The position numbers were made by a program, and so were the translations under genes. The notes beneath the pieces are model-generated. The model was not told where the DNA came from, did no database searches, and saw only the letters and a list, made by a program, of their open reading frames with translations. Positions 1 to 64,000 of a stretch of 64,000 nucleotides of DNA are shown here, one piece after another; positions within the stretch are counted from its first letter, which is position 1, and every line of letters starts with the position of its first letter. The DNA comes from Bacteroidota bacterium (lineage in GTDB: Bacteria; Bacteroidota; Bacteroidia; UKL13-3): NCBI GenBank assembly GCA_947460345.1, contig CANHGM010000001.1:168518-232517 (forward strand), given 5' to 3'.

Positions 1-29
1 CCTTCTGGAATTTTTGAATCAAGTATCAT
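1..29 (-). CDS. sdhA: Succinate dehydrogenase flavoprotein subunit, N-terminus only
   Basis: An ATG on the minus strand at 29 opens a frame reading MILDSKIPEG before the window ends. This matches the N-terminus I know from Bacteroidota SdhA proteins, which often start with a variant of LDSKIPEGPLAEKW. It lies 58 bases downstream of the sdhC stop on the same strand, the expected sdhC-sdhA-sdhB order. Only ten residues are visible, so the call rests on this short match plus synteny. The protein would be the FAD-carrying, succinate-oxidising subunit of complex II. Confidence 0.7.
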
Positions 30-87
30 GTTATATATTGATTTAGATTGAATGATAAATTTTATAAAACGCTATTAAAAAAATCCT

Positions 88-891
88 TTATTTTAAAAAG
101 AAGTACAAAGGCATAGCAGCAAAACCAGCGGTGATGGCTATAGAGAAAAACCAACCTATGGTTTTAATAACGGGCACATACTTTCGATGGTTTACGCCCA
201 AACTTTGCCAAGCACTTTGAAAACCGTGTAATAAGTGGAAAGCCAAAGCTATCATGGCAATTAAATAAAGTATCACTATTGCAGGTTCTTTAAATTCTTC
301 AGCTACTTCAGCATACAAATCTTTATATATTACTTGTTTGTATTCAGAAATTTTAGGGTCGTAAGCTCCACCTGATGCAGCCATTTTCTTTTTAATTTCT
401 TCGACATATGATTGCCATAAGGTATCTGTCATGGTTTTGTGTTCTCCATCTTGCACAAACTCAACATATTTTGCTTTTGGCATTTCTCCATTGTGATATT
501 CCCACCAAAAATCTTTCATATGGAAAACTAAAAACACCAAGATAATGGTTCCCAAAATACCCATATTTCTGCTGCTCCAAGCACTGTTTTTGTCAGGACT
601 GTTTTTTACATAGCCTTGAGGGCGTGCTTTTTTATTATATATTGTTAAAAGCAACGATTGTATAATATGTATAATAAAAGTTGCATATAATAGATAAGAA
701 ACTGTTTTGATTAAAGGGTTGTGTGTCATAAACACAGAATACATATTAAACGAAAACCCACCATCATCTTTAAAAAGTTGAAAATTCCCTGAAACGTGAA
801 CTACAAGGAACAAACAAAGGAATAAACCTGTAAGTGCCATGACTAATTTACGGCCTAATGTTGACGTAAATGCTTTTGTAAACCAATTCAT
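88..891 (-). CDS. sdhC: Succinate dehydrogenase cytochrome b subunit
   Basis: 267-residue membrane protein of the Bacteroidota succinate dehydrogenase/fumarate reductase cytochrome b type, which binds heme and quinone and anchors SdhAB to the inner membrane. The N-terminus has the typical amphipathic start and a hydrophobic first segment (about residues 14-36) containing VVHVSGN with a candidate heme-ligand His. More membrane segments lie at about 55-85, 110-125, 205-225 and 242-265, with further His residues (MTHNP, FHLLHGFQ). A hydrophilic insert of about 80 residues separates the third and fourth segments. Start ATG at 891. A TTTG-N20-TAGTTTCG promoter lies 33 bases upstream, so this is probably the first gene of the sdhCAB operon. 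The downstream sdhA start is visible at the window edge. Confidence 0.9.
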   Translation of the reverse strand: MNWFTKAFTSTLGRKLVMALTGLFLCLFLVVHVSGNFQLFKDDGGFSFNMYSVFMTHNPLIKTVSYLLYATFIIHIIQSLLLTIYNKKARPQGYVKNSPDKNSAWSSRNMGILGTIILVFLVFHMKDFWWEYHNGEMPKAKYVEFVQDGEHKTMTDTLWQSYVEEIKKKMAASGGAYDPKISEYKQVIYKDLYAEVAEEFKEPAIVILYLIAMIALAFHLLHGFQSAWQSLGVNHRKYVPVIKTIGWFFSIAITAGFAAMPLYFFLK

Positions 892-924
892 TAATGTATA
901 TAATTTTTGTTAATTATTGTTCTG

Positions 925-956
925 CGAAACTACAATTCAAACAAGCGAGAGACAAA
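925..956 (-). promoter_or_regulatory. sdhC: Predicted Bacteroidetes-type promoter of the sdhC operon
   Basis: Read on the minus strand, TTTG (956-953) is followed by a 20-base spacer and TAGTTTCG (932-925), one mismatch from the TAnnTTTG consensus. The sdhC ATG is 33 bases beyond. The position and spacing fit the known Bacteroidetes sigma-70 pattern. No experimental support is available. Confidence 0.5.
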
Positions 957-1078
957 TGTGGTTTTAAAATATTATTTGTTTAGAATGATTTTAAACAAGT
1001 ACCTATTTTAGGTATATATCTATCTGAAATTAAAGAAATATCAAATAAAAAGCAATAATTTTATATTCAATATTTTTA

Positions 1079-2389
1079 CTATTGTCTTCTTAAGATATTC
1101 ACTTCTTGCTCACTCAACAATCGCCACTGTCCTCTTTTCAAGCTTGTTTTGGTCAAGCCTGCAAAATAAGTTCTATCCAATTTGTCTACTTTATAACCCA
1201 ATGATTCGAACATGCGATGCACGATTCTGTTTCTACCACTATGTATTTCGACAAACAAGGTTTTTTTGTCGTCAGTGCTTTTAAACTCTAAAGCATCAGC
1301 ATGAATAGGTCCATCTTCTAATTCAACACCTTCTAATAATTTTTGTTTGTCAGCAAGTTTAAAGTTTTGGTCCAATTGAGCAATATATACTTTTTTGATA
1401 CCAAATTTTGGATGCGTAAGTTTGTTAGATAAATCACCATCATTGGTTAAAAGCAACACACCCGTAGTGTTTCTATCGAGCCTACCTACCGGAAAAATTC
1501 TTTCTTTAGTAGCATCTTTCACCAGTTCCATGATGGTATTTCTACCTTCAGGATCGTCAGTGGTGGTGATTACATTCTTAGGTTTATTAATGAGCACATA
1601 AACTTTCTTTTCTACCTTAACTCTAGCATCGCCATAACTAATCTCATCTTTTTGAGGGTTTACTTTAGTTCCTAATTCAGTAATTATTTTGCCATTTACT
1701 TTTACAAGACCGGCTGTAATCATCACATCAGCTTCTCTTCTTGAGGCAATACCTGCATTAGATAAAAACCTATTAAGCCTGATACTCACATCAACATTAT
1801 CTGGATAGAAATCGCTTTCATCACCAGCACTTTTTCGTGATTTTAGTTTTATTGGCTCTTCTTTTAAGATTATGCGTTTGCCTTTAGGGACCCAATCTTT
1901 AGATTTGCTATCACTTTCGTTTCTTTTAGTATAAGAGCGTTTTTCGTATCCACCTCTGTCAGGTTTTGAAAAACTTCTACGCTCAGTTGAGCCTCCTCTG
2001 TCACCCTCATCTCTTTTGGTATATGGGCGTTTTTCGTATTCGCCGGTATTTGAATCTTCTCTCTTAGTAAATGGGCGTTTAGGGCGGTCTTCATATCCAC
2101 CTCTGTCAGGTTTTGAAAAACTTTTACGCTCGGTTGAGCCTCCTCTGTCACCCTCATCTCTTTTGGTATATGGGCGTTTTTCGTATCCGCCGGTATTAGA
2201 ATCTTCTCTCTTAGTAAATGGGCGTTTAGGGCGGTCTTCAGCACCCCTTCTTTCAGGTTTACTATACCCCTTACTGCTTTCTGAAGGCTTAGAAAATTTA
2301 GGCTTAAATTTAGATTTGTCTGTATCGGGCTTTCTGCTTCTGCCTTTGTTGTCGTCTTTGTTGTTTTTGCTAGTAAATGGTCTTGACAT
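1079..2389 (-). CDS. RluB/RsuA-family 23S rRNA pseudouridine synthase with long basic repeat N-terminus
   Basis: The preferred ATG is at 2389 (MSRPFTSKN), giving 436 residues. An in-frame start 18 codons upstream would add a hydrophobic stretch not seen in the family. The first ~190 residues are low-complexity and rich in Lys, Arg, Ser, Gly and Asp, with units such as KRPFTKRE, KRPYTKRDEGDRGG and ERKSFSKPDRGG. An S4 RNA-binding domain follows (IRLNRFLSNAGIASRREAD). The RluB-type catalytic domain carries GRLDRNTTGVLLLTNDGDL, with the conserved catalytic Asp in GRLD, and RNRIVHRMFESLGYKV. It should isomerise a uridine in the peptidyl-transferase region of 23S rRNA. Basic N-terminal extensions occur in Bacteroidota RluB proteins and probably bind RNA. 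Here part of the extension is an exact-period tandem duplication. A promoter match lies just upstream. Confidence 0.9.
   Translation of the reverse strand: MSRPFTSKNNKDDNKGRSRKPDTDKSKFKPKFSKPSESSKGYSKPERRGAEDRPKRPFTKREDSNTGGYEKRPYTKRDEGDRGGSTERKSFSKPDRGGYEDRPKRPFTKREDSNTGEYEKRPYTKRDEGDRGGSTERRSFSKPDRGGYEKRSYTKRNESDSKSKDWVPKGKRIILKEEPIKLKSRKSAGDESDFYPDNVDVSIRLNRFLSNAGIASRREADVMITAGLVKVNGKIITELGTKVNPQKDEISYGDARVKVEKKVYVLINKPKNVITTTDDPEGRNTIMELVKDATKERIFPVGRLDRNTTGVLLLTNDGDLSNKLTHPKFGIKKVYIAQLDQNFKLADKQKLLEGVELEDGPIHADALEFKSTDDKKTLFVEIHSGRNRIVHRMFESLGYKVDKLDRTYFAGLTKTSLKRGQWRLLSEQEVNILRRQ
1951..2240 (-). repeat. Tandem 147-bp duplication inside the pseudouridine synthase gene
   Basis: Two adjacent near-identical copies with period 147 bp (49 codons) start at 1951 and 2098. 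Both read cacctctgtcaggttttg at their left ends. They differ by only a few substitutions, such as GGY/GEY and ERK/ERR at protein level. Because the period is a whole number of codons, the frame is kept. This looks like a recent in-frame duplication in a disordered RNA-binding tail. Confidence 0.9.
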
Positions 2390-2410
2390 TTCTTTATAAA
2401 AAATAAGCTG

Positions 2411-2444
2411 CAAAAATATAGTAAAATACTGATAACCATGCAAA
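2411..2444 (-). promoter_or_regulatory. Predicted promoter of the pseudouridine synthase gene
   Basis: On the minus strand TTTG (2444-2441), a 22-base spacer and TATTTTTG (2418-2411, exact TAnnTTTG) precede the ATG at 2389 by 21 bases. This is a good match to the Bacteroidetes sigma-70 consensus. Confidence 0.5.
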
Positions 2445-2456
2445 ACATTTCAAAGG

Positions 2457-2488
2457 TTTTTAAATTCAACTAAAACACATTACGTTTG
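2457..2488 (+). promoter_or_regulatory. Predicted promoter of the 2OG-Fe(II) oxygenase gene
   Basis: TACGTTTG at 2481-2488 is an exact TAnnTTTG -7 element. A TTTT at 2457-2460 stands 20 bases upstream in place of the TTTG -33 box. The ATG follows 21 bases downstream. It is divergent from, and partly overlaps the region of, the promoter for the minus-strand pseudouridine synthase. Confidence 0.5.
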
Positions 2489-2509
2489 TAGCTAAAAATA
2501 TATATCAAA

Positions 2510-3454
2510 ATGTCAATACCTTCAGTTGATTTATCAAAATTTATACATGGCGACCAACATTCTAAAAGCGAATTTATAAGAGAACTTGGTGAAGCCTATG
2601 AAAATATTGGTTTTGTAGCAGTTAAAAATCATTTGTTTAGTTATGAAGTAGAAAAGGAATTATATAAACAAGTGAAAGCTTTTTTTGATTTACCTCAAGA
2701 AATCAAACAAAAATACGAAATAGAAGGACTAGCTGGCCAACGAGGCTATACCTCTTTTGGACGTGAACATGCCAAGGGTTCAAGTGTTGGAGATTTGAAA
2801 GAGTTTTGGCATTTTGGGCAAACAATAGAAGATAATGACCCAATTAAATCAGAATATCCAGACAATATATTTGCAGAAGAACTGCCTGAATTTAATAAAA
2901 TTGGGATAGAAGCTTATAAAACCATGGAAAAAACAGGTACCTATATGCTTAGAGCCATTGCTTTGTTTTTAGGATTAGATGAATTCTATTTTGATCAAAA
3001 AATACACCATGGCAATAGTATTTTAAGACCCATACATTATGGACCCATTGAGGGAGAGCCCAAAAACGCTGTGAGATCTGGACAGCACGAAGATATAAAC
3101 CTCATCACTTTATTAATGGGAGCTAGTGCTGATGGACTAGAGGTTTTAAATAAAAAAAATGAATGGGTAGGAGTAACATCACTACCTGACCAAATTGTAG
3201 TGAACGTAGGCGACATGCTCCAACGATTAACTAATAATAGGCTTCGTTCAACTACACACAGGGTAGTGAATCCACCAAAAGAAATGTGGGGTTCTTCAAG
3301 ATATTCTATCCCATTTTTCCTTCATCCACGAAGCGAGATGAGGCTAGATTGCTTAGAATCTTGTATTACCGAGTCAAATCCAATTCATTATAGCCCAATA
3401 AGTGCAGGAGAATATTTAGACGAAAGATTAAGAGAGATTGGATTAAAAAAATAA
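2510..3454 (+). CDS. 2OG-Fe(II) oxygenase of the isopenicillin-N-synthase family
   Basis: 314 residues, the usual length for the family. The N-terminal DIOX_N-like region opens with SIPSVDLSKFIHGD and contains the GFVAVKNH stretch. The C-terminal double-stranded beta-helix carries the iron triad H193-x-D195 (QHEDIN) and H250 (STTHRVVNP), plus the RxS cosubstrate motif at R264-Y-S266. It should use Fe(II), O2 and usually 2-oxoglutarate to oxidise a small molecule. The substrate cannot be read from sequence. It stands alone between its own promoter and the metH promoter. Fungal and plant members make antibiotics or hormones, but bacterial homologs are common and mostly uncharacterised. Confidence 0.88.
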   Translation: MSIPSVDLSKFIHGDQHSKSEFIRELGEAYENIGFVAVKNHLFSYEVEKELYKQVKAFFDLPQEIKQKYEIEGLAGQRGYTSFGREHAKGSSVGDLKEFWHFGQTIEDNDPIKSEYPDNIFAEELPEFNKIGIEAYKTMEKTGTYMLRAIALFLGLDEFYFDQKIHHGNSILRPIHYGPIEGEPKNAVRSGQHEDINLITLLMGASADGLEVLNKKNEWVGVTSLPDQIVVNVGDMLQRLTNNRLRSTTHRVVNPPKEMWGSSRYSIPFFLHPRSEMRLDCLESCITESNPIHYSPISAGEYLDERLREIGLKK

Positions 3455-3478
3455 TCTATATTTTTAATTGATTTAAAG

Positions 3479-3486
3479 TATATTTG
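3479..3486 (+). promoter_or_regulatory. metH: -7 element of the metH promoter
   Basis: TATATTTG is an exact TAnnTTTG. Transcription starting about seven bases downstream would begin at the first bases of the SAM riboswitch (3492), so the promoter and the RNA element support each other. I cannot see a convincing TTTG -33 box at the usual distance. Confidence 0.6.
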
Positions 3487-3491
3487 CACCA

Positions 3492-3593
3492 CTTATCAAG
3501 AAAGACGGAGGGACGAGGCCCTATGATGTCTTAGCAACCCAAGCAGTTGGGTGCTAATTCCTACCCTATCATAAGTGTTGAGGGAGAGATAAG
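3492..3593 (+). promoter_or_regulatory. SAM-I riboswitch (S-box) upstream of metH
   Basis: The P1 helix is formed by CTTATC (3492-3497) and GATAAG (3588-3593). Between them lie the S-box core segments in order: AGACGGAGGGACGAGGCCC, then the GATGTCTTAGCAACC segment, the hairpin arm CCCAAGCAGTTGGGTGC, and a final arm ending in GAGGGAGA. This order and these conserved blocks (GGAGGGA, GCAACC, GGTGC) are diagnostic of the SAM-I class. SAM binding should lower expression of the downstream methionine synthase genes. A 12-nt perfect palindrome (3596-3607) and a CU-rich tract (3609-3627) follow and could form the expression platform. Whether control is by termination or by blocking ribosome access is not clear from sequence. 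Confidence 0.93.
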
Positions 3594-3687
3594 AAGTATA
3601 ATTATACACTTTTCTCCTCTTCTTTTTTGATAAATTATTATGTCATTGCTTAACACAATGAAGAACCAAACACATAAAAAATCAAAA

Positions 3688-4701
3688 ATGAAAACAGATA
3701 TTAGAAAATTATTAAACGAAAGAATTTTGATTCTAGATGGTGCCATGGGTACCATGATTCAACGCCACAATCTTCAAGAAGCCGACTATAGAGGAGAGAG
3801 ATTCAAAGATTTTCACAAAGATATTAAAGGTAACAATGACCTATTGTGTTTAACCCAACCTCAGATTATAAAAGACATTCATAGAAAGTATTTTGAAGCA
3901 GGTTCAGATATTGTAGAAACCAATACTTTTAATGCACAACAAGTATCGATGGAAGACTATGATATGCAGCATTTGAGCAGAGAAATAAATTTGGAAGCAG
4001 CTAAAATAGCCAGAGAAGCAGCAGATGAATACACAGCTTTAACTCCAGATAAGCCTCGTTTTGTTGCAGGTGCCATTGGGCCAATGAACAGAACACTTTC
4101 TCTTTCACCAGATGTAAATAAACCTGAGTTTAGAACAGTGGTTTTTGACCAAGTAAAAAATGCATATTTAGAACAAGCTATTGCACTTATAGAAGGTGGT
4201 GTTGATCTAATTTTAATTGAAACCATTTTTGACACCTTAAATTGTAAAGCGGCAATATATGCTTGCATGGAGGCATTTGAAATTATGAATAAGGAATTGC
4301 CAATCATGATTAGTGGAACCATCACCGATGCCAGTGGCAGAACGCTTTCAGGTCAAACAATTGAAGCATTTTATTTATCAGTTAGGCATGCTAATCCTAT
4401 TAGTGTAGGGATTAACTGTGCTCTTGGTGCCCAGCAAATGAGACCATATATAGAAGCACTTAGCAATATGGCCGAATGCTACGTGAGTTGCTATCCTAAT
4501 GCTGGCTTACCAAATGAGTTTGGAGAGTATGATGAAAGTCCTGCAGCTATGGGTTCTCAAGTAAAAGATTTTCTTGAATCAGGATTCATCAATATTATTG
4601 GTGGATGTTGCGGAACTACTCCAGATCATATTGCAGAAATTGCTAGATTGGCTGCTAATTATCAACCTAGACCATTGATTTTAATTGAGGAAAATAACTA
4701 A
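3688..4701 (+). CDS. metH: Methionine synthase, homocysteine-binding half (split MetH N-terminal module)
   Basis: 337 residues from the ATG at 3688 ([21 protein letters not shown]), which matches the usual MetH N-terminus. The frame is open 16 codons further up, but that stretch does not resemble the family. The protein is one homocysteine S-methyltransferase (Pfam S-methyl_trans) barrel. The zinc ligands are visible as C244 (GINCALG) and C307-C308 (GGCCGTTP), matching Cys247, 310 and 311 of E. coli MetH. It supplies the Zn-activated homocysteine thiolate. The remaining MetH modules are on the next gene, 115 bases downstream. This two-gene arrangement is known in Bacteroidota. It is the first gene after the SAM-I riboswitch. 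Confidence 0.93.
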
Positions 4702-4816
4702 TCATTTGAGCTCTTCATATTAGAAATTATATATATCTATTTCAATTGTTGTTTATTCAATTTAACAATGATTGAGACACCCACAACAACATATATCATA
4801 TAGGAAAAAAATAAAA

Positions 4817-7477
4817 ATGTCAAAATATTTAAGATTATCAGGGCTTGAGCCATTAATAATTACTCCAGAAACTAATTTTGTAAACATTGGTGAAAGAACC
4901 AATGTATCAGGTTCTAGAGCGTTTGCTAAAATGATTTTGAAAGGTGATTTTGAATCGGCCCTTTCAGTTGCAAGACAACAGGTAGAGAATGGAGCTCAAG
5001 TAATAGATGTGAATATGGATGAGGGAATGCTAGACGGTGTTGCTTCCATGACTCATTTTTTGAATTTAATTGCTTCAGAGCCTGATATTTCTAGAGTTCC
5101 TATCATGATCGACTCTTCTAAATGGGAGATTATAGAAGCAGGGCTAAAATGCCTACAAGGAAAAGGTATTGTGAACTCGATATCACTGAAAGATGGAGAA
5201 GAAAAATTTATAGAGAGAGCCAAGATTATTAAAAAATTTGGTGCGGCTACCGTGGTTATGGCTTTTGATGAATCTGGGCAGGCCGATAATTATGAGAGAA
5301 GAATAGAAATTTGCAAAAGAGCTTATGATATATTGGTTGATGTGGTAAAGTTTCCAGCCGAAGACATCATTTTCGACCCAAATATTTTGACAGTTGCTAC
5401 TGGTATGGAAGAGCATAACAACTATGCGGTTGATTTCATAAAAGCAACCAAGTGGATTAAAGAGAATTTACCTTATGCTAAAGTTTCGGGTGGGGTAAGT
5501 AATATATCTTTCTCTTTCAGAGGCAACGATAAAGTGAGAGAAGCCATGCATTCGGCCTTCTTATACCATGCTATTAAAGCTGGTATGGACATGGGAATTG
5601 TGAATGCAGGAATGGTGGAAGTATATGATGAAATTCCAAAGGATTTGCTTGAATATGTTGAGGATGTTTTGCTTAACAGAAAACCTGAGGCTACAGAGAA
5701 ATTGATAGCTTATGCCGAACAAGTAAAAGGCGCAGGCAAAGTAAACGAAAGAGATGAGGCTTGGAGAAATGGTACAGTTGAAGAACGTTTGAGTCATGCA
5801 TTGGTAAAAGGTATCGTAGAATATGTTGAAGCTGATACTGAAGAAGCACGTTTGAAATACCCTAAACCATTAGAAGTAATTGAAGGGCCATTGATGGCAG
5901 GTATGAATGTAGTTGGAGATTTGTTTGGAGCAGGTAAAATGTTCTTGCCTCAAGTAGTAAAAAGTGCTAGGGTAATGAAAAAAGCAGTAGCCGTTTTAAC
6001 ACCATATATAGAGGAAGAAAAATTAGCCTCTGGAAACACACAAGCTCAAGGTAAAATATTGATGGCCACTGTCAAAGGTGATGTACACGATATAGGAAAA
6101 AACATTGTAGGTGTAGTGCTTGCTTGTAACAACTACGAAATAGTAGACATGGGAGTAATGGTTGCAGCAGATAAAATATTGGCTAAGGCCAAAGAAATTA
6201 ATGCTGACATCATTGGTCTATCAGGATTGATTACTCCATCACTTGATGAAATGGTACACGTAGCCAAAGAAATGGAACGTTTAAAATTTGATATTCCATT
6301 GCTTATAGGTGGAGCTACCACTTCGCGTATACATGCGGCTGTCAAGATTGATCCTTGCTACAGTGGTCCTGTGGTGCATGTATTAGATGCTAGTAGAAGC
6401 GTGCCAGTTGCTGGTAATTTGATCAGCCGAGAACACCGACCTGAATATGAAAAAACAATCAAGCAAGAGTATGCTCAGTTGCGTGAAGATCATAAGAATA
6501 GAAAACAAGATAAGAATTATATAACCATAGATGAAGCTCGTAAAAATGGTGCTAAAATAGATTGGAAAGGATATCAACCACCTGTGCCTAAAAAGCTTGG
6601 TATTACTGTATTTGAAGATTTTGATTTGGCTACCATTCGTGAGAATATAGATTGGACACCATTCTTTAGTACATGGGAATTAAGAGGTAAATATCCTCGT
6701 ATTTTTGACGATGCTTATGTAGGCGAAGAAGCAAAAAAATTATTTGTAGATGCTAATTTGATGTTAGATGAAATTATCGCTAATCATTCTTTAAAAGCTA
6801 AAGCAGTCATTGGTTTGTTTGAAGCAAATGCTGTTGGCGATGATATTTATTTGGAGAATGGAACAGTGCTTCACCAATTGCGTCAACAAGGACAGAAAGG
6901 TGAAGGGGTTTCTAATATATGTTTGTCAGATTTTATTGCACCTAAAGAATCAGGAATTAAAGATTATATAGGTTCATTCGCGGTGTCTGCCGGTTTTGAA
7001 TTGGAACATTTGGTTGCCAAATACGATGCAGACCATGATGACTATCACAGTATATTGGCCAAAGCCATTGCCGATAGATTGGCTGAAGCATTTGCAGAGA
7101 CCATGCATGCACTTATACGCAAAGAATATTGGGGCTATGCCGAGAATGAGCAACTTACTAATGAAGAACTTATTTCTGAACAATATGATGGTATCAGGCC
7201 AGCACCTGGCTATCCAGCTTGCCCTGACCATACCGAGAAAGCTACTTTGTGGAAGTTGTTGGATGTAGAAAAGAATACAGGTATAAGTCTCACCGAAAGT
7301 TTTGCTATGTGGCCTGCTAGTAGTGTTAGTGGATGGTATTTTAGTCATCCACAGTCCAAGTACTTTGGTTTAGGTAAAATATATAAAGACCAAGTTGAAG
7401 ACTATGCAAAACGTAAAGGAATGGATTTAGCTGTCATAGAGCGTTGGTTAAGTCCTGTGCTTGGTTACGACAACTAG
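4817..7477 (+). CDS. metH: Cobalamin-dependent methionine synthase, folate/B12/activation modules
   Basis: 886 residues from the ATG at 4817 ([13 protein letters not shown]), preceded by an AGGA at 4802. It starts where the homocysteine module would end in a full-length MetH. The modules in order are: a pterin-binding methyltetrahydrofolate barrel (about 1-300, starting [14 protein letters not shown]); a B12 cap helical bundle (about 320-410); a Rossmann B12-binding domain with D422-x-H424-x-x-G427 (GDVHDIGKN), His424 being the lower cobalt ligand; and an AdoMet activation domain with R794 and GYPACPD (798-804). With the upstream gene it makes methionine from homocysteine and 5-methyl-THF. 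All signature residues are intact. An exonuclease gene follows 21 bases later on the same strand. Confidence 0.95.
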
Positions 7478-7498
7478 CCAAACAATTATATATATGAA

Positions 7499-8869
7499 AT
7501 GTATGCAATTGTTGATATAGAAACAACTGGTGGGAGTGCTGAAAGAAGTAAAATTACTGAAATTGCTATCATTATTCACGATGGTGAAAAGGCTATACAA
7601 ACATTTTCAACGCTTGTAAACCCTGAGTGTAGAATTCCATATCAAATTACGCAGTTTACTGGCATCACAGATGAAATGGTAAAAGATGCCCCAAAGTTTT
7701 ATGAGGTAGCAAAAGAAATTGTAGAACTTACTCAAGATTGCGTTTTTGTAGCACATAATGTAAAGTTTGATTATGGATTTGTAAAAGCAGCTTTTAAAGA
7801 ACTTGGGTATGACTATCAACGAAAAACTTTGTGCACGGTAAGGTTAAGTAGAAATACTTTTCCGGGTTTGCCATCATATAGCTTGGGGAAGTTGTGCAAT
7901 AGCCTAAACATTCAGCTAAAAAACAGACATAGAGCATTAGGAGATGCAGAAGCTACAGCCTTGCTTTTTAGCAAAATGGTTGAAAAAAATGCTAACTTAT
8001 TACCCAATGACTGGCTTAATTCGGAATTACAAAAACTAACGCATCCACCCTTATTGGGCGAAAGTGTATTAGAAAAAATTCCCTATAAAACCACAGGCGT
8101 TTATTACTTCCATAATAAAGATGGAGAGGTGATATATGTGGGAAAAAGTATAGACATTAAAAAAAGACTGATACAACATTTTGCAAACCAAAAAAGTCAG
8201 AAAGTAATCAGAATGCAGCATGAAATTGCAGATATAAGTTTTGAGCCCACAGGAAGCGAGCTAGTTGCTTTGCTATTAGAATCAGATGAAATAAAAAAGT
8301 TAAAGCCTTTATATAACCGCTCACAAAAAAGAACCAGGTCAATACCTTTTTACGGCATTTTTGAAAAAATAGACGAACAAGGATATATAAACTTATATAC
8401 AAAAAAACTACAAGAAGACGACGAACCTATTCTAACTATAGACAATTTAGTTGAAGCAAAAAACACTTATTATAAACTTATTGAAAAGTACAATTTGTGC
8501 TTATCAAAAGCCGATATACATAAAACAGGTGGGGCATGTTTTAATTACCAAATACATATATGCAATGGTGCTTGTATAAACAAAGAAAGCGTTGAAATGT
8601 ATAATGATAGAGCTTCAAAAGCTATAGAAAGTATCAGTTTTAAGCATCAGAGTTTTTTAATAGTAGACAAAGGGAAACACCAACACGAAAAAGCAGTTAT
8701 ATATATTGATAAAGGTGTTTATAAAGGATTTGGATTTATAGATATGCGTGAGTCAAATCCAACAATCGAGGATATGAAAGATTGTATAAAAAAATACAGT
8801 CATAACAAAGACATACAAACTATACTGTATAGGTTTGTGAAAAATGGAATTAAAAAAATAGCTATATAA
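7499..8869 (+). CDS. DEDDh 3'-5' exonuclease fused to a GIY-YIG nuclease domain
   Basis: 456 residues. Residues 1-165 form a DnaQ-like exonuclease: D6-x-E8 (VDIETTGG), the ExoII Asp in AHNVKFDYGF, and ExoIII H-x4-D (HRALGDAEAT). Residues ~195-280 form a UvrC/Cho-type GIY-YIG domain (GVYYF..., IYVGKSIDIKKRL, a conserved Glu in GSELVALLLE, and LYNR). The rest has a Cys-containing segment (GGACFNYQIHICNGACI) resembling that of Cho/UvrC-like proteins. It probably acts in DNA repair or proofreading, as an excision nuclease outside UvrABC. Similar fusions are common in Bacteroidota. It has no promoter of its own that I can see and may be co-transcribed with metH. Its 3' end is 3 bases from the convergent M48 peptidase gene. 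Confidence 0.9.
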   Translation: MYAIVDIETTGGSAERSKITEIAIIIHDGEKAIQTFSTLVNPECRIPYQITQFTGITDEMVKDAPKFYEVAKEIVELTQDCVFVAHNVKFDYGFVKAAFKELGYDYQRKTLCTVRLSRNTFPGLPSYSLGKLCNSLNIQLKNRHRALGDAEATALLFSKMVEKNANLLPNDWLNSELQKLTHPPLLGESVLEKIPYKTTGVYYFHNKDGEVIYVGKSIDIKKRLIQHFANQKSQKVIRMQHEIADISFEPTGSELVALLLESDEIKKLKPLYNRSQKRTRSIPFYGIFEKIDEQGYINLYTKKLQEDDEPILTIDNLVEAKNTYYKLIEKYNLCLSKADIHKTGGACFNYQIHICNGACINKESVEMYNDRASKAIESISFKHQSFLIVDKGKHQHEKAVIYIDKGVYKGFGFIDMRESNPTIEDMKDCIKKYSHNKDIQTILYRFVKNGIKKIAI

Positions 8870-8872
8870 AAA

Positions 8873-9676
8873 CTATTTTTTGTTGTAGTATTTTAATGCT
8901 TGAGGCATAAAATCTTGTAAATCTTTTATGCGTTTTTCGTCACTTGGGTGAGTACTTAAAATTTGCGGTGGTTTTTGCCCTCCTGCTTGGCTCATTCTTT
9001 TCCAAAAGTCTATAGCAGTTTTAGGGTCATAACCTGCCATAGCCATAAATATTAATCCCATTTTGTCAGCTTCAGATTCATGCATTCTAGAATATGGAAG
9101 TGCTAAGCCTACCTCGGTACCAATACCATAAGCAGTCATAAAAAGTTTTTGTGTTTCTTGAGGTTTGCTTTGCATGGCAAGGGCTAAAGTTATCTGCCCT
9201 GTTTGAAGCAACATTTGTTGGCTCATTCTTTCGTTTCCGTGTCTTGCTATAGCATGTGCAATTTCGTGCCCCATAACCACTGCAATGCCATTGTCATCTT
9301 TACATAAAGGAAGTAAACCAGAATAAAAAGCCACTTTACCACCTGGCATACACCAAGCATTTTCCAGATTACTTTCAATTAAATTAAACTCCCAATTTAC
9401 ACCATCTAAACGACTTTGTCCGTTATGAGATTTTAAATAAGTAGCAATAGCAACAGAAACATTGCTTCCAATATTCTTTATGCGATTTACATCGGTTGTG
9501 TTTTTTGACAAAGGCCCTGCTGTAATAACTTTTTTATATTCGGTTAAACTCATGTTTTGCAACATAGACTCAGGCAATAGTTTCATTTGCTTTCTGTTAG
9601 TGATTGGTACTTTTACACAAGCAATAATGAACGTTATAACTATTAAAGAAAAGAAAGTTGTTTTTTGCATACTCAT
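8873..9676 (-). CDS. M48-family zinc metallopeptidase lipoprotein (BepA/LoiP-like)
   Basis: 267 residues. The N-terminus is a lipoprotein signal ending at a Cys (FIIAC, Cys20), which places the protein in the outer or inner membrane facing the periplasm. The catalytic HEXXH is H137-E-I-A-H141 (GHEIAHAIARHG), with the third zinc ligand Glu202 in HESEADKMG. This is the core of peptidase family M48 (Oma1/HtpX/YcaL/LoiP), which does protein quality control in the envelope. There is no TPR domain, so it is closer to LoiP/YcaL in size than to BepA. ATGs at 9676 and 9670 are both possible, and a -7 element lies only a few bases upstream. Confidence 0.9.
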   Translation of the reverse strand: MSMQKTTFFSLIVITFIIACVKVPITNRKQMKLLPESMLQNMSLTEYKKVITAGPLSKNTTDVNRIKNIGSNVSVAIATYLKSHNGQSRLDGVNWEFNLIESNLENAWCMPGGKVAFYSGLLPLCKDDNGIAVVMGHEIAHAIARHGNERMSQQMLLQTGQITLALAMQSKPQETQKLFMTAYGIGTEVGLALPYSRMHESEADKMGLIFMAMAGYDPKTAIDFWKRMSQAGGQKPPQILSTHPSDEKRIKDLQDFMPQALKYYNKK

Positions 9677-9683
9677 TTAACTG

Positions 9684-9691
9684 CAAAAGTA
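9684..9691 (-). promoter_or_regulatory. -7 promoter element of the M48 peptidase gene
   Basis: On the minus strand TACTTTTG (exact TAnnTTTG) lies 7 bases from the ATG at 9676 and 13 from the one at 9670. If it is used, the leader is almost absent and the 9670 start becomes more likely. No clear -33 box is present. Confidence 0.4.
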
Positions 9692-9821
9692 TATCTAAAA
9701 TTAGTATATATGTATGGCAGAAATTGTATATCATGCACAATTATACTTAACAACCAATTTAAATCAATAATTAATCTTTCTTTGAAATTGCTTTGCTATG
9801 AATTAATTATATAAGTTTACT

Positions 9822-9829
9822 TACATTTG
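9822..9829 (+). promoter_or_regulatory. -7 promoter element of the ABC permease gene
   Basis: TACATTTG, an exact TAnnTTTG, stands 11 bases before the ATG at 9841. The predicted transcript would have a leader of only a few bases. The -33 position has no TTTG at normal spacing. Confidence 0.4.
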
Positions 9830-9840
9830 TTGCAATATTT

Positions 9841-11100
9841 ATGTTGCATATATATACTACCATAATCAAAGAAAGCTTGTCGTTTGCATTACATTCACTT
9901 TGGTCTAACAAGCTCAGGAGTTTTCTATCTCTTTTAGGTATCACAGTGGGCATATTCTCTATAATTTTAGTTTTCACACTCACTGATTCTATGGAGAGGA
10001 ATATAAAAACAAGTATAGAAAGTTTAGGTAGTGATGTAGTATTTGTTCAAAAATGGCCATGGTCTTTTGGTAGCGATTATCCTTGGTGGAAATATATGAA
10101 TAGACCCAATGCTAAATTTAAAGAATTAGAATATATTGACAGAAGATTGAGCAATATTGCTACACCAGCATATACTATTAATTTAATACCCGGAACATTT
10201 AAGTATTATAACAATTCAGTTACAAATGCTAATGTTCAAGCTGTTTCTCACAATTGGTCGCAACTGAGAGTGGTAGATTTTGACAAAGGAAGATATTTTA
10301 CTGAAGATGAATCAAACTCAGGCAGAGCAGTTGCCCTTATAGGCTCAGCTATTGCCGATGGTTTATTTGGTGGAATAGAGCCTATTGGTAAATATATAAA
10401 AGTAAAAGGCATCAAACTTAAAGTGATTGGAGTTTTTAAAAGAGAAGGAGAGAGTTTGCTAGCTTCTACTAGTTTAGACAATCAAATGATCATACCTATA
10501 AACTATGCAAGAAACATAGTGAATATAGATGATGAAAGGTTAAATCCAACATTGATGGTAAAGCCAAAAATAGGTATTGCTTTTGAGCAAGTAGAAAGTG
10601 AACTTAAAAGTGTGATGCGAGCTGCTAGAAAACTTAAACCAAGTCAAGATGATAATTTTGCTTTAAATAAAATAACTTTAATATCGAAAGGGCTAGATAC
10701 TTTTTTTGGTATACTCACCAAAGCAGGATGGTTAATAGGTGGACTTTCTATATTGGTTGGTGGTTTTGGCATTGCCAATATTATGTTTGTGTCTGTTAAA
10801 GAAAGAACCAACCAAATAGGCATTCAAAAGTCGTTAGGTGCAAAAAGATATTTTATACTCACTCAGTTTTTATTTGAATCTATAATACTTACTTTTATAG
10901 GTGGGGCTTTAGGTATGTTAATAGTTTGGTTGCTCACCATTTTACTAAGCGGAACAGTAGGTTTTAATCTTTTTTTGTCAAGTAGCAATATTTTTTTAGG
11001 TTCGGTTATCAGTATCACTATTGGGATAGTATTTGGTTTAATTCCGGCAATCAATGCATCAAAACTAGACCCAGTTGAAGCCATTAGGACAGGGATATAG
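9841..11100 (+). CDS. ABC transporter permease of the MacB/FtsX family
   Basis: 419 residues with the standard layout: a cytoplasmic start (SLWSNKLRSFLSLLGITVGIFSIILVF), a first membrane helix at about 22-44, a ~225-residue periplasmic MacB_PCD domain (residues ~48-275), then three helices of the FtsX domain (about 290-320, 340-365, 385-405). The conserved mechanotransmission segment NIMFVSVKERTNQIGIQKS and the terminal PVEAIRTGI are intact. MacB-type permeases pair with an ATPase and usually move substrates out of the periplasm or drive lipoprotein or peptide export. No ATPase or adaptor gene is adjacent, so the partner must be elsewhere. Divergent from the M48 gene. Confidence 0.9.
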   Translation: MLHIYTTIIKESLSFALHSLWSNKLRSFLSLLGITVGIFSIILVFTLTDSMERNIKTSIESLGSDVVFVQKWPWSFGSDYPWWKYMNRPNAKFKELEYIDRRLSNIATPAYTINLIPGTFKYYNNSVTNANVQAVSHNWSQLRVVDFDKGRYFTEDESNSGRAVALIGSAIADGLFGGIEPIGKYIKVKGIKLKVIGVFKREGESLLASTSLDNQMIIPINYARNIVNIDDERLNPTLMVKPKIGIAFEQVESELKSVMRAARKLKPSQDDNFALNKITLISKGLDTFFGILTKAGWLIGGLSILVGGFGIANIMFVSVKERTNQIGIQKSLGAKRYFILTQFLFESIILTFIGGALGMLIVWLLTILLSGTVGFNLFLSSSNIFLGSVISITIGIVFGLIPAINASKLDPVEAIRTGI

Positions 11101-11125
11101 TAGTTAAAGATGGTTAAGTATATAT

Positions 11126-11152
11126 AAATATTATTTTTTTAAAATAATATTT
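11126..11152. other. AT-only inverted repeat after the ABC permease gene
   Basis: AAATATTATTTT and its exact complement AAAATAATATTT are separated by three Ts, giving a 12-bp stem made only of A-T pairs 25 bases past the permease stop. It could act as a weak terminator. The lack of G-C pairs makes this uncertain, and such repeats arise easily in AT-rich DNA. Confidence 0.35.
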
Positions 11153-11197
11153 ACAACTTCATTATATGGTCAAATTAAAATACCAACATCAGACTCA

Positions 11198-11410
11198 ATG
11201 TCGGTTTCATTTTATCAAGTAAAGAAGAGTCCATTTTCATTTTTAATAAATAGTATATATCAAGTAAAAAAGAAAAAACTAAATAGAATAATTTTAAAAA
11301 AGCCTATACCTTTATCTATTGATAAAATAAGGGCATTAATGCTAAGCATTAAAGGTCAAGAATTAATATCAGCATTAATAAGGGATATTAAACATCAAAA
11401 AACTAAGTAA
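11198..11410 (+). CDS. Possible small basic protein, unknown
   Basis: 70-codon frame starting at an ATG. The product is Lys- and Ile-rich with YQVKK twice (residues 6-10 and 21-25), no signal peptide, no membrane segment and no domain I recognise. It ends 6 bases before the convergent GNAT gene. No ribosome site or TAnnTTTG element marks it. It may be a real small gene or a chance frame in AT-rich intergenic DNA. I lean to the latter. Confidence 0.25.
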   Translation: MSVSFYQVKKSPFSFLINSIYQVKKKKLNRIILKKPIPLSIDKIRALMLSIKGQELISALIRDIKHQKTK

Positions 11411-11416
11411 AAAAAT

Positions 11417-11902
11417 TTATCTAATAGTTAATACCATCACAAAATCTTCCATTAAATACCCATCGCCAATATCAAAATCTGCCACTTCTTCAATTACAAA
11501 ACCCATTTTAAAGTAGAAGTTTATACTCTTATAATTTTTTCTATTTACTTGTAAACGCATGGCTTTAGATTCAGGAAACATCTTTAAAATTGCTACTAAA
11601 GCCTTCCCTCCTATTCCTTTATTCTGATGAGTAGTATCTATATAAAATTTATTTAAAAACAGAACGTCGTTCTCATTATATACAATAGAAATAAAACCAA
11701 TGTCTGTAGCATTATCTTGAATCATATAAAATTTATGACCTTCTATCATTTGTCTTTTTAAAGATTCAATGTCATATATTTTAGAAAGCATATAATTTAC
11801 TTGGTCAATACCTATAATAGGAATATAATGGTGATGCCAAATAACATACGCTAGGCTTTTTATTGATTCAATATCAGCTTTTGTAGCTTCAACAATATTC
11901 AT
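11417..11902 (-). CDS. GNAT-family N-acetyltransferase
   Basis: 161 residues, a single Gcn5-related acetyltransferase domain. The acetyl-CoA pyrophosphate-binding motif A is seen as FYIDTTHQNKGIGGKALVA (Q/R-x-x-G-x-G/A form), preceded by the beta4 strand and followed by LQVNRKNYKSINFYFKMGF, the motif B region typical of this family. It transfers an acetyl group from acetyl-CoA to an amine. The substrate cannot be read from sequence. A single-gene unit, convergent with the permease region. Confidence 0.88.
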   Translation of the reverse strand: MNIVEATKADIESIKSLAYVIWHHHYIPIIGIDQVNYMLSKIYDIESLKRQMIEGHKFYMIQDNATDIGFISIVYNENDVLFLNKFYIDTTHQNKGIGGKALVAILKMFPESKAMRLQVNRKNYKSINFYFKMGFVIEEVADFDIGDGYLMEDFVMVLTIR

Positions 11903-12000
11903 GTTTTTTTTAATTATGAATGCAAATATGTTATGAAAAAACGAAAGCTCATTTATAAATCGAAAATAGTTGAAATTCTACTACTGATAAATTTTCTGCT

Positions 12001-12008
12001 TATCTTCG
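12001..12008 (+). promoter_or_regulatory. hutU: Possible -7 element for hutU
   Basis: TATCTTCG differs from TAnnTTTG at one base and lies 34 bases before the hutU ATG. There is no clear -33 box at 19-23 bases. It is the best candidate in the 140-bp gap. Confidence 0.3.
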
Positions 12009-12042
12009 CAAACAATTCATAAAGCTCACTTTTTATATATAC

Positions 12043-13704
12043 ATGAACGAAACTAAAATAATAAAAGCCGCAACAGGCAATAAACTTAGCTGTAAGGGGT
12101 GGGTTCAAGAAGCGGCACTAAGAATGTTGTGTAATAACCTAGATCCTGATGTAGCAGAAAGACCTGATGAACTTATTGTATATGGTGGACTTGGAAAAGC
12201 AGCAAGAAATTGGGAATGTTTTGATCTTATAGTTAAAGCTCTTCAAGATTTAAATGAAGATGAAACTTTATTAATTCAAAGTGGAAAGCCTGTAGGAATA
12301 TTGCCAACCCACAAAGATGCACCTAGGGTACTTATATCTAATTCTCAGTTGGTACCTAAATGGGCTACTTGGGAGCATTTTAGAGAACTAGAAGCCAAAG
12401 GTTTGATGATGTATGGACAAATGACAGCAGGCTCATGGATATATATTGGCTCGCAAGGGATTGTACAAGGTACCTACGAAACATTTGGAGCAGCTGCAAG
12501 AAAACACTTTAATGGAACACTAAAAGGTACGCTTACAGTTACAGCAGGGTTAGGTGGTATGGGTGGTGCTCAACCACTATCAGTTACTATGAATGAGGGT
12601 GTATGTTTAGTAGCTGATGTAGTCCTTTGGCGAATTAAAAAACGTCTTGAAACTAGGTATTTAGACATGTTGTGTATGGATATAGATGAGGCAATTGATT
12701 TAGCCATTAGAAACAAGCAAGCTGGAATGGCTGTCTCGATTGGTGTTTGTTGTAATATAGCCGATTTGTTAGAAAGACTGATTGAGCGAAATATCACACC
12801 TGATTTGTTAACCGATCAAACCAGTGCTCACGATCCACTTATTGGTTATTATCCTCAAGGATTGCCTGAAGAAGTAGCCGATAATTTAAGAAAAACCAAC
12901 CCTGAAGAATATACTCGTCAGTCATATAAAACAATGGCTCACCATGTAGTGATGATGCTTGAACTGCAAAAGAGAGGAGCCATCACATTTGACTATGGCA
13001 ACAATTTAAGAGCTAGAGCCAAAGAAGCGGGAGTTGAGCATGCTTTTGATTTTCCTGGGTTTGTGCCGGCATATATACGCCCACTTTTCTGCGAAGGAAA
13101 AGGGCCGTTTAGATGGGTAGCTTTAAGCGGCGATCCAGAAGATATATATACAACAGATAAGGTTATCATGGAGATGTTCCCTGAGAACGAAGGTTTGCAA
13201 CGTTGGATGAAAATGGTTAAAGAAAAAATAGCTTTTCAGGGTTTACCCTCAAGAATATGTTGGCTAGGCCAAGGTGAAAGAGAAAAAGCTGGACTTGCAT
13301 TTAACGAACTAGTAAGAACTGGAAAAGTTAAAGCTCCAATTGTTATTGGTAGAGACCATTTAGATACAGGCTCTGTTGCATCACCTAATAGAGAAACAGA
13401 AGCTATGCTTGATGGAAGTGATGCCGTTGCAGATTGGCCAGTGTTAAACTCATTAATAAATACTGCAGGAGGGGCTAGCTGGGTCTCATTGCACCATGGC
13501 GGAGGCGTAGGTATGGGTTATAGTATACATGCAGGTATGGTTATAGTTGCTGATGGAACTGAAGATGCAAAAAAGCGTTTAAAAAGAGTTTTACACAACG
13601 ACCCCGCAATGGGAGTGATAAGGCATGCTGATGCTGGATATGACATCGCTAAAGACACCTTAAGAAAAAACCGCCTAGATATAAAAGAAAGACTAAAAGA
13701 CTAA
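12043..13704 (+). CDS. hutU: Urocanate hydratase (urocanase)
   Basis: 553 residues, full family length. Recognisable family blocks include [15 protein letters not shown] near the N-terminus, [40 protein letters not shown] (the NAD-binding region), [16 protein letters not shown], and the C-terminal [19 protein letters not shown]. It binds NAD+ tightly and converts urocanate to 4-imidazolone-5-propionate, the second step of histidine degradation. Unusually, no hutH, hutI, hutG or ftcD is next to it. The other steps must be encoded elsewhere, or this gene has moved. A membrane EEP gene follows closely. Confidence 0.96.
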
Positions 13705-13751
13705 TTTAAATAATATTGGCCATAGCAACCAAAGTAGCAAGCAAGGGTGTG

Positions 13752-14834
13752 ATGTTTATAATACATCGCATTGTTTTTTTCATTAATTTTTGTGCTGTTC
13801 TTTTATTATTAGCTTCTTATTTGGCACCCTATATAAGTCCAACATACATGTGGCTTTTAAGTTTAGTTGGTATTTCATATACACTACTTTTATTAGCTAA
13901 TATACTTTTTGTGATATACTGGTTGATATTTTTTAAATTCTTCAAAATTATATATTCACTTGCTGCAATTGCAATAGGATTTAGTCATATACAAAAAGTT
14001 TTTAAGTTGAACAATAATGTTAGCGAATTAAAAGAAAACACAATAAAGGTTATGAGTTTTAATGGCAACTATTTTGGCGTATACAGCACTACCATTAATT
14101 CTACTTCTTTTTTTGAGCATTTGAAGGAAGAAAACCCAGATATATTTTGTTTTCAAGAGTTTATGTGGGAAAACAACAAACGCAAAAATTATATAAAAAA
14201 AACAAATAATTATTTGCCAGGTGGGCATGTATCTTTCTTAAATGTATATACTGCTATGGATACTATACATAGAGAATATGGAATGTTTATATATACAAAA
14301 TTTCCTATAGTTAACACAGGTAAGATAGAATTTGAAAACACCAAAGGTAATTGTGTACAATGGGTTGACGTCAAAATTAAGAATGAAACATTTCGAATAT
14401 ACAATGTGCATTTGCAAAGTATAAAATTTGATGAAAGAGACTATGACATTATGAAGCTTAATGGCAATAACGATACTATCATAAATAAAGCTGAGAGTAT
14501 TATGCTAAAAATGAAAGAAGCATGGCAAGTAAGAGCAAAACAAGCTGAATTATTAAAAGACCATATAGAATCATGCCCACATAAAATAATACTTTGTGGC
14601 GATTTTAACGATACACCAATATCTTATACTTATAATACTGTTGTAGGTAATTTAAAAGATGCATTTATAGAAAGTGGTTCTGGTTTTAGTCAGACTTATT
14701 CAGGCAGAATGCCCTCTTTTAGAATTGATTATATATTAGCCGATAAATCTTTTGATATATATAATTATGAATTAGGAGATAAATATTGGAGTGATCACAA
14801 ATTGGTTCAAACTACTTTACATATAAAAAAATAA
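13752..14834 (+). CDS. Membrane-anchored endonuclease/exonuclease/phosphatase-family protein
   Basis: 360 residues from the ATG at 13752. A TTG at 13716 in the same frame would add 12 residues and cannot be excluded. Three hydrophobic segments occupy about residues 5-90 (LLLLASYLAPYISP is typical of the Bacteroidota family). An EEP domain follows with all its signature patches: MSFNGNYFG, FQEFMW, NVHLQS, the catalytic CGDFND and the terminal SDHKLV. The fold hydrolyses phosphodiester or phosphomonoester bonds with a divalent metal. Membrane-tethered members are uncharacterised and may act on nucleic acids or lipids outside the cytoplasm. It is followed after one base by the M1 peptidase gene. 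Confidence 0.87.
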   Translation: MFIIHRIVFFINFCAVLLLLASYLAPYISPTYMWLLSLVGISYTLLLLANILFVIYWLIFFKFFKIIYSLAAIAIGFSHIQKVFKLNNNVSELKENTIKVMSFNGNYFGVYSTTINSTSFFEHLKEENPDIFCFQEFMWENNKRKNYIKKTNNYLPGGHVSFLNVYTAMDTIHREYGMFIYTKFPIVNTGKIEFENTKGNCVQWVDVKIKNETFRIYNVHLQSIKFDERDYDIMKLNGNNDTIINKAESIMLKMKEAWQVRAKQAELLKDHIESCPHKIILCGDFNDTPISYTYNTVVGNLKDAFIESGSGFSQTYSGRMPSFRIDYILADKSFDIYNYELGDKYWSDHKLVQTTLHIKK

Positions 14835-14835
14835 A

Positions 14836-17277
14836 ATGAAAAAAATATATGCCCTATTAATGCTTACATGCTTTATATATCAAGCAAAAGCACAGACAAT
14901 TGGAAGTTATGATTGCTATGTTAAAGACAACAGTCATACCCGTGAACATCCTGTAGATTTTATAAAAATGATAGTTGATGTGTCATTTGAACCAAAAAAT
15001 GGTTTAGTTAAAGGTAAAGTGGACCATATATTTACACCACTACAACAAAAGGTAGACTCCATATTTTTTGACGGACCGGGTATAAGAATAAGTAAAGCAT
15101 TATTAGATGGTAAAGAACTAAAATATTCTTCCAATGCTACTGGTATAGTAGTTTACCCAATAGGGTTAATTTGGGATAAAACATATAAAATAACTTTTGA
15201 ATATGAGGCAAACCCTAAAAAAGGAATCTATTTTATTGGTTGGAATGACAATGTAACCAATGAAAAATTAAAAGAATTAGGACATATAAGAGAACAAATA
15301 TGGACTCAAGGTCAAGGCACTGACAACAGGTATTGGATACCAAGTTATGACGAGCATAATGATAAAGTAATTACAGAAACATATATAACTTTTAATAAAG
15401 AATTCAATGTGTTATCAAACGGTGTTTTAAAAGAAAAGAAAGAGAACAAAGATGGAACATATACATGGCATTATGCTATGAGCAAACCACATGCAAACTA
15501 TCTTTTAATGGTAGCTATAGATAAATTTGCGGTTAAAAAAACAACCAGCAAAAGAGGCGTACCGGTTCAGTTTTGGTATTATCCTGAGTTTCCTGAAAGA
15601 GTAGGTCCAAGTAGTTTATATACCGAAGAAATGGTAGATTTTATGGAAGAAGAATTAGGTGTAAATTATCCATGGGAGTCGTATAGTCAAGTAATGGTTC
15701 AAGACTTTATATATGGAGCTATGGAAAATACAACAGCTACTATATTTGGAGATTTTTTTAATGTAAATTCAAGAGCATTCTTAGATCGCAACTATTTAGG
15801 AGTAAACATGCATGAGTTCACCCACCAATGGTTTGGCGATTTGATAACAGCCAGAAGCTACAACAATCAATGGCTTCAAGAAAGTTTTGCCACTCATTAT
15901 CCTAAATATTTTTTTAGAAAAATTTATGGTGAAGATTATTTTCAATGGCAAAGAAGACTTGAACTCAATAGTATTTTAGATGCAGAAAAAAACAACAGGT
16001 TACCAATAGTAAATACTACAAGTGGCACAACCAGAGTATACCAAAAAGGATCGGCAGTCATTGACATGCTTAGATATGTATTAGGTAATGATCAATTTAA
16101 AAGAATGATTACGTATTATCTTAAAAAGCATGATTATAAAAATGTAGAAACAAATGATTTAGAAGTATCCATTCACGAAAGTTCAGGAAGAACATTAGAT
16201 TGGTTTTTTGACCAATGGTGTTATAGAGGCGGTGTTCCTGCCTATGAAGTTCAAAAACAAATATATACAAGTGATAATAATGAGTATATAAGGTTTGATA
16301 TAAAACAAACACATGCTATAGAAGATGTGGTTGGCTATTTTAAAATGCCAGTGGTGTTTGATATATACTATAAAGATGGAACAAAAACATCAGAAACACA
16401 TTGGATTGAAGGTGCTGAAACTATCATCCACATTAAAAAAGATAAAGATAAAGATATTGCTTTTTGCTTGTTTGACCCCAATTCACAAATTGTTAAAACT
16501 ATTAATTTTAAGAAATCAACTGCAGAGCTTTTAGAACAACTAAAAACAGCTGAGCATATGATTGATAGATATGATGCTTTACTTGCTTTAAAAGATGTTA
16601 AAATAGAAGAAAAAAGAGAAACCTTGTATCGTATATATGACAATGAAACATTTTATGCCATGCGTGTTGAGATAATAAATCAATTAGCAAAAGATAAAGA
16701 CCCACATAGTGTCATAGTAATTGAAAAAGGATTAGAAGACAAACAAGTTCAAGTAAGACAAGCTGCAATAAATGTAATTGATGAAGTAAATGCTCAACAA
16801 AAAACACTTTTAATAAAAATGCTTAATGACTCGTCGTATAGTATCATCGAGAGTGTATTAGAGAAATTGTCAAATATCTATCCTAACGAAACCCAACAAT
16901 GGTTAGAAATAACTAAAAATGAATATGGAATGGCCAATGCTTTAAAAATAAAATGGCTTTATATATCTTATTTAAATGGAAACAAAGTAGCATTAGACCA
17001 ACTTATTGAATATGCATCTAGTAACTATGAATTTAGAACCAGAATAAATGCAATGAATGCTATTAAAACATTAGGAGTAGTAAATCAAAGCATGCTTAAA
17101 AATATTTTCAATGCAACATTATCTTGGAACAGCAGATTAGCTGGGCCCGCTAATGAAGCATTGAGCCAATTAAGTATGAATGTGGTGAACAAAAAAGCCA
17201 TTAGCGATTTTTTCAAAACAAATTCGTGGACCGAAAAAGAAAGAGAATTAATTAAAGAAAAGGGGTTAAAATATTAA
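14836..17277 (+). CDS. Secreted M1-family aminopeptidase with C-terminal HEAT-like region
   Basis: 813 residues. The signal peptide is MKKIYALLMLTCFIYQAKA, with cleavage likely before Gln20. The M1 beta-saddle leads to the substrate-recognition motif GAMEN and the zinc site H326-E-F-T-H330 with third ligand E349 (WLQESFATHYP), the exact HEXXH-x18-E pattern. The C-terminal ~250 residues (DALLALKDVKIEEKRETLYR onward) look like HEAT/ARM-type helical pairs. It should remove N-terminal residues from peptides in the periplasm or outside the cell. No T9SS sorting domain is visible at the C-terminus. It begins one base after the EEP stop, so translational coupling is likely. Confidence 0.92.
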   Translation: MKKIYALLMLTCFIYQAKAQTIGSYDCYVKDNSHTREHPVDFIKMIVDVSFEPKNGLVKGKVDHIFTPLQQKVDSIFFDGPGIRISKALLDGKELKYSSNATGIVVYPIGLIWDKTYKITFEYEANPKKGIYFIGWNDNVTNEKLKELGHIREQIWTQGQGTDNRYWIPSYDEHNDKVITETYITFNKEFNVLSNGVLKEKKENKDGTYTWHYAMSKPHANYLLMVAIDKFAVKKTTSKRGVPVQFWYYPEFPERVGPSSLYTEEMVDFMEEELGVNYPWESYSQVMVQDFIYGAMENTTATIFGDFFNVNSRAFLDRNYLGVNMHEFTHQWFGDLITARSYNNQWLQESFATHYPKYFFRKIYGEDYFQWQRRLELNSILDAEKNNRLPIVNTTSGTTRVYQKGSAVIDMLRYVLGNDQFKRMITYYLKKHDYKNVETNDLEVSIHESSGRTLDWFFDQWCYRGGVPAYEVQKQIYTSDNNEYIRFDIKQTHAIEDVVGYFKMPVVFDIYYKDGTKTSETHWIEGAETIIHIKKDKDKDIAFCLFDPNSQIVKTINFKKSTAELLEQLKTAEHMIDRYDALLALKDVKIEEKRETLYRIYDNETFYAMRVEIINQLAKDKDPHSVIVIEKGLEDKQVQVRQAAINVIDEVNAQQKTLLIKMLNDSSYSIIESVLEKLSNIYPNETQQWLEITKNEYGMANALKIKWLYISYLNGNKVALDQLIEYASSNYEFRTRINAMNAIKTLGVVNQSMLKNIFNATLSWNSRLAGPANEALSQLSMNVVNKKAISDFFKTNSWTEKERELIKEKGLKY

Positions 17278-17278
17278 T

Positions 17279-17286
17279 TACTTTTG
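17279..17286 (+). promoter_or_regulatory. -7 promoter element before the small lipoprotein/galE
   Basis: TACTTTTG, an exact TAnnTTTG, begins just after the aminopeptidase stop codon and sits 19 bases before the lipoprotein ATG. It would start a transcript for the lipoprotein-galE-glycosyltransferase run. No -33 box is obvious. Confidence 0.4.
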
Positions 17287-17305
17287 TCATCATATTCATT
17301 AACCA

Positions 17306-17494
17306 ATGAAAAAAACATTTTGTATGTATATTTTTACACTGATGGTTTTTATTTCTTGTTCTGAATCAAAGGAAGAAACAACAGAAACAAATGCACCAAC
17401 AGAAAAAGAAATAAAAAAATCAGATTCATTAGTTAATAATGACAAACAAAGAACAGACTCGATGATGAATGCTTTAAAAGAAAAATTAAAATAA
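17306..17494 (+). CDS. Small lipoprotein, unknown function
   Basis: 62 residues with a type II signal: a hydrophobic run (about 5-17) ending in the lipobox FISC with Cys18. The mature part is only ~44 residues, highly charged (Glu, Lys, Thr, Asp) with no predicted fold. I recognise no family. It lies 10 bases before galE and has a promoter-like element upstream. Small acidic/basic lipoproteins of this kind are common in Bacteroidota and often species-specific. Confidence 0.65.
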   Translation: MKKTFCMYIFTLMVFISCSESKEETTETNAPTEKEIKKSDSLVNNDKQRTDSMMNALKEKLK

Positions 17495-17504
17495 ATATAC
17501 CGTT

Positions 17505-18542
17505 TTGAAAGTACTTGTAACCGGTGGAATAGGATATATTGGAAGTCATACAGTAGTATGTTTGCTAGAACAAGGATACGAGGTAGTTATAGCTGACAAT
17601 TTAAGTAACTCTCATGGTTTTATTCTTGAGCATATAGTTGAAATAGCAGGAAAAAAACCTTCGTTTTATCAAATAAATATATGTGATGAAGAGGCTTTAG
17701 ATTTATTGTTTGAGAAAGAAAAAAACATAGAGGCAGTCATTCACTTTGCTGCATACAAGGCTGTAGGAGAATCAGTTTTGGACCCACTTAAATATTATAA
17801 AAACAATATTAATGGGTTAGTAACATTGCTTCAAGTGATGCAAAAAAGACATTGTTTTAAAATAGTATTCTCCTCATCATGCAGTGTCTATGGCAATACT
17901 CAAGTACTTCCAGTTACAGAGGAAACACCATTTATGTTAGCTGAATCACCCTATGGTAATACTAAACAAATAGGAGAAGAAATATTAAAAGATGTATCGC
18001 TTACAAGCAATCTTCACGCTATTGCACTAAGATATTTTAATCCGGTAGGTGCACATCAAAGTGGATTGTTAGGTGAATTGCCCATAGGAGTGCCCAATAA
18101 TTTAATCCCAGTTATCACTCAAAGTGCAGCAGGATTAAGAGGGAATATTACAGTATATGGAAATGATTATGACACCATAGATGGAACATGTATAAGAGAT
18201 TATATACATGTGATAGATATAGCTGAAGCACATGTAAAAGCTATCGAATGGAATGATTTTGAAAAGCAAAATTTCGAAATATTTAATTTAGGAAGTGGGA
18301 CAGGCACATCAGTATTGCAAGCTATAAATGCTTTTGAAAAAGCTACAGGATTAAAACTAAATTATAATATAGGACCAAGAAGAGAAGGTGATGTAGAAAA
18401 AATTTGGAGTGACTGTCTAAAATCAAATCAAAAACTAGGTTGGAAAACCAAACTTATCATAGAAGATGCTATGCTCAGTTCATGGAATTGGCAAAAACTA
18501 ATACCAATTTATGCAAAAAAACATCAAATTACTTTTAAATAA
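17505..18542 (+). CDS. galE: UDP-glucose 4-epimerase
   Basis: 345 residues starting at a TTG. The family start MKVLVTGG lines up exactly with it and there is no ATG nearby, so a TTG start is the only good choice. The Rossmann NAD-binding motif is TGGIGYIGSH. The catalytic Ser/Tyr/Lys set is visible (FSSSCSVYG, then Y150-GNT-K154). NPVGAH and the C-terminal RREGDVEKIWSD are typical of GalE. It interconverts UDP-glucose and UDP-galactose, feeding surface polysaccharide synthesis. A glycosyltransferase lies two genes downstream, which fits that use. Confidence 0.95.
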   Translation: MKVLVTGGIGYIGSHTVVCLLEQGYEVVIADNLSNSHGFILEHIVEIAGKKPSFYQINICDEEALDLLFEKEKNIEAVIHFAAYKAVGESVLDPLKYYKNNINGLVTLLQVMQKRHCFKIVFSSSCSVYGNTQVLPVTEETPFMLAESPYGNTKQIGEEILKDVSLTSNLHAIALRYFNPVGAHQSGLLGELPIGVPNNLIPVITQSAAGLRGNITVYGNDYDTIDGTCIRDYIHVIDIAEAHVKAIEWNDFEKQNFEIFNLGSGTGTSVLQAINAFEKATGLKLNYNIGPRREGDVEKIWSDCLKSNQKLGWKTKLIIEDAMLSSWNWQKLIPIYAKKHQITFK

Positions 18543-18545
18543 AAA

Positions 18546-18833
18546 ATGAATTTTATACACAGAAACAAATTATATATTGGGATTATTTTTGGTGCTATCT
18601 TACCATGGATTACGTATTTTCTTTTAAATTTTATATATGATCAACTTAGAAGTCCATCGCCTATTGATCCATATAGAGAAGCTTTATTAATTGAAAGAAT
18701 TTCTATCTTTGGCAATTTAATTGGTTTTTATTATTTCTTAAATAAAGGACACTACAGAAGTGTTAGAGGAATTGTTGTAATGACATTTATATATGCAGCA
18801 GCTTATGGTATTGTGTTTATGAACAGACCATGA
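18546..18833 (+). CDS. Small integral membrane protein, unknown
   Basis: 95 residues with about three membrane segments (roughly 9-28, 49-63 and 73-90) and a short polar loop (QLRSPSPIDPYREAL). I do not recognise a family. It is 3 bases after galE, and its stop codon overlaps the start of the glycosyltransferase gene (ATGA), so translation of the two is probably coupled. A role in the same glycan pathway is inferred only from position. Confidence 0.75.
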   Translation: MNFIHRNKLYIGIIFGAILPWITYFLLNFIYDQLRSPSPIDPYREALLIERISIFGNLIGFYYFLNKGHYRSVRGIVVMTFIYAAAYGIVFMNRP

Positions 18834-20143
18834 CCATTAAAAAACATATATTAATTATTACTTATTATTGGCCACCAAGTGGCGGTCCGGCTGTACAAAG
18901 ATGGCTTAGTTATTCTGCATATTTAAAAAAAGCAGGATTTGAAGTATCTATTTTAACAGTTGATGAAAATTATGCTAGTTTCCCTTCAATAGATTTAAGT
19001 TTAAACACCCAAATAGAAGAAGGAATAAATGTATACAAAACAAAAACCAAAGAAGTTTTTAATTTATATAAAAAAACCATTGGACGTGGGCAAGTACCTA
19101 GCAGTGCCTTTGCTAATGAAAGCAACCCTGGACCGTTAAAAAAAATAGCTAGATTTATTAGAGGAAATTTTTTTATTCCTGATGCACGTAAAGCCTGGAA
19201 TAAATATGCTTTACCTAAAGCTAAACAAATTATATATGACCACAAGGTTGACGTTGTTATTACCGCCGGCCCTCCACATTCTACCCATTTAATGGGTTTA
19301 AAAATAAAAAAAGCATTTCCCCATATATATTGGATAGCTGATTTTCACGATGCATGGACAGATATTATTTTTTATAAAGAACTTTTTCATACCAAAATAG
19401 CTGCTTTAATTGATGCTTCTCTCGAAAAGAAAGTACTAGATAAAAGTGATCATGTATTAACTGTAGGAGAAAATTGGATTCAAAAATTTTGTAGTAAATC
19501 AGTTAATCTTAAACCTTCTAAATTTCATATCTTAAGAATGGCATTTGACGAAAATAAATTTTTAGATTCAACCCCTAAACATAGAGAGCCTAAAAATCAT
19601 CTAACCTTTGCATACACAGGAACCATAAGTGACAATTACCATCCAGAGGTATTTATAGATGCTTTAGTAGCAATTAAATTAGAACATCCTGCCTTTGATT
19701 TTACTTTGCAATTTGCGGGTATCTTAGCTGAAAATATAAGAACATATATAATTAAAGCTGGACTTGAAAAAAACCTACAAGAGTTGGGTTATTTACCACA
19801 TTCACAGTCTATTCAGCTTCTAAAATCTGCAGATGTATTGCTGCTAGTAAACCCCAAAATAGAACAAGAAGACATGGTAATACCAGGAAAAATTTACGAA
19901 TATTTGGCTGCTAAAAGAGTTATTATCAATATCACCAACAAAACATGTGAAACAGCAAACTTGATCAAATTCTGTGATAGTGGTGATACATTTGAACGAA
20001 ATGAAACTGACCGACTCAAGAATTATATATATAAAATATGGCTTAATCAGAGTGAACATACTTTTATAAAAGAAAACATCTATAGCTTTTCTAAAGATAA
20101 GCAATCATCTAGTTTTATATCATTCTTAAGAGAAATTAATTAA
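18830..20143 (+). CDS. Glycosyltransferase, GT4-like (GT-B fold)
   Basis: 437 residues. The N-terminal domain begins ILIITYYWPPSGGPAVQRW, the glycine-rich donor/acceptor loop typical of Bacteroidota family-4 enzymes. The C-terminal GT-B domain contains FAYTGTISDNYHPEVFIDAL, LGYLPHSQSIQLLKSADVLLL and the nucleotide-sugar-binding stretch IPGKIYEYLAAKRVI, with the conserved Glu in KIYEYLA. It should transfer a sugar from a nucleotide donor to a lipid-linked or surface glycan. The acceptor is unknown. It overlaps the upstream small membrane gene by 4 bases and shares the operon with galE. Confidence 0.92.
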   Translation: MTIKKHILIITYYWPPSGGPAVQRWLSYSAYLKKAGFEVSILTVDENYASFPSIDLSLNTQIEEGINVYKTKTKEVFNLYKKTIGRGQVPSSAFANESNPGPLKKIARFIRGNFFIPDARKAWNKYALPKAKQIIYDHKVDVVITAGPPHSTHLMGLKIKKAFPHIYWIADFHDAWTDIIFYKELFHTKIAALIDASLEKKVLDKSDHVLTVGENWIQKFCSKSVNLKPSKFHILRMAFDENKFLDSTPKHREPKNHLTFAYTGTISDNYHPEVFIDALVAIKLEHPAFDFTLQFAGILAENIRTYIIKAGLEKNLQELGYLPHSQSIQLLKSADVLLLVNPKIEQEDMVIPGKIYEYLAAKRVIINITNKTCETANLIKFCDSGDTFERNETDRLKNYIYKIWLNQSEHTFIKENIYSFSKDKQSSSFISFLREIN

Positions 20144-20234
20144 TTTTTATTCAATCAATTTTTAATTCATTTTACATTTGCTTATACAATATCTATTAGT
20201 AACCATCTTGGCTTCATAGTCGTTATATACTCTC

Positions 20235-21029
20235 TTGATAACACATCACAAAAAATATAATCTTACTGCATTCAAAAATGTATATATACTGTTTTTTTGT
20301 TTAATCTATTGTATTTCAGCAAACGCACAAATTATAATTTCAGGAAAAACTATTAGAAAAGACAGTACATTTTACAATATAGACCAAGTGATGGTCATTA
20401 ACAAAAGAACTAACACAGGTGTATTTAGTGATATAAAAGGTAATTTTACAATAAATGCTGACAGCCATACTGTTATTATATTTAAAAAATTAGGCTTTGA
20501 GACAGACACATTAAAAGTGTGGAATTCTTGGAATCTAATCAAAAATAATAGAATTTATATCGATATATATATGAAAGTTAAACCTATAATGTTGCCTTCA
20601 TTTACTTTCAATTACAAACATGTTTCGATAGACCCAGTTGAACGAAGAAAAGAGTGGTCATATGTACTTGACAGGTCACATGCTTCAGCACAAAGCCCTA
20701 TTACAGCTTTATATCAACAATTCAGTAAAAAAGGTAAAGAACTACGTAAGCTCGAAGCATTATATTATGAAGATGAAAAACGAAGATATATGGAAGAACG
20801 ATTTAGTCGTTTTAAAGCTGTTTTGCTCACTGGATTAGCGGGTAAAGATTTAGATGGTTTTTTATTTTTCTGTAGACCAAGTTATGAATTGATGATGATG
20901 TATAATGACTATGAATTGTATACCAGAATAAACCAATGCTATGAAGAATACAAATTGCTACATCCAGAAATTTTAGATAGAATTAATTATAAAAGAAGAG
21001 TAACAGATTCAACAGATATAGTTAAATGA
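20235..21029 (+). CDS. Carboxypeptidase-regulatory-like (CarboxypepD_reg) domain protein
   Basis: 264 residues. The only start in frame is a TTG at 20235; an ATG at 20278 is out of frame. A signal peptide (YILFFCLIYCISANAQ) is followed by a ~90-residue beta-sandwich of the CarboxypepD_reg-like type (ISGKTIRKDSTFYNIDQVMV ... GVFSDIKGNFTINA ... FKKLGFETDTL). In Bacteroidota this domain normally opens TonB-dependent receptors, but here no receptor barrel follows. The C-terminal half is charged and helical (EALYYEDEKRRYMEERF). Standalone proteins of this type are common and uncharacterised. The stop overlaps the selD start by 4 bases. Confidence 0.8.
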   Translation: MITHHKKYNLTAFKNVYILFFCLIYCISANAQIIISGKTIRKDSTFYNIDQVMVINKRTNTGVFSDIKGNFTINADSHTVIIFKKLGFETDTLKVWNSWNLIKNNRIYIDIYMKVKPIMLPSFTFNYKHVSIDPVERRKEWSYVLDRSHASAQSPITALYQQFSKKGKELRKLEALYYEDEKRRYMEERFSRFKAVLLTGLAGKDLDGFLFFCRPSYELMMMYNDYELYTRINQCYEEYKLLHPEILDRINYKRRVTDSTDIVK

Positions 21030-22066
21030 ATATACCAATTAAGTTAACACAAATGACCAAAGGAAGTGGTTGTGGTTGTAAAATAGCCCCTGCTTTACTT
21101 CATGATATTTTAAGTAATGTTTCTGTTGCAGTCCCTAACAAAAAATTAATTGCAGGTTTTGAAACCAAAGATGACGCAGCAGTATATGAACTCGATGCCG
21201 ATCATTATATAATTAGTACAGTAGATTTTTTTACACCTGTGGTAGATGATGCTTTTCAATTTGGAAGAATAGCAGCTGCAAATGCAATAAGCGATGTATA
21301 TGCCATGGGAGGCAATCCTATATTAGCTATTTCAATTCTTGGATTTCCATCAGAAAAACTAGAAAAAAGTATTGTTACCCAAATTCTAGAAGGTGGTAAA
21401 AGTATATGTGAAGAAGCGGGTATTACAATTGCCGGTGGACATACAATTGAAAATCCGGAACCTTTTTTTGGTTTAAGTGTGACAGGCATAGTAAAAGCTA
21501 GAAATCTGAAACGCAATGTAGGTGCCAAATGTGGAGATAAAATATATATAACTAAACCATTAGGAATAGGTATATTAAATACAGCGATTAAGAGAGATAT
21601 TGCCCAACCCGAACATATAGTATCTCACATTGAAAATATGTCAAATTTAAATACAGCTGGACGTATGTTAGGAGAAAAACTATATGTGCACGCAATGACT
21701 GATATTACAGGGTTTGGAATGTTAGGGCACTTAATTGAAATGCTTGATGACCATCAAATTTCTGCAATGATAAATTTTAAAGATATTCCTATATATAGTT
21801 TTATAGACGAATACTTAAAACAAAATTGTTTGCCTGATAATACTTATAGAAACTGGAATTCATATGAAAGTAAAGTTGAAGGCATTTCAAGTATGAAAGC
21901 ATTTCAAATTTTAAATGACCCACAAACCAATGGTGGACTAATGTTAGCGATAGCTGAAACGTCGACAAGCGATTTTGAGACTGACATGATAGCCAATGGA
22001 TTTTATTTTAAAGAAATAGGAGCGTTTGTTGAAAAAAGAGATAAATATATAACGATTGTAGAATAG
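21026..22066 (+). CDS. selD: Selenide, water dikinase (selenophosphate synthase)
   Basis: 346 residues. The catalytic N-terminal loop is present with an ordinary Cys (C16 in KGSGCGCK, with K19), equivalent to Cys17 and Lys20 of E. coli SelD, so it is not a selenoprotein form. The AIRS-type ATP-binding segments follow (DDAAVYELD, STVDFFTPVVDD, AAANAISDVYAMGGNPILAI, AGGHTIENPEPFFGLSVTG, DITGFGMLGHL, DPQTNGGLMLA). It makes selenophosphate from selenide and ATP. No selA, selB, selC or ybbB gene is seen in the window. The ATGA overlap with the previous gene implies coupled translation. It ends 7 bases before a convergent gene. Confidence 0.95.
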   Translation: MNIPIKLTQMTKGSGCGCKIAPALLHDILSNVSVAVPNKKLIAGFETKDDAAVYELDADHYIISTVDFFTPVVDDAFQFGRIAAANAISDVYAMGGNPILAISILGFPSEKLEKSIVTQILEGGKSICEEAGITIAGGHTIENPEPFFGLSVTGIVKARNLKRNVGAKCGDKIYITKPLGIGILNTAIKRDIAQPEHIVSHIENMSNLNTAGRMLGEKLYVHAMTDITGFGMLGHLIEMLDDHQISAMINFKDIPIYSFIDEYLKQNCLPDNTYRNWNSYESKVEGISSMKAFQILNDPQTNGGLMLAIAETSTSDFETDMIANGFYFKEIGAFVEKRDKYITIVE

Positions 22067-22073
22067 ATATAAA

Positions 22074-23390
22074 CTATCTCAATGTAACAAATTTTTGGCT
22101 AAATTCAGAACCATCATTACATAAAACCCTAACAATAAAAACTCCTGAAGGCCAATGAGGTACTGCAAATGTTAAGTGATCTTGGGTAAGGTTATTGTAT
22201 GAAACCAAAACTTTCCCATATATATCAGTAAGCTGAACATCAAACTCATTAACTTCCGCACTTTTATCAATACTTACTTGAATTTGACCAAGAGAAGGAT
22301 TAGGAGTAATGTTTATTCTATTGTTATATGTAATAATATTATTAGAAGGTCTAAACAGCAAAGGCTCTACAGTAATATATTTAGTCAATGTTTTTGAAGC
22401 CATGCATCCTAATTCTTCATCATATATATCAAGTGTAACTATATATGTGCCGGGGTTGGTATATATATGTTCAGGATTTGTTAGTAAAGAAGAATTACCA
22501 TCACCAAAATTCCAAACGCTTTTTATACGTTTTCCTTTAGAGTAGTTAGCAAATAAGACTGCTGAAGGAACTATATTACTACTTTGGATAAAATCTGCTT
22601 CAACTTCTAATTTTTCAACTTGAGCAATTAATGTATCGGTAGCAACACAACCATTAAGCTTATATAAATAAACCATTGTATGCTCGCCATTGCCAGCTAA
22701 TTCAGGATAAAACATATTGCCTCTGATACCTTTACCAAACCATTGGCCTCCAAATGGCTTTCCGTTAAGTTTAATCGCACCTGCATCAATACATGTTCTA
22801 AGGTCATTGCCTGCATTACAACTAACAGTGTTTTCTATGGTTATTTTCCCATCGTATATAAACTGATCGCCACAAGAATTATTAGCATAAATTTTATATG
22901 AATATTTACCAGGCATGGTATAAGTGTGTCTGGCTTCAGAATCATGAATATCCATCATATCATCACCAGTCCATATAAAATTTAAATCGCTTGTATTACC
23001 TATAAATTTGGGTTTAAGAAGTACGTCCGAGCATTCTTTTATTTCACTTTCTACTTTAAGTAATACTGGCTTGGTATAATTATTATTAAAAGTTGAATCT
23101 AAAGTAACACTGCTACAATTGTTACCGATAACTATTTTGCAAACAACCAAAGAAGCATTCGTAAATCTAACAACTGTATCTAAAGAACCCATTTTGGTTT
23201 TGCCATTTATAGTCCATTGAACCCATGGCGATGAACCATTTACTAACTCTATATGAAACTTGAACTGACCACAATTTAATTTTTGAATTCCTAAAACAGC
23301 ATCAACAGGTATACAATCTGCTTTGCATGTTGAAATTAAATTATAACTAAATACAACAATTAACAGGGATAAATTCAAAAATCTCTTCAT
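22074..23390 (-). CDS. Secreted PKD-domain protein with T9SS type A sorting domain
   Basis: 438 residues from the ATG at 23390 (MKRFLNLSLLIVVFSYNLI, a signal peptide). The open frame extends 27 codons further, but that part reads as leader. The mature region has Ig-like/gliding-type beta domains with many paired Cys, a PKD domain at about 295-360 (VWNFGDGNS ... PEHIYTNPGTYIVTLDIYD), and a C-terminal ~80-residue type A sorting domain (ITPNPSLGQIQVSI, VQLTDIYGKVL, PSGVFIVRVLCNDG, QKFVTLR). It should be exported by Sec, then carried across the outer membrane by the T9SS and displayed on or released from the surface. The strong promoter upstream is divergent from the ECF sigma gene. Confidence 0.88.
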   Translation of the reverse strand: MKRFLNLSLLIVVFSYNLISTCKADCIPVDAVLGIQKLNCGQFKFHIELVNGSSPWVQWTINGKTKMGSLDTVVRFTNASLVVCKIVIGNNCSSVTLDSTFNNNYTKPVLLKVESEIKECSDVLLKPKFIGNTSDLNFIWTGDDMMDIHDSEARHTYTMPGKYSYKIYANNSCGDQFIYDGKITIENTVSCNAGNDLRTCIDAGAIKLNGKPFGGQWFGKGIRGNMFYPELAGNGEHTMVYLYKLNGCVATDTLIAQVEKLEVEADFIQSSNIVPSAVLFANYSKGKRIKSVWNFGDGNSSLLTNPEHIYTNPGTYIVTLDIYDEELGCMASKTLTKYITVEPLLFRPSNNIITYNNRINITPNPSLGQIQVSIDKSAEVNEFDVQLTDIYGKVLVSYNNLTQDHLTFAVPHWPSGVFIVRVLCNDGSEFSQKFVTLR

Positions 23391-23413
23391 ATTAAGATTG
23401 ATATTTGTTAGAT

Positions 23414-23444
23414 CAAATTTAGTTATATTTTTGAATAAAACAAA
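23414..23444 (-). promoter_or_regulatory. Promoter of the PKD/T9SS cargo gene
   Basis: On the minus strand TTTG (23444-23441), exactly 19 bases, then TAAATTTG (23421-23414). Both boxes match the Bacteroidetes consensus and the spacing is ideal. The ATG is 23 bases beyond. A second exact -7 box, TATATTTG, overlaps at 23448-23441. This is the best promoter match in the window. Confidence 0.6.
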
Positions 23445-23458
23445 TATAATTAATTTTT

Positions 23459-23491
23459 TTTGCCTAGGCAACTATTTAATTAAGATATTTG
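23459..23491 (+). promoter_or_regulatory. Possible promoter of the ECF sigma gene
   Basis: TTTG (23459-23462), a 21-base spacer and GATATTTG (23484-23491, one mismatch to TAnnTTTG) precede the sigma ATG by 31 bases. It is back-to-back with the PKD gene promoter, so the two could influence each other. An ECF-autoregulated promoter could equally lie here, and its motif would not be recognisable to me. Confidence 0.4.
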
Positions 23492-23522
23492 TCATAACTG
23501 AAGAAGGTATATAAAAAATATT

Positions 23523-24065
23523 ATGACCGAGCAAGAAATAGTTGAAGGCTGCATAAGAGAAAACATTATTTTTCAAGAAAAACTATACAAAATGTTTTGT
23601 GGAAAAATGATGGGTGTATGTCTTCGCTATATGACAAGCAGAGAAGAAGCAGAGGATGTGTTGCAAGAAGGATTTATAAAGGTATTCGATAAAATCAAAT
23701 CATTTAGAGCTGAAGGCCCAGTAGAAGCTTGGATAAGAAGAATAATTGTAAACTGTGCCCTAAACCATATCAGTAGAAACAAATGGCGAAACACTTCTGA
23801 AGATATAGACTCAGTAAATGAATACGAATTTGCAACAGCTGAGAGCATATCAGACAAAATGAATGCAAACGACTTGTTAAAAATAATTGAGAAGTTACCT
23901 ACAGGATATAGAACAGTATTTAATTTATTTGCCATAGAAGGTTATGGTCATAAAGAAATTGGAGAAATGCTTGGTATTTCTGAAAGTACTTCAAAAACAC
24001 AATATTTAAAAGCCAGAAAATTTATAAGAGAACAAATTGAAGGCAAACAAAATTATCATGAATAA
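23523..24065 (+). CDS. ECF-type RNA polymerase sigma factor
   Basis: 180 residues with the two domains of extracytoplasmic-function sigma factors. Sigma2 (about 20-90) includes REEAEDVLQEGFIKVFDKI and the -10-reading WIRRIIVNCALNHIS. Sigma4 (about 118-170) carries the helix-turn-helix GYGHKEIGEMLGISESTSKTQYLKARK. Region 3 is absent, as expected. It directs polymerase to a small regulon, normally under an anti-sigma factor. The only candidate regulator is the next gene, whose ATG lies inside the sigma gene (8-base overlap), so the two proteins are almost certainly made together. Confidence 0.93.
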   Translation: MTEQEIVEGCIRENIIFQEKLYKMFCGKMMGVCLRYMTSREEAEDVLQEGFIKVFDKIKSFRAEGPVEAWIRRIIVNCALNHISRNKWRNTSEDIDSVNEYEFATAESISDKMNANDLLKIIEKLPTGYRTVFNLFAIEGYGHKEIGEMLGISESTSKTQYLKARKFIREQIEGKQNYHE

Positions 24066-25533
24066 AGAAAACAACTTTGAAGATGTATTTAAAAACGCTT
24101 TTGAAGGCTTTGAAGGTGAGCCATCAAAAGATGTTTGGAATACAATTGCTAAAGACAGGGAAATGAAACAAAATTTGGGGTTGGTTGAACAAACCCCAGA
24201 AAGTGTATTTTCTAAGGTCTTCAATAATTTCACTTCAAATCCATCAAGTGGTGTTTGGTTTGGTATAAAAGATTTTTTAATCAAAAAAATGTTTTACCGC
24301 CGTTTAAAATACTTTTTGTTTTTCTTGTTGTTTGTTGGTGGCATTGCTACCTTGTATTTCAATATCGATTCTTCACCTGTTAAAAATTCATCTACACCTA
24401 AAAACAATAAAAAAGGTTTAGTTGAAAATAAAAAAACTATTGAAATTCCATTTGATAAAATTACATCAACCAACACACCTTCTATAATTTCAACAAATAC
24501 ATACAAACAAGTTCCAACAGAAGGCAATGCTAAAGTTCAAAATATATCTTTAAACAAGACTAATAATAGTAAATATAACAACTCAAATGATTTAAACTTT
24601 ACTTTAAAAGCAAATAGTTTAAATGTAAATAAAGAGCAATCGTCAGACAATGAAGTTTTGATTCAAGATAACTTAGAATTAACAAAAGATGAAAAAATAT
24701 TGACTATTGATAGTGCTAATTTAATCCCAGTAAAAAATGATGGAGTTACTCAATCTTCAAAGACTAAAAGCTTAAAGAATAGCGAACAAAATAAAAACAA
24801 TAAGAAAGTAAACAACTATGTAAAATATACAAAAGAAACAGATATTAATAACGAAGAATCAAAGTTTAAAATTGGTATCATGTCAGGAATAGATTATGGA
24901 AATTTTACATTAAAAGGTGGAAATGAAATATATAAAGATGTGAGGAAAAACCAAGAATTATTCAGACCAACATCTTTCCACAGTGGTATCACATTCTCAT
25001 ATATGATAAACGAACATTGGTATATACAAGCAAATGGAGTTTTTGCTAACCAAGCCATGAATGTTGCTTACAACAAAAAAATAGTTAAACCAGATACTAC
25101 AAGAGATGCTTTGGGTAATATAACAAAAATAGAAAACAAAGTACTATTTAATGTTGACACCAATACTCATTATGCATTTTCTACATTTGAAATTCCATTA
25201 ATGATAGGATATAGGTTTGGAGATAAAAGATGGACATTCCATGCAATGGCAGGTCCTGAATGGAGCTTAATTTTAAGTAAAAGAGGAGGCATGTTGTCAG
25301 CAAGTTCAATGAAAGTTGAGTCTATTGAGAACAATAATATTCCAACAGTTAAACAAATATGGGGCATGTGGTTAGCCATGGGAGGTAGCTATCAAATGAG
25401 CCATCAATATAGTATCACTGTAGAACCAATTTTCAGATATAAATTTAACTCAATATTTAATTCTACCTATCCTGTCAAACAATATAATTATGCAACCGGT
25501 ATAAACTTAGGAATAAGATACCATTTTAATTAA
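24058..25533 (+). CDS. Inner-membrane-anchored protein with C-terminal outer-membrane-type beta-barrel, partner of the ECF sigma factor
   Basis: 491 residues from the ATG at 24058 (8-base overlap with the sigma gene). There is no N-terminal signal peptide. Residues 1-83 are predicted cytoplasmic and contain a degenerate repeat: VFKNAFEGFEGEPSKDVWNTI (11-30) and VFNNFTSNPSSGVWFGI (54-70). KKMFYRRLKY precedes one membrane helix (about 84-101), a positive-inside arrangement. A ~175-residue Asn/Ser/Lys/Thr-rich spacer leads to a ~215-residue beta-rich domain (FKIGIMSGIDYGNF ... YATGINLGIRYHFN) that looks like an 8-stranded PorT/OMP_b-brl barrel and ends in aromatic Phe-Asn. Similar sigma-plus-barrel pairs recur in Bacteroidota and are usually annotated only as outer membrane beta-barrel protein. 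I infer anti-sigma activity for the N-terminus from gene order; it is not shown by a recognised ASD or zinc motif. Convergent with comEC, with a 4-base overlap. Confidence 0.8.
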   Translation: MNKENNFEDVFKNAFEGFEGEPSKDVWNTIAKDREMKQNLGLVEQTPESVFSKVFNNFTSNPSSGVWFGIKDFLIKKMFYRRLKYFLFFLLFVGGIATLYFNIDSSPVKNSSTPKNNKKGLVENKKTIEIPFDKITSTNTPSIISTNTYKQVPTEGNAKVQNISLNKTNNSKYNNSNDLNFTLKANSLNVNKEQSSDNEVLIQDNLELTKDEKILTIDSANLIPVKNDGVTQSSKTKSLKNSEQNKNNKKVNNYVKYTKETDINNEESKFKIGIMSGIDYGNFTLKGGNEIYKDVRKNQELFRPTSFHSGITFSYMINEHWYIQANGVFANQAMNVAYNKKIVKPDTTRDALGNITKIENKVLFNVDTNTHYAFSTFEIPLMIGYRFGDKRWTFHAMAGPEWSLILSKRGGMLSASSMKVESIENNNIPTVKQIWGMWLAMGGSYQMSHQYSITVEPIFRYKFNSIFNSTYPVKQYNYATGINLGIRYHFN

Positions 25534-27743
25534 TTTGCATTTATCATATATGCTCCCTCTTCATAAGTAAAATGAACAGGAATAGACAAATTCTTTAGTT
25601 CATTTTTCCATCTTTTTATTAGCCAAAGTTTATTGTTTCCATCAATTACAATTTGTTTGCAATTAATTTTATTAACTATTTCTTTTAAAAATATTTTAGG
25701 ACTACAACTGACAAGAACACAATCTATTGGTTTAGAAATTGTAGGAATATTTTTAGTGTCTATTCTAAACAAATATACTTTATTAAATATATATAAATTA
25801 TTACTTGATTTAATATTTTTATTCTGAATGACAGAATTAGATTTCATCACTCTTATCTTATCAATATAACTGTTCATCAAATGAGGTTTAATTTTCAAAT
25901 CAAAAAGTTTGTTAAAATTAAAACATGATGAATCAGAAATAACTATAGATTCTTTACCATTTAAAAAAGAAAAAGTAGTATTTTTAGGCCAATGATATAT
26001 CCAAACTTCTTGTTGTTCTTGGTGTCTTATATCTTCAATAGATTTAGAAAATGTTAGCATGATCAAGGTAAATAAAACTGCCCAAATCCAATTTTTATTT
26101 TTATATACAATAATAAAAGCACTAAAGAGGATCAAACAAGCAATAAGTATAGCTTGGGGTAAACTAATAACCAAATCATTAGTAGTTGAATAGGGAATTT
26201 TATCAATAGTATATACCAATTCGTCAGTTAAGTATATAGTAGCATTTAATAACCATCCACAAGCTTGTGCTAGTATAGGAATAGAACTAACAGCCAATAA
26301 AATTAAACCTAAGTAGGTAATAAGAGTTGACAATGGAATGATTAATAAATTACTTAGTAAAAAATAGTTAGGAAACTGGTGGAAATAATAAAAACTAAAA
26401 GGACATGTTGCAGCTTGGGCCGCTATAGACACGCACGATATATTCCAAATTTGATCTAATATCCAATATTTAGGTTGGTAAAATTGATATAGTTTGGGAT
26501 GCAAAAAAATGATGCCTAAAACAGCACAATAAGATAATTGAAAACCTACATCATAAACGAGTAAAGGATTATTCACTAATAAAATAAAAGCTGAAGCAGC
26601 AATAGAATTATATATGTTAATATTTCTATTTAATCCAATACCTATGGATATAAAACTAAACATTAAAGCCGCTCTAAGAACAGAAGGAGAAAAACCAGTA
26701 AGCATAGCATAAAACCACAACAAAATAATAACTATCACCGTTTTTAACATAAGAAATTTCCTTTTTTTGTTCATAAAAGACAATAAAAAAGTTAGTACAG
26801 TATATACAATTCCTACATGTAAACCAGAAACTGCTAACACATGCAAAGTGCCCGTATGTGCATATGCATTTACAAGGTCTTTATCTAACTCTTCTCTATA
26901 ACCGAATATTAAAGCAGCAGCAACTCCACTTTGTGTTTTGTTAGGTATGTATTTCTTATAAACTTCAAATATTTTGGTTTTTAGAAAATATGACCAATTC
27001 ATAAATAGATTACTATTCCCATTTGACCATTTTAACCATTGATTTGAATTAAGTCTTTGTGAGAAATATATATCATTGTTTTCTAAATATTTTTTATAAT
27101 TAAACTCAAAAGGGTTTTTAGGAGAATCAGTTTTTTGGGGATTAAAATATATAAGAAGTTCACTTCCGTATTTTATATTTTCAATAGCCTTTGATTTCTC
27201 AAAATATAAAAGTAAATTACCTGATGTTTTATATGAATATTTATTTTGAAAGACTTGAACTACAACTGCTTTTGTTCTATATGAATTTTGAAGTTCGGTG
27301 GGGGGCTCATATATCTTTATTAAAGCTTTTGCATTAGTATCAATTAACAAAGAATTAAAATGATTTGGTGATAGAATATTTCTTTTAAGATTTACTGAAA
27401 CATTCCCATAAACTATTAAAAATAGAAATAAAAAAACTCCTGTAATAAAGCTATAACTATATGATTGAGAAGTTTTTTTAATAAATATCCAGCACAAATA
27501 AAACACAAAAACTGTGCTTAACATATAAATAGCTGAAGTTAAATCTACATCAAAAAAACTTTCAGAAATAATCCCAATTAAAAAAGGTAGTAAAAGCCTA
27601 ACTATAGGCATACTATACCACTTAAAATATACTAATCCTTGAAGTGTAAATTCTCTTTTACTATCAGTATTTGAAAATTTTTTTTCAATCCAGTTAGTAA
27701 CTTTATAAAAAAGAATTTTATATGTTGAAGAATTCTTGTCCAT
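25530..27743 (-). CDS. comEC: ComEC/Rec2-family DNA-uptake channel protein
   Basis: 737 residues from the ATG at 27743; the codon before it is a TTG that would add one residue. The N-terminus has three membrane segments (about 55-125) and a ~130-residue DUF4131/OB-like extracytoplasmic domain. The Competence domain core is clear: FGYREELDKDLVNAYAHTGT, LHVLAVSGLHVGIVYT, then GFSPSVLRAALMF and about eight further membrane helices. The protein carries single-stranded DNA across the inner membrane in natural transformation. The C-terminal metallo-beta-lactamase domain of classical ComEC is not evident: the final ~170 residues lack HxHxDH. Truncated forms of this kind are usual in Bacteroidota. 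Confidence 0.92.
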   Translation of the reverse strand: MDKNSSTYKILFYKVTNWIEKKFSNTDSKREFTLQGLVYFKWYSMPIVRLLLPFLIGIISESFFDVDLTSAIYMLSTVFVFYLCWIFIKKTSQSYSYSFITGVFLFLFLIVYGNVSVNLKRNILSPNHFNSLLIDTNAKALIKIYEPPTELQNSYRTKAVVVQVFQNKYSYKTSGNLLLYFEKSKAIENIKYGSELLIYFNPQKTDSPKNPFEFNYKKYLENNDIYFSQRLNSNQWLKWSNGNSNLFMNWSYFLKTKIFEVYKKYIPNKTQSGVAAALIFGYREELDKDLVNAYAHTGTLHVLAVSGLHVGIVYTVLTFLLSFMNKKRKFLMLKTVIVIILLWFYAMLTGFSPSVLRAALMFSFISIGIGLNRNINIYNSIAASAFILLVNNPLLVYDVGFQLSYCAVLGIIFLHPKLYQFYQPKYWILDQIWNISCVSIAAQAATCPFSFYYFHQFPNYFLLSNLLIIPLSTLITYLGLILLAVSSIPILAQACGWLLNATIYLTDELVYTIDKIPYSTTNDLVISLPQAILIACLILFSAFIIVYKNKNWIWAVLFTLIMLTFSKSIEDIRHQEQQEVWIYHWPKNTTFSFLNGKESIVISDSSCFNFNKLFDLKIKPHLMNSYIDKIRVMKSNSVIQNKNIKSSNNLYIFNKVYLFRIDTKNIPTISKPIDCVLVSCSPKIFLKEIVNKINCKQIVIDGNNKLWLIKRWKNELKNLSIPVHFTYEEGAYMINAN

Positions 27744-27794
27744 CAAACTTTAGTGATTGAACAAAAATAATTCATAAAAACAATAAAGCGTAAC

Positions 27795-30749
27795 TTATTC
27801 GTCTTCTTTACAATTGTACATTTCTTGAGACTTAAAAGTTGGTGTTTCTGAATTTTCACCATTTTTAATGGCTTCACTCATCTTTAATATTAACCTTTTC
27901 CGGTTAGCCTCAATTATACTTTTAAGTCTATTTTGATCGTAAATATCATAATAACAAATACCATCTATATATGTCTGTAAAACTTTAGCTTGAATATCCA
28001 TTGGGTTATTGTCCCACACAACAATGTCAGCATCTTTACCTACTTTTATACTACCTGTATGGGTATCTACACGCATCATTTTTGCGGGATTAATGGTGCA
28101 AAGCTTTATACATTCTGTGTCACTTAGTTGTCCATATTTAGCACTTTTAGCAGCTTCTTGATTAAGTCTTCTAGCCATTTCAGCATCATCACTATTCACA
28201 GCTGTTACAATGCCCATTTTATGTAATAAAAAAGCATTGTATGGAATTGCTTCCATTACTTCATGTTTATAGGCCCACCAGTCGGCAAATGTGCTACCAG
28301 CAGCTCCATGCTTTTTCATTTTATCTGCTACTTTATATCCTTCTAGTATATGTGTAAATGTATTCACTTTAAAACCCATACTGTCTGCAACATGTATAAG
28401 CATATTTATTTCGCTTTGTACATAACTATGACAAGTTATATGTCTTTTATCCTCTAATATTTCAACTAAAGCATCTAATTCTAAATCTCTTCTAGGGGTT
28501 GTTTTAATCTTGCCTAATGAGTATTGCATCCATTGTTGTTTATACTCTTTGGCTCTAGTAAAAGCGTCAATCATAACTTGTTCTACTCCCATTCTGGTTT
28601 GAGGATAGCGAACAACTGCTCTATCGCCCCAATTGCTTTGTTTAACATTTTCTCCTAAAGCAAATTTTATATATCCATCCCAATCATTCATCTTTAATTC
28701 TTCTATTCCTTTCCCCCATCTTAATTTAATTAATTGTGTTTGACCACCAATACAATTGGCTGAACCATGAAGAAGATGACTAGATGTAACACCACCTGCT
28801 AATTGTCTGTATATATTTATATCTTCAGGAAATAAAACATCGCCAATCCTAACTTCGCTTGTCACACTCTGTGTACCTTCATTTACTCCATGTCTAATGG
28901 CTATATGTGAGTGTTCATCAATGATTCCTGGAGCAATGTGTTTACCTGTAGCATCTATTATTTGACAATCATTGCACGTTATATTCTTACCAATTTTTAC
29001 AATTTTACCGTTGTTATCAATCATGATATCTGAATTAGAAATCACACCTTCACTTTCAGCAGTCCAAATAGTAGCATTTTTAAACAAAGTTTTAGTTGTA
29101 TTTTTTCTAATAATTGTATCGCCAAATTCAGCATACGGATATAAATGAACCAAAGGCGTGTTGACAGTTTTAAACTTAGTTGGTATTAAACCAATTTTAG
29201 TAAAAACCCCAACTGATTCTTGAATAATTTTACCTAGAGAGTCTTTATAATAAATGTTAGAAGTCCATTCACTTTCATTACTATATCTTGATTTAAACGT
29301 AATGGATATTTTAGAAAAAGTTAGCTCAGTATAATCAATATTAATTTTAGCTTGACCTTTCTCTTTGCCCCATTTTACTGAAGGATTAGTCATACTATCA
29401 TCAATATAAATTGTATCAGTTTTTAGATCATATTTATATATATATTTACCTCTTAAATCTGTAAATGATGACTGAAATATCACTTTCCTTTTATTTAAAG
29501 ACCAATTCTCTAACACTTCGAAGTTTTTAGAACCAATACTATCTGATGTTACAATAAAAAAAGCATCAAATCCTGGTTTTAAGACCCCGATTTTTTTTTC
29601 AATACTAATAAAAGAAGCTGGTGTTTGTGTCAAAGCTTTTAACACAGCCCTAGAAGGCAATCCTTGTTCTATGGCTTTATATATATTTTTATAAAATTCT
29701 TGTTGAAGTTTGCACCCATCAGCTGTGATGCAAAAATTTATATTGTTTTTATACAGTTGATACAAATTGGTTGGGCCTTGTTCATAGTGAAGCATATCTT
29801 TATACGAAACATATTTCCAATCTTGGAAAGTCAATGGGTTTAATGGTTTTGAGAAGTTGACAGGTACTATTAGATTGGCATGAATAGGTATTATCTCGTG
29901 TATGATTTGATACTCTTGTCCATCGGTTTTATATATAAATTTTGATTTGAATTCTTCACTTATCTTATATGCTCTCATCATATCATAATTATTATTTACC
30001 TCAAATATTTTAGGTAATTTTTCTAGGTTATTATAAGCTTCTAAACTAAGGTCTGGGTTTTTTTCTAATGCTGTTTTATACCATTGAGCATCATATAAAG
30101 ACTGTCTTAGCAAGGCAATACTTCCCATTAACGATGAAGGATAATCTTGAGTAGATGAACCTTTGTTAAACGAATAAAAAGTAGCGGCTTGCGTTTGATA
30201 TATTTTTTTAGCTTGAGTTAAAGGTTGGGTATAAACCAATGCTCCACTTCCTCTCATAATTCCATCATTTTGATGAGTCAATACCACACCAAAACCAGCT
30301 TGAATGTATTGTAACAATTGTTCTTGATTAAGCTTATAATAGTCTACGGCATTTACTTCGGGTTTTATGGCTTCATTCCATGAATATGGTCCGGTTTTAT
30401 TACTATTCATCTGGTTGCCTTCAGCATGTTTGTTTTCAGTTTTTTCAATACCCAAACTACTAAAAGTTTCAATAAAAGACGCCATGATGTATTTATTTTT
30501 TACATCTATAATTGTAGCATCTTTAGGAATATTAATACTTTTACCAACTGCCATTATTTTTCCATTTTCAACAAGTAAAGTTGCATCTGAGACATAAGTA
30601 TCTGCATCTATAAATATATTGGCATGAATTAAAGCATACTTAGTATATTCAGGAGTATTTACATCGTTGCTTTGAAAACCTATTTGGGCTTTTATAAAAT
30701 CTGTTGAAAGGAAAACAAGGAAAAGTATTATATATTTATTTATGACCAT
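27795..30749 (-). CDS. Secreted double amidohydrolase, inactive N-terminal and active C-terminal domain
   Basis: 984 residues from the ATG at 30749, just after an in-frame TTG. The signal peptide ends near FIKAQ. Two amidohydrolase-like domains follow. The N-terminal one (about 35-440) keeps the fold marks (ENGKIMAVGK, GFDAFFIVTSDS) but has FIETFSSLG where the metal-binding PGFIDxHxH should be, so it is probably dead. The C-terminal one (about 560-960) has the HxH at H613/H615 (PGIIDEHSHIA), further His residues (HCHSY, FTHILEG) and the metal Asp (AVNSDDAEM), so it should bind one or two metals and hydrolyse a cyclic amide or C-N bond. It overlaps the phosphatase gene by 14 bases. Substrate unknown. 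Confidence 0.88.
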   Translation of the reverse strand: MVINKYIILFLVFLSTDFIKAQIGFQSNDVNTPEYTKYALIHANIFIDADTYVSDATLLVENGKIMAVGKSINIPKDATIIDVKNKYIMASFIETFSSLGIEKTENKHAEGNQMNSNKTGPYSWNEAIKPEVNAVDYYKLNQEQLLQYIQAGFGVVLTHQNDGIMRGSGALVYTQPLTQAKKIYQTQAATFYSFNKGSSTQDYPSSLMGSIALLRQSLYDAQWYKTALEKNPDLSLEAYNNLEKLPKIFEVNNNYDMMRAYKISEEFKSKFIYKTDGQEYQIIHEIIPIHANLIVPVNFSKPLNPLTFQDWKYVSYKDMLHYEQGPTNLYQLYKNNINFCITADGCKLQQEFYKNIYKAIEQGLPSRAVLKALTQTPASFISIEKKIGVLKPGFDAFFIVTSDSIGSKNFEVLENWSLNKRKVIFQSSFTDLRGKYIYKYDLKTDTIYIDDSMTNPSVKWGKEKGQAKINIDYTELTFSKISITFKSRYSNESEWTSNIYYKDSLGKIIQESVGVFTKIGLIPTKFKTVNTPLVHLYPYAEFGDTIIRKNTTKTLFKNATIWTAESEGVISNSDIMIDNNGKIVKIGKNITCNDCQIIDATGKHIAPGIIDEHSHIAIRHGVNEGTQSVTSEVRIGDVLFPEDINIYRQLAGGVTSSHLLHGSANCIGGQTQLIKLRWGKGIEELKMNDWDGYIKFALGENVKQSNWGDRAVVRYPQTRMGVEQVMIDAFTRAKEYKQQWMQYSLGKIKTTPRRDLELDALVEILEDKRHITCHSYVQSEINMLIHVADSMGFKVNTFTHILEGYKVADKMKKHGAAGSTFADWWAYKHEVMEAIPYNAFLLHKMGIVTAVNSDDAEMARRLNQEAAKSAKYGQLSDTECIKLCTINPAKMMRVDTHTGSIKVGKDADIVVWDNNPMDIQAKVLQTYIDGICYYDIYDQNRLKSIIEANRKRLILKMSEAIKNGENSETPTFKSQEMYNCKEDE

Positions 30750-31221
30750 TTTCAAGAATATTGTTTAAAAGTAATTCGCAGTTTCTATTTAAAGTCTCAT
30801 AGCACAAGTCAAAATCAGTTAAGTCACCAAACCAAGGATCTGCAACATTAATATCTTTTAAATCTATATCAAACTCTCTCATCATTTTTATATGACTCAC
30901 AGGCAACATGTTTTTGGCTGCAAACTTATTTAGATATATAAAATTACTCTCATCCATAGCCACAAGCATATCAAATTTTGTATAATCTGAAGTATTTATT
31001 TGGCGAGCTTTGTGGTTAATTGGTATGTTGTTTTTTTTACAAGTGACAATTGTTCTATTGTCAGGATTTTCTCCAACATGATTATTGGAAGTTCCTGCAG
31101 AGTCGCATCTAAAATTTGATGAAAGTCCTAAGTCGGCTATGTGTTTATTCATAATTGCTTCAGCCATTGGCGACCGACATATATTTCCTAAACACACAAA
31201 AAGTATTTTAACTTGTTCCAT
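30736..31221 (-). CDS. Low-molecular-weight protein-tyrosine-phosphatase
   Basis: 161 residues from the ATG at 31221; a further frame of six codons upstream is not family-like. The P-loop is C10-LGNIC-R16-SP (CX5R), with the second conserved Cys15. The general-acid Asp is in VADPWFGD (DPW/Y motif). This is the compact LMW-PTP fold, acting on phosphotyrosine in the cytoplasm; bacterial members often reverse BY-kinase phosphorylation in polysaccharide export or arsenate-like signalling. No BY-kinase gene is nearby. Its 3' end overlaps the amidohydrolase gene, so the pair is probably one operon. Confidence 0.93.
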   Translation of the reverse strand: MEQVKILFVCLGNICRSPMAEAIMNKHIADLGLSSNFRCDSAGTSNNHVGENPDNRTIVTCKKNNIPINHKARQINTSDYTKFDMLVAMDESNFIYLNKFAAKNMLPVSHIKMMREFDIDLKDINVADPWFGDLTDFDLCYETLNRNCELLLNNILENGHK

Positions 31222-31318
31222 AAAGCTACAATTATACATTTCATCAAGTGTATTTTAAATATTATTTTCTTTAACTGTAAGAAATGTAATAGTTAAAATA
31301 AAATAACTTTAAAGGCGT

Positions 31319-31326
31319 TATCTTTG
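31319..31326 (+). promoter_or_regulatory. porQ: -7 promoter element of porQ
   Basis: TATCTTTG (exact TAnnTTTG) lies 14 bases before the preferred porQ ATG at 31341. This placement would put the transcription start at about 31333, near or past the alternative TTG (31332) and ATG (31335), and so favours the ATG at 31341. Confidence 0.45.
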
Positions 31327-31340
31327 AAACCTTGATGCAC

Positions 31341-32399
31341 ATGCAAAAAATATTTTTGTTTTTATTGATTCTTTTTCTTCAATTTAAAGCCAATTGCCAA
31401 ATAGGAGGCCTTACTTCATATGCTTTTTTAAAACTGCCATCATCGGCAAGAACAGCTGCACTTGGTGGAACTTTAAATTCTGTAATTGATGAAGATGTGA
31501 ATCAAGCTTTTCAAAATCCTTCCTTAATTAACCAAAGTATGCACAATAAATTATCTATGTCTGCGGTTAACTATTTTAATGATATAACTTTTGGTGACTT
31601 TTCTTATGCCTTAAAAGTAAAAAAACTTAGTACATGGGTTTTAGGTATTCATTATATAAACTATGGCGACATAAAAGGTTATGACGAAAATGCTATTTTT
31701 CAAGGTAATGTTAAAGCTGGAGAGCAATGTTTTTATGTAGGATATGGCTATCAGTTTAATAAAAACATCATTTTCGGGAGCAATTTTAAATTTATAGCTT
31801 CAAATTTAGCAGGATATATTTCAAATGCCATAGCTTTAGATTTTGGCACAACCTATAGAAGCAATGACAGTTTGTTTACTGCAACTATATTACTTAAAAA
31901 CATGGGTGCTCAAATGCAGAGATATTACACTGGAGCTTTAGCAGAACCTATACCTTACGAAGTGCAAATAGGTATCAGTTTTAAACCCAAGCATATGCCT
32001 ATCAGATTCTCTTTTGCTGGCACTAATTTACAAACCCAAAACACCACATTTATAAACCCTAACAAACCTAAAAAATTTGATTTAGATTCTGGAATAGAAA
32101 TACCTCAAACCATTCCAGTTGCGGCAAAAATATTTAGTCATTTAACTGTAGGAGCTGAATTTATTATCATGAAAAAGTTTTATTTGCAAGTGGGCTATAA
32201 CTACCGAACCAGAAGAGATATGGTACTTGAAGATATCAAAGGAGTTACCGGTTTTTCATGGGGTTTTGGTATGAGACTAAAAAGTTTTTCGTTTAATTAT
32301 GGAAGTGCACAATATCATGTTGGGCAAACTACTAATCACTTTACATTGGCTTTAAATCTAAATGAAATAAAAGTAAAGCTGTTTAAAAAACAGAAATAA
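31341..32399 (+). CDS. porQ: Type IX secretion system protein PorQ
   Basis: 352 residues from the ATG at 31341 (MQKIFLFLLILFLQFKANCQ, signal peptide cut before Gln). The mature N-terminus GGLTSYAFLKLPSSARTAALGG, with the following EDVNQAFQNPSLIN, is the PorQ/PorV-family signature. The remainder is an outer-membrane beta-barrel with alternating aromatic strands (FSYALKV, WVLGIHYINYGD, FYVGYGYQFN), ending near TLALNLNEIKVKLF. PorQ belongs to the T9SS attachment complex together with PorU, PorV and PorZ. It would serve the sorting-domain proteins encoded at 22.1, 39.8, 43.8 and 52.2 kb. The gene leads a three-gene run with an LptF/G-family permease and a methyltransferase. Confidence 0.9.
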   Translation: MQKIFLFLLILFLQFKANCQIGGLTSYAFLKLPSSARTAALGGTLNSVIDEDVNQAFQNPSLINQSMHNKLSMSAVNYFNDITFGDFSYALKVKKLSTWVLGIHYINYGDIKGYDENAIFQGNVKAGEQCFYVGYGYQFNKNIIFGSNFKFIASNLAGYISNAIALDFGTTYRSNDSLFTATILLKNMGAQMQRYYTGALAEPIPYEVQIGISFKPKHMPIRFSFAGTNLQTQNTTFINPNKPKKFDLDSGIEIPQTIPVAAKIFSHLTVGAEFIIMKKFYLQVGYNYRTRRDMVLEDIKGVTGFSWGFGMRLKSFSFNYGSAQYHVGQTTNHFTLALNLNEIKVKLFKKQK

Positions 32400-32408
32400 T
32401 ATATATAT

Positions 32409-33488
32409 ATGTTAAAGATTTTAGATAGATATATATTAAAACGTTGTTTTGGAACTTTATTTTATATGTTATTGTTGCTTTCTAGCATAATTGTAGTTTT
32501 TGATGTTTCTCAAAAAATAGATGACTTTATTCAAAACAATGCAAGCTTATATGTCATTCTATTTGAATATTATGCTAATTTTTTACCCTCCCTATTAAAT
32601 TTGCTATTACCTCTTTTCATTTTTGTTTCAGTCATCTTTTTTACCTCTAAAATGGCTAATCAAAGTGAGTTTATTGCCATACTAAACAGCGGGGCCGGCA
32701 TCAGCAGAATACTGAGACCATATATGATATTTGCAACTATTTGTACTTTGTTTTCTATATACTTATATAACCAAGTTATACCTGACAATCAGAAAAAAAG
32801 ATGGAAATTTGAGAATCAATATATATCGCCAAATAGGTCAAACGTTTCTAGAAATATACATAGACAAATTGCACCGGGTGTATATGTTTATATGGAGAGT
32901 TTTTTATATTCAGACAGCATGGCTTATAGGTTTTCTATGGACAAAATGGTCAATAAAAAACTTGTGGCACGTCTTACAGCTCAAAGAATACAATGGAACA
33001 AAGCCAAAAAAAAATGGACCTTAGATAGTTATGTATTAAGAAGACTTAATGAAAATGGTGACAAGATTGAAGCTGGCCTGTCAATGGATACAGCTTTAAT
33101 TTTTAATCCAAAAGACTTTATAGTTGACGAACATTTAGTAGAACAATTAGATTATAAACAGTTAAATAATTATATTAAAAAGGAACAAATGAGAGGGGCC
33201 GATACCATTGTTTGGTATCAATTAGAAAAATATCAACGTTTTTCTACTCCATTTTCAAGTTTTATATTAACCATTATTGGGTTTTGTGTTTCGTTTAGAA
33301 AGTCACGCGAGGGTATGGGAAGTCAAATACTCATTGGTTTGAGTTTGAGTTTTTCATATATATTATTAATGAGATTTACAGGTGAGTTTGCCAAAAACGA
33401 TTTAGTACCTGTATGGCTTGCAGTTTGGATCCCTAATATATTATATAGTTTTATTGCAGTTTGGCTTTTAATTAAAGCCAAAAAATGA
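32409..33488 (+). CDS. LptF/LptG-family (YjgP/YjgQ) permease
   Basis: 359 residues. Three N-terminal membrane helices (about 12-40, 50-80 and 97-118) come first, including the conserved start KILDRYILKRCFGTLFYML. A ~150-residue beta-jellyroll periplasmic domain (about 125-265) follows, then three C-terminal helices (about 275-295, 300-325 and 335-356). These permeases form LptB2FG, which extracts lipopolysaccharide from the inner membrane. Which of LptF or LptG this is cannot be decided here. It starts 9 bases after porQ and overlaps the next gene by 4 bases. Linkage with porQ is plausible because A-LPS is the surface anchor for T9SS cargo in some species. Confidence 0.9.
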   Translation: MLKILDRYILKRCFGTLFYMLLLLSSIIVVFDVSQKIDDFIQNNASLYVILFEYYANFLPSLLNLLLPLFIFVSVIFFTSKMANQSEFIAILNSGAGISRILRPYMIFATICTLFSIYLYNQVIPDNQKKRWKFENQYISPNRSNVSRNIHRQIAPGVYVYMESFLYSDSMAYRFSMDKMVNKKLVARLTAQRIQWNKAKKKWTLDSYVLRRLNENGDKIEAGLSMDTALIFNPKDFIVDEHLVEQLDYKQLNNYIKKEQMRGADTIVWYQLEKYQRFSTPFSSFILTIIGFCVSFRKSREGMGSQILIGLSLSFSYILLMRFTGEFAKNDLVPVWLAVWIPNILYSFIAVWLLIKAKK

Positions 33489-34126
33489 GAGAAATACCTA
33501 AAGACAAAATAATAAGCAGAAGCAGTAGCCAATTTAATCAAACTATTGAAGTAGCTCTTGAAAATGGCATATTGGTTCTTAACTCAGACAACGGTAATTA
33601 TAGTTATGGAAATTTACATGTAGTGTTTGATGAAGTTTTTAGGACTGAAAACATTGGCAAAAAACAATATAAACATATACTCCTTTTAGGAATGGGTGCT
33701 GGCTCTGTTATTGATTTACTTAAAAACAATTACAACCAAAAAAAACTATTTACTGCCGTTGAAATTGATGCTGAAATTATTCATGTTTCAAGACAATATT
33801 TTAATTTAGATTCATACAAAAACTGTAGTGTTATCAATCAAGATGCTTATGATTTTGTTTTTGAAACTAAAGATATATATGATTTAATCATTGTAGATAT
33901 ATATATAGATTTAGATATACCTTCTCAGTTTGAATCAGAAGAATTTATATCTCAATTGTTTCATATTTGCGATACAAATGGAATTATCATGTTTAACAAA
34001 GTAGTGCAATCTAGTAAGCAAATGAGACAATTCAGCAAACTGGCTGCCTTGTTTGATGCACGAGCACATACTTATCATTACACATTGCTCGATTTTAATA
34101 AAATATTAGTGAGTAAAAAGGATTAA
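33485..34126 (+). CDS. Spermidine-synthase-like methyltransferase-fold protein
   Basis: 213 residues, Rossmann class I methyltransferase fold of the spermidine synthase superfamily. Motif I is ILLLGMGAGSVIDLL, followed by the acidic loop AVEIDAEIIHVSRQYF, a second acidic site (VINQDAYDF) and YDLIIVDIYIDLDIPSQFES. The short length and absence of the N-terminal beta-barrel argue against a true polyamine synthase. It more likely transfers a methyl or aminopropyl group to an unknown substrate. The ATGA overlap couples it to the permease gene. A hairpin lies just beyond its stop. Confidence 0.8.
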   Translation: MREIPKDKIISRSSSQFNQTIEVALENGILVLNSDNGNYSYGNLHVVFDEVFRTENIGKKQYKHILLLGMGAGSVIDLLKNNYNQKKLFTAVEIDAEIIHVSRQYFNLDSYKNCSVINQDAYDFVFETKDIYDLIIVDIYIDLDIPSQFESEEFISQLFHICDTNGIIMFNKVVQSSKQMRQFSKLAALFDARAHTYHYTLLDFNKILVSKKD

Positions 34127-34133
34127 AATACAA

Positions 34134-34165
34134 AATCCCTAACCTGAGTATACAGATTAGGGATT
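34134..34165 (-). terminator. Hairpin terminator for ssb (possibly bidirectional)
   Basis: AATCCCTAA (34134-34142) pairs with TTAGGGATT (34157-34165), a 9-bp stem and 14-nt loop. Read on the minus strand it is followed by TTTTGTATTTTAA, giving the U-rich tail after the ssb stop at 34187. On the plus strand the tail is poor, so function for the methyltransferase operon is less sure. Confidence 0.65.
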
Positions 34166-34186
34166 CAATATATAAAAACTAAAAAC

Positions 34187-34525
34187 CTAGTTTTTCTTTC
34201 CCATTAATAGCAGTTCGTTTACTACAATTTCAGTTGAAAATTTCTTTACACCATTTTTATCAGTATACGATCTGTTTACCAGTTTTCCTTCAACAGCTAC
34301 TTCGCTTCCTTTTTGCAAATATTTTTCAGCTATCTCAGCTTGTTTGCCCCAGCAAGTAATGTTGTGCCATTGTGTGTCTACAATTTTATTACCTTGCTTG
34401 TCTTTGTGTGTTTCTGAGGTAGCGATAGAAAATTTAACTACTTTGCGGTCTGCGGCAATTTCTCTTGATTCTGGGTTCATGCCTAGGTTGCCAATAAGGC
34501 GTACTGAGTTACGTAAATTGTTCAT
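34187..34525 (-). CDS. ssb: Single-stranded DNA-binding protein, short form without acidic tail
   Basis: 112 residues from the ATG at 34525 (MNNLRNSVRLIGNLGMNPE). The frame is open 27 codons upstream, but the family start is here. One OB-fold covers the whole protein: KVVKFSIATSETHKDK, TQWHNITCWGKQAEIAEKYLQKGSEVAVEGKLVNRSYTD. The usual disordered tail ending in DDDIPF is missing, because the chain stops right after NELLLMGKKN. Bacteroidota often have such a short paralog beside a full-length SSB. Without the acidic tip it would not recruit the usual SSB-interacting proteins. Single gene with its own terminator; a 14-bp palindrome lies upstream. Confidence 0.92.
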   Translation of the reverse strand: MNNLRNSVRLIGNLGMNPESREIAADRKVVKFSIATSETHKDKQGNKIVDTQWHNITCWGKQAEIAEKYLQKGSEVAVEGKLVNRSYTDKNGVKKFSTEIVVNELLLMGKKN

Positions 34526-34662
34526 TGTTGTAATTTGTTTGTTTAATTTATGATTATTTAATTTTGATTTTCGTTCAAACCACTCAGTTGTGATTTGATG
34601 CTGCAAAATTGTAGAGACCTAAAAAACTTACTCGGTATCAAAATATTTATAATCGAAAATAG

Positions 34663-34676
34663 CCGTTTATAAACGG
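34663..34676. promoter_or_regulatory. 14-bp perfect palindrome upstream of ssb
   Basis: CCGTTTATAAACGG is self-complementary and without a loop, so it suits a dimeric DNA-binding protein better than an RNA hairpin. It lies in the 233-bp gap between the M20 gene end and the ssb start, 138 bases before the ssb ATG. In RNA it would give a seven-pair stem and might weakly terminate the M20 transcript. I do not know a regulator with this exact site. Confidence 0.35.
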
Positions 34677-34758
34677 TTAAATCGGAATTCAAAATACACT
34701 GATTCTCTTATCTAATAAGGAATGTAGCTAAATTAAATAACTCTTAAAAAAAGAAAAT

Positions 34759-35943
34759 TTATTTTTTTAATTCGCTCACAGCCAACCAAGCCATCAATCC
34801 CATTCCTGTTTCTATGGCGGTTTCGTCTATATCAAATCTTGGGTTATGAACAGATGCGGTAATACCTTTGGCTTCATTTCGAGTACCTAATCTATAAAAG
34901 CAGGCAGGCATATACTGGCTATAAAAACTAAAGTCTTCAGCAGCCATCCATATATCTAAATCTAAAACATGACCAGCACCCAAATAATCTATGGCAGCTA
35001 TTTTATGTCTTTTGGTTAGCTCTATATCATTATATAAAAATGGATATCCTTTCTCTATATTAAAATCAACAGTACCACCCATACCTTCAACTAAATGTTC
35101 GGCAAGCGTTTTCATTTTTACATGGGCTTGTTCTCTCCATGTTTCGTCTAATGTTCTAAACGTGCCTTCTATATATACTTCATCAGGTATCACATTGGTT
35201 GCACCATTGGCAATTACTTTTCCAAAACTTAACACGGTGGGTATAATAGGGCTGGCCATACGGCTCACTAGTTGTTGCAAAGCCACAATCATATGTGATG
35301 AAATAAGTACAGGGTCTATATTCAAATGTGGCATAGCTCCGTGTCCGCCTTTTCCTTTTACTGTTATATAAAGCTCATCAGTACTAGCCATATATAATCC
35401 TTCTCTAAAACCTACCTTGCCTGCAGGTATAAGAGGCATAACGTGCTGGCCAGTGATATTGGTTGGAGTAGGATTTTCAAGTGCTTTTTCTTTAATCATC
35501 ATTGATGCTCCTCCTGGCAATGTTTCTTCTCCTGGTTGAAATAAAATTTTAACAGTTCCCTCCCATTCTTCTCTTAATTCAAATAAAATTTTTGCTGCTC
35601 CTAACAAACACGTGGTATGTACATCATGTCCGCATGCGTGCATTACACCTGGGTTTGTACTAATATATTCGCATGAGTTTAACTCAGTAATAGGCAGTGC
35701 ATCAATATCTGCCCTTAAAGCTATAACTTTTTTATCTTTATTTTTTCCTTCTATTAAAGCCACCCAACCTGTCCCTGCCTTCTTTTCAATTTTGGTAATG
35801 CCAATTTTTATCAGTTGATCATATATATATGCTGAGGTTCTAAATTCTTGAAAACTTAACTCAGGATTAGCATGTAAATGTCTTCTGATGGCCACATGTT
35901 CCTCAAAGTATTGTAGGCTAAGTTGCTTTATTTTTTCAATCAT
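34759..35943 (-). CDS. M20-family amidohydrolase (N-acyl-amino-acid/hippurate hydrolase type)
   Basis: 394 residues. N-terminal region RRHLHANPELSFQE is the hallmark of the amidohydrolase/AbgB-like M20D group. Metal ligands include the MHACGHDVHTT block, the Glu-Glu pair in FQPGEETLPGGA, the GQHVMP His, and a final His in ASVHNPRFDID. A dimerisation domain sits in the middle (VKGKGGHGAMPH). It should hydrolyse N-acyl amino acids or related amides in the cytoplasm, since there is no signal peptide. It is the last gene of a glyA-osmC-rlmB-M20 run with gaps of 9-24 bases. Confidence 0.92.
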   Translation of the reverse strand: MIEKIKQLSLQYFEEHVAIRRHLHANPELSFQEFRTSAYIYDQLIKIGITKIEKKAGTGWVALIEGKNKDKKVIALRADIDALPITELNSCEYISTNPGVMHACGHDVHTTCLLGAAKILFELREEWEGTVKILFQPGEETLPGGASMMIKEKALENPTPTNITGQHVMPLIPAGKVGFREGLYMASTDELYITVKGKGGHGAMPHLNIDPVLISSHMIVALQQLVSRMASPIIPTVLSFGKVIANGATNVIPDEVYIEGTFRTLDETWREQAHVKMKTLAEHLVEGMGGTVDFNIEKGYPFLYNDIELTKRHKIAAIDYLGAGHVLDLDIWMAAEDFSFYSQYMPACFYRLGTRNEAKGITASVHNPRFDIDETAIETGMGLMAWLAVSELKK

Positions 35944-35962
35944 GGTTCAACAAATATATGGG

Positions 35963-36712
35963 TTATAAGTGATGTCTTTGTCTGATGCATTCATATAGTA
36001 AAATTCCACATGCTACTGAAACATTTAATGATTCAATTTGGCCATATTGAGGGATTTTCACCAATTCATCTGTATACTTAAGCAATACTCTAGAAATTCC
36101 TTTTTCTTCACTACCCATCATGATGGCAATAGGGTCATTCATTTCTACATCATATATATATTTAGAGGCCTTCTCTGATGCTGATATAATTTTTACACCT
36201 GATTCTTTTAAATATACCAATGTTTGAATAAGACTTTGACTTCTACAAAGTTTAATATGATTTAAAGCACCTGCTGAAGTTTTTACGGCATCTTCGTTTA
36301 TTTTTGCTGCTCCATCTGCTGGTATAATAATAGCATCAACCCCAGTAATTTCGGCTGTTCTACAAATAGCTCCAAAGTTTCTGACATCTACTATATGGTC
36401 TAAAATTAATAACAAAGGAAGTCTGCCTGCTTCAAAAGTACTTCTGACAATATTTTCTATATCATGATACTCTACACTTGCAGCCTCTGCCATCACACCT
36501 TGGTGGTTTTTGTCTTTAAATCTATCAAAAAAATCGCGTTGTACTTTTTGAATTGGAATTTGCAATTCTCTAGCTTTAGTTTTAAGCTCTTCTGTAAGCG
36601 GATTTTGTAATTGATTTTGAATATATATTCTTTGTAATGGTCTGCCAGCAATAACAGCTTCTAATACTGCTCTAGTACCAAATAATATTTGTTGTTGATT
36701 AGAATTAGTCAT
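35963..36712 (-). CDS. rlmB: 23S rRNA (guanosine-2'-O-)-methyltransferase RlmB
   Basis: 249 residues, a SpoU/TrmH-type SPOUT methyltransferase. An N-terminal RNA-binding domain (ILFGTRAVLEAVIAGRPLQRIYI) precedes the knotted catalytic domain with motif 1 (LILDHIVDVRNFGAICRTAE, Asn and Arg conserved), motif 2 (AIMMGSEEKGISR) and motif 3 (IPQYGQIESLNVSVACGILLYE). It methylates a 23S rRNA guanosine 2'-O (G2251 in E. coli). Located 24 bases after osmC in the same direction. Confidence 0.92.
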   Translation of the reverse strand: MTNSNQQQILFGTRAVLEAVIAGRPLQRIYIQNQLQNPLTEELKTKARELQIPIQKVQRDFFDRFKDKNHQGVMAEAASVEYHDIENIVRSTFEAGRLPLLLILDHIVDVRNFGAICRTAEITGVDAIIIPADGAAKINEDAVKTSAGALNHIKLCRSQSLIQTLVYLKESGVKIISASEKASKYIYDVEMNDPIAIMMGSEEKGISRVLLKYTDELVKIPQYGQIESLNVSVACGILLYECIRQRHHL

Positions 36713-36736
36713 CTGTGTATTTTAAAATTATATATA

Positions 36737-37201
36737 TTATTTCACACCACAAGTTGGCTGATGTTTTATTTCAAAATTGCAAGAGTTGGCAATAAAACAT
36801 TTGCTGTTAGCAGCGTGATGTAAACTTATGGCTTTAGCTATCATATGCTCCTCACTCACAATAACATTAGGCTTTAGAGTGACTTCTATAAATTTCCCTT
36901 TATCTAAATCTAAAATGCCTGTAGCTTGGTCAGTGTATGCAGTTACTATAATACCAGCATCAGCACATAAGTGCAAATACCAAAGCATATGGCAAGTAGA
37001 AAGTGCTGAAATAAAAAAATCTTCTGGGTTGTGTTTGGTGGCATCGCCTTTAAACAATGGGTCAGTGCTACATTGTATATCTACTTTATGTTCAACTGAA
37101 ACTATATGGTTTCTGTTATAATCAGTATATCCAGAAGTGCCAGTTCCTATGTTTCCTGTCCATTCAGTTTTGATAGTAAAAGGATGTAAATTGTTTGACA
37201 T
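36737..37201 (-). CDS. OsmC-family peroxiredoxin-like protein
   Basis: 154 residues of the OsmC/Ohr fold. One conserved Cys lies in ISALSTCHMLWYLHLCADAG, the helix of the first active Cys in OsmC proteins, and a second in HAANSKCFIANSC near the C-terminus, as in two-Cys OsmC enzymes. These reduce organic hydroperoxides using the Cys pair. The closing SCNFEIKHQP matches the family. It starts 9 bases after glyA and is probably co-transcribed. Confidence 0.88.
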   Translation of the reverse strand: MSNNLHPFTIKTEWTGNIGTGTSGYTDYNRNHIVSVEHKVDIQCSTDPLFKGDATKHNPEDFFISALSTCHMLWYLHLCADAGIIVTAYTDQATGILDLDKGKFIEVTLKPNVIVSEEHMIAKAISLHHAANSKCFIANSCNFEIKHQPTCGVK

Positions 37202-37210
37202 TAATTTTTA

Positions 37211-38482
37211 TTACGCATATAAAGGGAAATCAGTAGCTATTTTAATAGCTTCATTTTTCACCTCAGCAAGTACTGTCTCATTTTCATTATTCAGTAATGC
37301 TTTATCAATTAACTGAGCCACTTCTATAAATTGCTTTTCTTTAAGACCTCTTGTTGTCATGGCTGATGTTCCAATTCTCATACCAGAGGTTACAAACGGA
37401 CTTTTATCATCAAAAGGCACCATGTTTTTATTCAGCGTGATGCCTGCTTTAACTAAAGTGTTTTCAGCTAATTTTCCATTTAAGTTTTTACTTCTTAAAT
37501 CTATAAGCATCATATGGTTGTCAGTTCCACCAGAAATGACCTTATAACCTAAATCTACAAATGCATTTGCCATAGCTCTAGCATTTTGTATTACTTGGCC
37601 CGCATATATTTTATATTCATCAGTTAAGTCTTCACCAAAAGCTACTGCTTTAGCTGCTATTACATGCTCTAGCGGCCCCCCTTGAGTACCCGGGAACACA
37701 GCACCATCAAGCACTGCACTCATCATTTTTGTTTCTCCTTTAGGTGTTTTTAGTCCCCAAGGATTTTCAAAATCTTGTCCCATCATTATAACACCACCTC
37801 TTGGTCCACGAAGTGTTTTATGAGTGGTACTTGTTACTATATGACAATGAGGAATCGGATTGTTTAAATATCCTTTTGCAATTAAACCTGCAGGATGTGA
37901 AATATCAGCTAAAAGTAAAGCCCCCACATAATCAGCAACTTCTCTTAATTTTTTATAATCCCAATCACGACTATAAGAAGATGCCCCACAAATAATTAAT
38001 TTAGGTTTTTCACGTTTGGCAATGTCTTCAATTTTATTAAAATCTATGGTTCCTGTTTCTGCTTCAACACCATAAAAAGATGGTTGATATAATTTACCTG
38101 AAAAATTTACAGATGAGCCATGAGTTAAATGCCCTCCATGGCTTAAGTCAAAGCCTAATATTTTATCTCCTGCATTTAAACAACCTAGCATTACAGCAGC
38201 ATTTGCTTGTGCTCCACTGTGCGGTTGAACATTGGCCCAAGCTGTCCCAAAAAGTTCTTTTAATCTATCAATAGCTAATTGTTCAACTTCATCTACCACC
38301 TCACATCCTCCATAATATCTTTTTCCCGGTAAACCTTCAGCATACTTATTTGTTAAGCAACTACCCATTGCTTGCATCACTTGTTTGCTCACAAAATTCT
38401 CAGAAGCTATTAATTCAACTCCTTGTTTTTGTCTTTGTAACTCTCTATCAATCAGATTAAATATCTTTTCGTCTCTTTGCAT
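37211..38482 (-). CDS. glyA: Serine hydroxymethyltransferase
   Basis: 423 residues from the ATG at 38482 ([15 protein letters not shown]); the frame upstream for 11 codons is not family-like. Signature blocks: [53 protein letters not shown], and the PLP lysine K222 in [14 protein letters not shown]. It converts serine and tetrahydrofolate to glycine and 5,10-methylene-THF, feeding the one-carbon pool that the MetH pair at 3.7-7.5 kb uses. First gene of a four-gene run with osmC, rlmB and an M20 hydrolase. Confidence 0.97.
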
Positions 38483-38548
38483 ACGCAGGTTTTTTTTAAG
38501 GCTGCAAGATAACAAAGAATTGAAATTAAATTGATTGAAAATGTATAC

Positions 38549-39697
38549 TTAGTCTAATTGGTCTATCCACATAAACTTATTTTTTAAAATAGAATTTGTA
38601 TTATAAAAAATAACTCCTTGTAAACCATAAGACTTAGACAACTGATACTGTTTTTTAATCCCTGCATGACCATTCCATGATGGTGTTTTTTCACCTACAC
38701 GATATGAAGCTAAACCAGCATATATATGTTTACCATAGCTGTGATTTTTCCACCATTGAGCCAATACATGATAGTCGCACAATTTATTCCCGCATTCCCA
38801 ATAGAGTTGAGGTGCAGCATAGTCAATCCAATCATTTTTCATCCATTTCAAAATGTCAGCATATAAATCATCATAATTAGTTTGACCAGCTCTAGTATAT
38901 GAACCTGCTGTATCGCTTGAAGCATTTCTCCATACGCCAAACGGGCTAATACCAAAAGGAAGGTTGGGTTTAATAGACTTTATGGTATCATGTAACATAT
39001 GAATCACCGTATCAACATTACTTCTTCTCCAATCATCTAATAAAAGTCCTCTATTAAATTTAAGATAAGTGTTTGCATCAGGGAACGGATTACCTGCTTG
39101 TCTATATGGGTAAAAATAATCGTCCATATGTAGTCCATCAACATCATACTTAGTCACTATTTCAGCTGCTATATTGGTGATATATTTCCAAACTTCTGGT
39201 AATCCTGGGTTGAACAATTTTTGTCTGCCATAGGTAATAAACCACTCTGGATGGGTTTTAGTGATATGCCCTGGTGACTGAGCAGGTCCATATATGTTTT
39301 GAACAGCTCTATATGGGTTCATCCATGCATGTAAAGACATTTTTCTTTTGTGGCATTCTTCAATAGCAAAAGCAAGTGGATCATAGCCGGGATCGGTTCC
39401 TTGGTCGCCAGTCAAATATATACTCCAAGGTTCATAACTTGATAAATAGAAAGCATCAGCTGCCGGTCTCACTTGCATAAATACTGCATTGAAACCTTTT
39501 TGCTTTAAAAAATCTAATATATATATTAACTCTTTTTGTTGTGCTTCGGCACTTAATCCTTTTTTTGATGGCCAATCAATATTGTCTACGGTAGTAAGCC
39601 ACGCTCCTCTTAAACTGGAACTATCTGATTGTGCACATGACGATAACACAATAAAATATAAAGGGAGAATATAGAAGATTTTTTTAATGCAATTCAT
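38549..39697 (-). CDS. Glycosyl-hydrolase-like 10 (GHL10/DUF187) lipoprotein
   Basis: 382 residues. The signal ends in the lipobox VLSSC (Cys21), so it is a predicted lipoprotein. The GHL10 domain fills the rest: LRGAWLTTVDNIDWPS at the start, NAVFMQVRPAADAFY, PWSIYLTGDQGTDPGYDPL, HAWMNPYRA, YDVDGLHMDDYFYPY, PFGISPFGVWRN and WIDYAAPQLYWECG. These are the standard blocks of this TIM-barrel family, thought to act on glycans, possibly peptidoglycan; a true activity is shown for few members. It lies 66 bases upstream of glyA on the same strand. Confidence 0.9.
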   Translation of the reverse strand: MNCIKKIFYILPLYFIVLSSCAQSDSSSLRGAWLTTVDNIDWPSKKGLSAEAQQKELIYILDFLKQKGFNAVFMQVRPAADAFYLSSYEPWSIYLTGDQGTDPGYDPLAFAIEECHKRKMSLHAWMNPYRAVQNIYGPAQSPGHITKTHPEWFITYGRQKLFNPGLPEVWKYITNIAAEIVTKYDVDGLHMDDYFYPYRQAGNPFPDANTYLKFNRGLLLDDWRRSNVDTVIHMLHDTIKSIKPNLPFGISPFGVWRNASSDTAGSYTRAGQTNYDDLYADILKWMKNDWIDYAAPQLYWECGNKLCDYHVLAQWWKNHSYGKHIYAGLASYRVGEKTPSWNGHAGIKKQYQLSKSYGLQGVIFYNTNSILKNKFMWIDQLD

Positions 39698-39847
39698 TCT
39701 GTTGATTCTACATGCAAAATTAAACCCAAGTACTCACGAATCTTTTTTTGTTATCAACTAGGTATCCTAAAAAGTTTACACTAAAAATTAGATTTAATAT
39801 ATTTATCTTAACATTAAAGTTTGTAAGCAACTAATTTTCTTGTATAA

Positions 39848-42800
39848 TTGTCTTTACTTTTAAATATATTTTTGATCAATTATATAAAACATATACTTAT
39901 ATTATTTTTATTAATTAAGGTATCAATTGCTTCAGCCATTGATGTGCATCAGTCATTTATTCAAAACAAAGGTCAGTTAGATTCTCAAGTTTTGTTTGAA
40001 AAACAACTTCCCAATGGTTCTTTATTTATAGAGGATGGCTTACTCAAATTTGTGTATTATAATGAGCAAGAATGGAAACAAATAATTGCTCACCCTATCC
40101 CCAAAACGTTTAACAAAAAACCTAAAACTTTACATTACCACACTTTAATTCTAAAGTTTGAAGGTGCACATTTTAATAACGTTTCAACTAATAACGAAGC
40201 CATTGGGTTTATTAATTATTACCTCCAAAACAATCCAAAAAACTGGGCCTCAAATGTTAAAGGATTTGGTGAGTTATATTTTAAAAACGTTTGGCCAAAA
40301 ATTGATTTAGAAATTATAGCACAAGGCAATAGTTTCAAATATAATTTTATTATACATGTAGGTGCTGATATAGGGAAAATTAAAACTTCATATGAAGGTG
40401 CTACTTATCTAAAACTGAAAAATAAAAACAACTTAACTATAAAAACTTCAGTAAACGAATATATAGAAAAATTACCTCTAGCATATATAAAAAAAGAGGG
40501 AGCTATCCAGCCTATTTCATGTAATTATATTCTCAATAACAACACTATTTCATTTTCAACCTCAAAAGATTATTCTGCATATACATTGGTGCTTGACCCA
40601 ATTCTGGTTTTTTCTACTTACTCTGGTTCTACGGTTGATAATTTTGGGTTTACTGCTACCTATGATAGCAAAGGCTCTTTATATGCTGGAGGCATTGCCT
40701 CAAAGCCAACTAAATTCCCATCTGGGCGTTATCCAACTACTGTTGGTGCTTTTCAATATAGCTATGGTGGGGGTGATGGAAATGGCTGGGAAGGTTTTCC
40801 GTGTGATATAAGCATAAGCAAATACACTCCCAACGGCGATTCACTGGTGTGGGCAACGTATTTAGGTGGCACAAAAAACGAATATCCTCACAGTATAGTA
40901 GTTGATCAAAATGACCAACTCATTGTTTTTGGAACAACAACATCAAGAGATTTCCCGACCACTGTTACAGCCTTTGACACCAGTTTTAATGGCTCGTTTG
41001 ATATTATAGTTTCAAAATTTAGTCATGATGGATCTAAGCTTATAGGCTCTAGTTATATTGGTGGCTCAGCTGAAGATGGCTTTAACGTTGACGGACCTCT
41101 AAAATATAATTATGCTGATGAGTTTAGAGGCGAAGTAGATGTTGACAACTATGGCAGTATATATATTGCCACTTGTACAAGAAGTAAAAATTTTCCAGTA
41201 TCCGCATTTGCCCCACAAACTAAAGCCAATGATTCTTTAGAGGCAGTAATGATAAAACTAGATAGCAATCTTGTAAAGCTTGATTGGAGTAGCTATTGGG
41301 GAATGAAAGGAGAAGATGCTTTTTACTCTATAGAAATTGTAAACGACACTTTAGTATATATTGGTGGAAGCACTACTAGTAAAGGAATGCTCACAGATAC
41401 TTTAGCTATAGACACAGCATACAAAGGTGGCAGAGCTGATGGCTATATAGCTTGTTTTACCAATGACAGCCTTAAATATATAAGAGCAACTTATATTGGT
41501 ACCAGCGAGTATAATCAAGTATATTTTATAGAACAAGACATTAAAGGTAAAATATATGCAACTGGGCAAACAGATGGGGTGTTTCCTATAGTTGGTTCGG
41601 TATATAGTCAACCCAATTCAGGTCAATTTATCATAAAATTATCGCCAGATTTAAGACAAGTTATTTTGTCTACAACTTTTGGTAATGGCAGTCAGACAGC
41701 TGATTTAAAACCTTCTGCTTTTATGGTAGATTATTGCGAAAATGTATATTTTTCAGGCTGGGGTAGTGATGTAGCAAACCCATCAGACCAAGTAGGAACC
41801 ACATTAGGCTTATATGTTAGCAATAATGCAGTTCAAAAAACTACTGATGGGAATGATTTTTATCTCATAGTGTTTTCTAAGAATTTACAAGGCGTTGCCT
41901 ATGCTACTTTTTTTGGTTCGCCTGGCCAATCAGGCGAGTTTAGCGACCATGTTGACGGAGGTACAAGTAGATTTGACCCAAGAGGTGTTGTATATCAATC
42001 AGTGTGCAGCAGTTGCCCCGCAGGTAATCTTTCTAATATTAGCAATTTCCCTACTACAGCCTCTGCTTTTTCAAAAACAAACCCAAGTCCTAGATGCAGC
42101 AATGCTTCATTTAAAATAGATTTTCAAATTTCTAACGCTGTAATTGCTGACTTTACAGTACTTCCAAGGTCACAATGTTTCCCGGGTAATATTACCATTA
42201 CAAATAAGAGCATTGGTGGTAAAAAGTTTTTTTGGGATTTTGGCGACGGAAAACAAGACACAGCTAAAAACCCTTCACACATATATACGCAAGCTGGTGA
42301 ATATAATATACGACTCATTGTATATGACAGCAACAGCTGTAATGTTATGGATACAGCGTATAGAAACATTACGTTGCTTCAAACAGGTGATGCTAAGTTT
42401 GACATAATCAAAGATTCATGTTCATATAAGGTTTCAGTGTTAAACAAATCAAATTATATATTAAGCACAGAATGGCATTGGGGCGATGGTAGCAAAGACA
42501 CCACTACAAATGCTTCACATACATATACAAGCAAAGGTAGTTACACCATCAAACTCATTTTAAACAAAGGACTGCCATGTAGTGACAGTATTGAACAAAC
42601 GATAACACTTAAGGTAGATTCAAATATAAAAGCTGGTTTTACCAAAACGCCAGCAAGTGGTTGCAACCCTCTCACTGTTAACTTTACTAATACCAGCAAT
42701 ACCAAAGGAGCTTATCTGTGGAGTTTTGGAGATGGAAAAACTGATACAGTTGAAAATCCGGTTCATATTTATAAAGATTCAGGTATATATATAGTAAAGT

Positions 42801-43399
42801 TAAAGTTAGTAGATATATATGGTTGCGGGTTAAAAGATTCATTGACTGACACAATAAGAGTAAATCCTAAAGCACAAGCAGCTTTTAATACTGCAACAAA
42901 ACTGTGTGATCTTACAGTTGATATATACAATCAAACTATTGATGGAAAACCTTACTTTTGGGATTTTGGTGATGGACAAACAGACACAAATACATCACCT
43001 TCTTATACCTATAAAAAAGGTGGCACCTATACCATTAGACTAATCACAGGTGTTGGAACTCTCTGTCCTGATACTGCAGAACAAACTTTAGAAATAAAAC
43101 AAGATAGCTCAGGCGACTTAGTGATGCCCAATGTATTCACGCCTGATGAAGATGGTATGAATGATTGTTTTAAGCCTGGAGGCGTTCAAAGTGGTTGTGA
43201 TGATTTTAAAATGTATATATACAATATGTGGGGAGAATTGCTTTTTGAAACTGAAGACATCAATAATTGCTGGACAGGAAAAGATAAAAACAACAAAGAA
43301 CACCCAACTGGCACTTATTATTGGTTGATGGAGGTGGCTAAAGGCAAAGGCAAAAAAATAAAAACAAAAGGGCATGTATTGTTGCTTCGAAAAGAATAA
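39848..43399 (+). CDS. Large secreted SBBP/PKD protein with T9SS type B (gliding-associated) sorting domain
   Basis: 1183 residues from a TTG at 39848; no in-frame ATG exists before the signal peptide, so TTG is the likely start. Layout: signal peptide (about 10-30); DUF7948-like N-terminal domain (FIQNKGQLDSQVLFE ... about 255); SBBP-type beta-propeller repeats (about 255-690; YLGGTKNEYPHSIVVD and similar); Cys-rich link; four PKD domains at about 760, 846, 927 and 1011 (FFWDFGDGKQD, EWHWGDGSKD, YLWSFGDGKTD, YFWDFGDGQTD); and a C-terminal type B sorting domain from ~1091 (VFTPDEDGMNDCFKP, YIYNMWGELLFET, TGTYYWLMEV, GHVLLLRKE). It should be exported by the T9SS as an adhesin or surface matrix protein. 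Specific ligand unknown. Confidence 0.9.
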   Translation: MSLLLNIFLINYIKHILILFLLIKVSIASAIDVHQSFIQNKGQLDSQVLFEKQLPNGSLFIEDGLLKFVYYNEQEWKQIIAHPIPKTFNKKPKTLHYHTLILKFEGAHFNNVSTNNEAIGFINYYLQNNPKNWASNVKGFGELYFKNVWPKIDLEIIAQGNSFKYNFIIHVGADIGKIKTSYEGATYLKLKNKNNLTIKTSVNEYIEKLPLAYIKKEGAIQPISCNYILNNNTISFSTSKDYSAYTLVLDPILVFSTYSGSTVDNFGFTATYDSKGSLYAGGIASKPTKFPSGRYPTTVGAFQYSYGGGDGNGWEGFPCDISISKYTPNGDSLVWATYLGGTKNEYPHSIVVDQNDQLIVFGTTTSRDFPTTVTAFDTSFNGSFDIIVSKFSHDGSKLIGSSYIGGSAEDGFNVDGPLKYNYADEFRGEVDVDNYGSIYIATCTRSKNFPVSAFAPQTKANDSLEAVMIKLDSNLVKLDWSSYWGMKGEDAFYSIEIVNDTLVYIGGSTTSKGMLTDTLAIDTAYKGGRADGYIACFTNDSLKYIRATYIGTSEYNQVYFIEQDIKGKIYATGQTDGVFPIVGSVYSQPNSGQFIIKLSPDLRQVILSTTFGNGSQTADLKPSAFMVDYCENVYFSGWGSDVANPSDQVGTTLGLYVSNNAVQKTTDGNDFYLIVFSKNLQGVAYATFFGSPGQSGEFSDHVDGGTSRFDPRGVVYQSVCSSCPAGNLSNISNFPTTASAFSKTNPSPRCSNASFKIDFQISNAVIADFTVLPRSQCFPGNITITNKSIGGKKFFWDFGDGKQDTAKNPSHIYTQAGEYNIRLIVYDSNSCNVMDTAYRNITLLQTGDAKFDIIKDSCSYKVSVLNKSNYILSTEWHWGDGSKDTTTNASHTYTSKGSYTIKLILNKGLPCSDSIEQTITLKVDSNIKAGFTKTPASGCNPLTVNFTNTSNTKGAYLWSFGDGKTDTVENPVHIYKDSGIYIVKLKLVDIYGCGLKDSLTDTIRVNPKAQAAFNTATKLCDLTVDIYNQTIDGKPYFWDFGDGQTDTNTSPSYTYKKGGTYTIRLITGVGTLCPDTAEQTLEIKQDSSGDLVMPNVFTPDEDGMNDCFKPGGVQSGCDDFKMYIYNMWGELLFETEDINNCWTGKDKNNKEHPTGTYYWLMEVAKGKGKKIKTKGHVLLLRKE

Positions 43400-43407
43400 T
43401 CATTCAA

Positions 43408-43415
43408 TACCTTTG
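43408..43415 (+). promoter_or_regulatory. -7 promoter element of the DciA-like gene
   Basis: TACCTTTG, an exact TAnnTTTG, starts 8 bases after the preceding stop and ends 10 bases before the ATG at 43426. A TTG at 43382-43384 lies 23 bases upstream as a possible -33. Again the predicted leader is very short. Confidence 0.45.
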
Positions 43416-43425
43416 CTCTAATAAA

Positions 43426-43704
43426 ATGGCAGAAGAATTAAAAGATACCTTAGCTAAACTTCTAAATAAGTACAAACTTGCCGAGCCTTTGGCCAGGTAT
43501 GATATCGTAAATTCATGGGAAGCCATTATGGGTAAAGTAATTGCAAAACACACCCTCAAAGTTTATATCAGAGGCAAAGTAATGTATATACATGTAGACT
43601 CTTCTGCTTTAAGAAATGAACTAGTCTATGCTCAAGACACTATCATAAAACTTGTAAATGACCATGCAGGAAATAAGATTATAAATGAAGTAGTATTGTA
43701 TTAA
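43426..43704 (+). CDS. DUF721/DciA-like protein
   Basis: 92 residues. The DUF721 core is recognisable: a helical start (DTLAKLLNKYKLAEPLARYDIVNSWEAIMGKVIAKHT) and beta strands (LKVYIRGKVMYIHVDSSALRNELVYAQDTIIKLVNDHAG). DciA proteins load the replicative helicase DnaB in bacteria lacking DnaC or DnaI. This short form carries only the KH-like domain. It has its own -7 element and is followed directly by a strong bidirectional terminator. Confidence 0.88.
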   Translation: MAEELKDTLAKLLNKYKLAEPLARYDIVNSWEAIMGKVIAKHTLKVYIRGKVMYIHVDSSALRNELVYAQDTIIKLVNDHAGNKIINEVVLY

Positions 43705-43709
43705 AAAAT

Positions 43710-43747
43710 AAAAAAAGGAGGCTGTAATTATACAGCCTCCTTTTTTT
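43710..43747. terminator. Bidirectional intrinsic terminator
   Basis: Seven As, GGAGGCTGTA (43717-43726), loop ATTA, TACAGCCTCC (43731-43740), then seven Ts. The stem is perfect, and both strands give a GC-rich hairpin followed by a U run. It sits between the DciA-like gene (plus, ending 43704) and the giant beta-helix gene (minus, ending 43764), so it can end both transcripts. Confidence 0.95.
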
Positions 43748-43763
43748 GAATGAGTATTCAGTT

Positions 43764-46700
43764 TTATTGTTTCACAAATCTAACATTTTGATTAAATGTA
43801 CTATTTGATATTTGAACCACATAAACACCTTTAGTCAATTTTTGAAGTGGTAATTCAAAAACCCCCGTTTGCTGGGTTGTTTGAATATATAATTGAGAAA
43901 CAAGCTTGCCTGTTAAGTCAAATACTTTTACCGTACTTCTTTCTGATACTTCTAAATTGTTATAAGCAATTGATAAAAACTCAGAAGCAGGGTTTGGATA
44001 TATACTTATAGATGTTTTTGTTACTTTGCTAAACATGATAGAACGAATATCAGACTCAGTTGTAGTTCCATTATAATCAACTTGTTTGATACGGTAATAT
44101 AATTTTGATGCTACACTTGAAGCAGATTTATCTATAAAACCATAATCTAATTTAGATATAGAATTACCTTGTGATATAACTTCACCAACCTTTATGTAAT
44201 CAATTCCATTGGTACTTCTTTCTATGTCAAAATGGTCGTTGTCTTTTTCAGTTGCAGTACTCCAATTTAAAACTCCATTTTCTCCTTCAGGCAAAGCTAT
44301 AAATGATAACATAGTTATAGGCAATGGCGAAAGTATTGAAGATGGAACATAACTTGGGTTAAACTCTGAGAATGAAGATGTACTTACTTCTAAATAATAA
44401 TCACTTCCAAAAGCACCTGCAGTTGCATTTAACAAACTAAAATCTGATGATGATCCAGAATTGTTTTTAGGATTTAAATCAACAGATCCTCTATACTTTG
44501 ATATATCTATATCAGAGAAATTAATCACTGTTCCGTATTTATTAAACACACTGTCTTTCAATTCTTGTAATTCTGCATTTTTAGAAAAGAACCTGATAGA
44601 AACAGGCGTTGATGGTTGTGTAGTTGGAGATATATAAACATTTCTGTCTAAAAGATATCCAAAAGTATTAACTCCTGTTGTATATAATTTAGTAGAGTCA
44701 GTTCTTAGACCTACTGCACCATTGATTCTAACACCCCAACAAGTTGCACCTAAATTGTTACCATTAGGGTTGATTGCAAATACCAAATTACCACTGGCAT
44801 CTCTCACATTCATCCATGTAGAGCCAGAAAACGTAGGGCAAGATGAAGATACTATATAATCTGAAGTATTAGTACGTATCACGTTATTTACCTCATCAGC
44901 TCCAATACATGGAGGGAAAGCTCTAGGTGTATTGTCTATATCATTTGTAATTGAAGACAGAATATTACCTGTTCCAATTAATGCTGAAGCAGCTGGTATA
45001 TGTAAATCTACAGCAGAAGCACTTGCATTGGTAAATACTGGATTTACATTTATCGAATTCATATCATTATTTGCTGGTGATGTATAGACTATTCCTTGCA
45101 TGGCTGCTACTGATGTATAAGTAGTACTGAACAATTTAATCAATGGTACTCCAGTTCCACCCACTACAAAGTAATTGTTATAATTGCATTCTGCTATTTG
45201 TGCTTTTGCATTAGCTAAAGTGTTGCCATTTATACTTAAAGGTATAGAACTTGTGCCACTGGTATTAGATACGATATTGTTATTTACAATCCTAATATTA
45301 GAACGAGCAGCACTTGCATAAACTCTTAAAGCATATGATGTAGCTGTATTGTTATGTTGGTATAATGAATTGTTATATATATTTACATAATTTGAATTCT
45401 CAACATCCAAAGCATAATAGTCCACATTTGCATTGTTATCAGCCATAAAGTTGTTATGAATCAGCACAGGTGAAGTCTCACCATTGATGTTCATGTTTTG
45501 CATTTTAACCCCATTTACTCCTTGTCCATGTATTTTGTTATATGCAAACTCCATAGCTCCAGTTATATTAGAAATATCGCCTGTCAATGCACCGCCTGAA
45601 GCAGAGCGTGCAATGGTATTATATCTGATCTTTGGTGCATTAGCATAATACATATAAATTGGCGAATATACATCATTAATAGAAGTATTAAAATTGTTTG
45701 AATCTAATACTATACCTCTAGTATAAGTATTTATATTGCTACTAATTCCAATCAAAGCTATTCCAAAAGAGTTAGTTATACTGTTATTTGCAATTCTAAG
45801 ATTTGGTGTGTTTCCATTAGCATATATGACAGCAGTGGCTGTTCCCCCTCCCCAACTAGAAGTTAATACACAACCAGTTATACTTACATTATAAGCACTA
45901 TCTCCCAAAGATGGGTTAATTAAGAAAGAATTTCCTGTTGCACTTCTAACAGTCATATTCTTAAATGATATATACTTAGTATTAGTCATTCGGCAAGTAT
46001 AAGCACCTGATGAAGTTTGCAATATAACATTGGCGGCAACACCAGCTTCTGATTCAAATGTAATGGTATTAGTTGAACTTGAACCTGTAATTGCTGCCAT
46101 ACTTATAGATTCAGTATAAGTACCTGCTCTAACTTTAAATGTAACAGGTCCAGTAATTCCAGCACAATTTAAAGCATTAGCCACTGCCGTAAAGTTTGAG
46201 AAACTAGGAGATGCTCCACCTACAGTATATACACCACTTAAAGGTTGATATATAACATATGTTAATGAATCATTACCTGAATATCCATCTGCAAAACCAT
46301 TGGGAGAATCAGTCCAAGCAAAAATGGTATCTATTTGCATTCCAGTAAAATTATATTGGTTAGCACCATTAAAGGTTGCATTGGTAGATAAGGTACTAGC
46401 TAAACTTCCAGTCCAAGATATAGTTTTAACAGAGCCATTTATTCCAACTTTATAGTTCACATTAGATGAAGTTATTGTCGCTGCCCCATAATTTTTGAAA
46501 GTTAAAACTACATTCTGTAAACCTGTTAATAACGGACAAGCAGGAGATACAGTTGCTGATACGCCAATGTTGTATTGTGGAATATTATATTCGTCAGCAC
46601 CCATATCTACAGTCACTGATGGACTTATTGGACGTGTGTCACCATCTATATCAGTAGTAACAAGAAGTAAATTTGTTCCTGCATCATTTAACTGACTACT

Positions 46701-49700
46701 CATACTATGTAGGTTGGTTAAGTTATTTATATATATTGGATCTCCACTTTTTGAGTTTGCATTAAAAGTAGGGCTACCACCAGTAGCTGTTGAATATCCA
46801 CTTTGTCCTATAACAAATTTGTTTGAACCAGATGTATAATAGTTGTTATAATTGATAATTAAATTAGTGATAGGTGTGCCACTATTATAATAAAAATAAC
46901 AAGCATAGGTACCTGTACCAAAATTTGCAAATGAGTTATTTTTTATATCTAAGAAATCATACATTCCTGCACTTGTTTGTTGTATAAAAAACGCTGCCCC
47001 TGTAGATGTACTATTGACACTAACAGAATTATGATAAATTCTTAAATATCTACTAGCAAAGGTTGTAATAGGATTGATATAAATACCATAAGCACTTGCA
47101 GAAGAATGCGCTCCTCCAATCATATTGTTAAATACTGTAGAATATCTAGTCCCAGTTCCACTTTGGTAGTTGGCACTTGATAAAAACAATCCGTATTGCC
47201 CAAATTTATTGATGCTGTTGCCTTCAACCCTAAACGAGTCATTATAATCCATATATATACCAACTGCTGATGAACTTGAAGATGCACTCATGGTTATTAC
47301 GTTATTTAATATATCAATATTTCTTTGAAACTGACTATATATTCCATAAAAATAACTTCCCAATATTTGGTTATTGCGTATCTTATTTTTGTTTTCAAAC
47401 CTACTGATACTGGTGTTTCCTATTAAGTATACTCCATAGCTTCCATTGTTTATAATATTGCTATCTAAAGTAAATCTACTTAACGAATCAATAGCTGCAT
47501 TGCCTTGATTTATTACAGCTTCATTTAAACTATTAACTGTTGACACAGCAGAAGATATAATATTTGAAACTAACCTCACACTGTCTTGTGCAAGTGCAAA
47601 ACGTACTGCTGATTTAAAACTTCCTGAAGATGTGTTTGAAATGGTTAATCCTCTAAAAGTTATAAAACTAGTTCCATTTAAAAAGATAGTATGATTGTCT
47701 AATAATGAAGAATTTGTTCCAATAGTAATTACTACAGGTGAAAGATTTGTAGGGTCAGGCCTGAAAGTTATATAATTAGTAGCAGATGAACCTGAAATTG
47801 CATTTAATTGAATTCTTTCAGAATAGGTTCCTTGTCTTACATTAAAATATACTGGCCCACAAACACCTTTTGTATTTAAATCTGTTGCAGCAGCAGTAAA
47901 TGTTGCATAATCTGGAGACGAACCACCTATGGTATATACGCCGCTTAATTGAGCAGCAGGTACATATGTAATTGTATCATTTGAATTATTTTGATCTAAA
48001 CCCCCTGGTGTATTTAAATCTTTAACCCATACTTTAATAGTGTTAACACCAGCACCAAAAGTATAAGAACCTATATTAAGTGATGAAGTTGAAACACCTT
48101 GTGCTATTGAACCACTCCAAAAATAACTTGGGTATTTTTGAATACCATTCACTGACCATTTAATAGAATCAGATGTTAAAGTTGTTGAACCCATGTTTTT
48201 CATTGTAACAAAAACTGATGATGAACCACCAGAACATAAGGTAACAGGAGCATCAACACTTACAATTGTTGCGTCCAAACTATATGGATTAAATTCATCA
48301 CATCCAATATCTGGAACTAATGCACCTCCTGGGCAGCTGCCATTCGGACATCTTCTTTGCTTGTCGTAATCTGTTATTACAGGTGCATATACAATACCTG
48401 CATTATTTAGTGAACCTGAATTGGTGTGTAAATCTGTATTCGATGTGAATACAGGTGCAACATTTAAAGATGCTGCATCTTTTGTTGTAGCAACTCTCCA
48501 GCTGGCTATGGTTGTATAAGGTGTTGCTCCCACATATCCTATATAAGCACCAGTAGTATATAAGTTATTGTTATTGCATAATGTATAACTAGAAGGCACG
48601 TCCATTCTAACAGAAGGAGCTCCATTATAAGCCGCAAATACATTGTTTATGACTGTATCACTTGAACTTGAAACGGTTTCAAAAAATGCAGCTGATGAAG
48701 TATTTGCTGTTTGATTGGTTCCTATATTGACAGAGTTATGTGCATAAGTTGACCCATAATCATTAGATACTCTGATACCAAAAGTTGCATTGCTGCCTGA
48801 ACCTATTTGAATCATGTTGTTTGATATGACAGGTCTTTTGCCTGAAGTTCCAGAGTTTACACCAAAATAAGAATTGTGCATACCATGGCCTCCAACAGCT
48901 CCCCAAATTTTATTTCCTATGATCATAGGTTTATTTGAAGCAGCATTTATATATATCCACCAATTATACATTCCTAAATAGGTTGTTAAAGCAGAGTTAG
49001 TAGATATTCTGTTTTGAGTAAGTATTAAACCATTTAATTGATTGTTATATATACCACATGCGTATTGATTTGTAAAATCACAATTATTGTAGCATAAGTT
49101 TTCTGTACTTGTTGATGAACCAGAAGAAGTAAAATAAGAGCCATATGCACCATTATTTATTTTACAAGTATCAAAATACATAAATCTGTTGTTTCCTGAT
49201 GTTGAACTTATTACAGAAATATTATTAGAATTAGTTGTAGTTACAACACTATTAAATATTACATTATAAAATGAATCAGTTGTTGAGCTACCAGATATAG
49301 AAAGGGCAGTACCATATGTTGCGTTAGTTGCATTAATGGTTAAATTTTTAAATTTTATATAATTAACTCCTCCAAGTCTTACTGTATAATTTGCAGAACT
49401 ATTAGCATTGTATGTTAAAATACGAGTGGCAGCATTACCTGTTCCTCCATCAAATGTTACTGTGTTTGTACTTGATGAACCTGTGATTAATGATAAATTT
49501 ACTTGTTCATTAAATGTACCTGTTGCAACATTAAATTTTACAGGACCAGTTACACCTCCACAACTCAAAGCCGAAGCAACTGCATTAAATGTTTGAAAAT
49601 TAGTGGATGATGTTGGAATAGATGCATCTATAGTATAGTTACCATTCAGAACCGGACAAATAGTTGCACTCGCTGTATCATTAGCTAAATTTGCATCTCC

Positions 49701-51482
49701 AGATAATGCTGTAAAAACTTTTAAAGTATTGGTACCTGCATTTATAGTTATATTATTTGTAAAAGTAACAGTAACAGTATCGCAAATTGCCAATGATGGT
49801 GAAAAGCTAAACACTTGTGAATCCATAGGATTGCTATTTATGGTATAATATACTTTCATACTAGAAACCAAATTGGTTCCATAGTTTTTAACACGAACTT
49901 TTAGTGGTTGTATGCCTGTTGATACCGGAAAAACAGGAGAAACCAAACTATATAATCCAATATCAGAAGCAGGAGATCCTGTAGGTTCAAATGCTCCCAT
50001 ACTAGGAGGTGTTGGTCTGGATGTTCCATCGTAATCAGTTGTTATGCCTGTCAAACCAGACTGCCCTTTTAAGCAAGCTGTAGTATGGTGATAATCTGTA
50101 GATGATACAAATGATACATTATTATTCAAAGACTTAACCCCGCCTCCACTAGGATAGGCTACTGTATAGTTTGTTGAATTATAATTATTACCATTAATTG
50201 ATAATAATGTTCCACCCGTGTAGTTTGTATAATAATTATTATAGTCTATGCTGCCTACTGCCCCAGAGTTTGGAACATTTATACCTACATTATTTGCAGT
50301 TGCTGATGCATTATAAAATATATTGTTTTTAATAGATACATTAGCTCCAGATGTATTGTTTCCTAAGTCAATTCCATTTGAAACTCCTGAACCATAATCC
50401 ATATAAAAAGTGTTGTTAAAAATACTCCAACCACTAAAAGCACAGCATGCAGCACCCGACCCAGAAATGTAATTAGTGGCTCCTCTTGTACCTCCACCAA
50501 AAATATTATTATATATTCTACCATTAACTCCCGAACCACCTGCATAGGTTGTGGCAATACCATATCCATTTAGATTAGTGAATCTATTATAACTAATCTC
50601 AGAATACATAGAAGCACTTGGAGCTGGATTAGACCAAGACCAAATGGCAAATTGATTGCTGGCTCCTGTTCTAAGAGAAAAAGTATTGTTTAATACTTTT
50701 TGACATAAAGTACCTGCCAACCAAAAATATATGCTCGAATAATAAGCATTATTAAAACTATCTTTTCTAAATTGAATAATTGGATTGGTAGGTCCTGAAC
50801 CAATATATGTATATACATTGTAATAACCATAATTGATGATACATGTATCAATATTTAAACTATCAACGTTACTACTTGAAGTAGCCATGGCTGTTGTGCT
50901 TCCATTCACTACTATGCATGCTAAATTAGAAGCTGATGACGTTTGTGCAGAGCCAGTAAATTCTATTAAACAACCTGTAACACTACATTTAGATGAATTA
51001 AGAAAATTCACTATCCAACCATCTGTTGTACCTGAATTTTTAATTGCCATATTCCTAAAATAAATATATTGGCAGGCGTTTAACCTCAAGGTATGAGGAT
51101 TGGCATTAGTTCCAGCAAAGGTTAACAAAGTACTTGAAGTACCAGCTCCTATAAAGGTTACTTTTTTTGTAAAAGATACACCCGTAATTGCTGGTATATT
51201 TATTTGCTCAGTATAGGTATTGGCTGAAACATTAAAAATAGTATTTCCCGTGACACCTGAACCCGTATTATTACTAGGTCCACCATCTCCCCTTGCTATT
51301 CCTTGCAAATCATTCACTGCTGCAGTGAATGATTTATAATTACTAGCAGATGCTGCTGCTCCAGAGTTAATAGTATATGCTCCGCTTATTTGTGCAGTAA
51401 CATTTGTTTTGATTAACATTAGAATTATAAATAGTATAATACTTCTTTTTATAAAAGGTTTTAAAGTGAATAATTTTTTCAT
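43764..51482 (-). CDS. Giant T9SS-secreted beta-helix repeat protein (2572 aa)
   Basis: Signal peptide MKKLFTLKPFIKRS...NVTAQ (about 1-31). Four large modules start at about residues 32, 611, 1179 and 1748, each opening with a (L/I)SGxYTI-type motif (ISGAYTINS, LNGNYTIDAS, LSGVYTIGGS, LSGVYTVGGA). Each module holds a parallel beta-helix full of short Asn/Ser/Gly/Thr repeats (NGTSFITFRGLTI, RIYNNIF, GSIDYNNYYT) and ends in a CARDB-like beta-sandwich (VSPACPLLTGLQNVVLTFKN). A C-terminal beta region (about 2375-2490) precedes a type A sorting domain (ISIYPNPASEFLSIAY ... VFDLTGKLVSQL ... LTKGVYVVQISN). Right-handed beta-helices often bind or cleave polysaccharides; no catalytic set is recognisable, so an adhesin or matrix role is inferred. 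Paralogous to the next giant gene. Terminated by the hairpin at 43710. Confidence 0.93.
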   Translation of the reverse strand: MKKLFTLKPFIKRSIILFIILMLIKTNVTAQISGAYTINSGAAASASNYKSFTAAVNDLQGIARGDGGPSNNTGSGVTGNTIFNVSANTYTEQINIPAITGVSFTKKVTFIGAGTSSTLLTFAGTNANPHTLRLNACQYIYFRNMAIKNSGTTDGWIVNFLNSSKCSVTGCLIEFTGSAQTSSASNLACIVVNGSTTAMATSSSNVDSLNIDTCIINYGYYNVYTYIGSGPTNPIIQFRKDSFNNAYYSSIYFWLAGTLCQKVLNNTFSLRTGASNQFAIWSWSNPAPSASMYSEISYNRFTNLNGYGIATTYAGGSGVNGRIYNNIFGGGTRGATNYISGSGAACCAFSGWSIFNNTFYMDYGSGVSNGIDLGNNTSGANVSIKNNIFYNASATANNVGINVPNSGAVGSIDYNNYYTNYTGGTLLSINGNNYNSTNYTVAYPSGGGVKSLNNNVSFVSSTDYHHTTACLKGQSGLTGITTDYDGTSRPTPPSMGAFEPTGSPASDIGLYSLVSPVFPVSTGIQPLKVRVKNYGTNLVSSMKVYYTINSNPMDSQVFSFSPSLAICDTVTVTFTNNITINAGTNTLKVFTALSGDANLANDTASATICPVLNGNYTIDASIPTSSTNFQTFNAVASALSCGGVTGPVKFNVATGTFNEQVNLSLITGSSSTNTVTFDGGTGNAATRILTYNANSSANYTVRLGGVNYIKFKNLTINATNATYGTALSISGSSTTDSFYNVIFNSVVTTTNSNNISVISSTSGNNRFMYFDTCKINNGAYGSYFTSSGSSTSTENLCYNNCDFTNQYACGIYNNQLNGLILTQNRISTNSALTTYLGMYNWWIYINAASNKPMIIGNKIWGAVGGHGMHNSYFGVNSGTSGKRPVISNNMIQIGSGSNATFGIRVSNDYGSTYAHNSVNIGTNQTANTSSAAFFETVSSSSDTVINNVFAAYNGAPSVRMDVPSSYTLCNNNNLYTTGAYIGYVGATPYTTIASWRVATTKDAASLNVAPVFTSNTDLHTNSGSLNNAGIVYAPVITDYDKQRRCPNGSCPGGALVPDIGCDEFNPYSLDATIVSVDAPVTLCSGGSSSVFVTMKNMGSTTLTSDSIKWSVNGIQKYPSYFWSGSIAQGVSTSSLNIGSYTFGAGVNTIKVWVKDLNTPGGLDQNNSNDTITYVPAAQLSGVYTIGGSSPDYATFTAAATDLNTKGVCGPVYFNVRQGTYSERIQLNAISGSSATNYITFRPDPTNLSPVVITIGTNSSLLDNHTIFLNGTSFITFRGLTISNTSSGSFKSAVRFALAQDSVRLVSNIISSAVSTVNSLNEAVINQGNAAIDSLSRFTLDSNIINNGSYGVYLIGNTSISRFENKNKIRNNQILGSYFYGIYSQFQRNIDILNNVITMSASSSSSAVGIYMDYNDSFRVEGNSINKFGQYGLFLSSANYQSGTGTRYSTVFNNMIGGAHSSASAYGIYINPITTFASRYLRIYHNSVSVNSTSTGAAFFIQQTSAGMYDFLDIKNNSFANFGTGTYACYFYYNSGTPITNLIINYNNYYTSGSNKFVIGQSGYSTATGGSPTFNANSKSGDPIYINNLTNLHSMSSQLNDAGTNLLLVTTDIDGDTRPISPSVTVDMGADEYNIPQYNIGVSATVSPACPLLTGLQNVVLTFKNYGAATITSSNVNYKVGINGSVKTISWTGSLASTLSTNATFNGANQYNFTGMQIDTIFAWTDSPNGFADGYSGNDSLTYVIYQPLSGVYTVGGASPSFSNFTAVANALNCAGITGPVTFKVRAGTYTESISMAAITGSSSTNTITFESEAGVAANVILQTSSGAYTCRMTNTKYISFKNMTVRSATGNSFLINPSLGDSAYNVSITGCVLTSSWGGGTATAVIYANGNTPNLRIANNSITNSFGIALIGISSNINTYTRGIVLDSNNFNTSINDVYSPIYMYYANAPKIRYNTIARSASGGALTGDISNITGAMEFAYNKIHGQGVNGVKMQNMNINGETSPVLIHNNFMADNNANVDYYALDVENSNYVNIYNNSLYQHNNTATSYALRVYASAARSNIRIVNNNIVSNTSGTSSIPLSINGNTLANAKAQIAECNYNNYFVVGGTGVPLIKLFSTTYTSVAAMQGIVYTSPANNDMNSINVNPVFTNASASAVDLHIPAASALIGTGNILSSITNDIDNTPRAFPPCIGADEVNNVIRTNTSDYIVSSSCPTFSGSTWMNVRDASGNLVFAINPNGNNLGATCWGVRINGAVGLRTDSTKLYTTGVNTFGYLLDRNVYISPTTQPSTPVSIRFFSKNAELQELKDSVFNKYGTVINFSDIDISKYRGSVDLNPKNNSGSSSDFSLLNATAGAFGSDYYLEVSTSSFSEFNPSYVPSSILSPLPITMLSFIALPEGENGVLNWSTATEKDNDHFDIERSTNGIDYIKVGEVISQGNSISKLDYGFIDKSASSVASKLYYRIKQVDYNGTTTESDIRSIMFSKVTKTSISIYPNPASEFLSIAYNNLEVSERSTVKVFDLTGKLVSQLYIQTTQQTGVFELPLQKLTKGVYVVQISNSTFNQNVRFVKQ
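45000..51390 (-). repeat. Four ~1.7-kb coding modules (beta-helix plus CARDB-like) in the 2572-aa protein
   Basis: Module starts on the minus strand fall near 51390, 49650, 47950 and 46240, about 1.7 kb apart. Each begins with the GxYTI motif, then TFTAxxxxLxxxGxxGPVxFxV, an NTxTFxG box and a NDTxxxV linker. Protein identity between modules is moderate, with exact matches only in short boxes, so these duplications look old. Confidence 0.85.
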
Positions 51483-51551
51483 TTTGAAAAAGGTTTAAAG
51501 TTAAAAATTAATTTACATTAAATCATAAAATATATTTCATGTTTTAATGTA

Positions 51552-51562
51552 CCTCGACGAGG
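51552..51562. promoter_or_regulatory. GC-rich palindrome in the leader of the 2572-aa gene
   Basis: CCTCG-A-CGAGG, a five-base-pair inverted repeat with one central base, is an island of six or more G/C in AT-rich DNA, 70 bases before the ATG. As RNA the one-base loop is too tight for a full hairpin, so a protein-binding site is more likely than a structure. Function unknown. Confidence 0.25.
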
Positions 51563-51625
51563 ATTTAGTTTCAAATTGTTGTGTTTATTATTTTACATTA
51601 TTGATTAATATTAGGTTTTAAACTT

Positions 51626-51633
51626 CAAAAGTA
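51626..51633 (-). promoter_or_regulatory. Possible -7 promoter element of the 2572-aa gene
   Basis: On the minus strand TACTTTTG matches TAnnTTTG exactly and would give a leader of about 140 bases. There is no clear -33 box. It is the only exact match between the gene and the 51921 frame. Confidence 0.35.
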
Positions 51634-51920
51634 GTTGGTTTTAAAATTAAATATTTAATATGTAAGTTTTTACATGTTTTAATACATACTTAAAAGCATA
51701 ATAAAATTACAAAATGCTGATTTTCATTTTTTTAAAAAAATATTTTTGAAAAAACCCTTTATTTTAAAAAAAACAAGCATAATTAATTATAAATTTTCAT
51801 GATAGATATACAATTTTTATTTAATAAAGAAATCATATTTATAATGAATTAAAGTACGAAAATAATTAAAACCAGATTATGCATTAGAATTCGAAGTGAA
51901 GGTGAAAACATCAATAAAAT

Positions 51921-52043
51921 CTAACCTTTTGTAACTAAATAATAGTATATGCTATGAAGCAGGAGCAAAAGTTGCGAAGCTTTAAATTTTGCAGTTGTTT
52001 TTGCCCGTAGTAGAATTTCTAATGCGTATTCTGGGTTTAACAT
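51921..52043 (-). other. 40-codon orphan frame, possible gene relic or small repeat element
   Basis: ATG at 52043, stop TAG at 51921. It begins MLNPEYALEILLRAKTTAK and ends IYYYLVTKG, with a Leu-rich middle. The frame sits alone in an otherwise non-coding AT-rich region, has higher G/C than its surroundings, no promoter element and no recognised domain. The composition looks coding-like but the length is too short for a usual protein. It may be the remnant of a mobile or repeated element. I cannot test for other copies from one window. Confidence 0.3.
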
Positions 52044-52154
52044 ATGAATAAAGCTTTTAATATATGACTTTATAAAAATAACACTTAAAAAACCTATCTA
52101 AATATTCATAAGAAAAATATTTTAAGAAAAGAAAAGACAAGCAAATAATAATAA

Positions 52155-52197
52155 AAACAAAGAGCCCCGACAGAAATTCTGTCGGGGCTCTTTGTTT
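52155..52197 (-). terminator. Strong terminator of the >3900-aa gene
   Basis: The 21-base arm at 52155-52175 is an exact inverted copy of 52177-52197. In RNA this gives a GC-rich hairpin built on GAGCCCCGACAG/CTGTCGGGGCTC with a loop of about five bases, 12 bases past the stop codon at 52209. On the minus strand a U-rich tail follows. It is unusually long and stable for this window. Confidence 0.95.
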
Positions 52198-52208
52198 AAA
52201 GGGCTATC

Positions 52209-55200
52209 TTATTTTTTGAAAACTTTAGAAGTAATAACTTCTTCGCCGTTTTGTATTCTAATTAAATACATACCAGCAGCAAGTTCTGCAGTATTAAGAT
52301 TTACAATTGTTTTACCTAATTTGTATTGATTACTATTAGTATAAACAGTTTTACCATTAAGATCTAAGATACTAATAGTAACAAAAGCATCAGTAGATAA
52401 ATTAAGGTTTACATTTATTGATCCTGTGAATGGTTGAGGGTAGATACTACTTACATTCATAACAGAAGTAGGATAGATAGTTCTAACATCACTTAAAGTA
52501 ATATTGTCATCTTCATCTACCATTTCTAATTTATAATGAACAGGGCTACCTTTTGCTTTTGATAATACATCAACATCAGTGAATGAATAAGAAGTAGCAT
52601 TCATGGTATTTCCTGCAGCTTTCTTCATACCTACTTTAGTAAATGCACCATTACCGATACTTCTTAAAATGTTAAACTGTTTGTTATTGATTTCACTAGC
52701 AGTTACCCAAGTTAAGTCAGCATTTTTATCATTTGCAACTACTTCAAAGTTCATTAATTGAACAGGAAGTGGGTTAGTAAAGTTACTTGCACCAAATGAG
52801 CTAAAGCTATTTAATCCATTTAATCTCAAATAATTGTTTGTTGCATCAATTTCAGAAGCAGCGTGAACTTTCCATGCACCTAAACCAGCATCAGGAGCTT
52901 TAGCAATTTCCATTGCACTTTCTGATGGGTTACTTCCTAACAATGCATCATCATAGAAAACAGTTGCGTCATATTCATATGCACTTCCACCTACTGCAGT
53001 AAACTGAGTATAGAAGTTCATAAATTGAGCACTAGGGTTCAATCCATTATTTGTAGGGTCAGGAGGGTTAGTTCCACTCCAATATTGAACATTTAATGAA
53101 GTTGGAAGAGTAGCACCTGTACTTGCATGCCATTTTGTTCTAGCAATTAATCTTCCACCAAATGTAAATGTCAAACTATCGTTATTAGCGAAAGCGCCAG
53201 ATTGTCTTGCAAACGGTGGAGCTACAGTAGGTGTAAACTCATGAGCACCAATATCAGTTCCATAACCTAAAGTAGTTCCTCTTGGTGTGTTATTGTAATC
53301 AGTTGCAATATTACCAGAAGTAGTTCCAGCTATACCGTTACCATTTACATACCATGAAGCTTTAGTAGTGTTATTGATTGTTAAGTTACCTACATTTTTG
53401 TTAGTAAATAAACTATCAGCAACAACTGAGTCACTTAACTCACTCCAGCTATTAGCATCTTTACCAGTTGATGATTTCCATGTAGCAAAAGTTCTATCAA
53501 TTGCAGAGAAAGTTCCAATTTTTGTCAAGTTAGAAGAAACTAACAAGTTGTAATTAGAAGTTAAGTTAGTAGTAGAACTAATGTTCATTGAATAGTTATT
53601 AGTTGAACCACCTACTCTGTCTACATAAACTATATTGTTTACGAATCTATGAACTCCAGTAGAAGTACGTCTGTAACCAAATGAACTGTTAGAACCAGAA
53701 GTAGAAGTTCCACCAACATATATAGAATTGTAGTAGTAGTTTAATGTACTAGCTGACACATCATATAAACCATTAATAGTTACATCATTTGTGTTAGAAC
53801 CATTGCTTAATGCTATTTGGTTATTAGTATATGAAGTTGTACCTCCTAATGAATTATAGATACCATTAATAGAAGCTGAAGAATTAGAAGCATTGGTATT
53901 AGTCAATGCATAGATTCTATTTCTAGAAATTAAACCATTAGCACCACTGTTGTTATGGAACAATCCAATTACATTAGCATTTAGTCCATTAGCTCTTAAG
54001 TTATTAATATTATTTCTTAAGATTTCAGGAGAAGCTTGAGTTGTAGAGCTACTTAAACCTATACCTATTACAGCAGATGTTGCACCTAAAACAGTATTTG
54101 CATTTTCAGATACAATATTTGATACTGTATTTGAGTCAATCATAAATCTAGCAGCACTTGTAGCATTACCAGTCATGATACCATATGAAGTACTAGTAGA
54201 AAGTACACCAGTATAACCATTGTATAAGTTATTGATGGTGTTGCTTCTTACATAATGAATGTGAGAAGTTCCGCCTGCTGTTACTAAGATACCACCTAAT
54301 AAAGCTGGACCATTACTACCTGATTTGTTCTCAATGCTGTTTGTAATTGTAGCACTACCAATGTAGTTACTGTCTATAAAACAAGTAGAGCCATTAATAG
54401 CAGATGATAAGTGTTGAATACCTAATACCTCAGCTGAAGTACTTGCTCCTACTGCTACGTTAGTATATGATAAACCACCTATGGCATTGTTTTTAATCTT
54501 AGTGTTTACTGTACCGTTAATAATACGAATACCACAAACTCTAGATGCACCAGTTGCATTATAGTTGGTTACTTGTATAGAACCAGCAACAGCTGTATCT
54601 CCTAACATATTTCCTTTAGAAGGACCATCGCCACCTACTTCTGCATTACCAACTGATAGCAATACCGCAGCAAATGTTGATTGTAAACCTGCAGCATTTA
54701 TATGTACAGATATATTTCTAATAGTATTACCATATATGTATATAGGTAAAGTAGTACTAGGTGAATTTGTTCTAATTGGGAATACTTGGTTTAATTGACC
54801 ATTAGGAACAGTAGCGTCACCAATTTGGTAAATTGAACCCGCAATACCAGAGATACTACCACCTATTTCATTACCTTGAACCAAGTGGCCACCTTCAGTA
54901 GTATTGTTAAAGAAGATACCATGAACATTGGTAGTAACTGCACCTACTGGTAAGTTTATCATAGTTTGAGTAAACTTGTTGTTTAAGATATTCCAAAATC
55001 TATCATTACCTAAGTTTAAAATACCAGCTACGTTAGCAGAACCACTTACAAACACATTCAAGAAGTTGTTATTTCTGATAGTGATGTAGTCGTTTTCTTT
55101 AGCAGCAGTTCCACTAGCATTAATATGAGACAATGGAGTAGAAGTAGACATATTGAATTGGTTATATTCAAATGTGTTACTGTCATTACCAGTGGTTGCA

Positions 55201-58200
55201 GTTGTAGTAGAAATACTTACAGTACCTGTAGCGGTATTGTTACTAAACAAGTTACAGTAACGAATTGTATCACAAGTTGCATCATTGGTCATTACCATAT
55301 TAGAGAATGCAACACTTGAAGTGTAGATATTCATGATTCTAGAAGAACCTGTACCACCAGCTCTACCATCAAATGTAATGTATTTAGCACCATTTAAGTT
55401 GATTGCATGAGCACCAGTTACATTAATCCAAACACCAGTGTCACCTGAAGCTGGTCTGAATGTAACACCTACAGTTGGGCTAGAACCCGGTATTTTACCT
55501 ACAAAGTTTAATTGGTTAGTATATACCCCGTCAGCAATATCAACAGTTACATTTCCTGCGATTCCACAATTGTAAATACTGCTTACAAAACTACTTATAG
55601 TTAAGAAATTTGTATTTGAAACAGGTAAGGTAGGGTTTACAGTATAGGTACCTGTGTAAGGTGTACAATAGGTATTTTGAACTGTATCATTGGTATTGTC
55701 TTGGTCTGCATTACCACCATTGATGTTACCGTTGTATACTTTCATAATAGTGTTACCTGCAGGGAACATAGTTTGAACTGAGAATGAGAAGTTAGCAGAG
55801 TCACATGGTTGAATAGCAACACCTGGCGTAAATGTTTGTGATGTTACAGAACCATTAATACTATAGTTCATCACAACGCTAGTTACTGGAGTATTACCAA
55901 AGTTTTTAACTCTTGCAGTAATTGTGTAATTAGTTGCTGAAGCTATAGAAGTAGAAGCAGGGCTAATTACCAAAGTAGTAGCTACATCATAAGTATTAGC
56001 TGTGTATTCGTCAGCTCCAATGTCTGGAGTAGTAACACTACGGGTAGTATTATCAATATCTACAGTCATTAATGATGTAACTGGAGTACCTTGGTTATCC
56101 ATACAAGATTTGTTTATAATATGTAAATCTGATATAGAAGTAAACGTAGGACTCACCGAAACTGAGTTAGCATCTCTAGATGAAGTAGATTTCCATGTAG
56201 TTAAGGTTGAACATGCAGTACTTGTGTTGTAATAACCTAAAACGGCACCAGTTGAGTACAAATTGTTGTAGTTAAAGTTAGTGTACATACTATTTATATC
56301 TAATCTTACAGCAGAACCACCAGCAGAAGCAGTGAATATGTTGTTATTGATTGTGTTTTGGTATGAACCATAACCTTGTTGGAACCAAGCTGCAACTGAA
56401 GCATTAGATGCTAAAGAAGATGTCATGTTAATTGTGTTATATACATAATCAACTCCATTATCTTGAGAATTATACATTCCATATGCTGAATTGCTACCTG
56501 CACCTATTTGTATAAAGTTGTTTGCTACTAAGTATCTTCTTGCTGGAGTAGATCCTCCAGAGTTAACACCTAAGTAGTAGTTATACATACCATAACCACC
56601 TACTGCACCACTTATTTTGTTACCAGTGATGATGGTTTTATTGGCATCTGCCAATACCATTACCCAATAGTTATATAATCCATAATAATTTGTATATGCT
56701 GAATTAGTTGTGATGGTATTGTTTTTAATTACAACTCCATCTACATATTGGTTCATTATACCCATATAGTATTGATTTGTAAAGGTATTACGTGTGTATG
56801 TAGTTCTTTGAGCAGAAGCACCAAATGAACTACTAGAAGAAGAGTAGTTATATACACCATAAGCACCATTGTTAATTACACATGTATCAAACACCATGAA
56901 GCTAGACACATTTGTTCCAGAGGTATTAGTAGATATAACCGCTAAGTTTTGACCAGTTGAAGTAGTAGTAACACCATTGAAAATTACATTTTGGAATGAA
57001 TCGCTTGATGCATTAGCTGTATAGAACAAGGCTATACCATAAGTGGTGTTTTGAGAATTGATACTTATATTTTTAAATCTCACAAAACTAGCACCAGCTA
57101 ATGATAAAGTATAGTTATTAGTAGAGTTAGCATTAAATGTTAAGATTCTAGTAGCAGCATTACCTGCACCACCATCAAATGTGATCGTGTTAGTTAATGA
57201 AGAACCTGAGATACCGCCTAAAGTTACTTGCTCAGTATATGTACCAGCAGCAACATTTATAACCACCGGACCTGATACACCACCACAAGACAATTGACTT
57301 GCAACAGCTGTAAAGGTTTGGAAGTTAGTAGCCGAAGCAGCAATTGAAGCATCAATAGTATACACACCTGACATTGAAGTACAGAAAGTAGCGTTTAAGG
57401 TATCATTTGAATTGATTGCATCACCAGCTAAAGATGTATACGTTTTAATTGTATTAGCACCTGAACCAACAGTAATATTAGAACTGAAAGTAACAGTTGC
57501 AGTATCACATTGTGCTAAAGCTGGGCTAAAGGTAAATGTTTGAGATACTGGTGATCCTCCATTAAAGATATAAGACATGCTTAAACTAGCAACTGATGCA
57601 GAACCGTTGTTTCTAACCAACACTTTCAATGGTTGAGAACCAGCTGAAACCGGAGATGACGGCGTAACAATTGAAGAAGCTTGCATATCATTTGCAGGAG
57701 ATGTTGTGTTCTCATCAGCACCCATATCAGGAACTGAAGGTCTTGTTGAACCGTCAAAGTCGATAGTAGTTAATGTTGATAAGTTAGTACCATTGTTACA
57801 CACACTTGAAATATGTAAATCTGAAGTAGAAGTGAAACTAGGAACCACATTGATAGAATTTGCATCAGTAGTGATAGTTGCAGCTTTCCAAGCATTGAAG
57901 TTAGAATAAGCAGAACCACCTATGAATGCAAAGTTTGCACCTGCAGTGTAATATTGGTTATAGTTAACAGTTGGGTAGTAAGTGAAGTTATCAACTCTCA
58001 TAGATGGAGCACCATTGTATGCAGAGAAGATATTGTTTTGAATTGTATTACTTCCATATGCAGTTCCAGTGAATTGAGCTGCCCCAGAAGCATTGGTACT
58101 TTGAGAAGTACCTACGTTTACTGAGTTAAATATATAATCTACACCATTGCCATTACCTTCACTTAATCCAACAGCTTGGTTTGCACCAGAACCTATTTGA

Positions 58201-61200
58201 ATCATATTATTAGAATATAAGTATCTTCTAGCAGTAGTGATTGATGAATTTACACCATTGTAGAAAGAATAAATACCAATACCTCCAACAGCACCAGATA
58301 TTTTATTACCTGATACAGATGTTTTATTGGCATCAGCTCCACACATAATCCAATAGTTATTGATTCCATTGTATGAAGTAAATGCTGAGTTTGTGGTAAT
58401 GATATTCTTATTAATTATGATACCATCTAAATATTGGTTATAAACACCCATATAATATTGGTTAGTAAGTGTGCTTCTAGTTAATGTAGTACGTTGAGAT
58501 GAAGAGCCCAATGAACTACTTGAACTAGAGTAATTATACATACCAAATGATCCATTATTAATCACACAAGTGTCAATAACAATATCATTAGAAACGTTTG
58601 TACCTGAAGTAGGAGAACTTATAACGGCATATTGTTGTGAGGTAGAAGACATGTTTATACCATTAAAGATAACATTTTGGAATGAGTCATTAGATGCATT
58701 GTTATAGTAATACATAGCAGTACCATAAGTAGTATTGGTGGCATTGATGGTCATATTCTTAAAACGAATAAACCTTGCACCATTTAATCCTACAGTAAAG
58801 TTGTTGGTTACGTTAGCACTAAAAGTAAGTATTCTTGAAGCTGCATTGCCTGCACCACCATCAAAAGTAATTGAGTTGGTATTAGATGCATTAGTTATAG
58901 CAGGAATAATCACTTGCTCGTTAAAGGTTCCAGTTACTGTAAATTTAATAGGTCCAGAAACACCACCACATGTATTTAATGCAGCTATTGCACTAGCAAA
59001 TGTTGTAAAGTTTGTAGAAGAAGCAGCTATGGTATTGTTAATGGTATAGTTTCCAGAAATACCCGGGCAGAAAGTGAAAGTTAAGGTATCATCTGTATTA
59101 TCTCCATCACCTGAAGCCACACCCCATATTTTCAAAGTATTTGAACCAGAAGCAATAGTTATTTGAGGAGTAGTGAAATTATAAGAAGTAGTATCTAAAG
59201 ATACTAATGAACCAGTGTAAGCAGTAGTTACAGCAGCACCACCATTGAATTTAAATCCAATAGTTGCGTTTGTAATCGTATTACCACCATTATTTTTAAC
59301 ATTTACTCTAACATTGAATGTACCAGTTGAAGTAGGTAATGAAGGAGATAACAATAAGTTAGCACCCATGTTATTAGGAACTGGTCTTTCATAACCACCC
59401 ATGTAAGGTAAAGTAACACTTCTAGGTCTTCCGTCGATATCTAAAGTCATCAACGATGCTAAAGGAGTACCAAATTTCAATGAAGTATTGTTATGAGTTA
59501 ATACAGTGTTTGAAGTAAATGCAGGAGCAACGTTAATAGAGTTTAAATCTCTTGCAGAGTTAGTTCTCCATATTGCAATAGTACCACAAGCAGTAGAAGT
59601 ATTGTAATAACCTAATGTACTACCAGTGGTATATAAATCATTATAGTTACAAGTACTATACATACCATTGATATCCATTCTAATAGAAGCTGCTCCATTG
59701 TATGCAGCAAAAATATTATTTTGAATAGTGTTTTGGTATGATCCATAACCTTGTTGGAAGTATGCGGCAGCAGAAGTATTAGCTGTTTGAGATGTACCAA
59801 TGTTAATAGAGTTATAGATATAATCAACTCCATTATCTTGGTTATTATACATACCAATTGTAGCATTTGCACTAGAACCAATTTGTATATAGTTATTAGC
59901 AATTAAATATCTTCTAGCAGGTGTTGACCCTCCAGAATTTACTCCTAAATAGTAGTTATACATACCATAACCACCCACAGCACCAGATATTCTATTGTTG
60001 GTGATGATGGTTTTGTTAGCATCTGCTAATACCATAATCCAATAGTTATAAATACCATTATAATTGGTGTAAGCAGAATTTGTAGTGATAGTATTTCCTT
60101 TAATAACTACTCCATCCATATATTGGTTTTGGATGCCTATATAGTATTGGTTTGTTAAAGTACTATTACTTAAAGTAGTTCTTTGAGAAGAAGAACCTAA
60201 AGAACTGCTACTTGAAGAATAGTTATACATACCTATTGAACCATTATTAATAGTACAACTATCTATTACAATATCGTTAGATACATTTGAACCTGAAGTA
60301 GAAGAGGTAATTACAGAATATTGTTGTGAAGTAGAAGTTGTACTTATACCATTGAAGGTAACTTTAAAGAATGAGTCGTTAGAAGCATTACCAGTGTATT
60401 GCATGGCAGTACCCCAAGTACCATTGGTAGCGTTTATAGTCATGTTCTTAAAGCGAACATAATTTGCACCGTTTAAGTTTACTGTATAGTTAGCCGTTGA
60501 TAATGTAGAAGAGAAAGTTAAAATTCTAGTTGCAGCATTACCAGTACCACCATCAAAGTTTACCGTGTTGGTAGCAGAAGTACCTAAGATTGCACCTAAG
60601 TTTACTTGTTCAGTATAAGTATTTGCAGCCACGTTAAATGTTACTTTACAAGATACACCCGAAGCATTTAGCATGCTTACAGCACTATTAAAGCTTGTAA
60701 AATTAGTAGATGAAGGGGCTATAGAACTGTTGATGGTATAGTTACCACACAAAGGCACACTTAACGTATTAGAAGTAAAGGTATCATTTGGAGGGAAAGC
60801 ATCTGATGTACCGTTTGGACTATCAGAGAATGCTTTTATCACATAAGATGTATTTGCAGCAAATGTGTAAGCACTACCTCCAGAGAAAGTAACGTTAGTA
60901 GTTGCACCTGCAGCTAAAGAACCTGTCCAAGCTTGAGAAACGATAGAACCACCATTTACTCTGTAGCTTACGTTAGCAGAAGTAACTGTGTTTGTACCAT
61001 TATTTTTCAAAGTAGCTACTATATTGTTTGAACCAGCAACCAAGTTTGGATTAGCAGGAGTTAAAGCTGAAATTGATACATCATTAGCCACACCAGGATT
61101 TTCTTGAGCACCAATATCAGTTGAGGTTCCTCTTGAAGTACCAGCATAGTCTATAAGAACAGAAGATATTCTAGGTACGTTTCTAGAACCATCTCCAATA

Positions 61201-64000
61201 TTAAGATTGGTGTTTGATATAAAATAAGGATTTCCAATTATTGAGTTTGCATTGTAACCGCTATGACCAATTAAAGATGATAATGGAATACCTGTACCAG
61301 ATATTGAAGCAACTATAGTTGAAGATGTTGCACTTGAGTGATAGAATAAGTTGTAGTTAAAACTAGCATTATTAATTGCAAAATAAATATAACCGCCATT
61401 GTCTTGAGTATAGAATCTAGCTAAAGAACTTGCACCTGTAATAGCAAAGATATTATTTCTAATATCAAATGTTGTAGAACCTGAAGTACAACATGTATTA
61501 CTCCAGATACAAGTAGCAGAAGTTGTTGCATTGGCCACATCTAGGTTAATAGTATTGTGGAAAATATCCCAGTTGTAGAATGAAGTTTGAGGCATGTAGA
61601 TACCGATTGCAGAAGTACTTCTGAAACCGCCTCCTATCATGTTGTTAGCCATTAAACCTCTGGCAGAAGCAAATGCAGTAGTACCAGTTAAGTATATACC
61701 ATATTGACCCATATTGATCATTTTGTTACCAGAAATAGACCAAGTTCTAGCAGCAGAACTTGCGTTAGGACAGTTTTGAACAGCTATACCATAACTACCA
61801 GTTGTGTTGGTATTTAAAGTGATATTGTTTCTATCAATTGTTCCACCATTGATGCCTTGAGCAAAAATACCGTATTGGAATGCATTGGTAATGGTATTAT
61901 TTCTGATAATATTACCTGAGTTGTTTACATTGCTTGAACCATATAAACCAACTGACAAATAACCACCAGCAATGGTATTAGAATCGATATTACAATTGGT
62001 AAATAAACCATTAGTGGTATAAGAAGTAGCACTTCCGTTCATTAATATTCCAATATAATTGGTACTATTAAAATTAGTAACTGGAGTACTTCCAAAATCA
62101 ACGATACAATTATTGATATTGATATTAGAATCTACTAAAGTACTTAACAATTGAACAGGCCATGCATTAGTTCCATTGGCACGTATAGTTAAGTTTCTAA
62201 TAGTCACATATTTTGAGTTAGTTATACGAATTACGTGTGAATTAGCAAGCGTAGAACTTGTAAACTGAATGGTACGAGAAGCAGCATTACCATTACCACC
62301 ATCAAATGTGATGGTATTAGTAGCAGAAGCTCCAGGAGCATTTAATATCTCTACTTGTTCAGTATAAGCAGTAGCACCCATAACTGTAAAAGTTGTTGCA
62401 CAACTTACTCCAGAAACATTTAATCTAGAAACTGCAGAAGTAAAACTTACAAAATTGGTTGAAGAAGCTGGGCTTCCTTGGTCAATGGTGTAACTTCCAC
62501 ATAGAGCAGGAGAAACAGTAGTAGTTATGGTATCATTTCCTTTAAAAGCATCTGTAGTTCCATTAGGGCTATCAGAATAAACTACTAAAGTATAGTTCAC
62601 TCCATTACTAAAAGTAACTGGAGAACCAATTGAGACATTAGTAGAAGCACCAGGAGCTAAAGAACCAGTCCAAGCAGTAGTAGCTAAACCACCACCATTA
62701 ATAGTATAAGATACGTTAGCACTGGTTACAGTATTAGCACCATTGTTATTTATAGTAGCTTGAATAGTGTAATTACCAGCAGCAAAAGGAGAAGCAGGAG
62801 CCACTAAAGCAGTTACTCTAATTTCGTTATTTGGTGTTGGAGCCTCATAAGCACCAGGGTCAGTATTTACTGGACGAGCTGTACCATCATAGTCAGTAGT
62901 AGGAGTAGTTAATCTAGGAAGATTGTTACCTGTGTTATTGATATGAAGATCAGTTGAAGAAATGAAGAATGGATTTCCAGTGATTGAGTTAGAGTTTAAA
63001 GCACCAACTCCACCGTTATACCCTATGAATGATGTTGCCGTTAAAACCGTACCACCTTCATATCCATAAGAAGATGAAGAACCACTTCTGTATAACCAGT
63101 TATAGTTCATCATAGCACCTGCGTTTGAAATAGCATAGTAAGCACCATTACCCATATAATAACAATATGAAGTAGAAGATGCATTTGTAACAGCTAATAT
63201 GTTGTTTTTCACTTGTAAGTTAGTTGTAGCATTAAAGTTACAACATTGTGACATATTTAAACAAGCACTGCTACCACCAGAGTTAGCATTGTCTAAGTTA
63301 ATGGTGTTATGGAATATATTCCAATTTAAAATAGTACCATTAAAATAGATACCGTTTGCATTGGTACTTGTAAAACCACCACCTATAAGGTTGTTGAAAA
63401 TAGATCCACGTGAGGTAGCATCAGCAGAACAACTAGTAAAGAACATACCATATTGACCTACATTGTTAATTTTGTTTCTAGAAATAGAATACGTATTAGC
63501 AGATGATAGAGCGTTACAATTTTGGAAATACATACCATAACTACTTGTAGTTCCTCCAGAACCAGTAGCTAATGAACTTACGATATTTCTATCGATAGTA
63601 CCACCGTTTAAGTTATTAAAGTACATAGCATATTGGTAAGAATTAGTACAAGTATTGCCTGTAAATACGTTTGCATTACTAGAAGTAGCACCATAGTTCA
63701 TAGTCGACCAAATATTGCTATAACCACCATTGATGGTATTTGAGTCTATAGTATTGGTACTTAAGTTTCCTTGAGTATTATATGAAGTAGCATTACCATT
63801 TAATACAATACCTTGGTAGTTGGTAGAGGCGAAACTTCCAGTAGATGTTGCACCAAAGTCGATAATACAATTTTTAATGGTATTAAAATTACAAGCAGTA
63901 GAACCTAACAAGTGAACAGGCCAAGCATTTGAACCGTTACCACGAATAGTTAAGTTTCTAATGGTGATATAATTTAAGTTATTGATACGAATAGTGTAAG
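52209..64000 (-). CDS. Giant T9SS-secreted mosaic beta-helix protein, N-terminus beyond the window
   Basis: The frame is open to the right edge, so at least 3929 residues are encoded and the start is outside. From right to left there is one partial module and five more starting near 62495 (CGSYTIDQGS), 60745 (CGNYTINSS), 59050 (ISGNYTINNT), 57367 (MSGVYTIDAS) and 55648 (YTGTYTVNPT), spaced about 1.7 kb. Each holds a parallel beta-helix (IRNLTIRANGTNAW, GYGMYNYYLGVNSGG, NTIQNNIFAAYNG) and a CARDB-like sandwich (ASSIVTPSSPVSAGSQPLK). The module starting near 55648 is different and longer. The C-terminus has a ~120-residue beta domain and a type A sorting domain (SSIYPQPFTGSINVNL ... ILDLNGKTVYT ... 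LAAGMYLIRIQNG). No catalytic residues are recognised. TATATA runs are scarcer here than in the rest of the window, and Asn codons seem richer in AAC, suggesting strong expression or a different history. Confidence 0.93.
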   Translation of the reverse strand, partial: YTIRINNLNYITIRNLTIRGNGSNAWPVHLLGSTACNFNTIKNCIIDFGATSTGSFASTNYQGIVLNGNATSYNTQGNLSTNTIDSNTINGGYSNIWSTMNYGATSSNANVFTGNTCTNSYQYAMYFNNLNGGTIDRNIVSSLATGSGGTTSSYGMYFQNCNALSSANTYSISRNKINNVGQYGMFFTSCSADATSRGSIFNNLIGGGFTSTNANGIYFNGTILNWNIFHNTINLDNANSGGSSACLNMSQCCNFNATTNLQVKNNILAVTNASSTSYCYYMGNGAYYAISNAGAMMNYNWLYRSGSSSSYGYEGGTVLTATSFIGYNGGVGALNSNSITGNPFFISSTDLHINNTGNNLPRLTTPTTDYDGTARPVNTDPGAYEAPTPNNEIRVTALVAPASPFAAGNYTIQATINNNGANTVTSANVSYTINGGGLATTAWTGSLAPGASTNVSIGSPVTFSNGVNYTLVVYSDSPNGTTDAFKGNDTITTTVSPALCGSYTIDQGSPASSTNFVSFTSAVSRLNVSGVSCATTFTVMGATAYTEQVEILNAPGASATNTITFDGGNGNAASRTIQFTSSTLANSHVIRITNSKYVTIRNLTIRANGTNAWPVQLLSTLVDSNININNCIVDFGSTPVTNFNSTNYIGILMNGSATSYTTNGLFTNCNIDSNTIAGGYLSVGLYGSSNVNNSGNIIRNNTITNAFQYGIFAQGINGGTIDRNNITLNTNTTGSYGIAVQNCPNASSAARTWSISGNKMINMGQYGIYLTGTTAFASARGLMANNMIGGGFRSTSAIGIYMPQTSFYNWDIFHNTINLDVANATTSATCIWSNTCCTSGSTTFDIRNNIFAITGASSLARFYTQDNGGYIYFAINNASFNYNLFYHSSATSSTIVASISGTGIPLSSLIGHSGYNANSIIGNPYFISNTNLNIGDGSRNVPRISSVLIDYAGTSRGTSTDIGAQENPGVANDVSISALTPANPNLVAGSNNIVATLKNNGTNTVTSANVSYRVNGGSIVSQAWTGSLAAGATTNVTFSGGSAYTFAANTSYVIKAFSDSPNGTSDAFPPNDTFTSNTLSVPLCGNYTINSSIAPSSTNFTSFNSAVSMLNASGVSCKVTFNVAANTYTEQVNLGAILGTSATNTVNFDGGTGNAATRILTFSSTLSTANYTVNLNGANYVRFKNMTINATNGTWGTAMQYTGNASNDSFFKVTFNGISTTSTSQQYSVITSSTSGSNVSNDIVIDSCTINNGSIGMYNYSSSSSSLGSSSQRTTLSNSTLTNQYYIGIQNQYMDGVVIKGNTITTNSAYTNYNGIYNYWIMVLADANKTIITNNRISGAVGGYGMYNYYLGVNSGGSTPARRYLIANNYIQIGSSANATIGMYNNQDNGVDYIYNSINIGTSQTANTSAAAYFQQGYGSYQNTIQNNIFAAYNGAASIRMDINGMYSTCNYNDLYTTGSTLGYYNTSTACGTIAIWRTNSARDLNSINVAPAFTSNTVLTHNNTSLKFGTPLASLMTLDIDGRPRSVTLPYMGGYERPVPNNMGANLLLSPSLPTSTGTFNVRVNVKNNGGNTITNATIGFKFNGGAAVTTAYTGSLVSLDTTSYNFTTPQITIASGSNTLKIWGVASGDGDNTDDTLTFTFCPGISGNYTINNTIAASSTNFTTFASAIAALNTCGGVSGPIKFTVTGTFNEQVIIPAITNASNTNSITFDGGAGNAASRILTFSANVTNNFTVGLNGARFIRFKNMTINATNTTYGTAMYYYNNASNDSFQNVIFNGINMSSTSQQYAVISSPTSGTNVSNDIVIDTCVINNGSFGMYNYSSSSSSLGSSSQRTTLTRSTLTNQYYMGVYNQYLDGIIINKNIITTNSAFTSYNGINNYWIMCGADANKTSVSGNKISGAVGGIGIYSFYNGVNSSITTARRYLYSNNMIQIGSGANQAVGLSEGNGNGVDYIFNSVNVGTSQSTNASGAAQFTGTAYGSNTIQNNIFSAYNGAPSMRVDNFTYYPTVNYNQYYTAGANFAFIGGSAYSNFNAWKAATITTDANSINVVPSFTSTSDLHISSVCNNGTNLSTLTTIDFDGSTRPSVPDMGADENTTSPANDMQASSIVTPSSPVSAGSQPLKVLVRNNGSASVASLSMSYIFNGGSPVSQTFTFSPALAQCDTATVTFSSNITVGSGANTIKTYTSLAGDAINSNDTLNATFCTSMSGVYTIDASIAASATNFQTFTAVASQLSCGGVSGPVVINVAAGTYTEQVTLGGISGSSLTNTITFDGGAGNAATRILTFNANSTNNYTLSLAGASFVRFKNISINSQNTTYGIALFYTANASSDSFQNVIFNGVTTTSTGQNLAVISTNTSGTNVSSFMVFDTCVINNGAYGVYNYSSSSSSFGASAQRTTYTRNTFTNQYYMGIMNQYVDGVVIKNNTITTNSAYTNYYGLYNYWVMVLADANKTIITGNKISGAVGGYGMYNYYLGVNSGGSTPARRYLVANNFIQIGAGSNSAYGMYNSQDNGVDYVYNTINMTSSLASNASVAAWFQQGYGSYQNTINNNIFTASAGGSAVRLDINSMYTNFNYNNLYSTGAVLGYYNTSTACSTLTTWKSTSSRDANSVSVSPTFTSISDLHIINKSCMDNQGTPVTSLMTVDIDNTTRSVTTPDIGADEYTANTYDVATTLVISPASTSIASATNYTITARVKNFGNTPVTSVVMNYSINGSVTSQTFTPGVAIQPCDSANFSFSVQTMFPAGNTIMKVYNGNINGGNADQDNTNDTVQNTYCTPYTGTYTVNPTLPVSNTNFLTISSFVSSIYNCGIAGNVTVDIADGVYTNQLNFVGKIPGSSPTVGVTFRPASGDTGVWINVTGAHAINLNGAKYITFDGRAGGTGSSRIMNIYTSSVAFSNMVMTNDATCDTIRYCNLFSNNTATGTVSISTTTATTGNDSNTFEYNQFNMSTSTPLSHINASGTAAKENDYITIRNNNFLNVFVSGSANVAGILNLGNDRFWNILNNKFTQTMINLPVGAVTTNVHGIFFNNTTEGGHLVQGNEIGGSISGIAGSIYQIGDATVPNGQLNQVFPIRTNSPSTTLPIYIYGNTIRNISVHINAAGLQSTFAAVLLSVGNAEVGGDGPSKGNMLGDTAVAGSIQVTNYNATGASRVCGIRIINGTVNTKIKNNAIGGLSYTNVAVGASTSAEVLGIQHLSSAINGSTCFIDSNYIGSATITNSIENKSGSNGPALLGGILVTAGGTSHIHYVRSNTINNLYNGYTGVLSTSTSYGIMTGNATSAARFMIDSNTVSNIVSENANTVLGATSAVIGIGLSSSTTQASPEILRNNINNLRANGLNANVIGLFHNNSGANGLISRNRIYALTNTNASNSSASINGIYNSLGGTTSYTNNQIALSNGSNTNDVTINGLYDVSASTLNYYYNSIYVGGTSTSGSNSSFGYRRTSTGVHRFVNNIVYVDRVGGSTNNYSMNISSTTNLTSNYNLLVSSNLTKIGTFSAIDRTFATWKSSTGKDANSWSELSDSVVADSLFTNKNVGNLTINNTTKASWYVNGNGIAGTTSGNIATDYNNTPRGTTLGYGTDIGAHEFTPTVAPPFARQSGAFANNDSLTFTFGGRLIARTKWHASTGATLPTSLNVQYWSGTNPPDPTNNGLNPSAQFMNFYTQFTAVGGSAYEYDATVFYDDALLGSNPSESAMEIAKAPDAGLGAWKVHAASEIDATNNYLRLNGLNSFSSFGASNFTNPLPVQLMNFEVVANDKNADLTWVTASEINNKQFNILRSIGNGAFTKVGMKKAAGNTMNATSYSFTDVDVLSKAKGSPVHYKLEMVDEDDNITLSDVRTIYPTSVMNVSSIYPQPFTGSINVNLNLSTDAFVTISILDLNGKTVYTNSNQYKLGKTIVNLNTAELAAGMYLIRIQNGEEVITSKVFKK
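55640..62500 (-). repeat. Tandem ~1.7-kb modules within the giant gene
   Basis: Four consecutive modules have starts near 62495, 60745, 59050 and 57367, and the last ends near 55650. Unlike the older modules of the neighbouring giant gene, some segments here are close to identical in DNA. For example 56580-56605 and 59950-59975 share agttatacataccataacc and flanking bases, and SSSSSSLGSSSQRTTL recurs at the same place in two modules. This points to recent duplication or conversion. Confidence 0.9.

Follow-up and report, generated by a model that had tools for sequence, protein, structure and literature searches.

Introduction

The locus studied here raises the question of whether one protein chain could link the outer membrane to an ECF sigma factor in the cytoplasm. 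It lies in a 64,000-nucleotide stretch of DNA from a Bacteroidota bacterium (hereafter the window), where the gene of an ECF sigma factor is followed by that of a partner protein (Table 1). In cell-surface signalling of the FecR/SusC type, the sensor is a TonB-dependent receptor that is distinct from the anti-sigma factor. The window pair would resemble such systems in that an anti-sigma factor in the inner membrane conveys an outer-membrane event to an ECF sigma factor, and would differ from them in having the barrel and the anti-sigma domain in one chain. The founding paper on Dma1 is said to be that of Pardue et al. (PNAS, 2024, e2321910121). Dma proteins consist, in this order, of an anti-sigma domain, a transmembrane helix, a disordered tether and a beta-barrel; their domains extend across the envelope, reaching both the outer membrane and the cytosol, they control an adjacent ECF21 sigma factor, and Dma1 and Dma2 affect vesicle production via the sigma factors Das1 and Das2 (PMC13088901).

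Table 1. Features of the sigma/partner locus (positions in the window) and of a sister gene elsewhere in the same genome
Feature	Position	Strand	Basis
Palindrome TTGCCTAGGCAA over the -35 element	23460..23471	.	Direct sequence inspection
Predicted ECF-type promoter GCAACTATTTAATTAAGATATTTGTC, 29 nt before the sigma start codon	23468..23493	+	Motif match
ECF sigma factor, Das-like, ECF21-like, 180 aa	23523..24065	+	Sigma70_r2, Sigma70_r4_2, TIGR02985 (below its cut-off)
Dma-like anti-sigma partner ORF, 491 aa	24058..25533 (ATG 24058, stop 25533)	+	Pfam, AlphaFold2, domain order
Anti-sigma motif copy 1, EDVFKNAFEGFEGEPSKDVWNTI, residues 8-30	24079..24147	+	HMM 25.9 bits; helix pair in model
Anti-sigma motif copy 2, VFSKVFNNFTSNPSSGVWFGI, residues 50-70	24205..24267	+	HMM 13.7 bits, outside training set
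Single transmembrane helix, residues 85-103	24310..24366	+	Hydropathy 1.93 over 19 aa; helix in model
Disordered periplasmic tether, residues 105-262	24370..24843	+	pLDDT below 50 throughout
C-terminal 8-stranded beta-barrel, residues 270-489	24865..25524	+	PF13568; AlphaFold2; Foldseek
Own-genome sister anti-sigma-like protein, L047	428-1510 (C41)		CHU_C 2.2e-8

Results

The sigma gene and the N-terminus of its partner

Both open reading frames were recovered at the positions given in Table 1, and the two genes overlap by 8 bases, as the first-pass annotation had it. The sigma protein contains regions 2 and 4 (Pfam Sigma70_r2, 6e-16; Sigma70_r4_2, 1e-14), and among NCBIfam models it matches Bacteroidota ECF families best, with scores below cut-off. 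The gene at 22074-23390 (-), which runs in the opposite direction to the sigma gene, encodes a secreted protein with PKD and a T9SS tail.

The partner was correctly described at first reading as lacking a signal peptide. The duplicated motif noted near its N-terminus also proved to be real: using an HMM trained on first copies alone, from 84 proteins, the second copy scored 13.7 bits as compared to a maximum of 8.2 bits for 2,020 shuffled N-termini. In its conserved form the motif reads P-x-x-x-W-x-x-I, is short and helical, and is common to proteins encoded downstream of ECF sigma genes. Nine ECF21-like sigma genes were found in the organism's own genome, each followed by the gene of a single-helix protein, and the motif is present in eight of the nine; five further ECF sigma genes of this genome (L051-L055) score far lower. 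Among 101 proteins one copy was found in 72, two in 24, three in 3 and none in 2, counts in which a few of the weaker second matches may be chance. All nearest homologues of the window protein (L002-L005) have two copies. Three tandem copies were seen in L043 (own genome, C16), L027 and L029. The present work thus adds to the description of the family that the copy number of the motif varies between one, two and three.

A single membrane helix, originally placed at about residues 84-101, was located at about residues 85-103. The 15 residues preceding it carry a net charge of +5, and from these positive residues an N-in, C-out orientation is expected. The AlphaFold2 model, built on an alignment of 23 sequences, has helices at residues 7-16, 24-39, 47-56 and 64-103, with moderate confidence for the N-terminus (pLDDT about 55-80). 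We infer that this N-terminus is an anti-sigma domain, predicted to hold the sigma factor.

The tether and the C-terminal barrel

The low-complexity spacer reported behind the helix is indeed present and disordered, but its length is about 158-166 residues rather than the ~175 first given. It is rich in Asn, Lys, Ser and Thr, and N/S/K/T/Q/E/P make up 68% of its residues. A disordered chain of 160 residues is long enough to span the periplasm. The corresponding tethers of the homologues measure 144-248 aa (median 191), none in the aligned set being shorter than 144 aa, and this conservation of both presence and length suits a continuous span. It argues to some extent against a different arrangement, in which a protease cuts the tether, either constitutively or on a signal as for RseA, leaving barrel and anti-sigma domain separate for part of the cycle. 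No cleavage site was identified. Nevertheless, single-pass anti-sigma factors such as RseA are usually released by regulated intramembrane proteolysis, and long disordered tethers are sensitive to proteases. We therefore regard such processing as unlikely on balance, yet a serious possibility, and one that is not exclusive of a trans-envelope chain, since both can hold.

Structure prediction was run on the protein whose C-terminus had been described as barrel-like, and it yielded eight strands (residues 270-489) that close as an OmpA-like barrel and for the most part exceed a pLDDT of 90. Residues 268-408 match Pfam OMP_b-brl_2 (PF13568; 1.2e-10). The closest solved folds returned by Foldseek are OmpA-like and 8-stranded (OmpA, OmpW and NspA; TM-score to target up to 0.72), and a sequence search of the PDB with the partner protein gave no match. 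Many homologues end on an aromatic residue, as is typical of outer-membrane proteins. Judged from the model, the predicted barrel probably inserts in the outer membrane. The other option is that the barrel-like domain remains in the periplasm, as already considered in the first-pass annotation; it would then form the beta-rich sensor of an otherwise conventional single-pass anti-sigma factor. This finds a precedent in some anti-sigma-like neighbours of the same sigma type, from Pedobacter, Mucilaginibacter and Hymenobacter, which are 226-308 aa long and contain neither barrel nor T9SS domain, so that a barrel is not required for sigma control in general. However, the closure of the strands at high confidence, the outer-membrane barrel after which the Pfam domain is named, the aromatic C-terminal residue of many homologues and the minimum tether length of 144 aa across all aligned ones make a periplasmic location of this domain quite improbable.

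Conserved pairing with ECF sigma genes

Homologues were searched for with the partner protein alone, and open frames of about 460-570 aa were taken as full-length. An ECF sigma open frame lies directly upstream of all 25 full-length homologues (the window protein and 24 others), usually with an overlap of 4-29 bases; the sigma frames of L018 and L029 are truncated at the locus edge, and the L008 partner is cut near a contig end. Stand-alone barrels of 242-276 aa (L014, L017, L022 and L025) have a sigma frame upstream in none of the four cases. A second and independent search started from an alignment of sigma factors, in named genomes. Its taxonomically labelled matches were all Bacteroidota, one record being labelled just 'bacterium'. 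For the approximately 70 assessable ECF21-like sigma factors from named Bacteroidota, the downstream protein nearly always has the motif and one helix, showing that the N-terminal domain does occur beside ECF genes elsewhere. That sigma factor and partner are mere neighbours with no functional link is strongly disfavoured and can be practically dismissed, as the two genes overlap here and lie side by side in all 25 cases, as the published genetics of Dma1/Das1 and Dma2/Das2 (PMC13088901) also speak against it, and as no point was found in its favour.

A promoter motif shared with T9SS genes

The predicted promoter before the sigma gene makes autoregulation probable. The pattern GGCAACTWTT-N10-14-GTC occurs once in the window, against 0.01 expected occurrences. 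Of 111 ECF sigma genes, some of them near-duplicate loci, 23 are preceded by the form GCAAC-N16-20-GTC (0.9 for shuffles, 1 for the reverse strand). A stricter form with CGTC was dropped, being too rare for use (5 of 111 sigma genes). The palindrome at 23460-23471 is not conserved in L002-L005. A weaker -35-like copy (GGCAAA...TTTGTT) that shares this palindrome points at the divergent gene 22074-23390.

In the organism's own genome (3.0 Mb), GCAACTwTT-N10-14-GTC has eight sites, compared to one for the reversed pattern. Three of them belong to the window sigma gene and two other ECF21-like sigma genes (C7 and C16), one to porP followed by gldK, gldL and gldM (L148, C35:4713-9000), three to genes or operons of T9SS-tailed secreted proteins (L144, L145 and L146), and the last to the gene of a CBS-domain protein. 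With the pattern relaxed, a fourth ECF21-like sigma gene joins the list, as does a second porP/sprF-like gene. T9SS genes are present in this genome, with 131 T9SS tails over cut-off, and T9SS-tailed genes at three of the five non-sigma sites, together with the core operon, are above the genome base rate. In a genome of a related genus (G003) the motif is located upstream of porP-gldK-gldL and of porW/sprE (NF052312, 1e-167; loci L193 and L195), and both G003 and G004 have several further sites before genes of T9SS cargo whose tails are of type A or type B. The motif is not enriched in the more distant genomes G035-G038, which limits the regulon claim to this family.

The T9SS promoters may be driven by the window sigma factor and not by any of its eight ECF21-like paralogues. 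With nine ECF21-like sigma genes in the genome, the promoters are not assignable to it, and we rejected the idea that it alone serves them.

Control of T9SS structural genes by ECF sigma factors has parallels elsewhere: the SM6 promoter list of Flavobacterium psychrophilum has gldN, porU and an ECF/anti-sigma pair among its entries (PMC9723704), and SigP of P. gingivalis is activated via the two-component system PorXY (PMC7712824). SigP is not described as being under the control of a barrel-bearing anti-sigma factor, and in the literature searched we found no description linking T9SS promoters to anti-sigma factors of this type. The T9SS-linked regulon is a testable extension of the Dma kind.

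Sister anti-sigma-like proteins

Among 78 downstream proteins, seven contain Pfam CHU_C and seven the NCBIfam T9SS type B sorting domain TIGR04131. In these sister proteins the sorting domain replaces the barrel, the N-terminal motif and one transmembrane helix are kept, and there is no signal peptide. The own genome encodes one of them (L047, Table 1); further examples, likewise encoded beside ECF21-like sigma genes, are L057, L062, L063, L065, L095, L123 and L125. The model of L063 has a mean pLDDT of 46.7, only its C-terminal domain being well predicted. Our literature search returned no description of anti-sigma proteins with T9SS domains. On a more speculative reading, which we consider less likely than not, the type B-tailed sisters, one of them in the own genome, would sense the secretion machine itself. 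A short form of about 236-262 aa, with motif and transmembrane helix but lacking both the barrel and a T9SS domain, was seen in Pedobacter and Mucilaginibacter (L085, L086, L093, L100, L108, L117, L127 and L133).

Discussion

The first-pass annotation proposed that one chain spans the envelope and acts as anti-sigma factor, and this is supported by the conserved architecture and sigma pairing, by the confidently predicted barrel and by a published family with the same domain order. The one-chain trans-envelope design is not new, and we are highly confident that the locus is a member of the Dma family, as judged by domain order and description. Compared by description, the window pair and Bacteroides Dma have in common the domain order, the adjacent ECF sigma factor and the occurrence in Bacteroidota. 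The window protein differs in its duplicated N-terminal motif and in a promoter class linked to T9SS genes, whereas Dma proteins of Bacteroides have been connected with vesiculation (nigD1) and PUL expression. It is very likely that, as a whole, the locus represents a Dma/Das pair whose sigma factor is held by an envelope-spanning partner and serves its own operon and, possibly, T9SS promoters sharing the motif.

In the mechanism that we propose, residues 1-84 of the partner would retain the sigma factor in an inactive state at the inner membrane, probably via the two tandem copies of the helix-P-x-x-x-W-x-x-I motif. One helix would cross the inner membrane and the disordered tether of ~160 residues the periplasm, and the OmpA-like 8-stranded barrel would sit in the outer membrane, serving as sensor or anchor. 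Candidate triggers, at the cell surface or in the outer membrane, are a ligand, the assembly state or tension. The signal could be relayed along the chain, by pulling or conformational change, or by proteolysis of the chain, setting the sigma factor free. Once free, the sigma factor would transcribe the operon that encodes it, together with genes that have GCAACTwTT-N10-14-GTC promoters; in this lineage such genes may include those of the T9SS core and cargo.

The most useful new leads are the promoter class linked to T9SS and the sister anti-sigma factors with T9SS domains. A single chain across both membranes would be a very direct way of reporting outer-membrane events to the transcription machinery. 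Its occurrence in a T9SS-bearing lineage, with a motif common to porP-gldKLM and porW, offers a hypothesis for how secretion may be coordinated with the state of the cell surface.

Follow-up and report, generated by a model that had tools for sequence, protein, structure and literature searches.

Mosaic histories of beta-helix and CARDB domains among the modules of a predicted giant type IX-secreted protein

Intragenomic recombination has been described for adenylation domains of NRPS, an enzymatic assembly line, and there both donor and recipient were identified and put to biochemical test (PMC9205934). Others have described Giant1-5 of Apilactobacillus kunkeei—extracellular proteins 3,000-8,000 aa long that carry beta-solenoid domains, recombine within genes and exchange sequence between genera (PMC12863079)—and Embp of the Gram-positive Staphylococcus epidermidis, a giant multivalent adhesin with fibronectin-binding repeats (PMC9302970). 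The usual explanation for giant repeat genes is tandem duplication. In the open-licence PMC literature we found no study joining gene conversion, beta-helices, CARDB domains and T9SS adhesins, and no title on a helix–CARDB module family; the profiles PF07705, PF18962 and TIGR04183 cover the CARDB and sorting domains, and none describes the repeating helix–CARDB module.

Here we analyse such modules in a giant gene (g1) of a Bacteroidota bacterium, the 3' part of which lies in a stretch of 64,000 nucleotides (“the window”). As in the passages on NRPS, the specificity-bearing part appears to have been replaced by that of a different module or gene in the same genome, its neighbours keep their history and the breakpoints lie inside the module; unlike the NRPS case, the product is predicted to be secreted and is probably adhesive, the exchanges are old and their unit would be a whole beta-helix (PMC9205934). 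The g1 product resembles Giant1-5 in being giant and, by prediction, extracellular, with beta-solenoid domains and intragenic recombination, but whereas Giant1-5, as described, set an N-terminal beta-solenoid on alpha-helical repeats and recombine between strains' genes, here each protein has seven to ten helix modules, which appear to be swapped between positions (PMC12863079). Embp, whose repeated binding modules give it multivalent attachment, is our model for the valency idea below; the g1 product has a comparable row of putative binding modules, though the passages on Embp describe no module exchange (PMC9302970).

Layout and predicted fold of the giant gene

Within the window g1 occupies positions 52209..63998 on the minus strand (3929 codons); it runs beyond the window to the contig end at C1:235893 and then, via a 149-bp exact overlap, onto contig C15. 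The genome is a draft of 76 contigs, and g1 is interrupted at a contig end. The full frame of 5426 aa holds seven full modules; each joins a right-handed beta-helix to a CARDB Ig-like domain, about 562 residues (about 1690 bp) together. We write Mn for the module at position n, and B, C and D for g1 modules 5, 6 and 7. The starts of these three, originally predicted near 60745, 59050 and 57367, were located at window positions 60746, 59054 and 57368. All on the minus strand, module 4 (60747..62498) precedes B and has a helix of the M3/M4 type; B (59055..60746) combines a type-X helix with the position-5 CARDB domain; C (57369..59054) has a type-X helix, its back half nearest C10_M1 and G004_M1, and a CARDB domain in the M1/M6 group; and D (55653..57368) has a type-X helix and a CARDB domain orthologous to module 7 of the related genomes G004 and G016. 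A degenerate module 8 and a T9SS type A sorting domain form the C-terminus (52212..55652, minus strand). The sorting domain is recognised above cut-off by both PF18962 (1.3e-12) and TIGR04183 (1.7e-11), the N-terminus on contig C15 is hydrophobic, as judged by eye, and the same genome encodes the SprA translocon (TIGR04189, 2451.6 bits; cut-off 200). By these sequence features, the type IX secretion system is predicted to export the g1 product, a giant protein, to the cell surface. A second modular T9SS gene (g2; 43764..51482, minus strand; 2572 aa, four modules) also has a type-X helix, in its module 2 (g2_M2, 47943-49643).

AF2 models of B and of G004_M5 (pLDDT 89.8 and 92.9) both consist of a beta-helix, a linker and an Ig domain. 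In B, the predicted helix, which is the exchanged cassette, spans about aa 35-400 (59547..60644, minus strand), and the Ig-like CARDB domain, orthologous to module 5 of G004 and G016, about aa 460-560 (59067..59369, minus strand), a region predicted as all-beta and matched by Foldseek to CARDB 3idu (TMt 0.67). The CARDB profile PF07705 reaches 61.9 bits on the whole protein P0001 (cut-off 22.7; best stretch 396-488); among single modules C (19.7 bits) and D (18.6 bits) stay under the cut-off and B gives no match. In a structure search run with libraries other than the viral one, the B helix matched the AlgE4 A-module (Z 29.2 over 321 residues, rmsd 2.9) and 7osf (Z 29.5), and its matches at Z 24-30 are for the most part beta-helices that are carbohydrate-active or bind sugar (AlgE4, PL6, GH136, phage tailspikes), together with the adhesin PfbA. 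Judged by this fold, the helices probably bind carbohydrate, likely polysaccharide. The helix residues invariant across all 45 aligned modules are Asn, which suggests core ladders and not a common active site.

Helix and CARDB histories against orthologous genes

Orthologous seven-module genes, equal to g1 in module number and order, occur in G004 and G016; the relatives named here are environmental Bacteroidota and Ignavibacteria metagenome assemblies. In the CARDB tree (aa 430-564), g1_M5 groups with G004_M5 and G016_M5, and g1_M7 with G004_M7 and G016_M7 (UFBoot 100 each), the positional grouping of M6 being mixed with M1. In the helix tree (aa 81-400; 27 of 94 modules, author-chosen, in both trees), g1_M5 joins g1_M7 instead (UFBoot 100) and G004_M5 and G016_M5 fall in another clade. 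AU tests reject positional orthology of the helix for M5 (dlnL 188, p 2.8e-6) and M6 (dlnL 133, p 2e-119), and reject the M5+M7 grouping for the CARDB part (dlnL 107, p 2e-58). Identities between g1 and G004/G016 follow the same division: at positions 1, 2, 3, 4 and 7 helix and CARDB agree (47-61 and 49-66%), while positions 5 and 6 share the mismatch (helix 21-27%, CARDB 50-61%; position 5 alone, 27 and 57-61%). Where a single consistent tree was looked for, the helix and CARDB trees proved incompatible.

The back half of C resembles sequences outside B and D (85% to G004_M1 and 75% to g1_M1 at aa 341-380). D retains its own type-X helix and, on sequence grounds, is the likely donor for the back half of the B helix. 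The B helix might instead have been imported, by horizontal transfer or homologous recombination, from a relative with a type-X helix already at position 5. Type-X-like helices do occur in other family genomes (8 of 64, the window's own included, match B at E <= 1e-80), and the helix of g2_M2 has G013_M5 as its sister (UFBoot 100); the back half of the B helix, however, is sister to D (UFBoot 100) and nests next to the M7 orthologues, which favours an internal donor and makes import rather unlikely. Among the 64 family genomes searched there was no second genome of the same genus.

A nine-module gene, with the same module order in four other genomes (G009, G020, G014 and G017), has its helix replaced at position 5 only, in G009 and G020. 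There the helix is 20-28% and the CARDB domain 47-54% identical to G014/G017; positional orthology of the helix is disfavoured by an AU dlnL of 396, and for the CARDB part a grouping with the relatives of the helix, whether G019_M2 (7.8e-7) or g1_M7+G016_M7 (5.6e-5), is rejected (trees of 26 of the 94 modules, author-chosen). This is an independent helix replacement.

The original prediction had proposed recombination between modules in place of simple stepwise tandem duplication. Several tests reject one common tree for the modules, and orthologues in two related genomes independently show exchange. Module number and order are equal in g1, G004 and G016, as gene conversion or double crossover would leave them; stepwise tandem duplication alone does not account for this. 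What the prediction lacked is the unit, which appears to be mainly the whole beta-helix domain, with sub-exchange inside the helix. We therefore regard as very probable a fixed CARDB scaffold with helix cassettes exchanged between modules by conversion or double crossover. The CARDB parts are position-specific and vertically inherited, the helix of module 5 would have been overwritten by the module 7 kind in the window's lineage, and module 6 carries the module 1 kind. As expected of conversion, the joints lie inside homologous repeats, copy number and order are kept, and the donor is still present. The donors seen are all modules of open frames; programmed cassette systems for antigenic variation are marked by silent donor copies, a dedicated recombinase and frequent switching.

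Unequal crossing over with compensating loss later would equally yield chimeric modules jointed inside homologous stretches. It must, however, gain and lose modules and yet leave exactly seven in three genomes and nine in four others, with the order shared within each set, and the joints on both sides of the B helix would require two crossovers; we consider it improbable.

Patchwork and breakpoints within module B

Exchange between modules is also visible within the helix of B, where the predicted switch of closest relative between adjacent and alternate modules is real: B is nearest C in front (aa 89-197, 85/109 aa) and nearest D at the back (aa 205-399, 142/195 aa). In the NVSNDIVID segment (B aa 154-169, window 60287-60240), B and C agree as predicted (14/16 residues) and D differs (10/16 with B, 12/16 with C). 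In the GYGMYN...GYYNTSTAC segment (B aa 259-387, window 59972-59586), B and D are indeed closest and C stands apart (B-D 92/129 aa, 74% of bases; B-C 70/125 aa, 62%; C-D 60/125 aa, 58%), but to call B and D nearly identical was too strong at 71% of residues; in their best 50-codon window identity rises to 92% aa and 82% nt.

Specifically, 3SEQ-like tests place breakpoints of B (all minus strand) at the N-side of the cassette (aa 38-52, approximate and weak, the aa 1-80 tree being mostly unsupported; 60591..60635), inside the helix (aa 197-205, C-like before and D-like after; 60132..60158) and at the C-side (aa 434-439; 59430..59447), in the predicted linker between helix and Ig domain. Within the helix, column permutation with B as child of C and D gave p = 5e-5 either way, the lowest value that 20,000 permutations allow. 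Seventeen triplets were run, including seven controls, five of which were not significant; g1_M1 was borderline (p 0.041), and G016_M4 with G016_M3 and G004_M4, itself likely an exchange, was clearly significant (p 5e-5 / 0.008). In recombination-free simulations on the helix tree (three triplets, 500 alignments, simulated free of gaps and of rate change along branches), none of 500 reached the observed statistic of 20 with B as child (null maximum 13), nor did any with D as child; C as child gave no signal (474/500 reached it).

Nucleotide trees of 14 author-chosen type-X modules, cut at breakpoints estimated from the same data, unite B and C over aa 89-197 (UFBoot 98; B+D rejected at AU 0.0016, C+D at 0.012) and B and D over aa 205-399 (UFBoot 100; B+C rejected at AU 2e-66). 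The front breakpoint is the weaker one, because B+D is not rejected on the protein segment aa 81-200 (AU 0.12).

Tandem, clearly homologous modules of about 1690 bp with similarity varying along their length could also suggest stepwise duplication with unequal rates, B and D looking alike where C diverged faster. Yet in its back half C has close relatives elsewhere besides being far from B and D, all 500 one-tree simulations stay below the B/C/D statistic, and the helix and CARDB trees of B conflict; we give this reading very little credence.

Age and extent of helix exchange

The exchanges are old, not recent, a point on which the original prediction was silent. Recent gene conversion was sought by sliding nucleotide identity and NG86 pS in 50-codon windows and rejected, no high-identity tract being found; the lowest pS among the six pairs of M1, M5, M6 and M7 was 0.36 (M1-M7). 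Synonymous differences in the exchanged tracts are near saturation (pS 0.57-0.63, against 0.64-0.81 between orthologues), so only old conversion, and no recent homogenisation, can be claimed. Conserved module ends may have served as homology arms for the conversion or double crossover; today DNA identity between helix types at these arms is only 52-64%, too low for efficient homologous recombination.

The draft state of the genome and the break in g1 might suggest that short-read assembly fused pieces of different modules, but the longest identical stretch among the genome's six type-X modules is 26 bases (B-D), too short to mislead an assembler with a contig overlap of 149 bp, and the G009 replacement recurs in the separate genome G020, which makes an artefact hardly credible. 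Nor does convergent selection for the same ligand merit more than a passing mention: type-X copies do share residues missing from other types (e.g., W236, in 14/14 type-X against 0/79 others), but the likeness extends over about 300 residues and reaches 82% of bases, as convergence is not known to do, and is spread over the whole helix instead of being confined to a surface patch.

Exchange of helix cassettes, our preferred reading, appears to have gone further within this genome. On the ML tree for the front half of the helix, the type-X copies of g1 and of the C10 gene, which lies on another contig, form one group of five, and AU tests reject positional orthology of M7 (0.00033-0.0046, three data sets); for the back half, monophyly of these five is rejected (AU 0.0002). 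The front part of these helices appears to have been further homogenised within the genome, with g2_M2 falling outside the group. The window's genome has six type-X helices, spread over three genes; in six relatives the compared genes have one or two. One ligand-binding helix would have been multiplied in a fibre of constant length, giving higher valency or swapped specificity.

More broadly, we tentatively suggest—and hold it as possible but on balance doubtful—a cassette system in which helices are binding heads traded among positions, unlinked giant genes and species on a position-locked CARDB frame, copy number being set at constant fibre length and the window's genome representing valency amplification. 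Such a system would offer surface proteins a testable route to alter binding repertoire or valency at constant length, as NRPS modules alter substrate. Because same-layout orthologues separate the part inherited by position (CARDB) from the part that moves (helix), exchange is visible even after silent-site saturation. In a scan of 91 of the 94 modules (g1_M8, G019_M5 and G022_M9 left out), the nearest helix partner differed from the nearest CARDB partner in 53, with many near-ties; nine modules passed a flag by which the first partner of either part lies outside the other's top three, both over 45%.

Helix and CARDB parts follow different histories

The giant gene g1 occupies 52209-63998 on the minus strand and runs off the window; in its own draft genome the frame extends to where contig C1 stops (5055 aa), and its start is supplied by contig C15, whose first 149 bases equal the C1 end, for a full frame of 5426 aa. 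Since the two contigs overlap by exactly 149 bases (L032:15146-15294 and L044:1-149, inside g1 module 1), C15 is probably the chromosomal neighbour of C1. The protein carries a GEVED domain close to its N-terminus, seven full modules (543-586 aa each), a degenerate eighth, and a T9SS type A sorting domain. Three modules (5, 6, and 7; hereafter B, C, and D) were the subject of the original prediction. The AlphaFold2 model of B (mean pLDDT 89.8) predicts a right-handed beta-helix (~aa 35-400, module numbering) joined through a linker to an Ig-like domain (aa 460-560; fold names from structure searches).

Two genomes of the same family (G004 and G016) have a gene with the same seven-module count and order. 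At positions 1, 2, 3, 4, and 7, g1 resembles these orthologues about equally in helix (47-61%) and CARDB part (49-66%). Positions 5 and 6 differ: the similarity of the CARDB part stays at about the usual level there (50-61%), but that of the helix drops to 21-27%. Consistent with this, the CARDB part of B joins both module-5 orthologues (UFBoot 100) while its helix joins D (UFBoot 100), and swapped placements are rejected (dlnL 107-188). At position 6, the three genomes differ mutually in their helices (21-32% identical) and share CARDB parts at 50-54%. The orthologues thus point to an exchange larger than the patchwork originally proposed. In G016 (L036), module 4 is closer to module 3 of that genome than to G004 module 4 across most of the helix, with a switch near aa 455—likely another exchange.

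In the nine-module gene of four further genomes (G009, G020, G014, and G017), modules at the same position resemble one another, apart from position 5 of G009 and G020, where a helix of the kind found in B, C, and D ("type X") is 20-28% identical to the others and the CARDB part is of the local kind (47-54%). There, AU tests reject the helix as orthologous by position (dlnL 396), and they also reject placement of the CARDB part with the relatives of its helix. By these sequence comparisons, this position represents an independent case of helix replacement.

Shorter exchanges within the helix

The original prediction held that the closest relative of B changes along the module from C to D, through recombination between modules. 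This switch stands: B matches C at 85/109 residues and D at 63/109 in the front (aa 89-197), and D at 142/195 and C at 107/191 in the back (aa 205-399). Both column permutation and comparison with 500 simulated alignments make it significant (in the simulations not when C is set as the child), and it is supported by nucleotide trees built separately on either side of the estimated breakpoint. The segment where B and D had been called "nearly identical" agrees at only 92/129 residues, and in the protein data for the front half alone B+D is not rejected (AU 0.12).

On the ML tree of the front half, all five copies from g1 and contig C10 form one group. Across three data sets, positional grouping of module 7 is rejected there (AU 0.0046, 0.00033, 0.0024), and that of module 1 gives AU 0.020, 0.046, and 0.17. 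A single group of the same five copies is rejected for the back half (AU 0.0002). Because these copies group in front and not in back, tracts below helix length, of about a hundred codons, were exchanged as well, homogenising copies within this genome and extending to a gene on a different contig. The type-X copy in module 2 of g2, the second modular gene in the window, falls outside this group.

Direction, age, and mechanism

Position 7 is type X in 3/3 genomes (g1, G004, and G016), position 5 in the window's genome only, and the back half of B's helix nests beside D, adjoining the module-7 orthologues; the simplest reading would thus be a copy from position 7 to 5 in the window's lineage. 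As the back half of C's helix is closest to module 1 of G004 and module 1 of another same-genome gene (contig C10), its donor may have been either module 1 or a different gene.

The shape of the trees places the exchanges after the split from G004 and G016, yet they are old: pS is 0.57-0.63 in exchanged tracts and 0.64-0.81 for g1 vs orthologues, where random codons give a ceiling, as an upper bound, of 0.87. Cross-type DNA identity in this genome is 52-64% at aa 1-78, 53-58% at aa 435-463, and 33-54% in between, and the outer breakpoints of B coincide with the higher-identity zones (near the module start and aa 435-463). This placement fits helix exchange guided by homology at module ends. 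As present identity is low and domain borders would predict the same placement, we infer gene conversion rather than observe it directly. A ComEC-like competence gene in the window (25530-27746) makes uptake of relatives' DNA a possible further source.

Putative function, precedents, and neighbouring genes

Structural neighbours of the helix are chiefly polysaccharide lyases, epimerases, hydrolases, and phage tailspikes, with the adhesin PfbA among them (Z 24-30; also from Foldseek). Because the invariant helix residues across all 45 aligned modules are Asn, they suggest core ladders rather than a common active site, and from the model the helix is a putative binding head. Type X, which has a signature of its own (W236 in 14/14 such modules vs 0/79 others), accounts for six of the 19 modules in four genes of this genome (degenerate g1 module 8 left out), and, by tree assignment within the analysed genes of each relative, for 2/7 each in G004 and G016, 1/9 each in G009 and G020, 1/10 in G013, and 1/5 in G019. 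Given multivalent giant adhesins such as Embp (PMC9302970), amplification of one putative binding head here would be a reasonable hypothesis.

Recombination inside giant surface genes is known in A. kunkeei (PMC12863079), and exchange of a module's specificity part in NRPS A domains (PMC9205934). For beta-helices exchanged on a CARDB frame that is locked by position, searches of the open-licence PMC literature gave no published account.

Adjoining g1, g2 (43764-51482) has four modules of the g1 kind. Another giant modular gene lies at about 55-65 kb of C15; the third giant modular gene (L034, 4994 aa, six modules) is on this contig, and its module 1 helix is 76% identical to g2 module 1 and 64% to G004 module 6, hinting at exchange between genes. 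Beside both giant genes in the window lies further type IX cargo (39848-43399, plus strand) with DUF7948, PKD domains, and a CHU_C sorting domain. Elsewhere in the window, two 147-bp copies (1943-2240, 96% identical) sit within frame 1079-2443, ahead of the domains through which this frame matches an S4-domain pseudouridine synthase.
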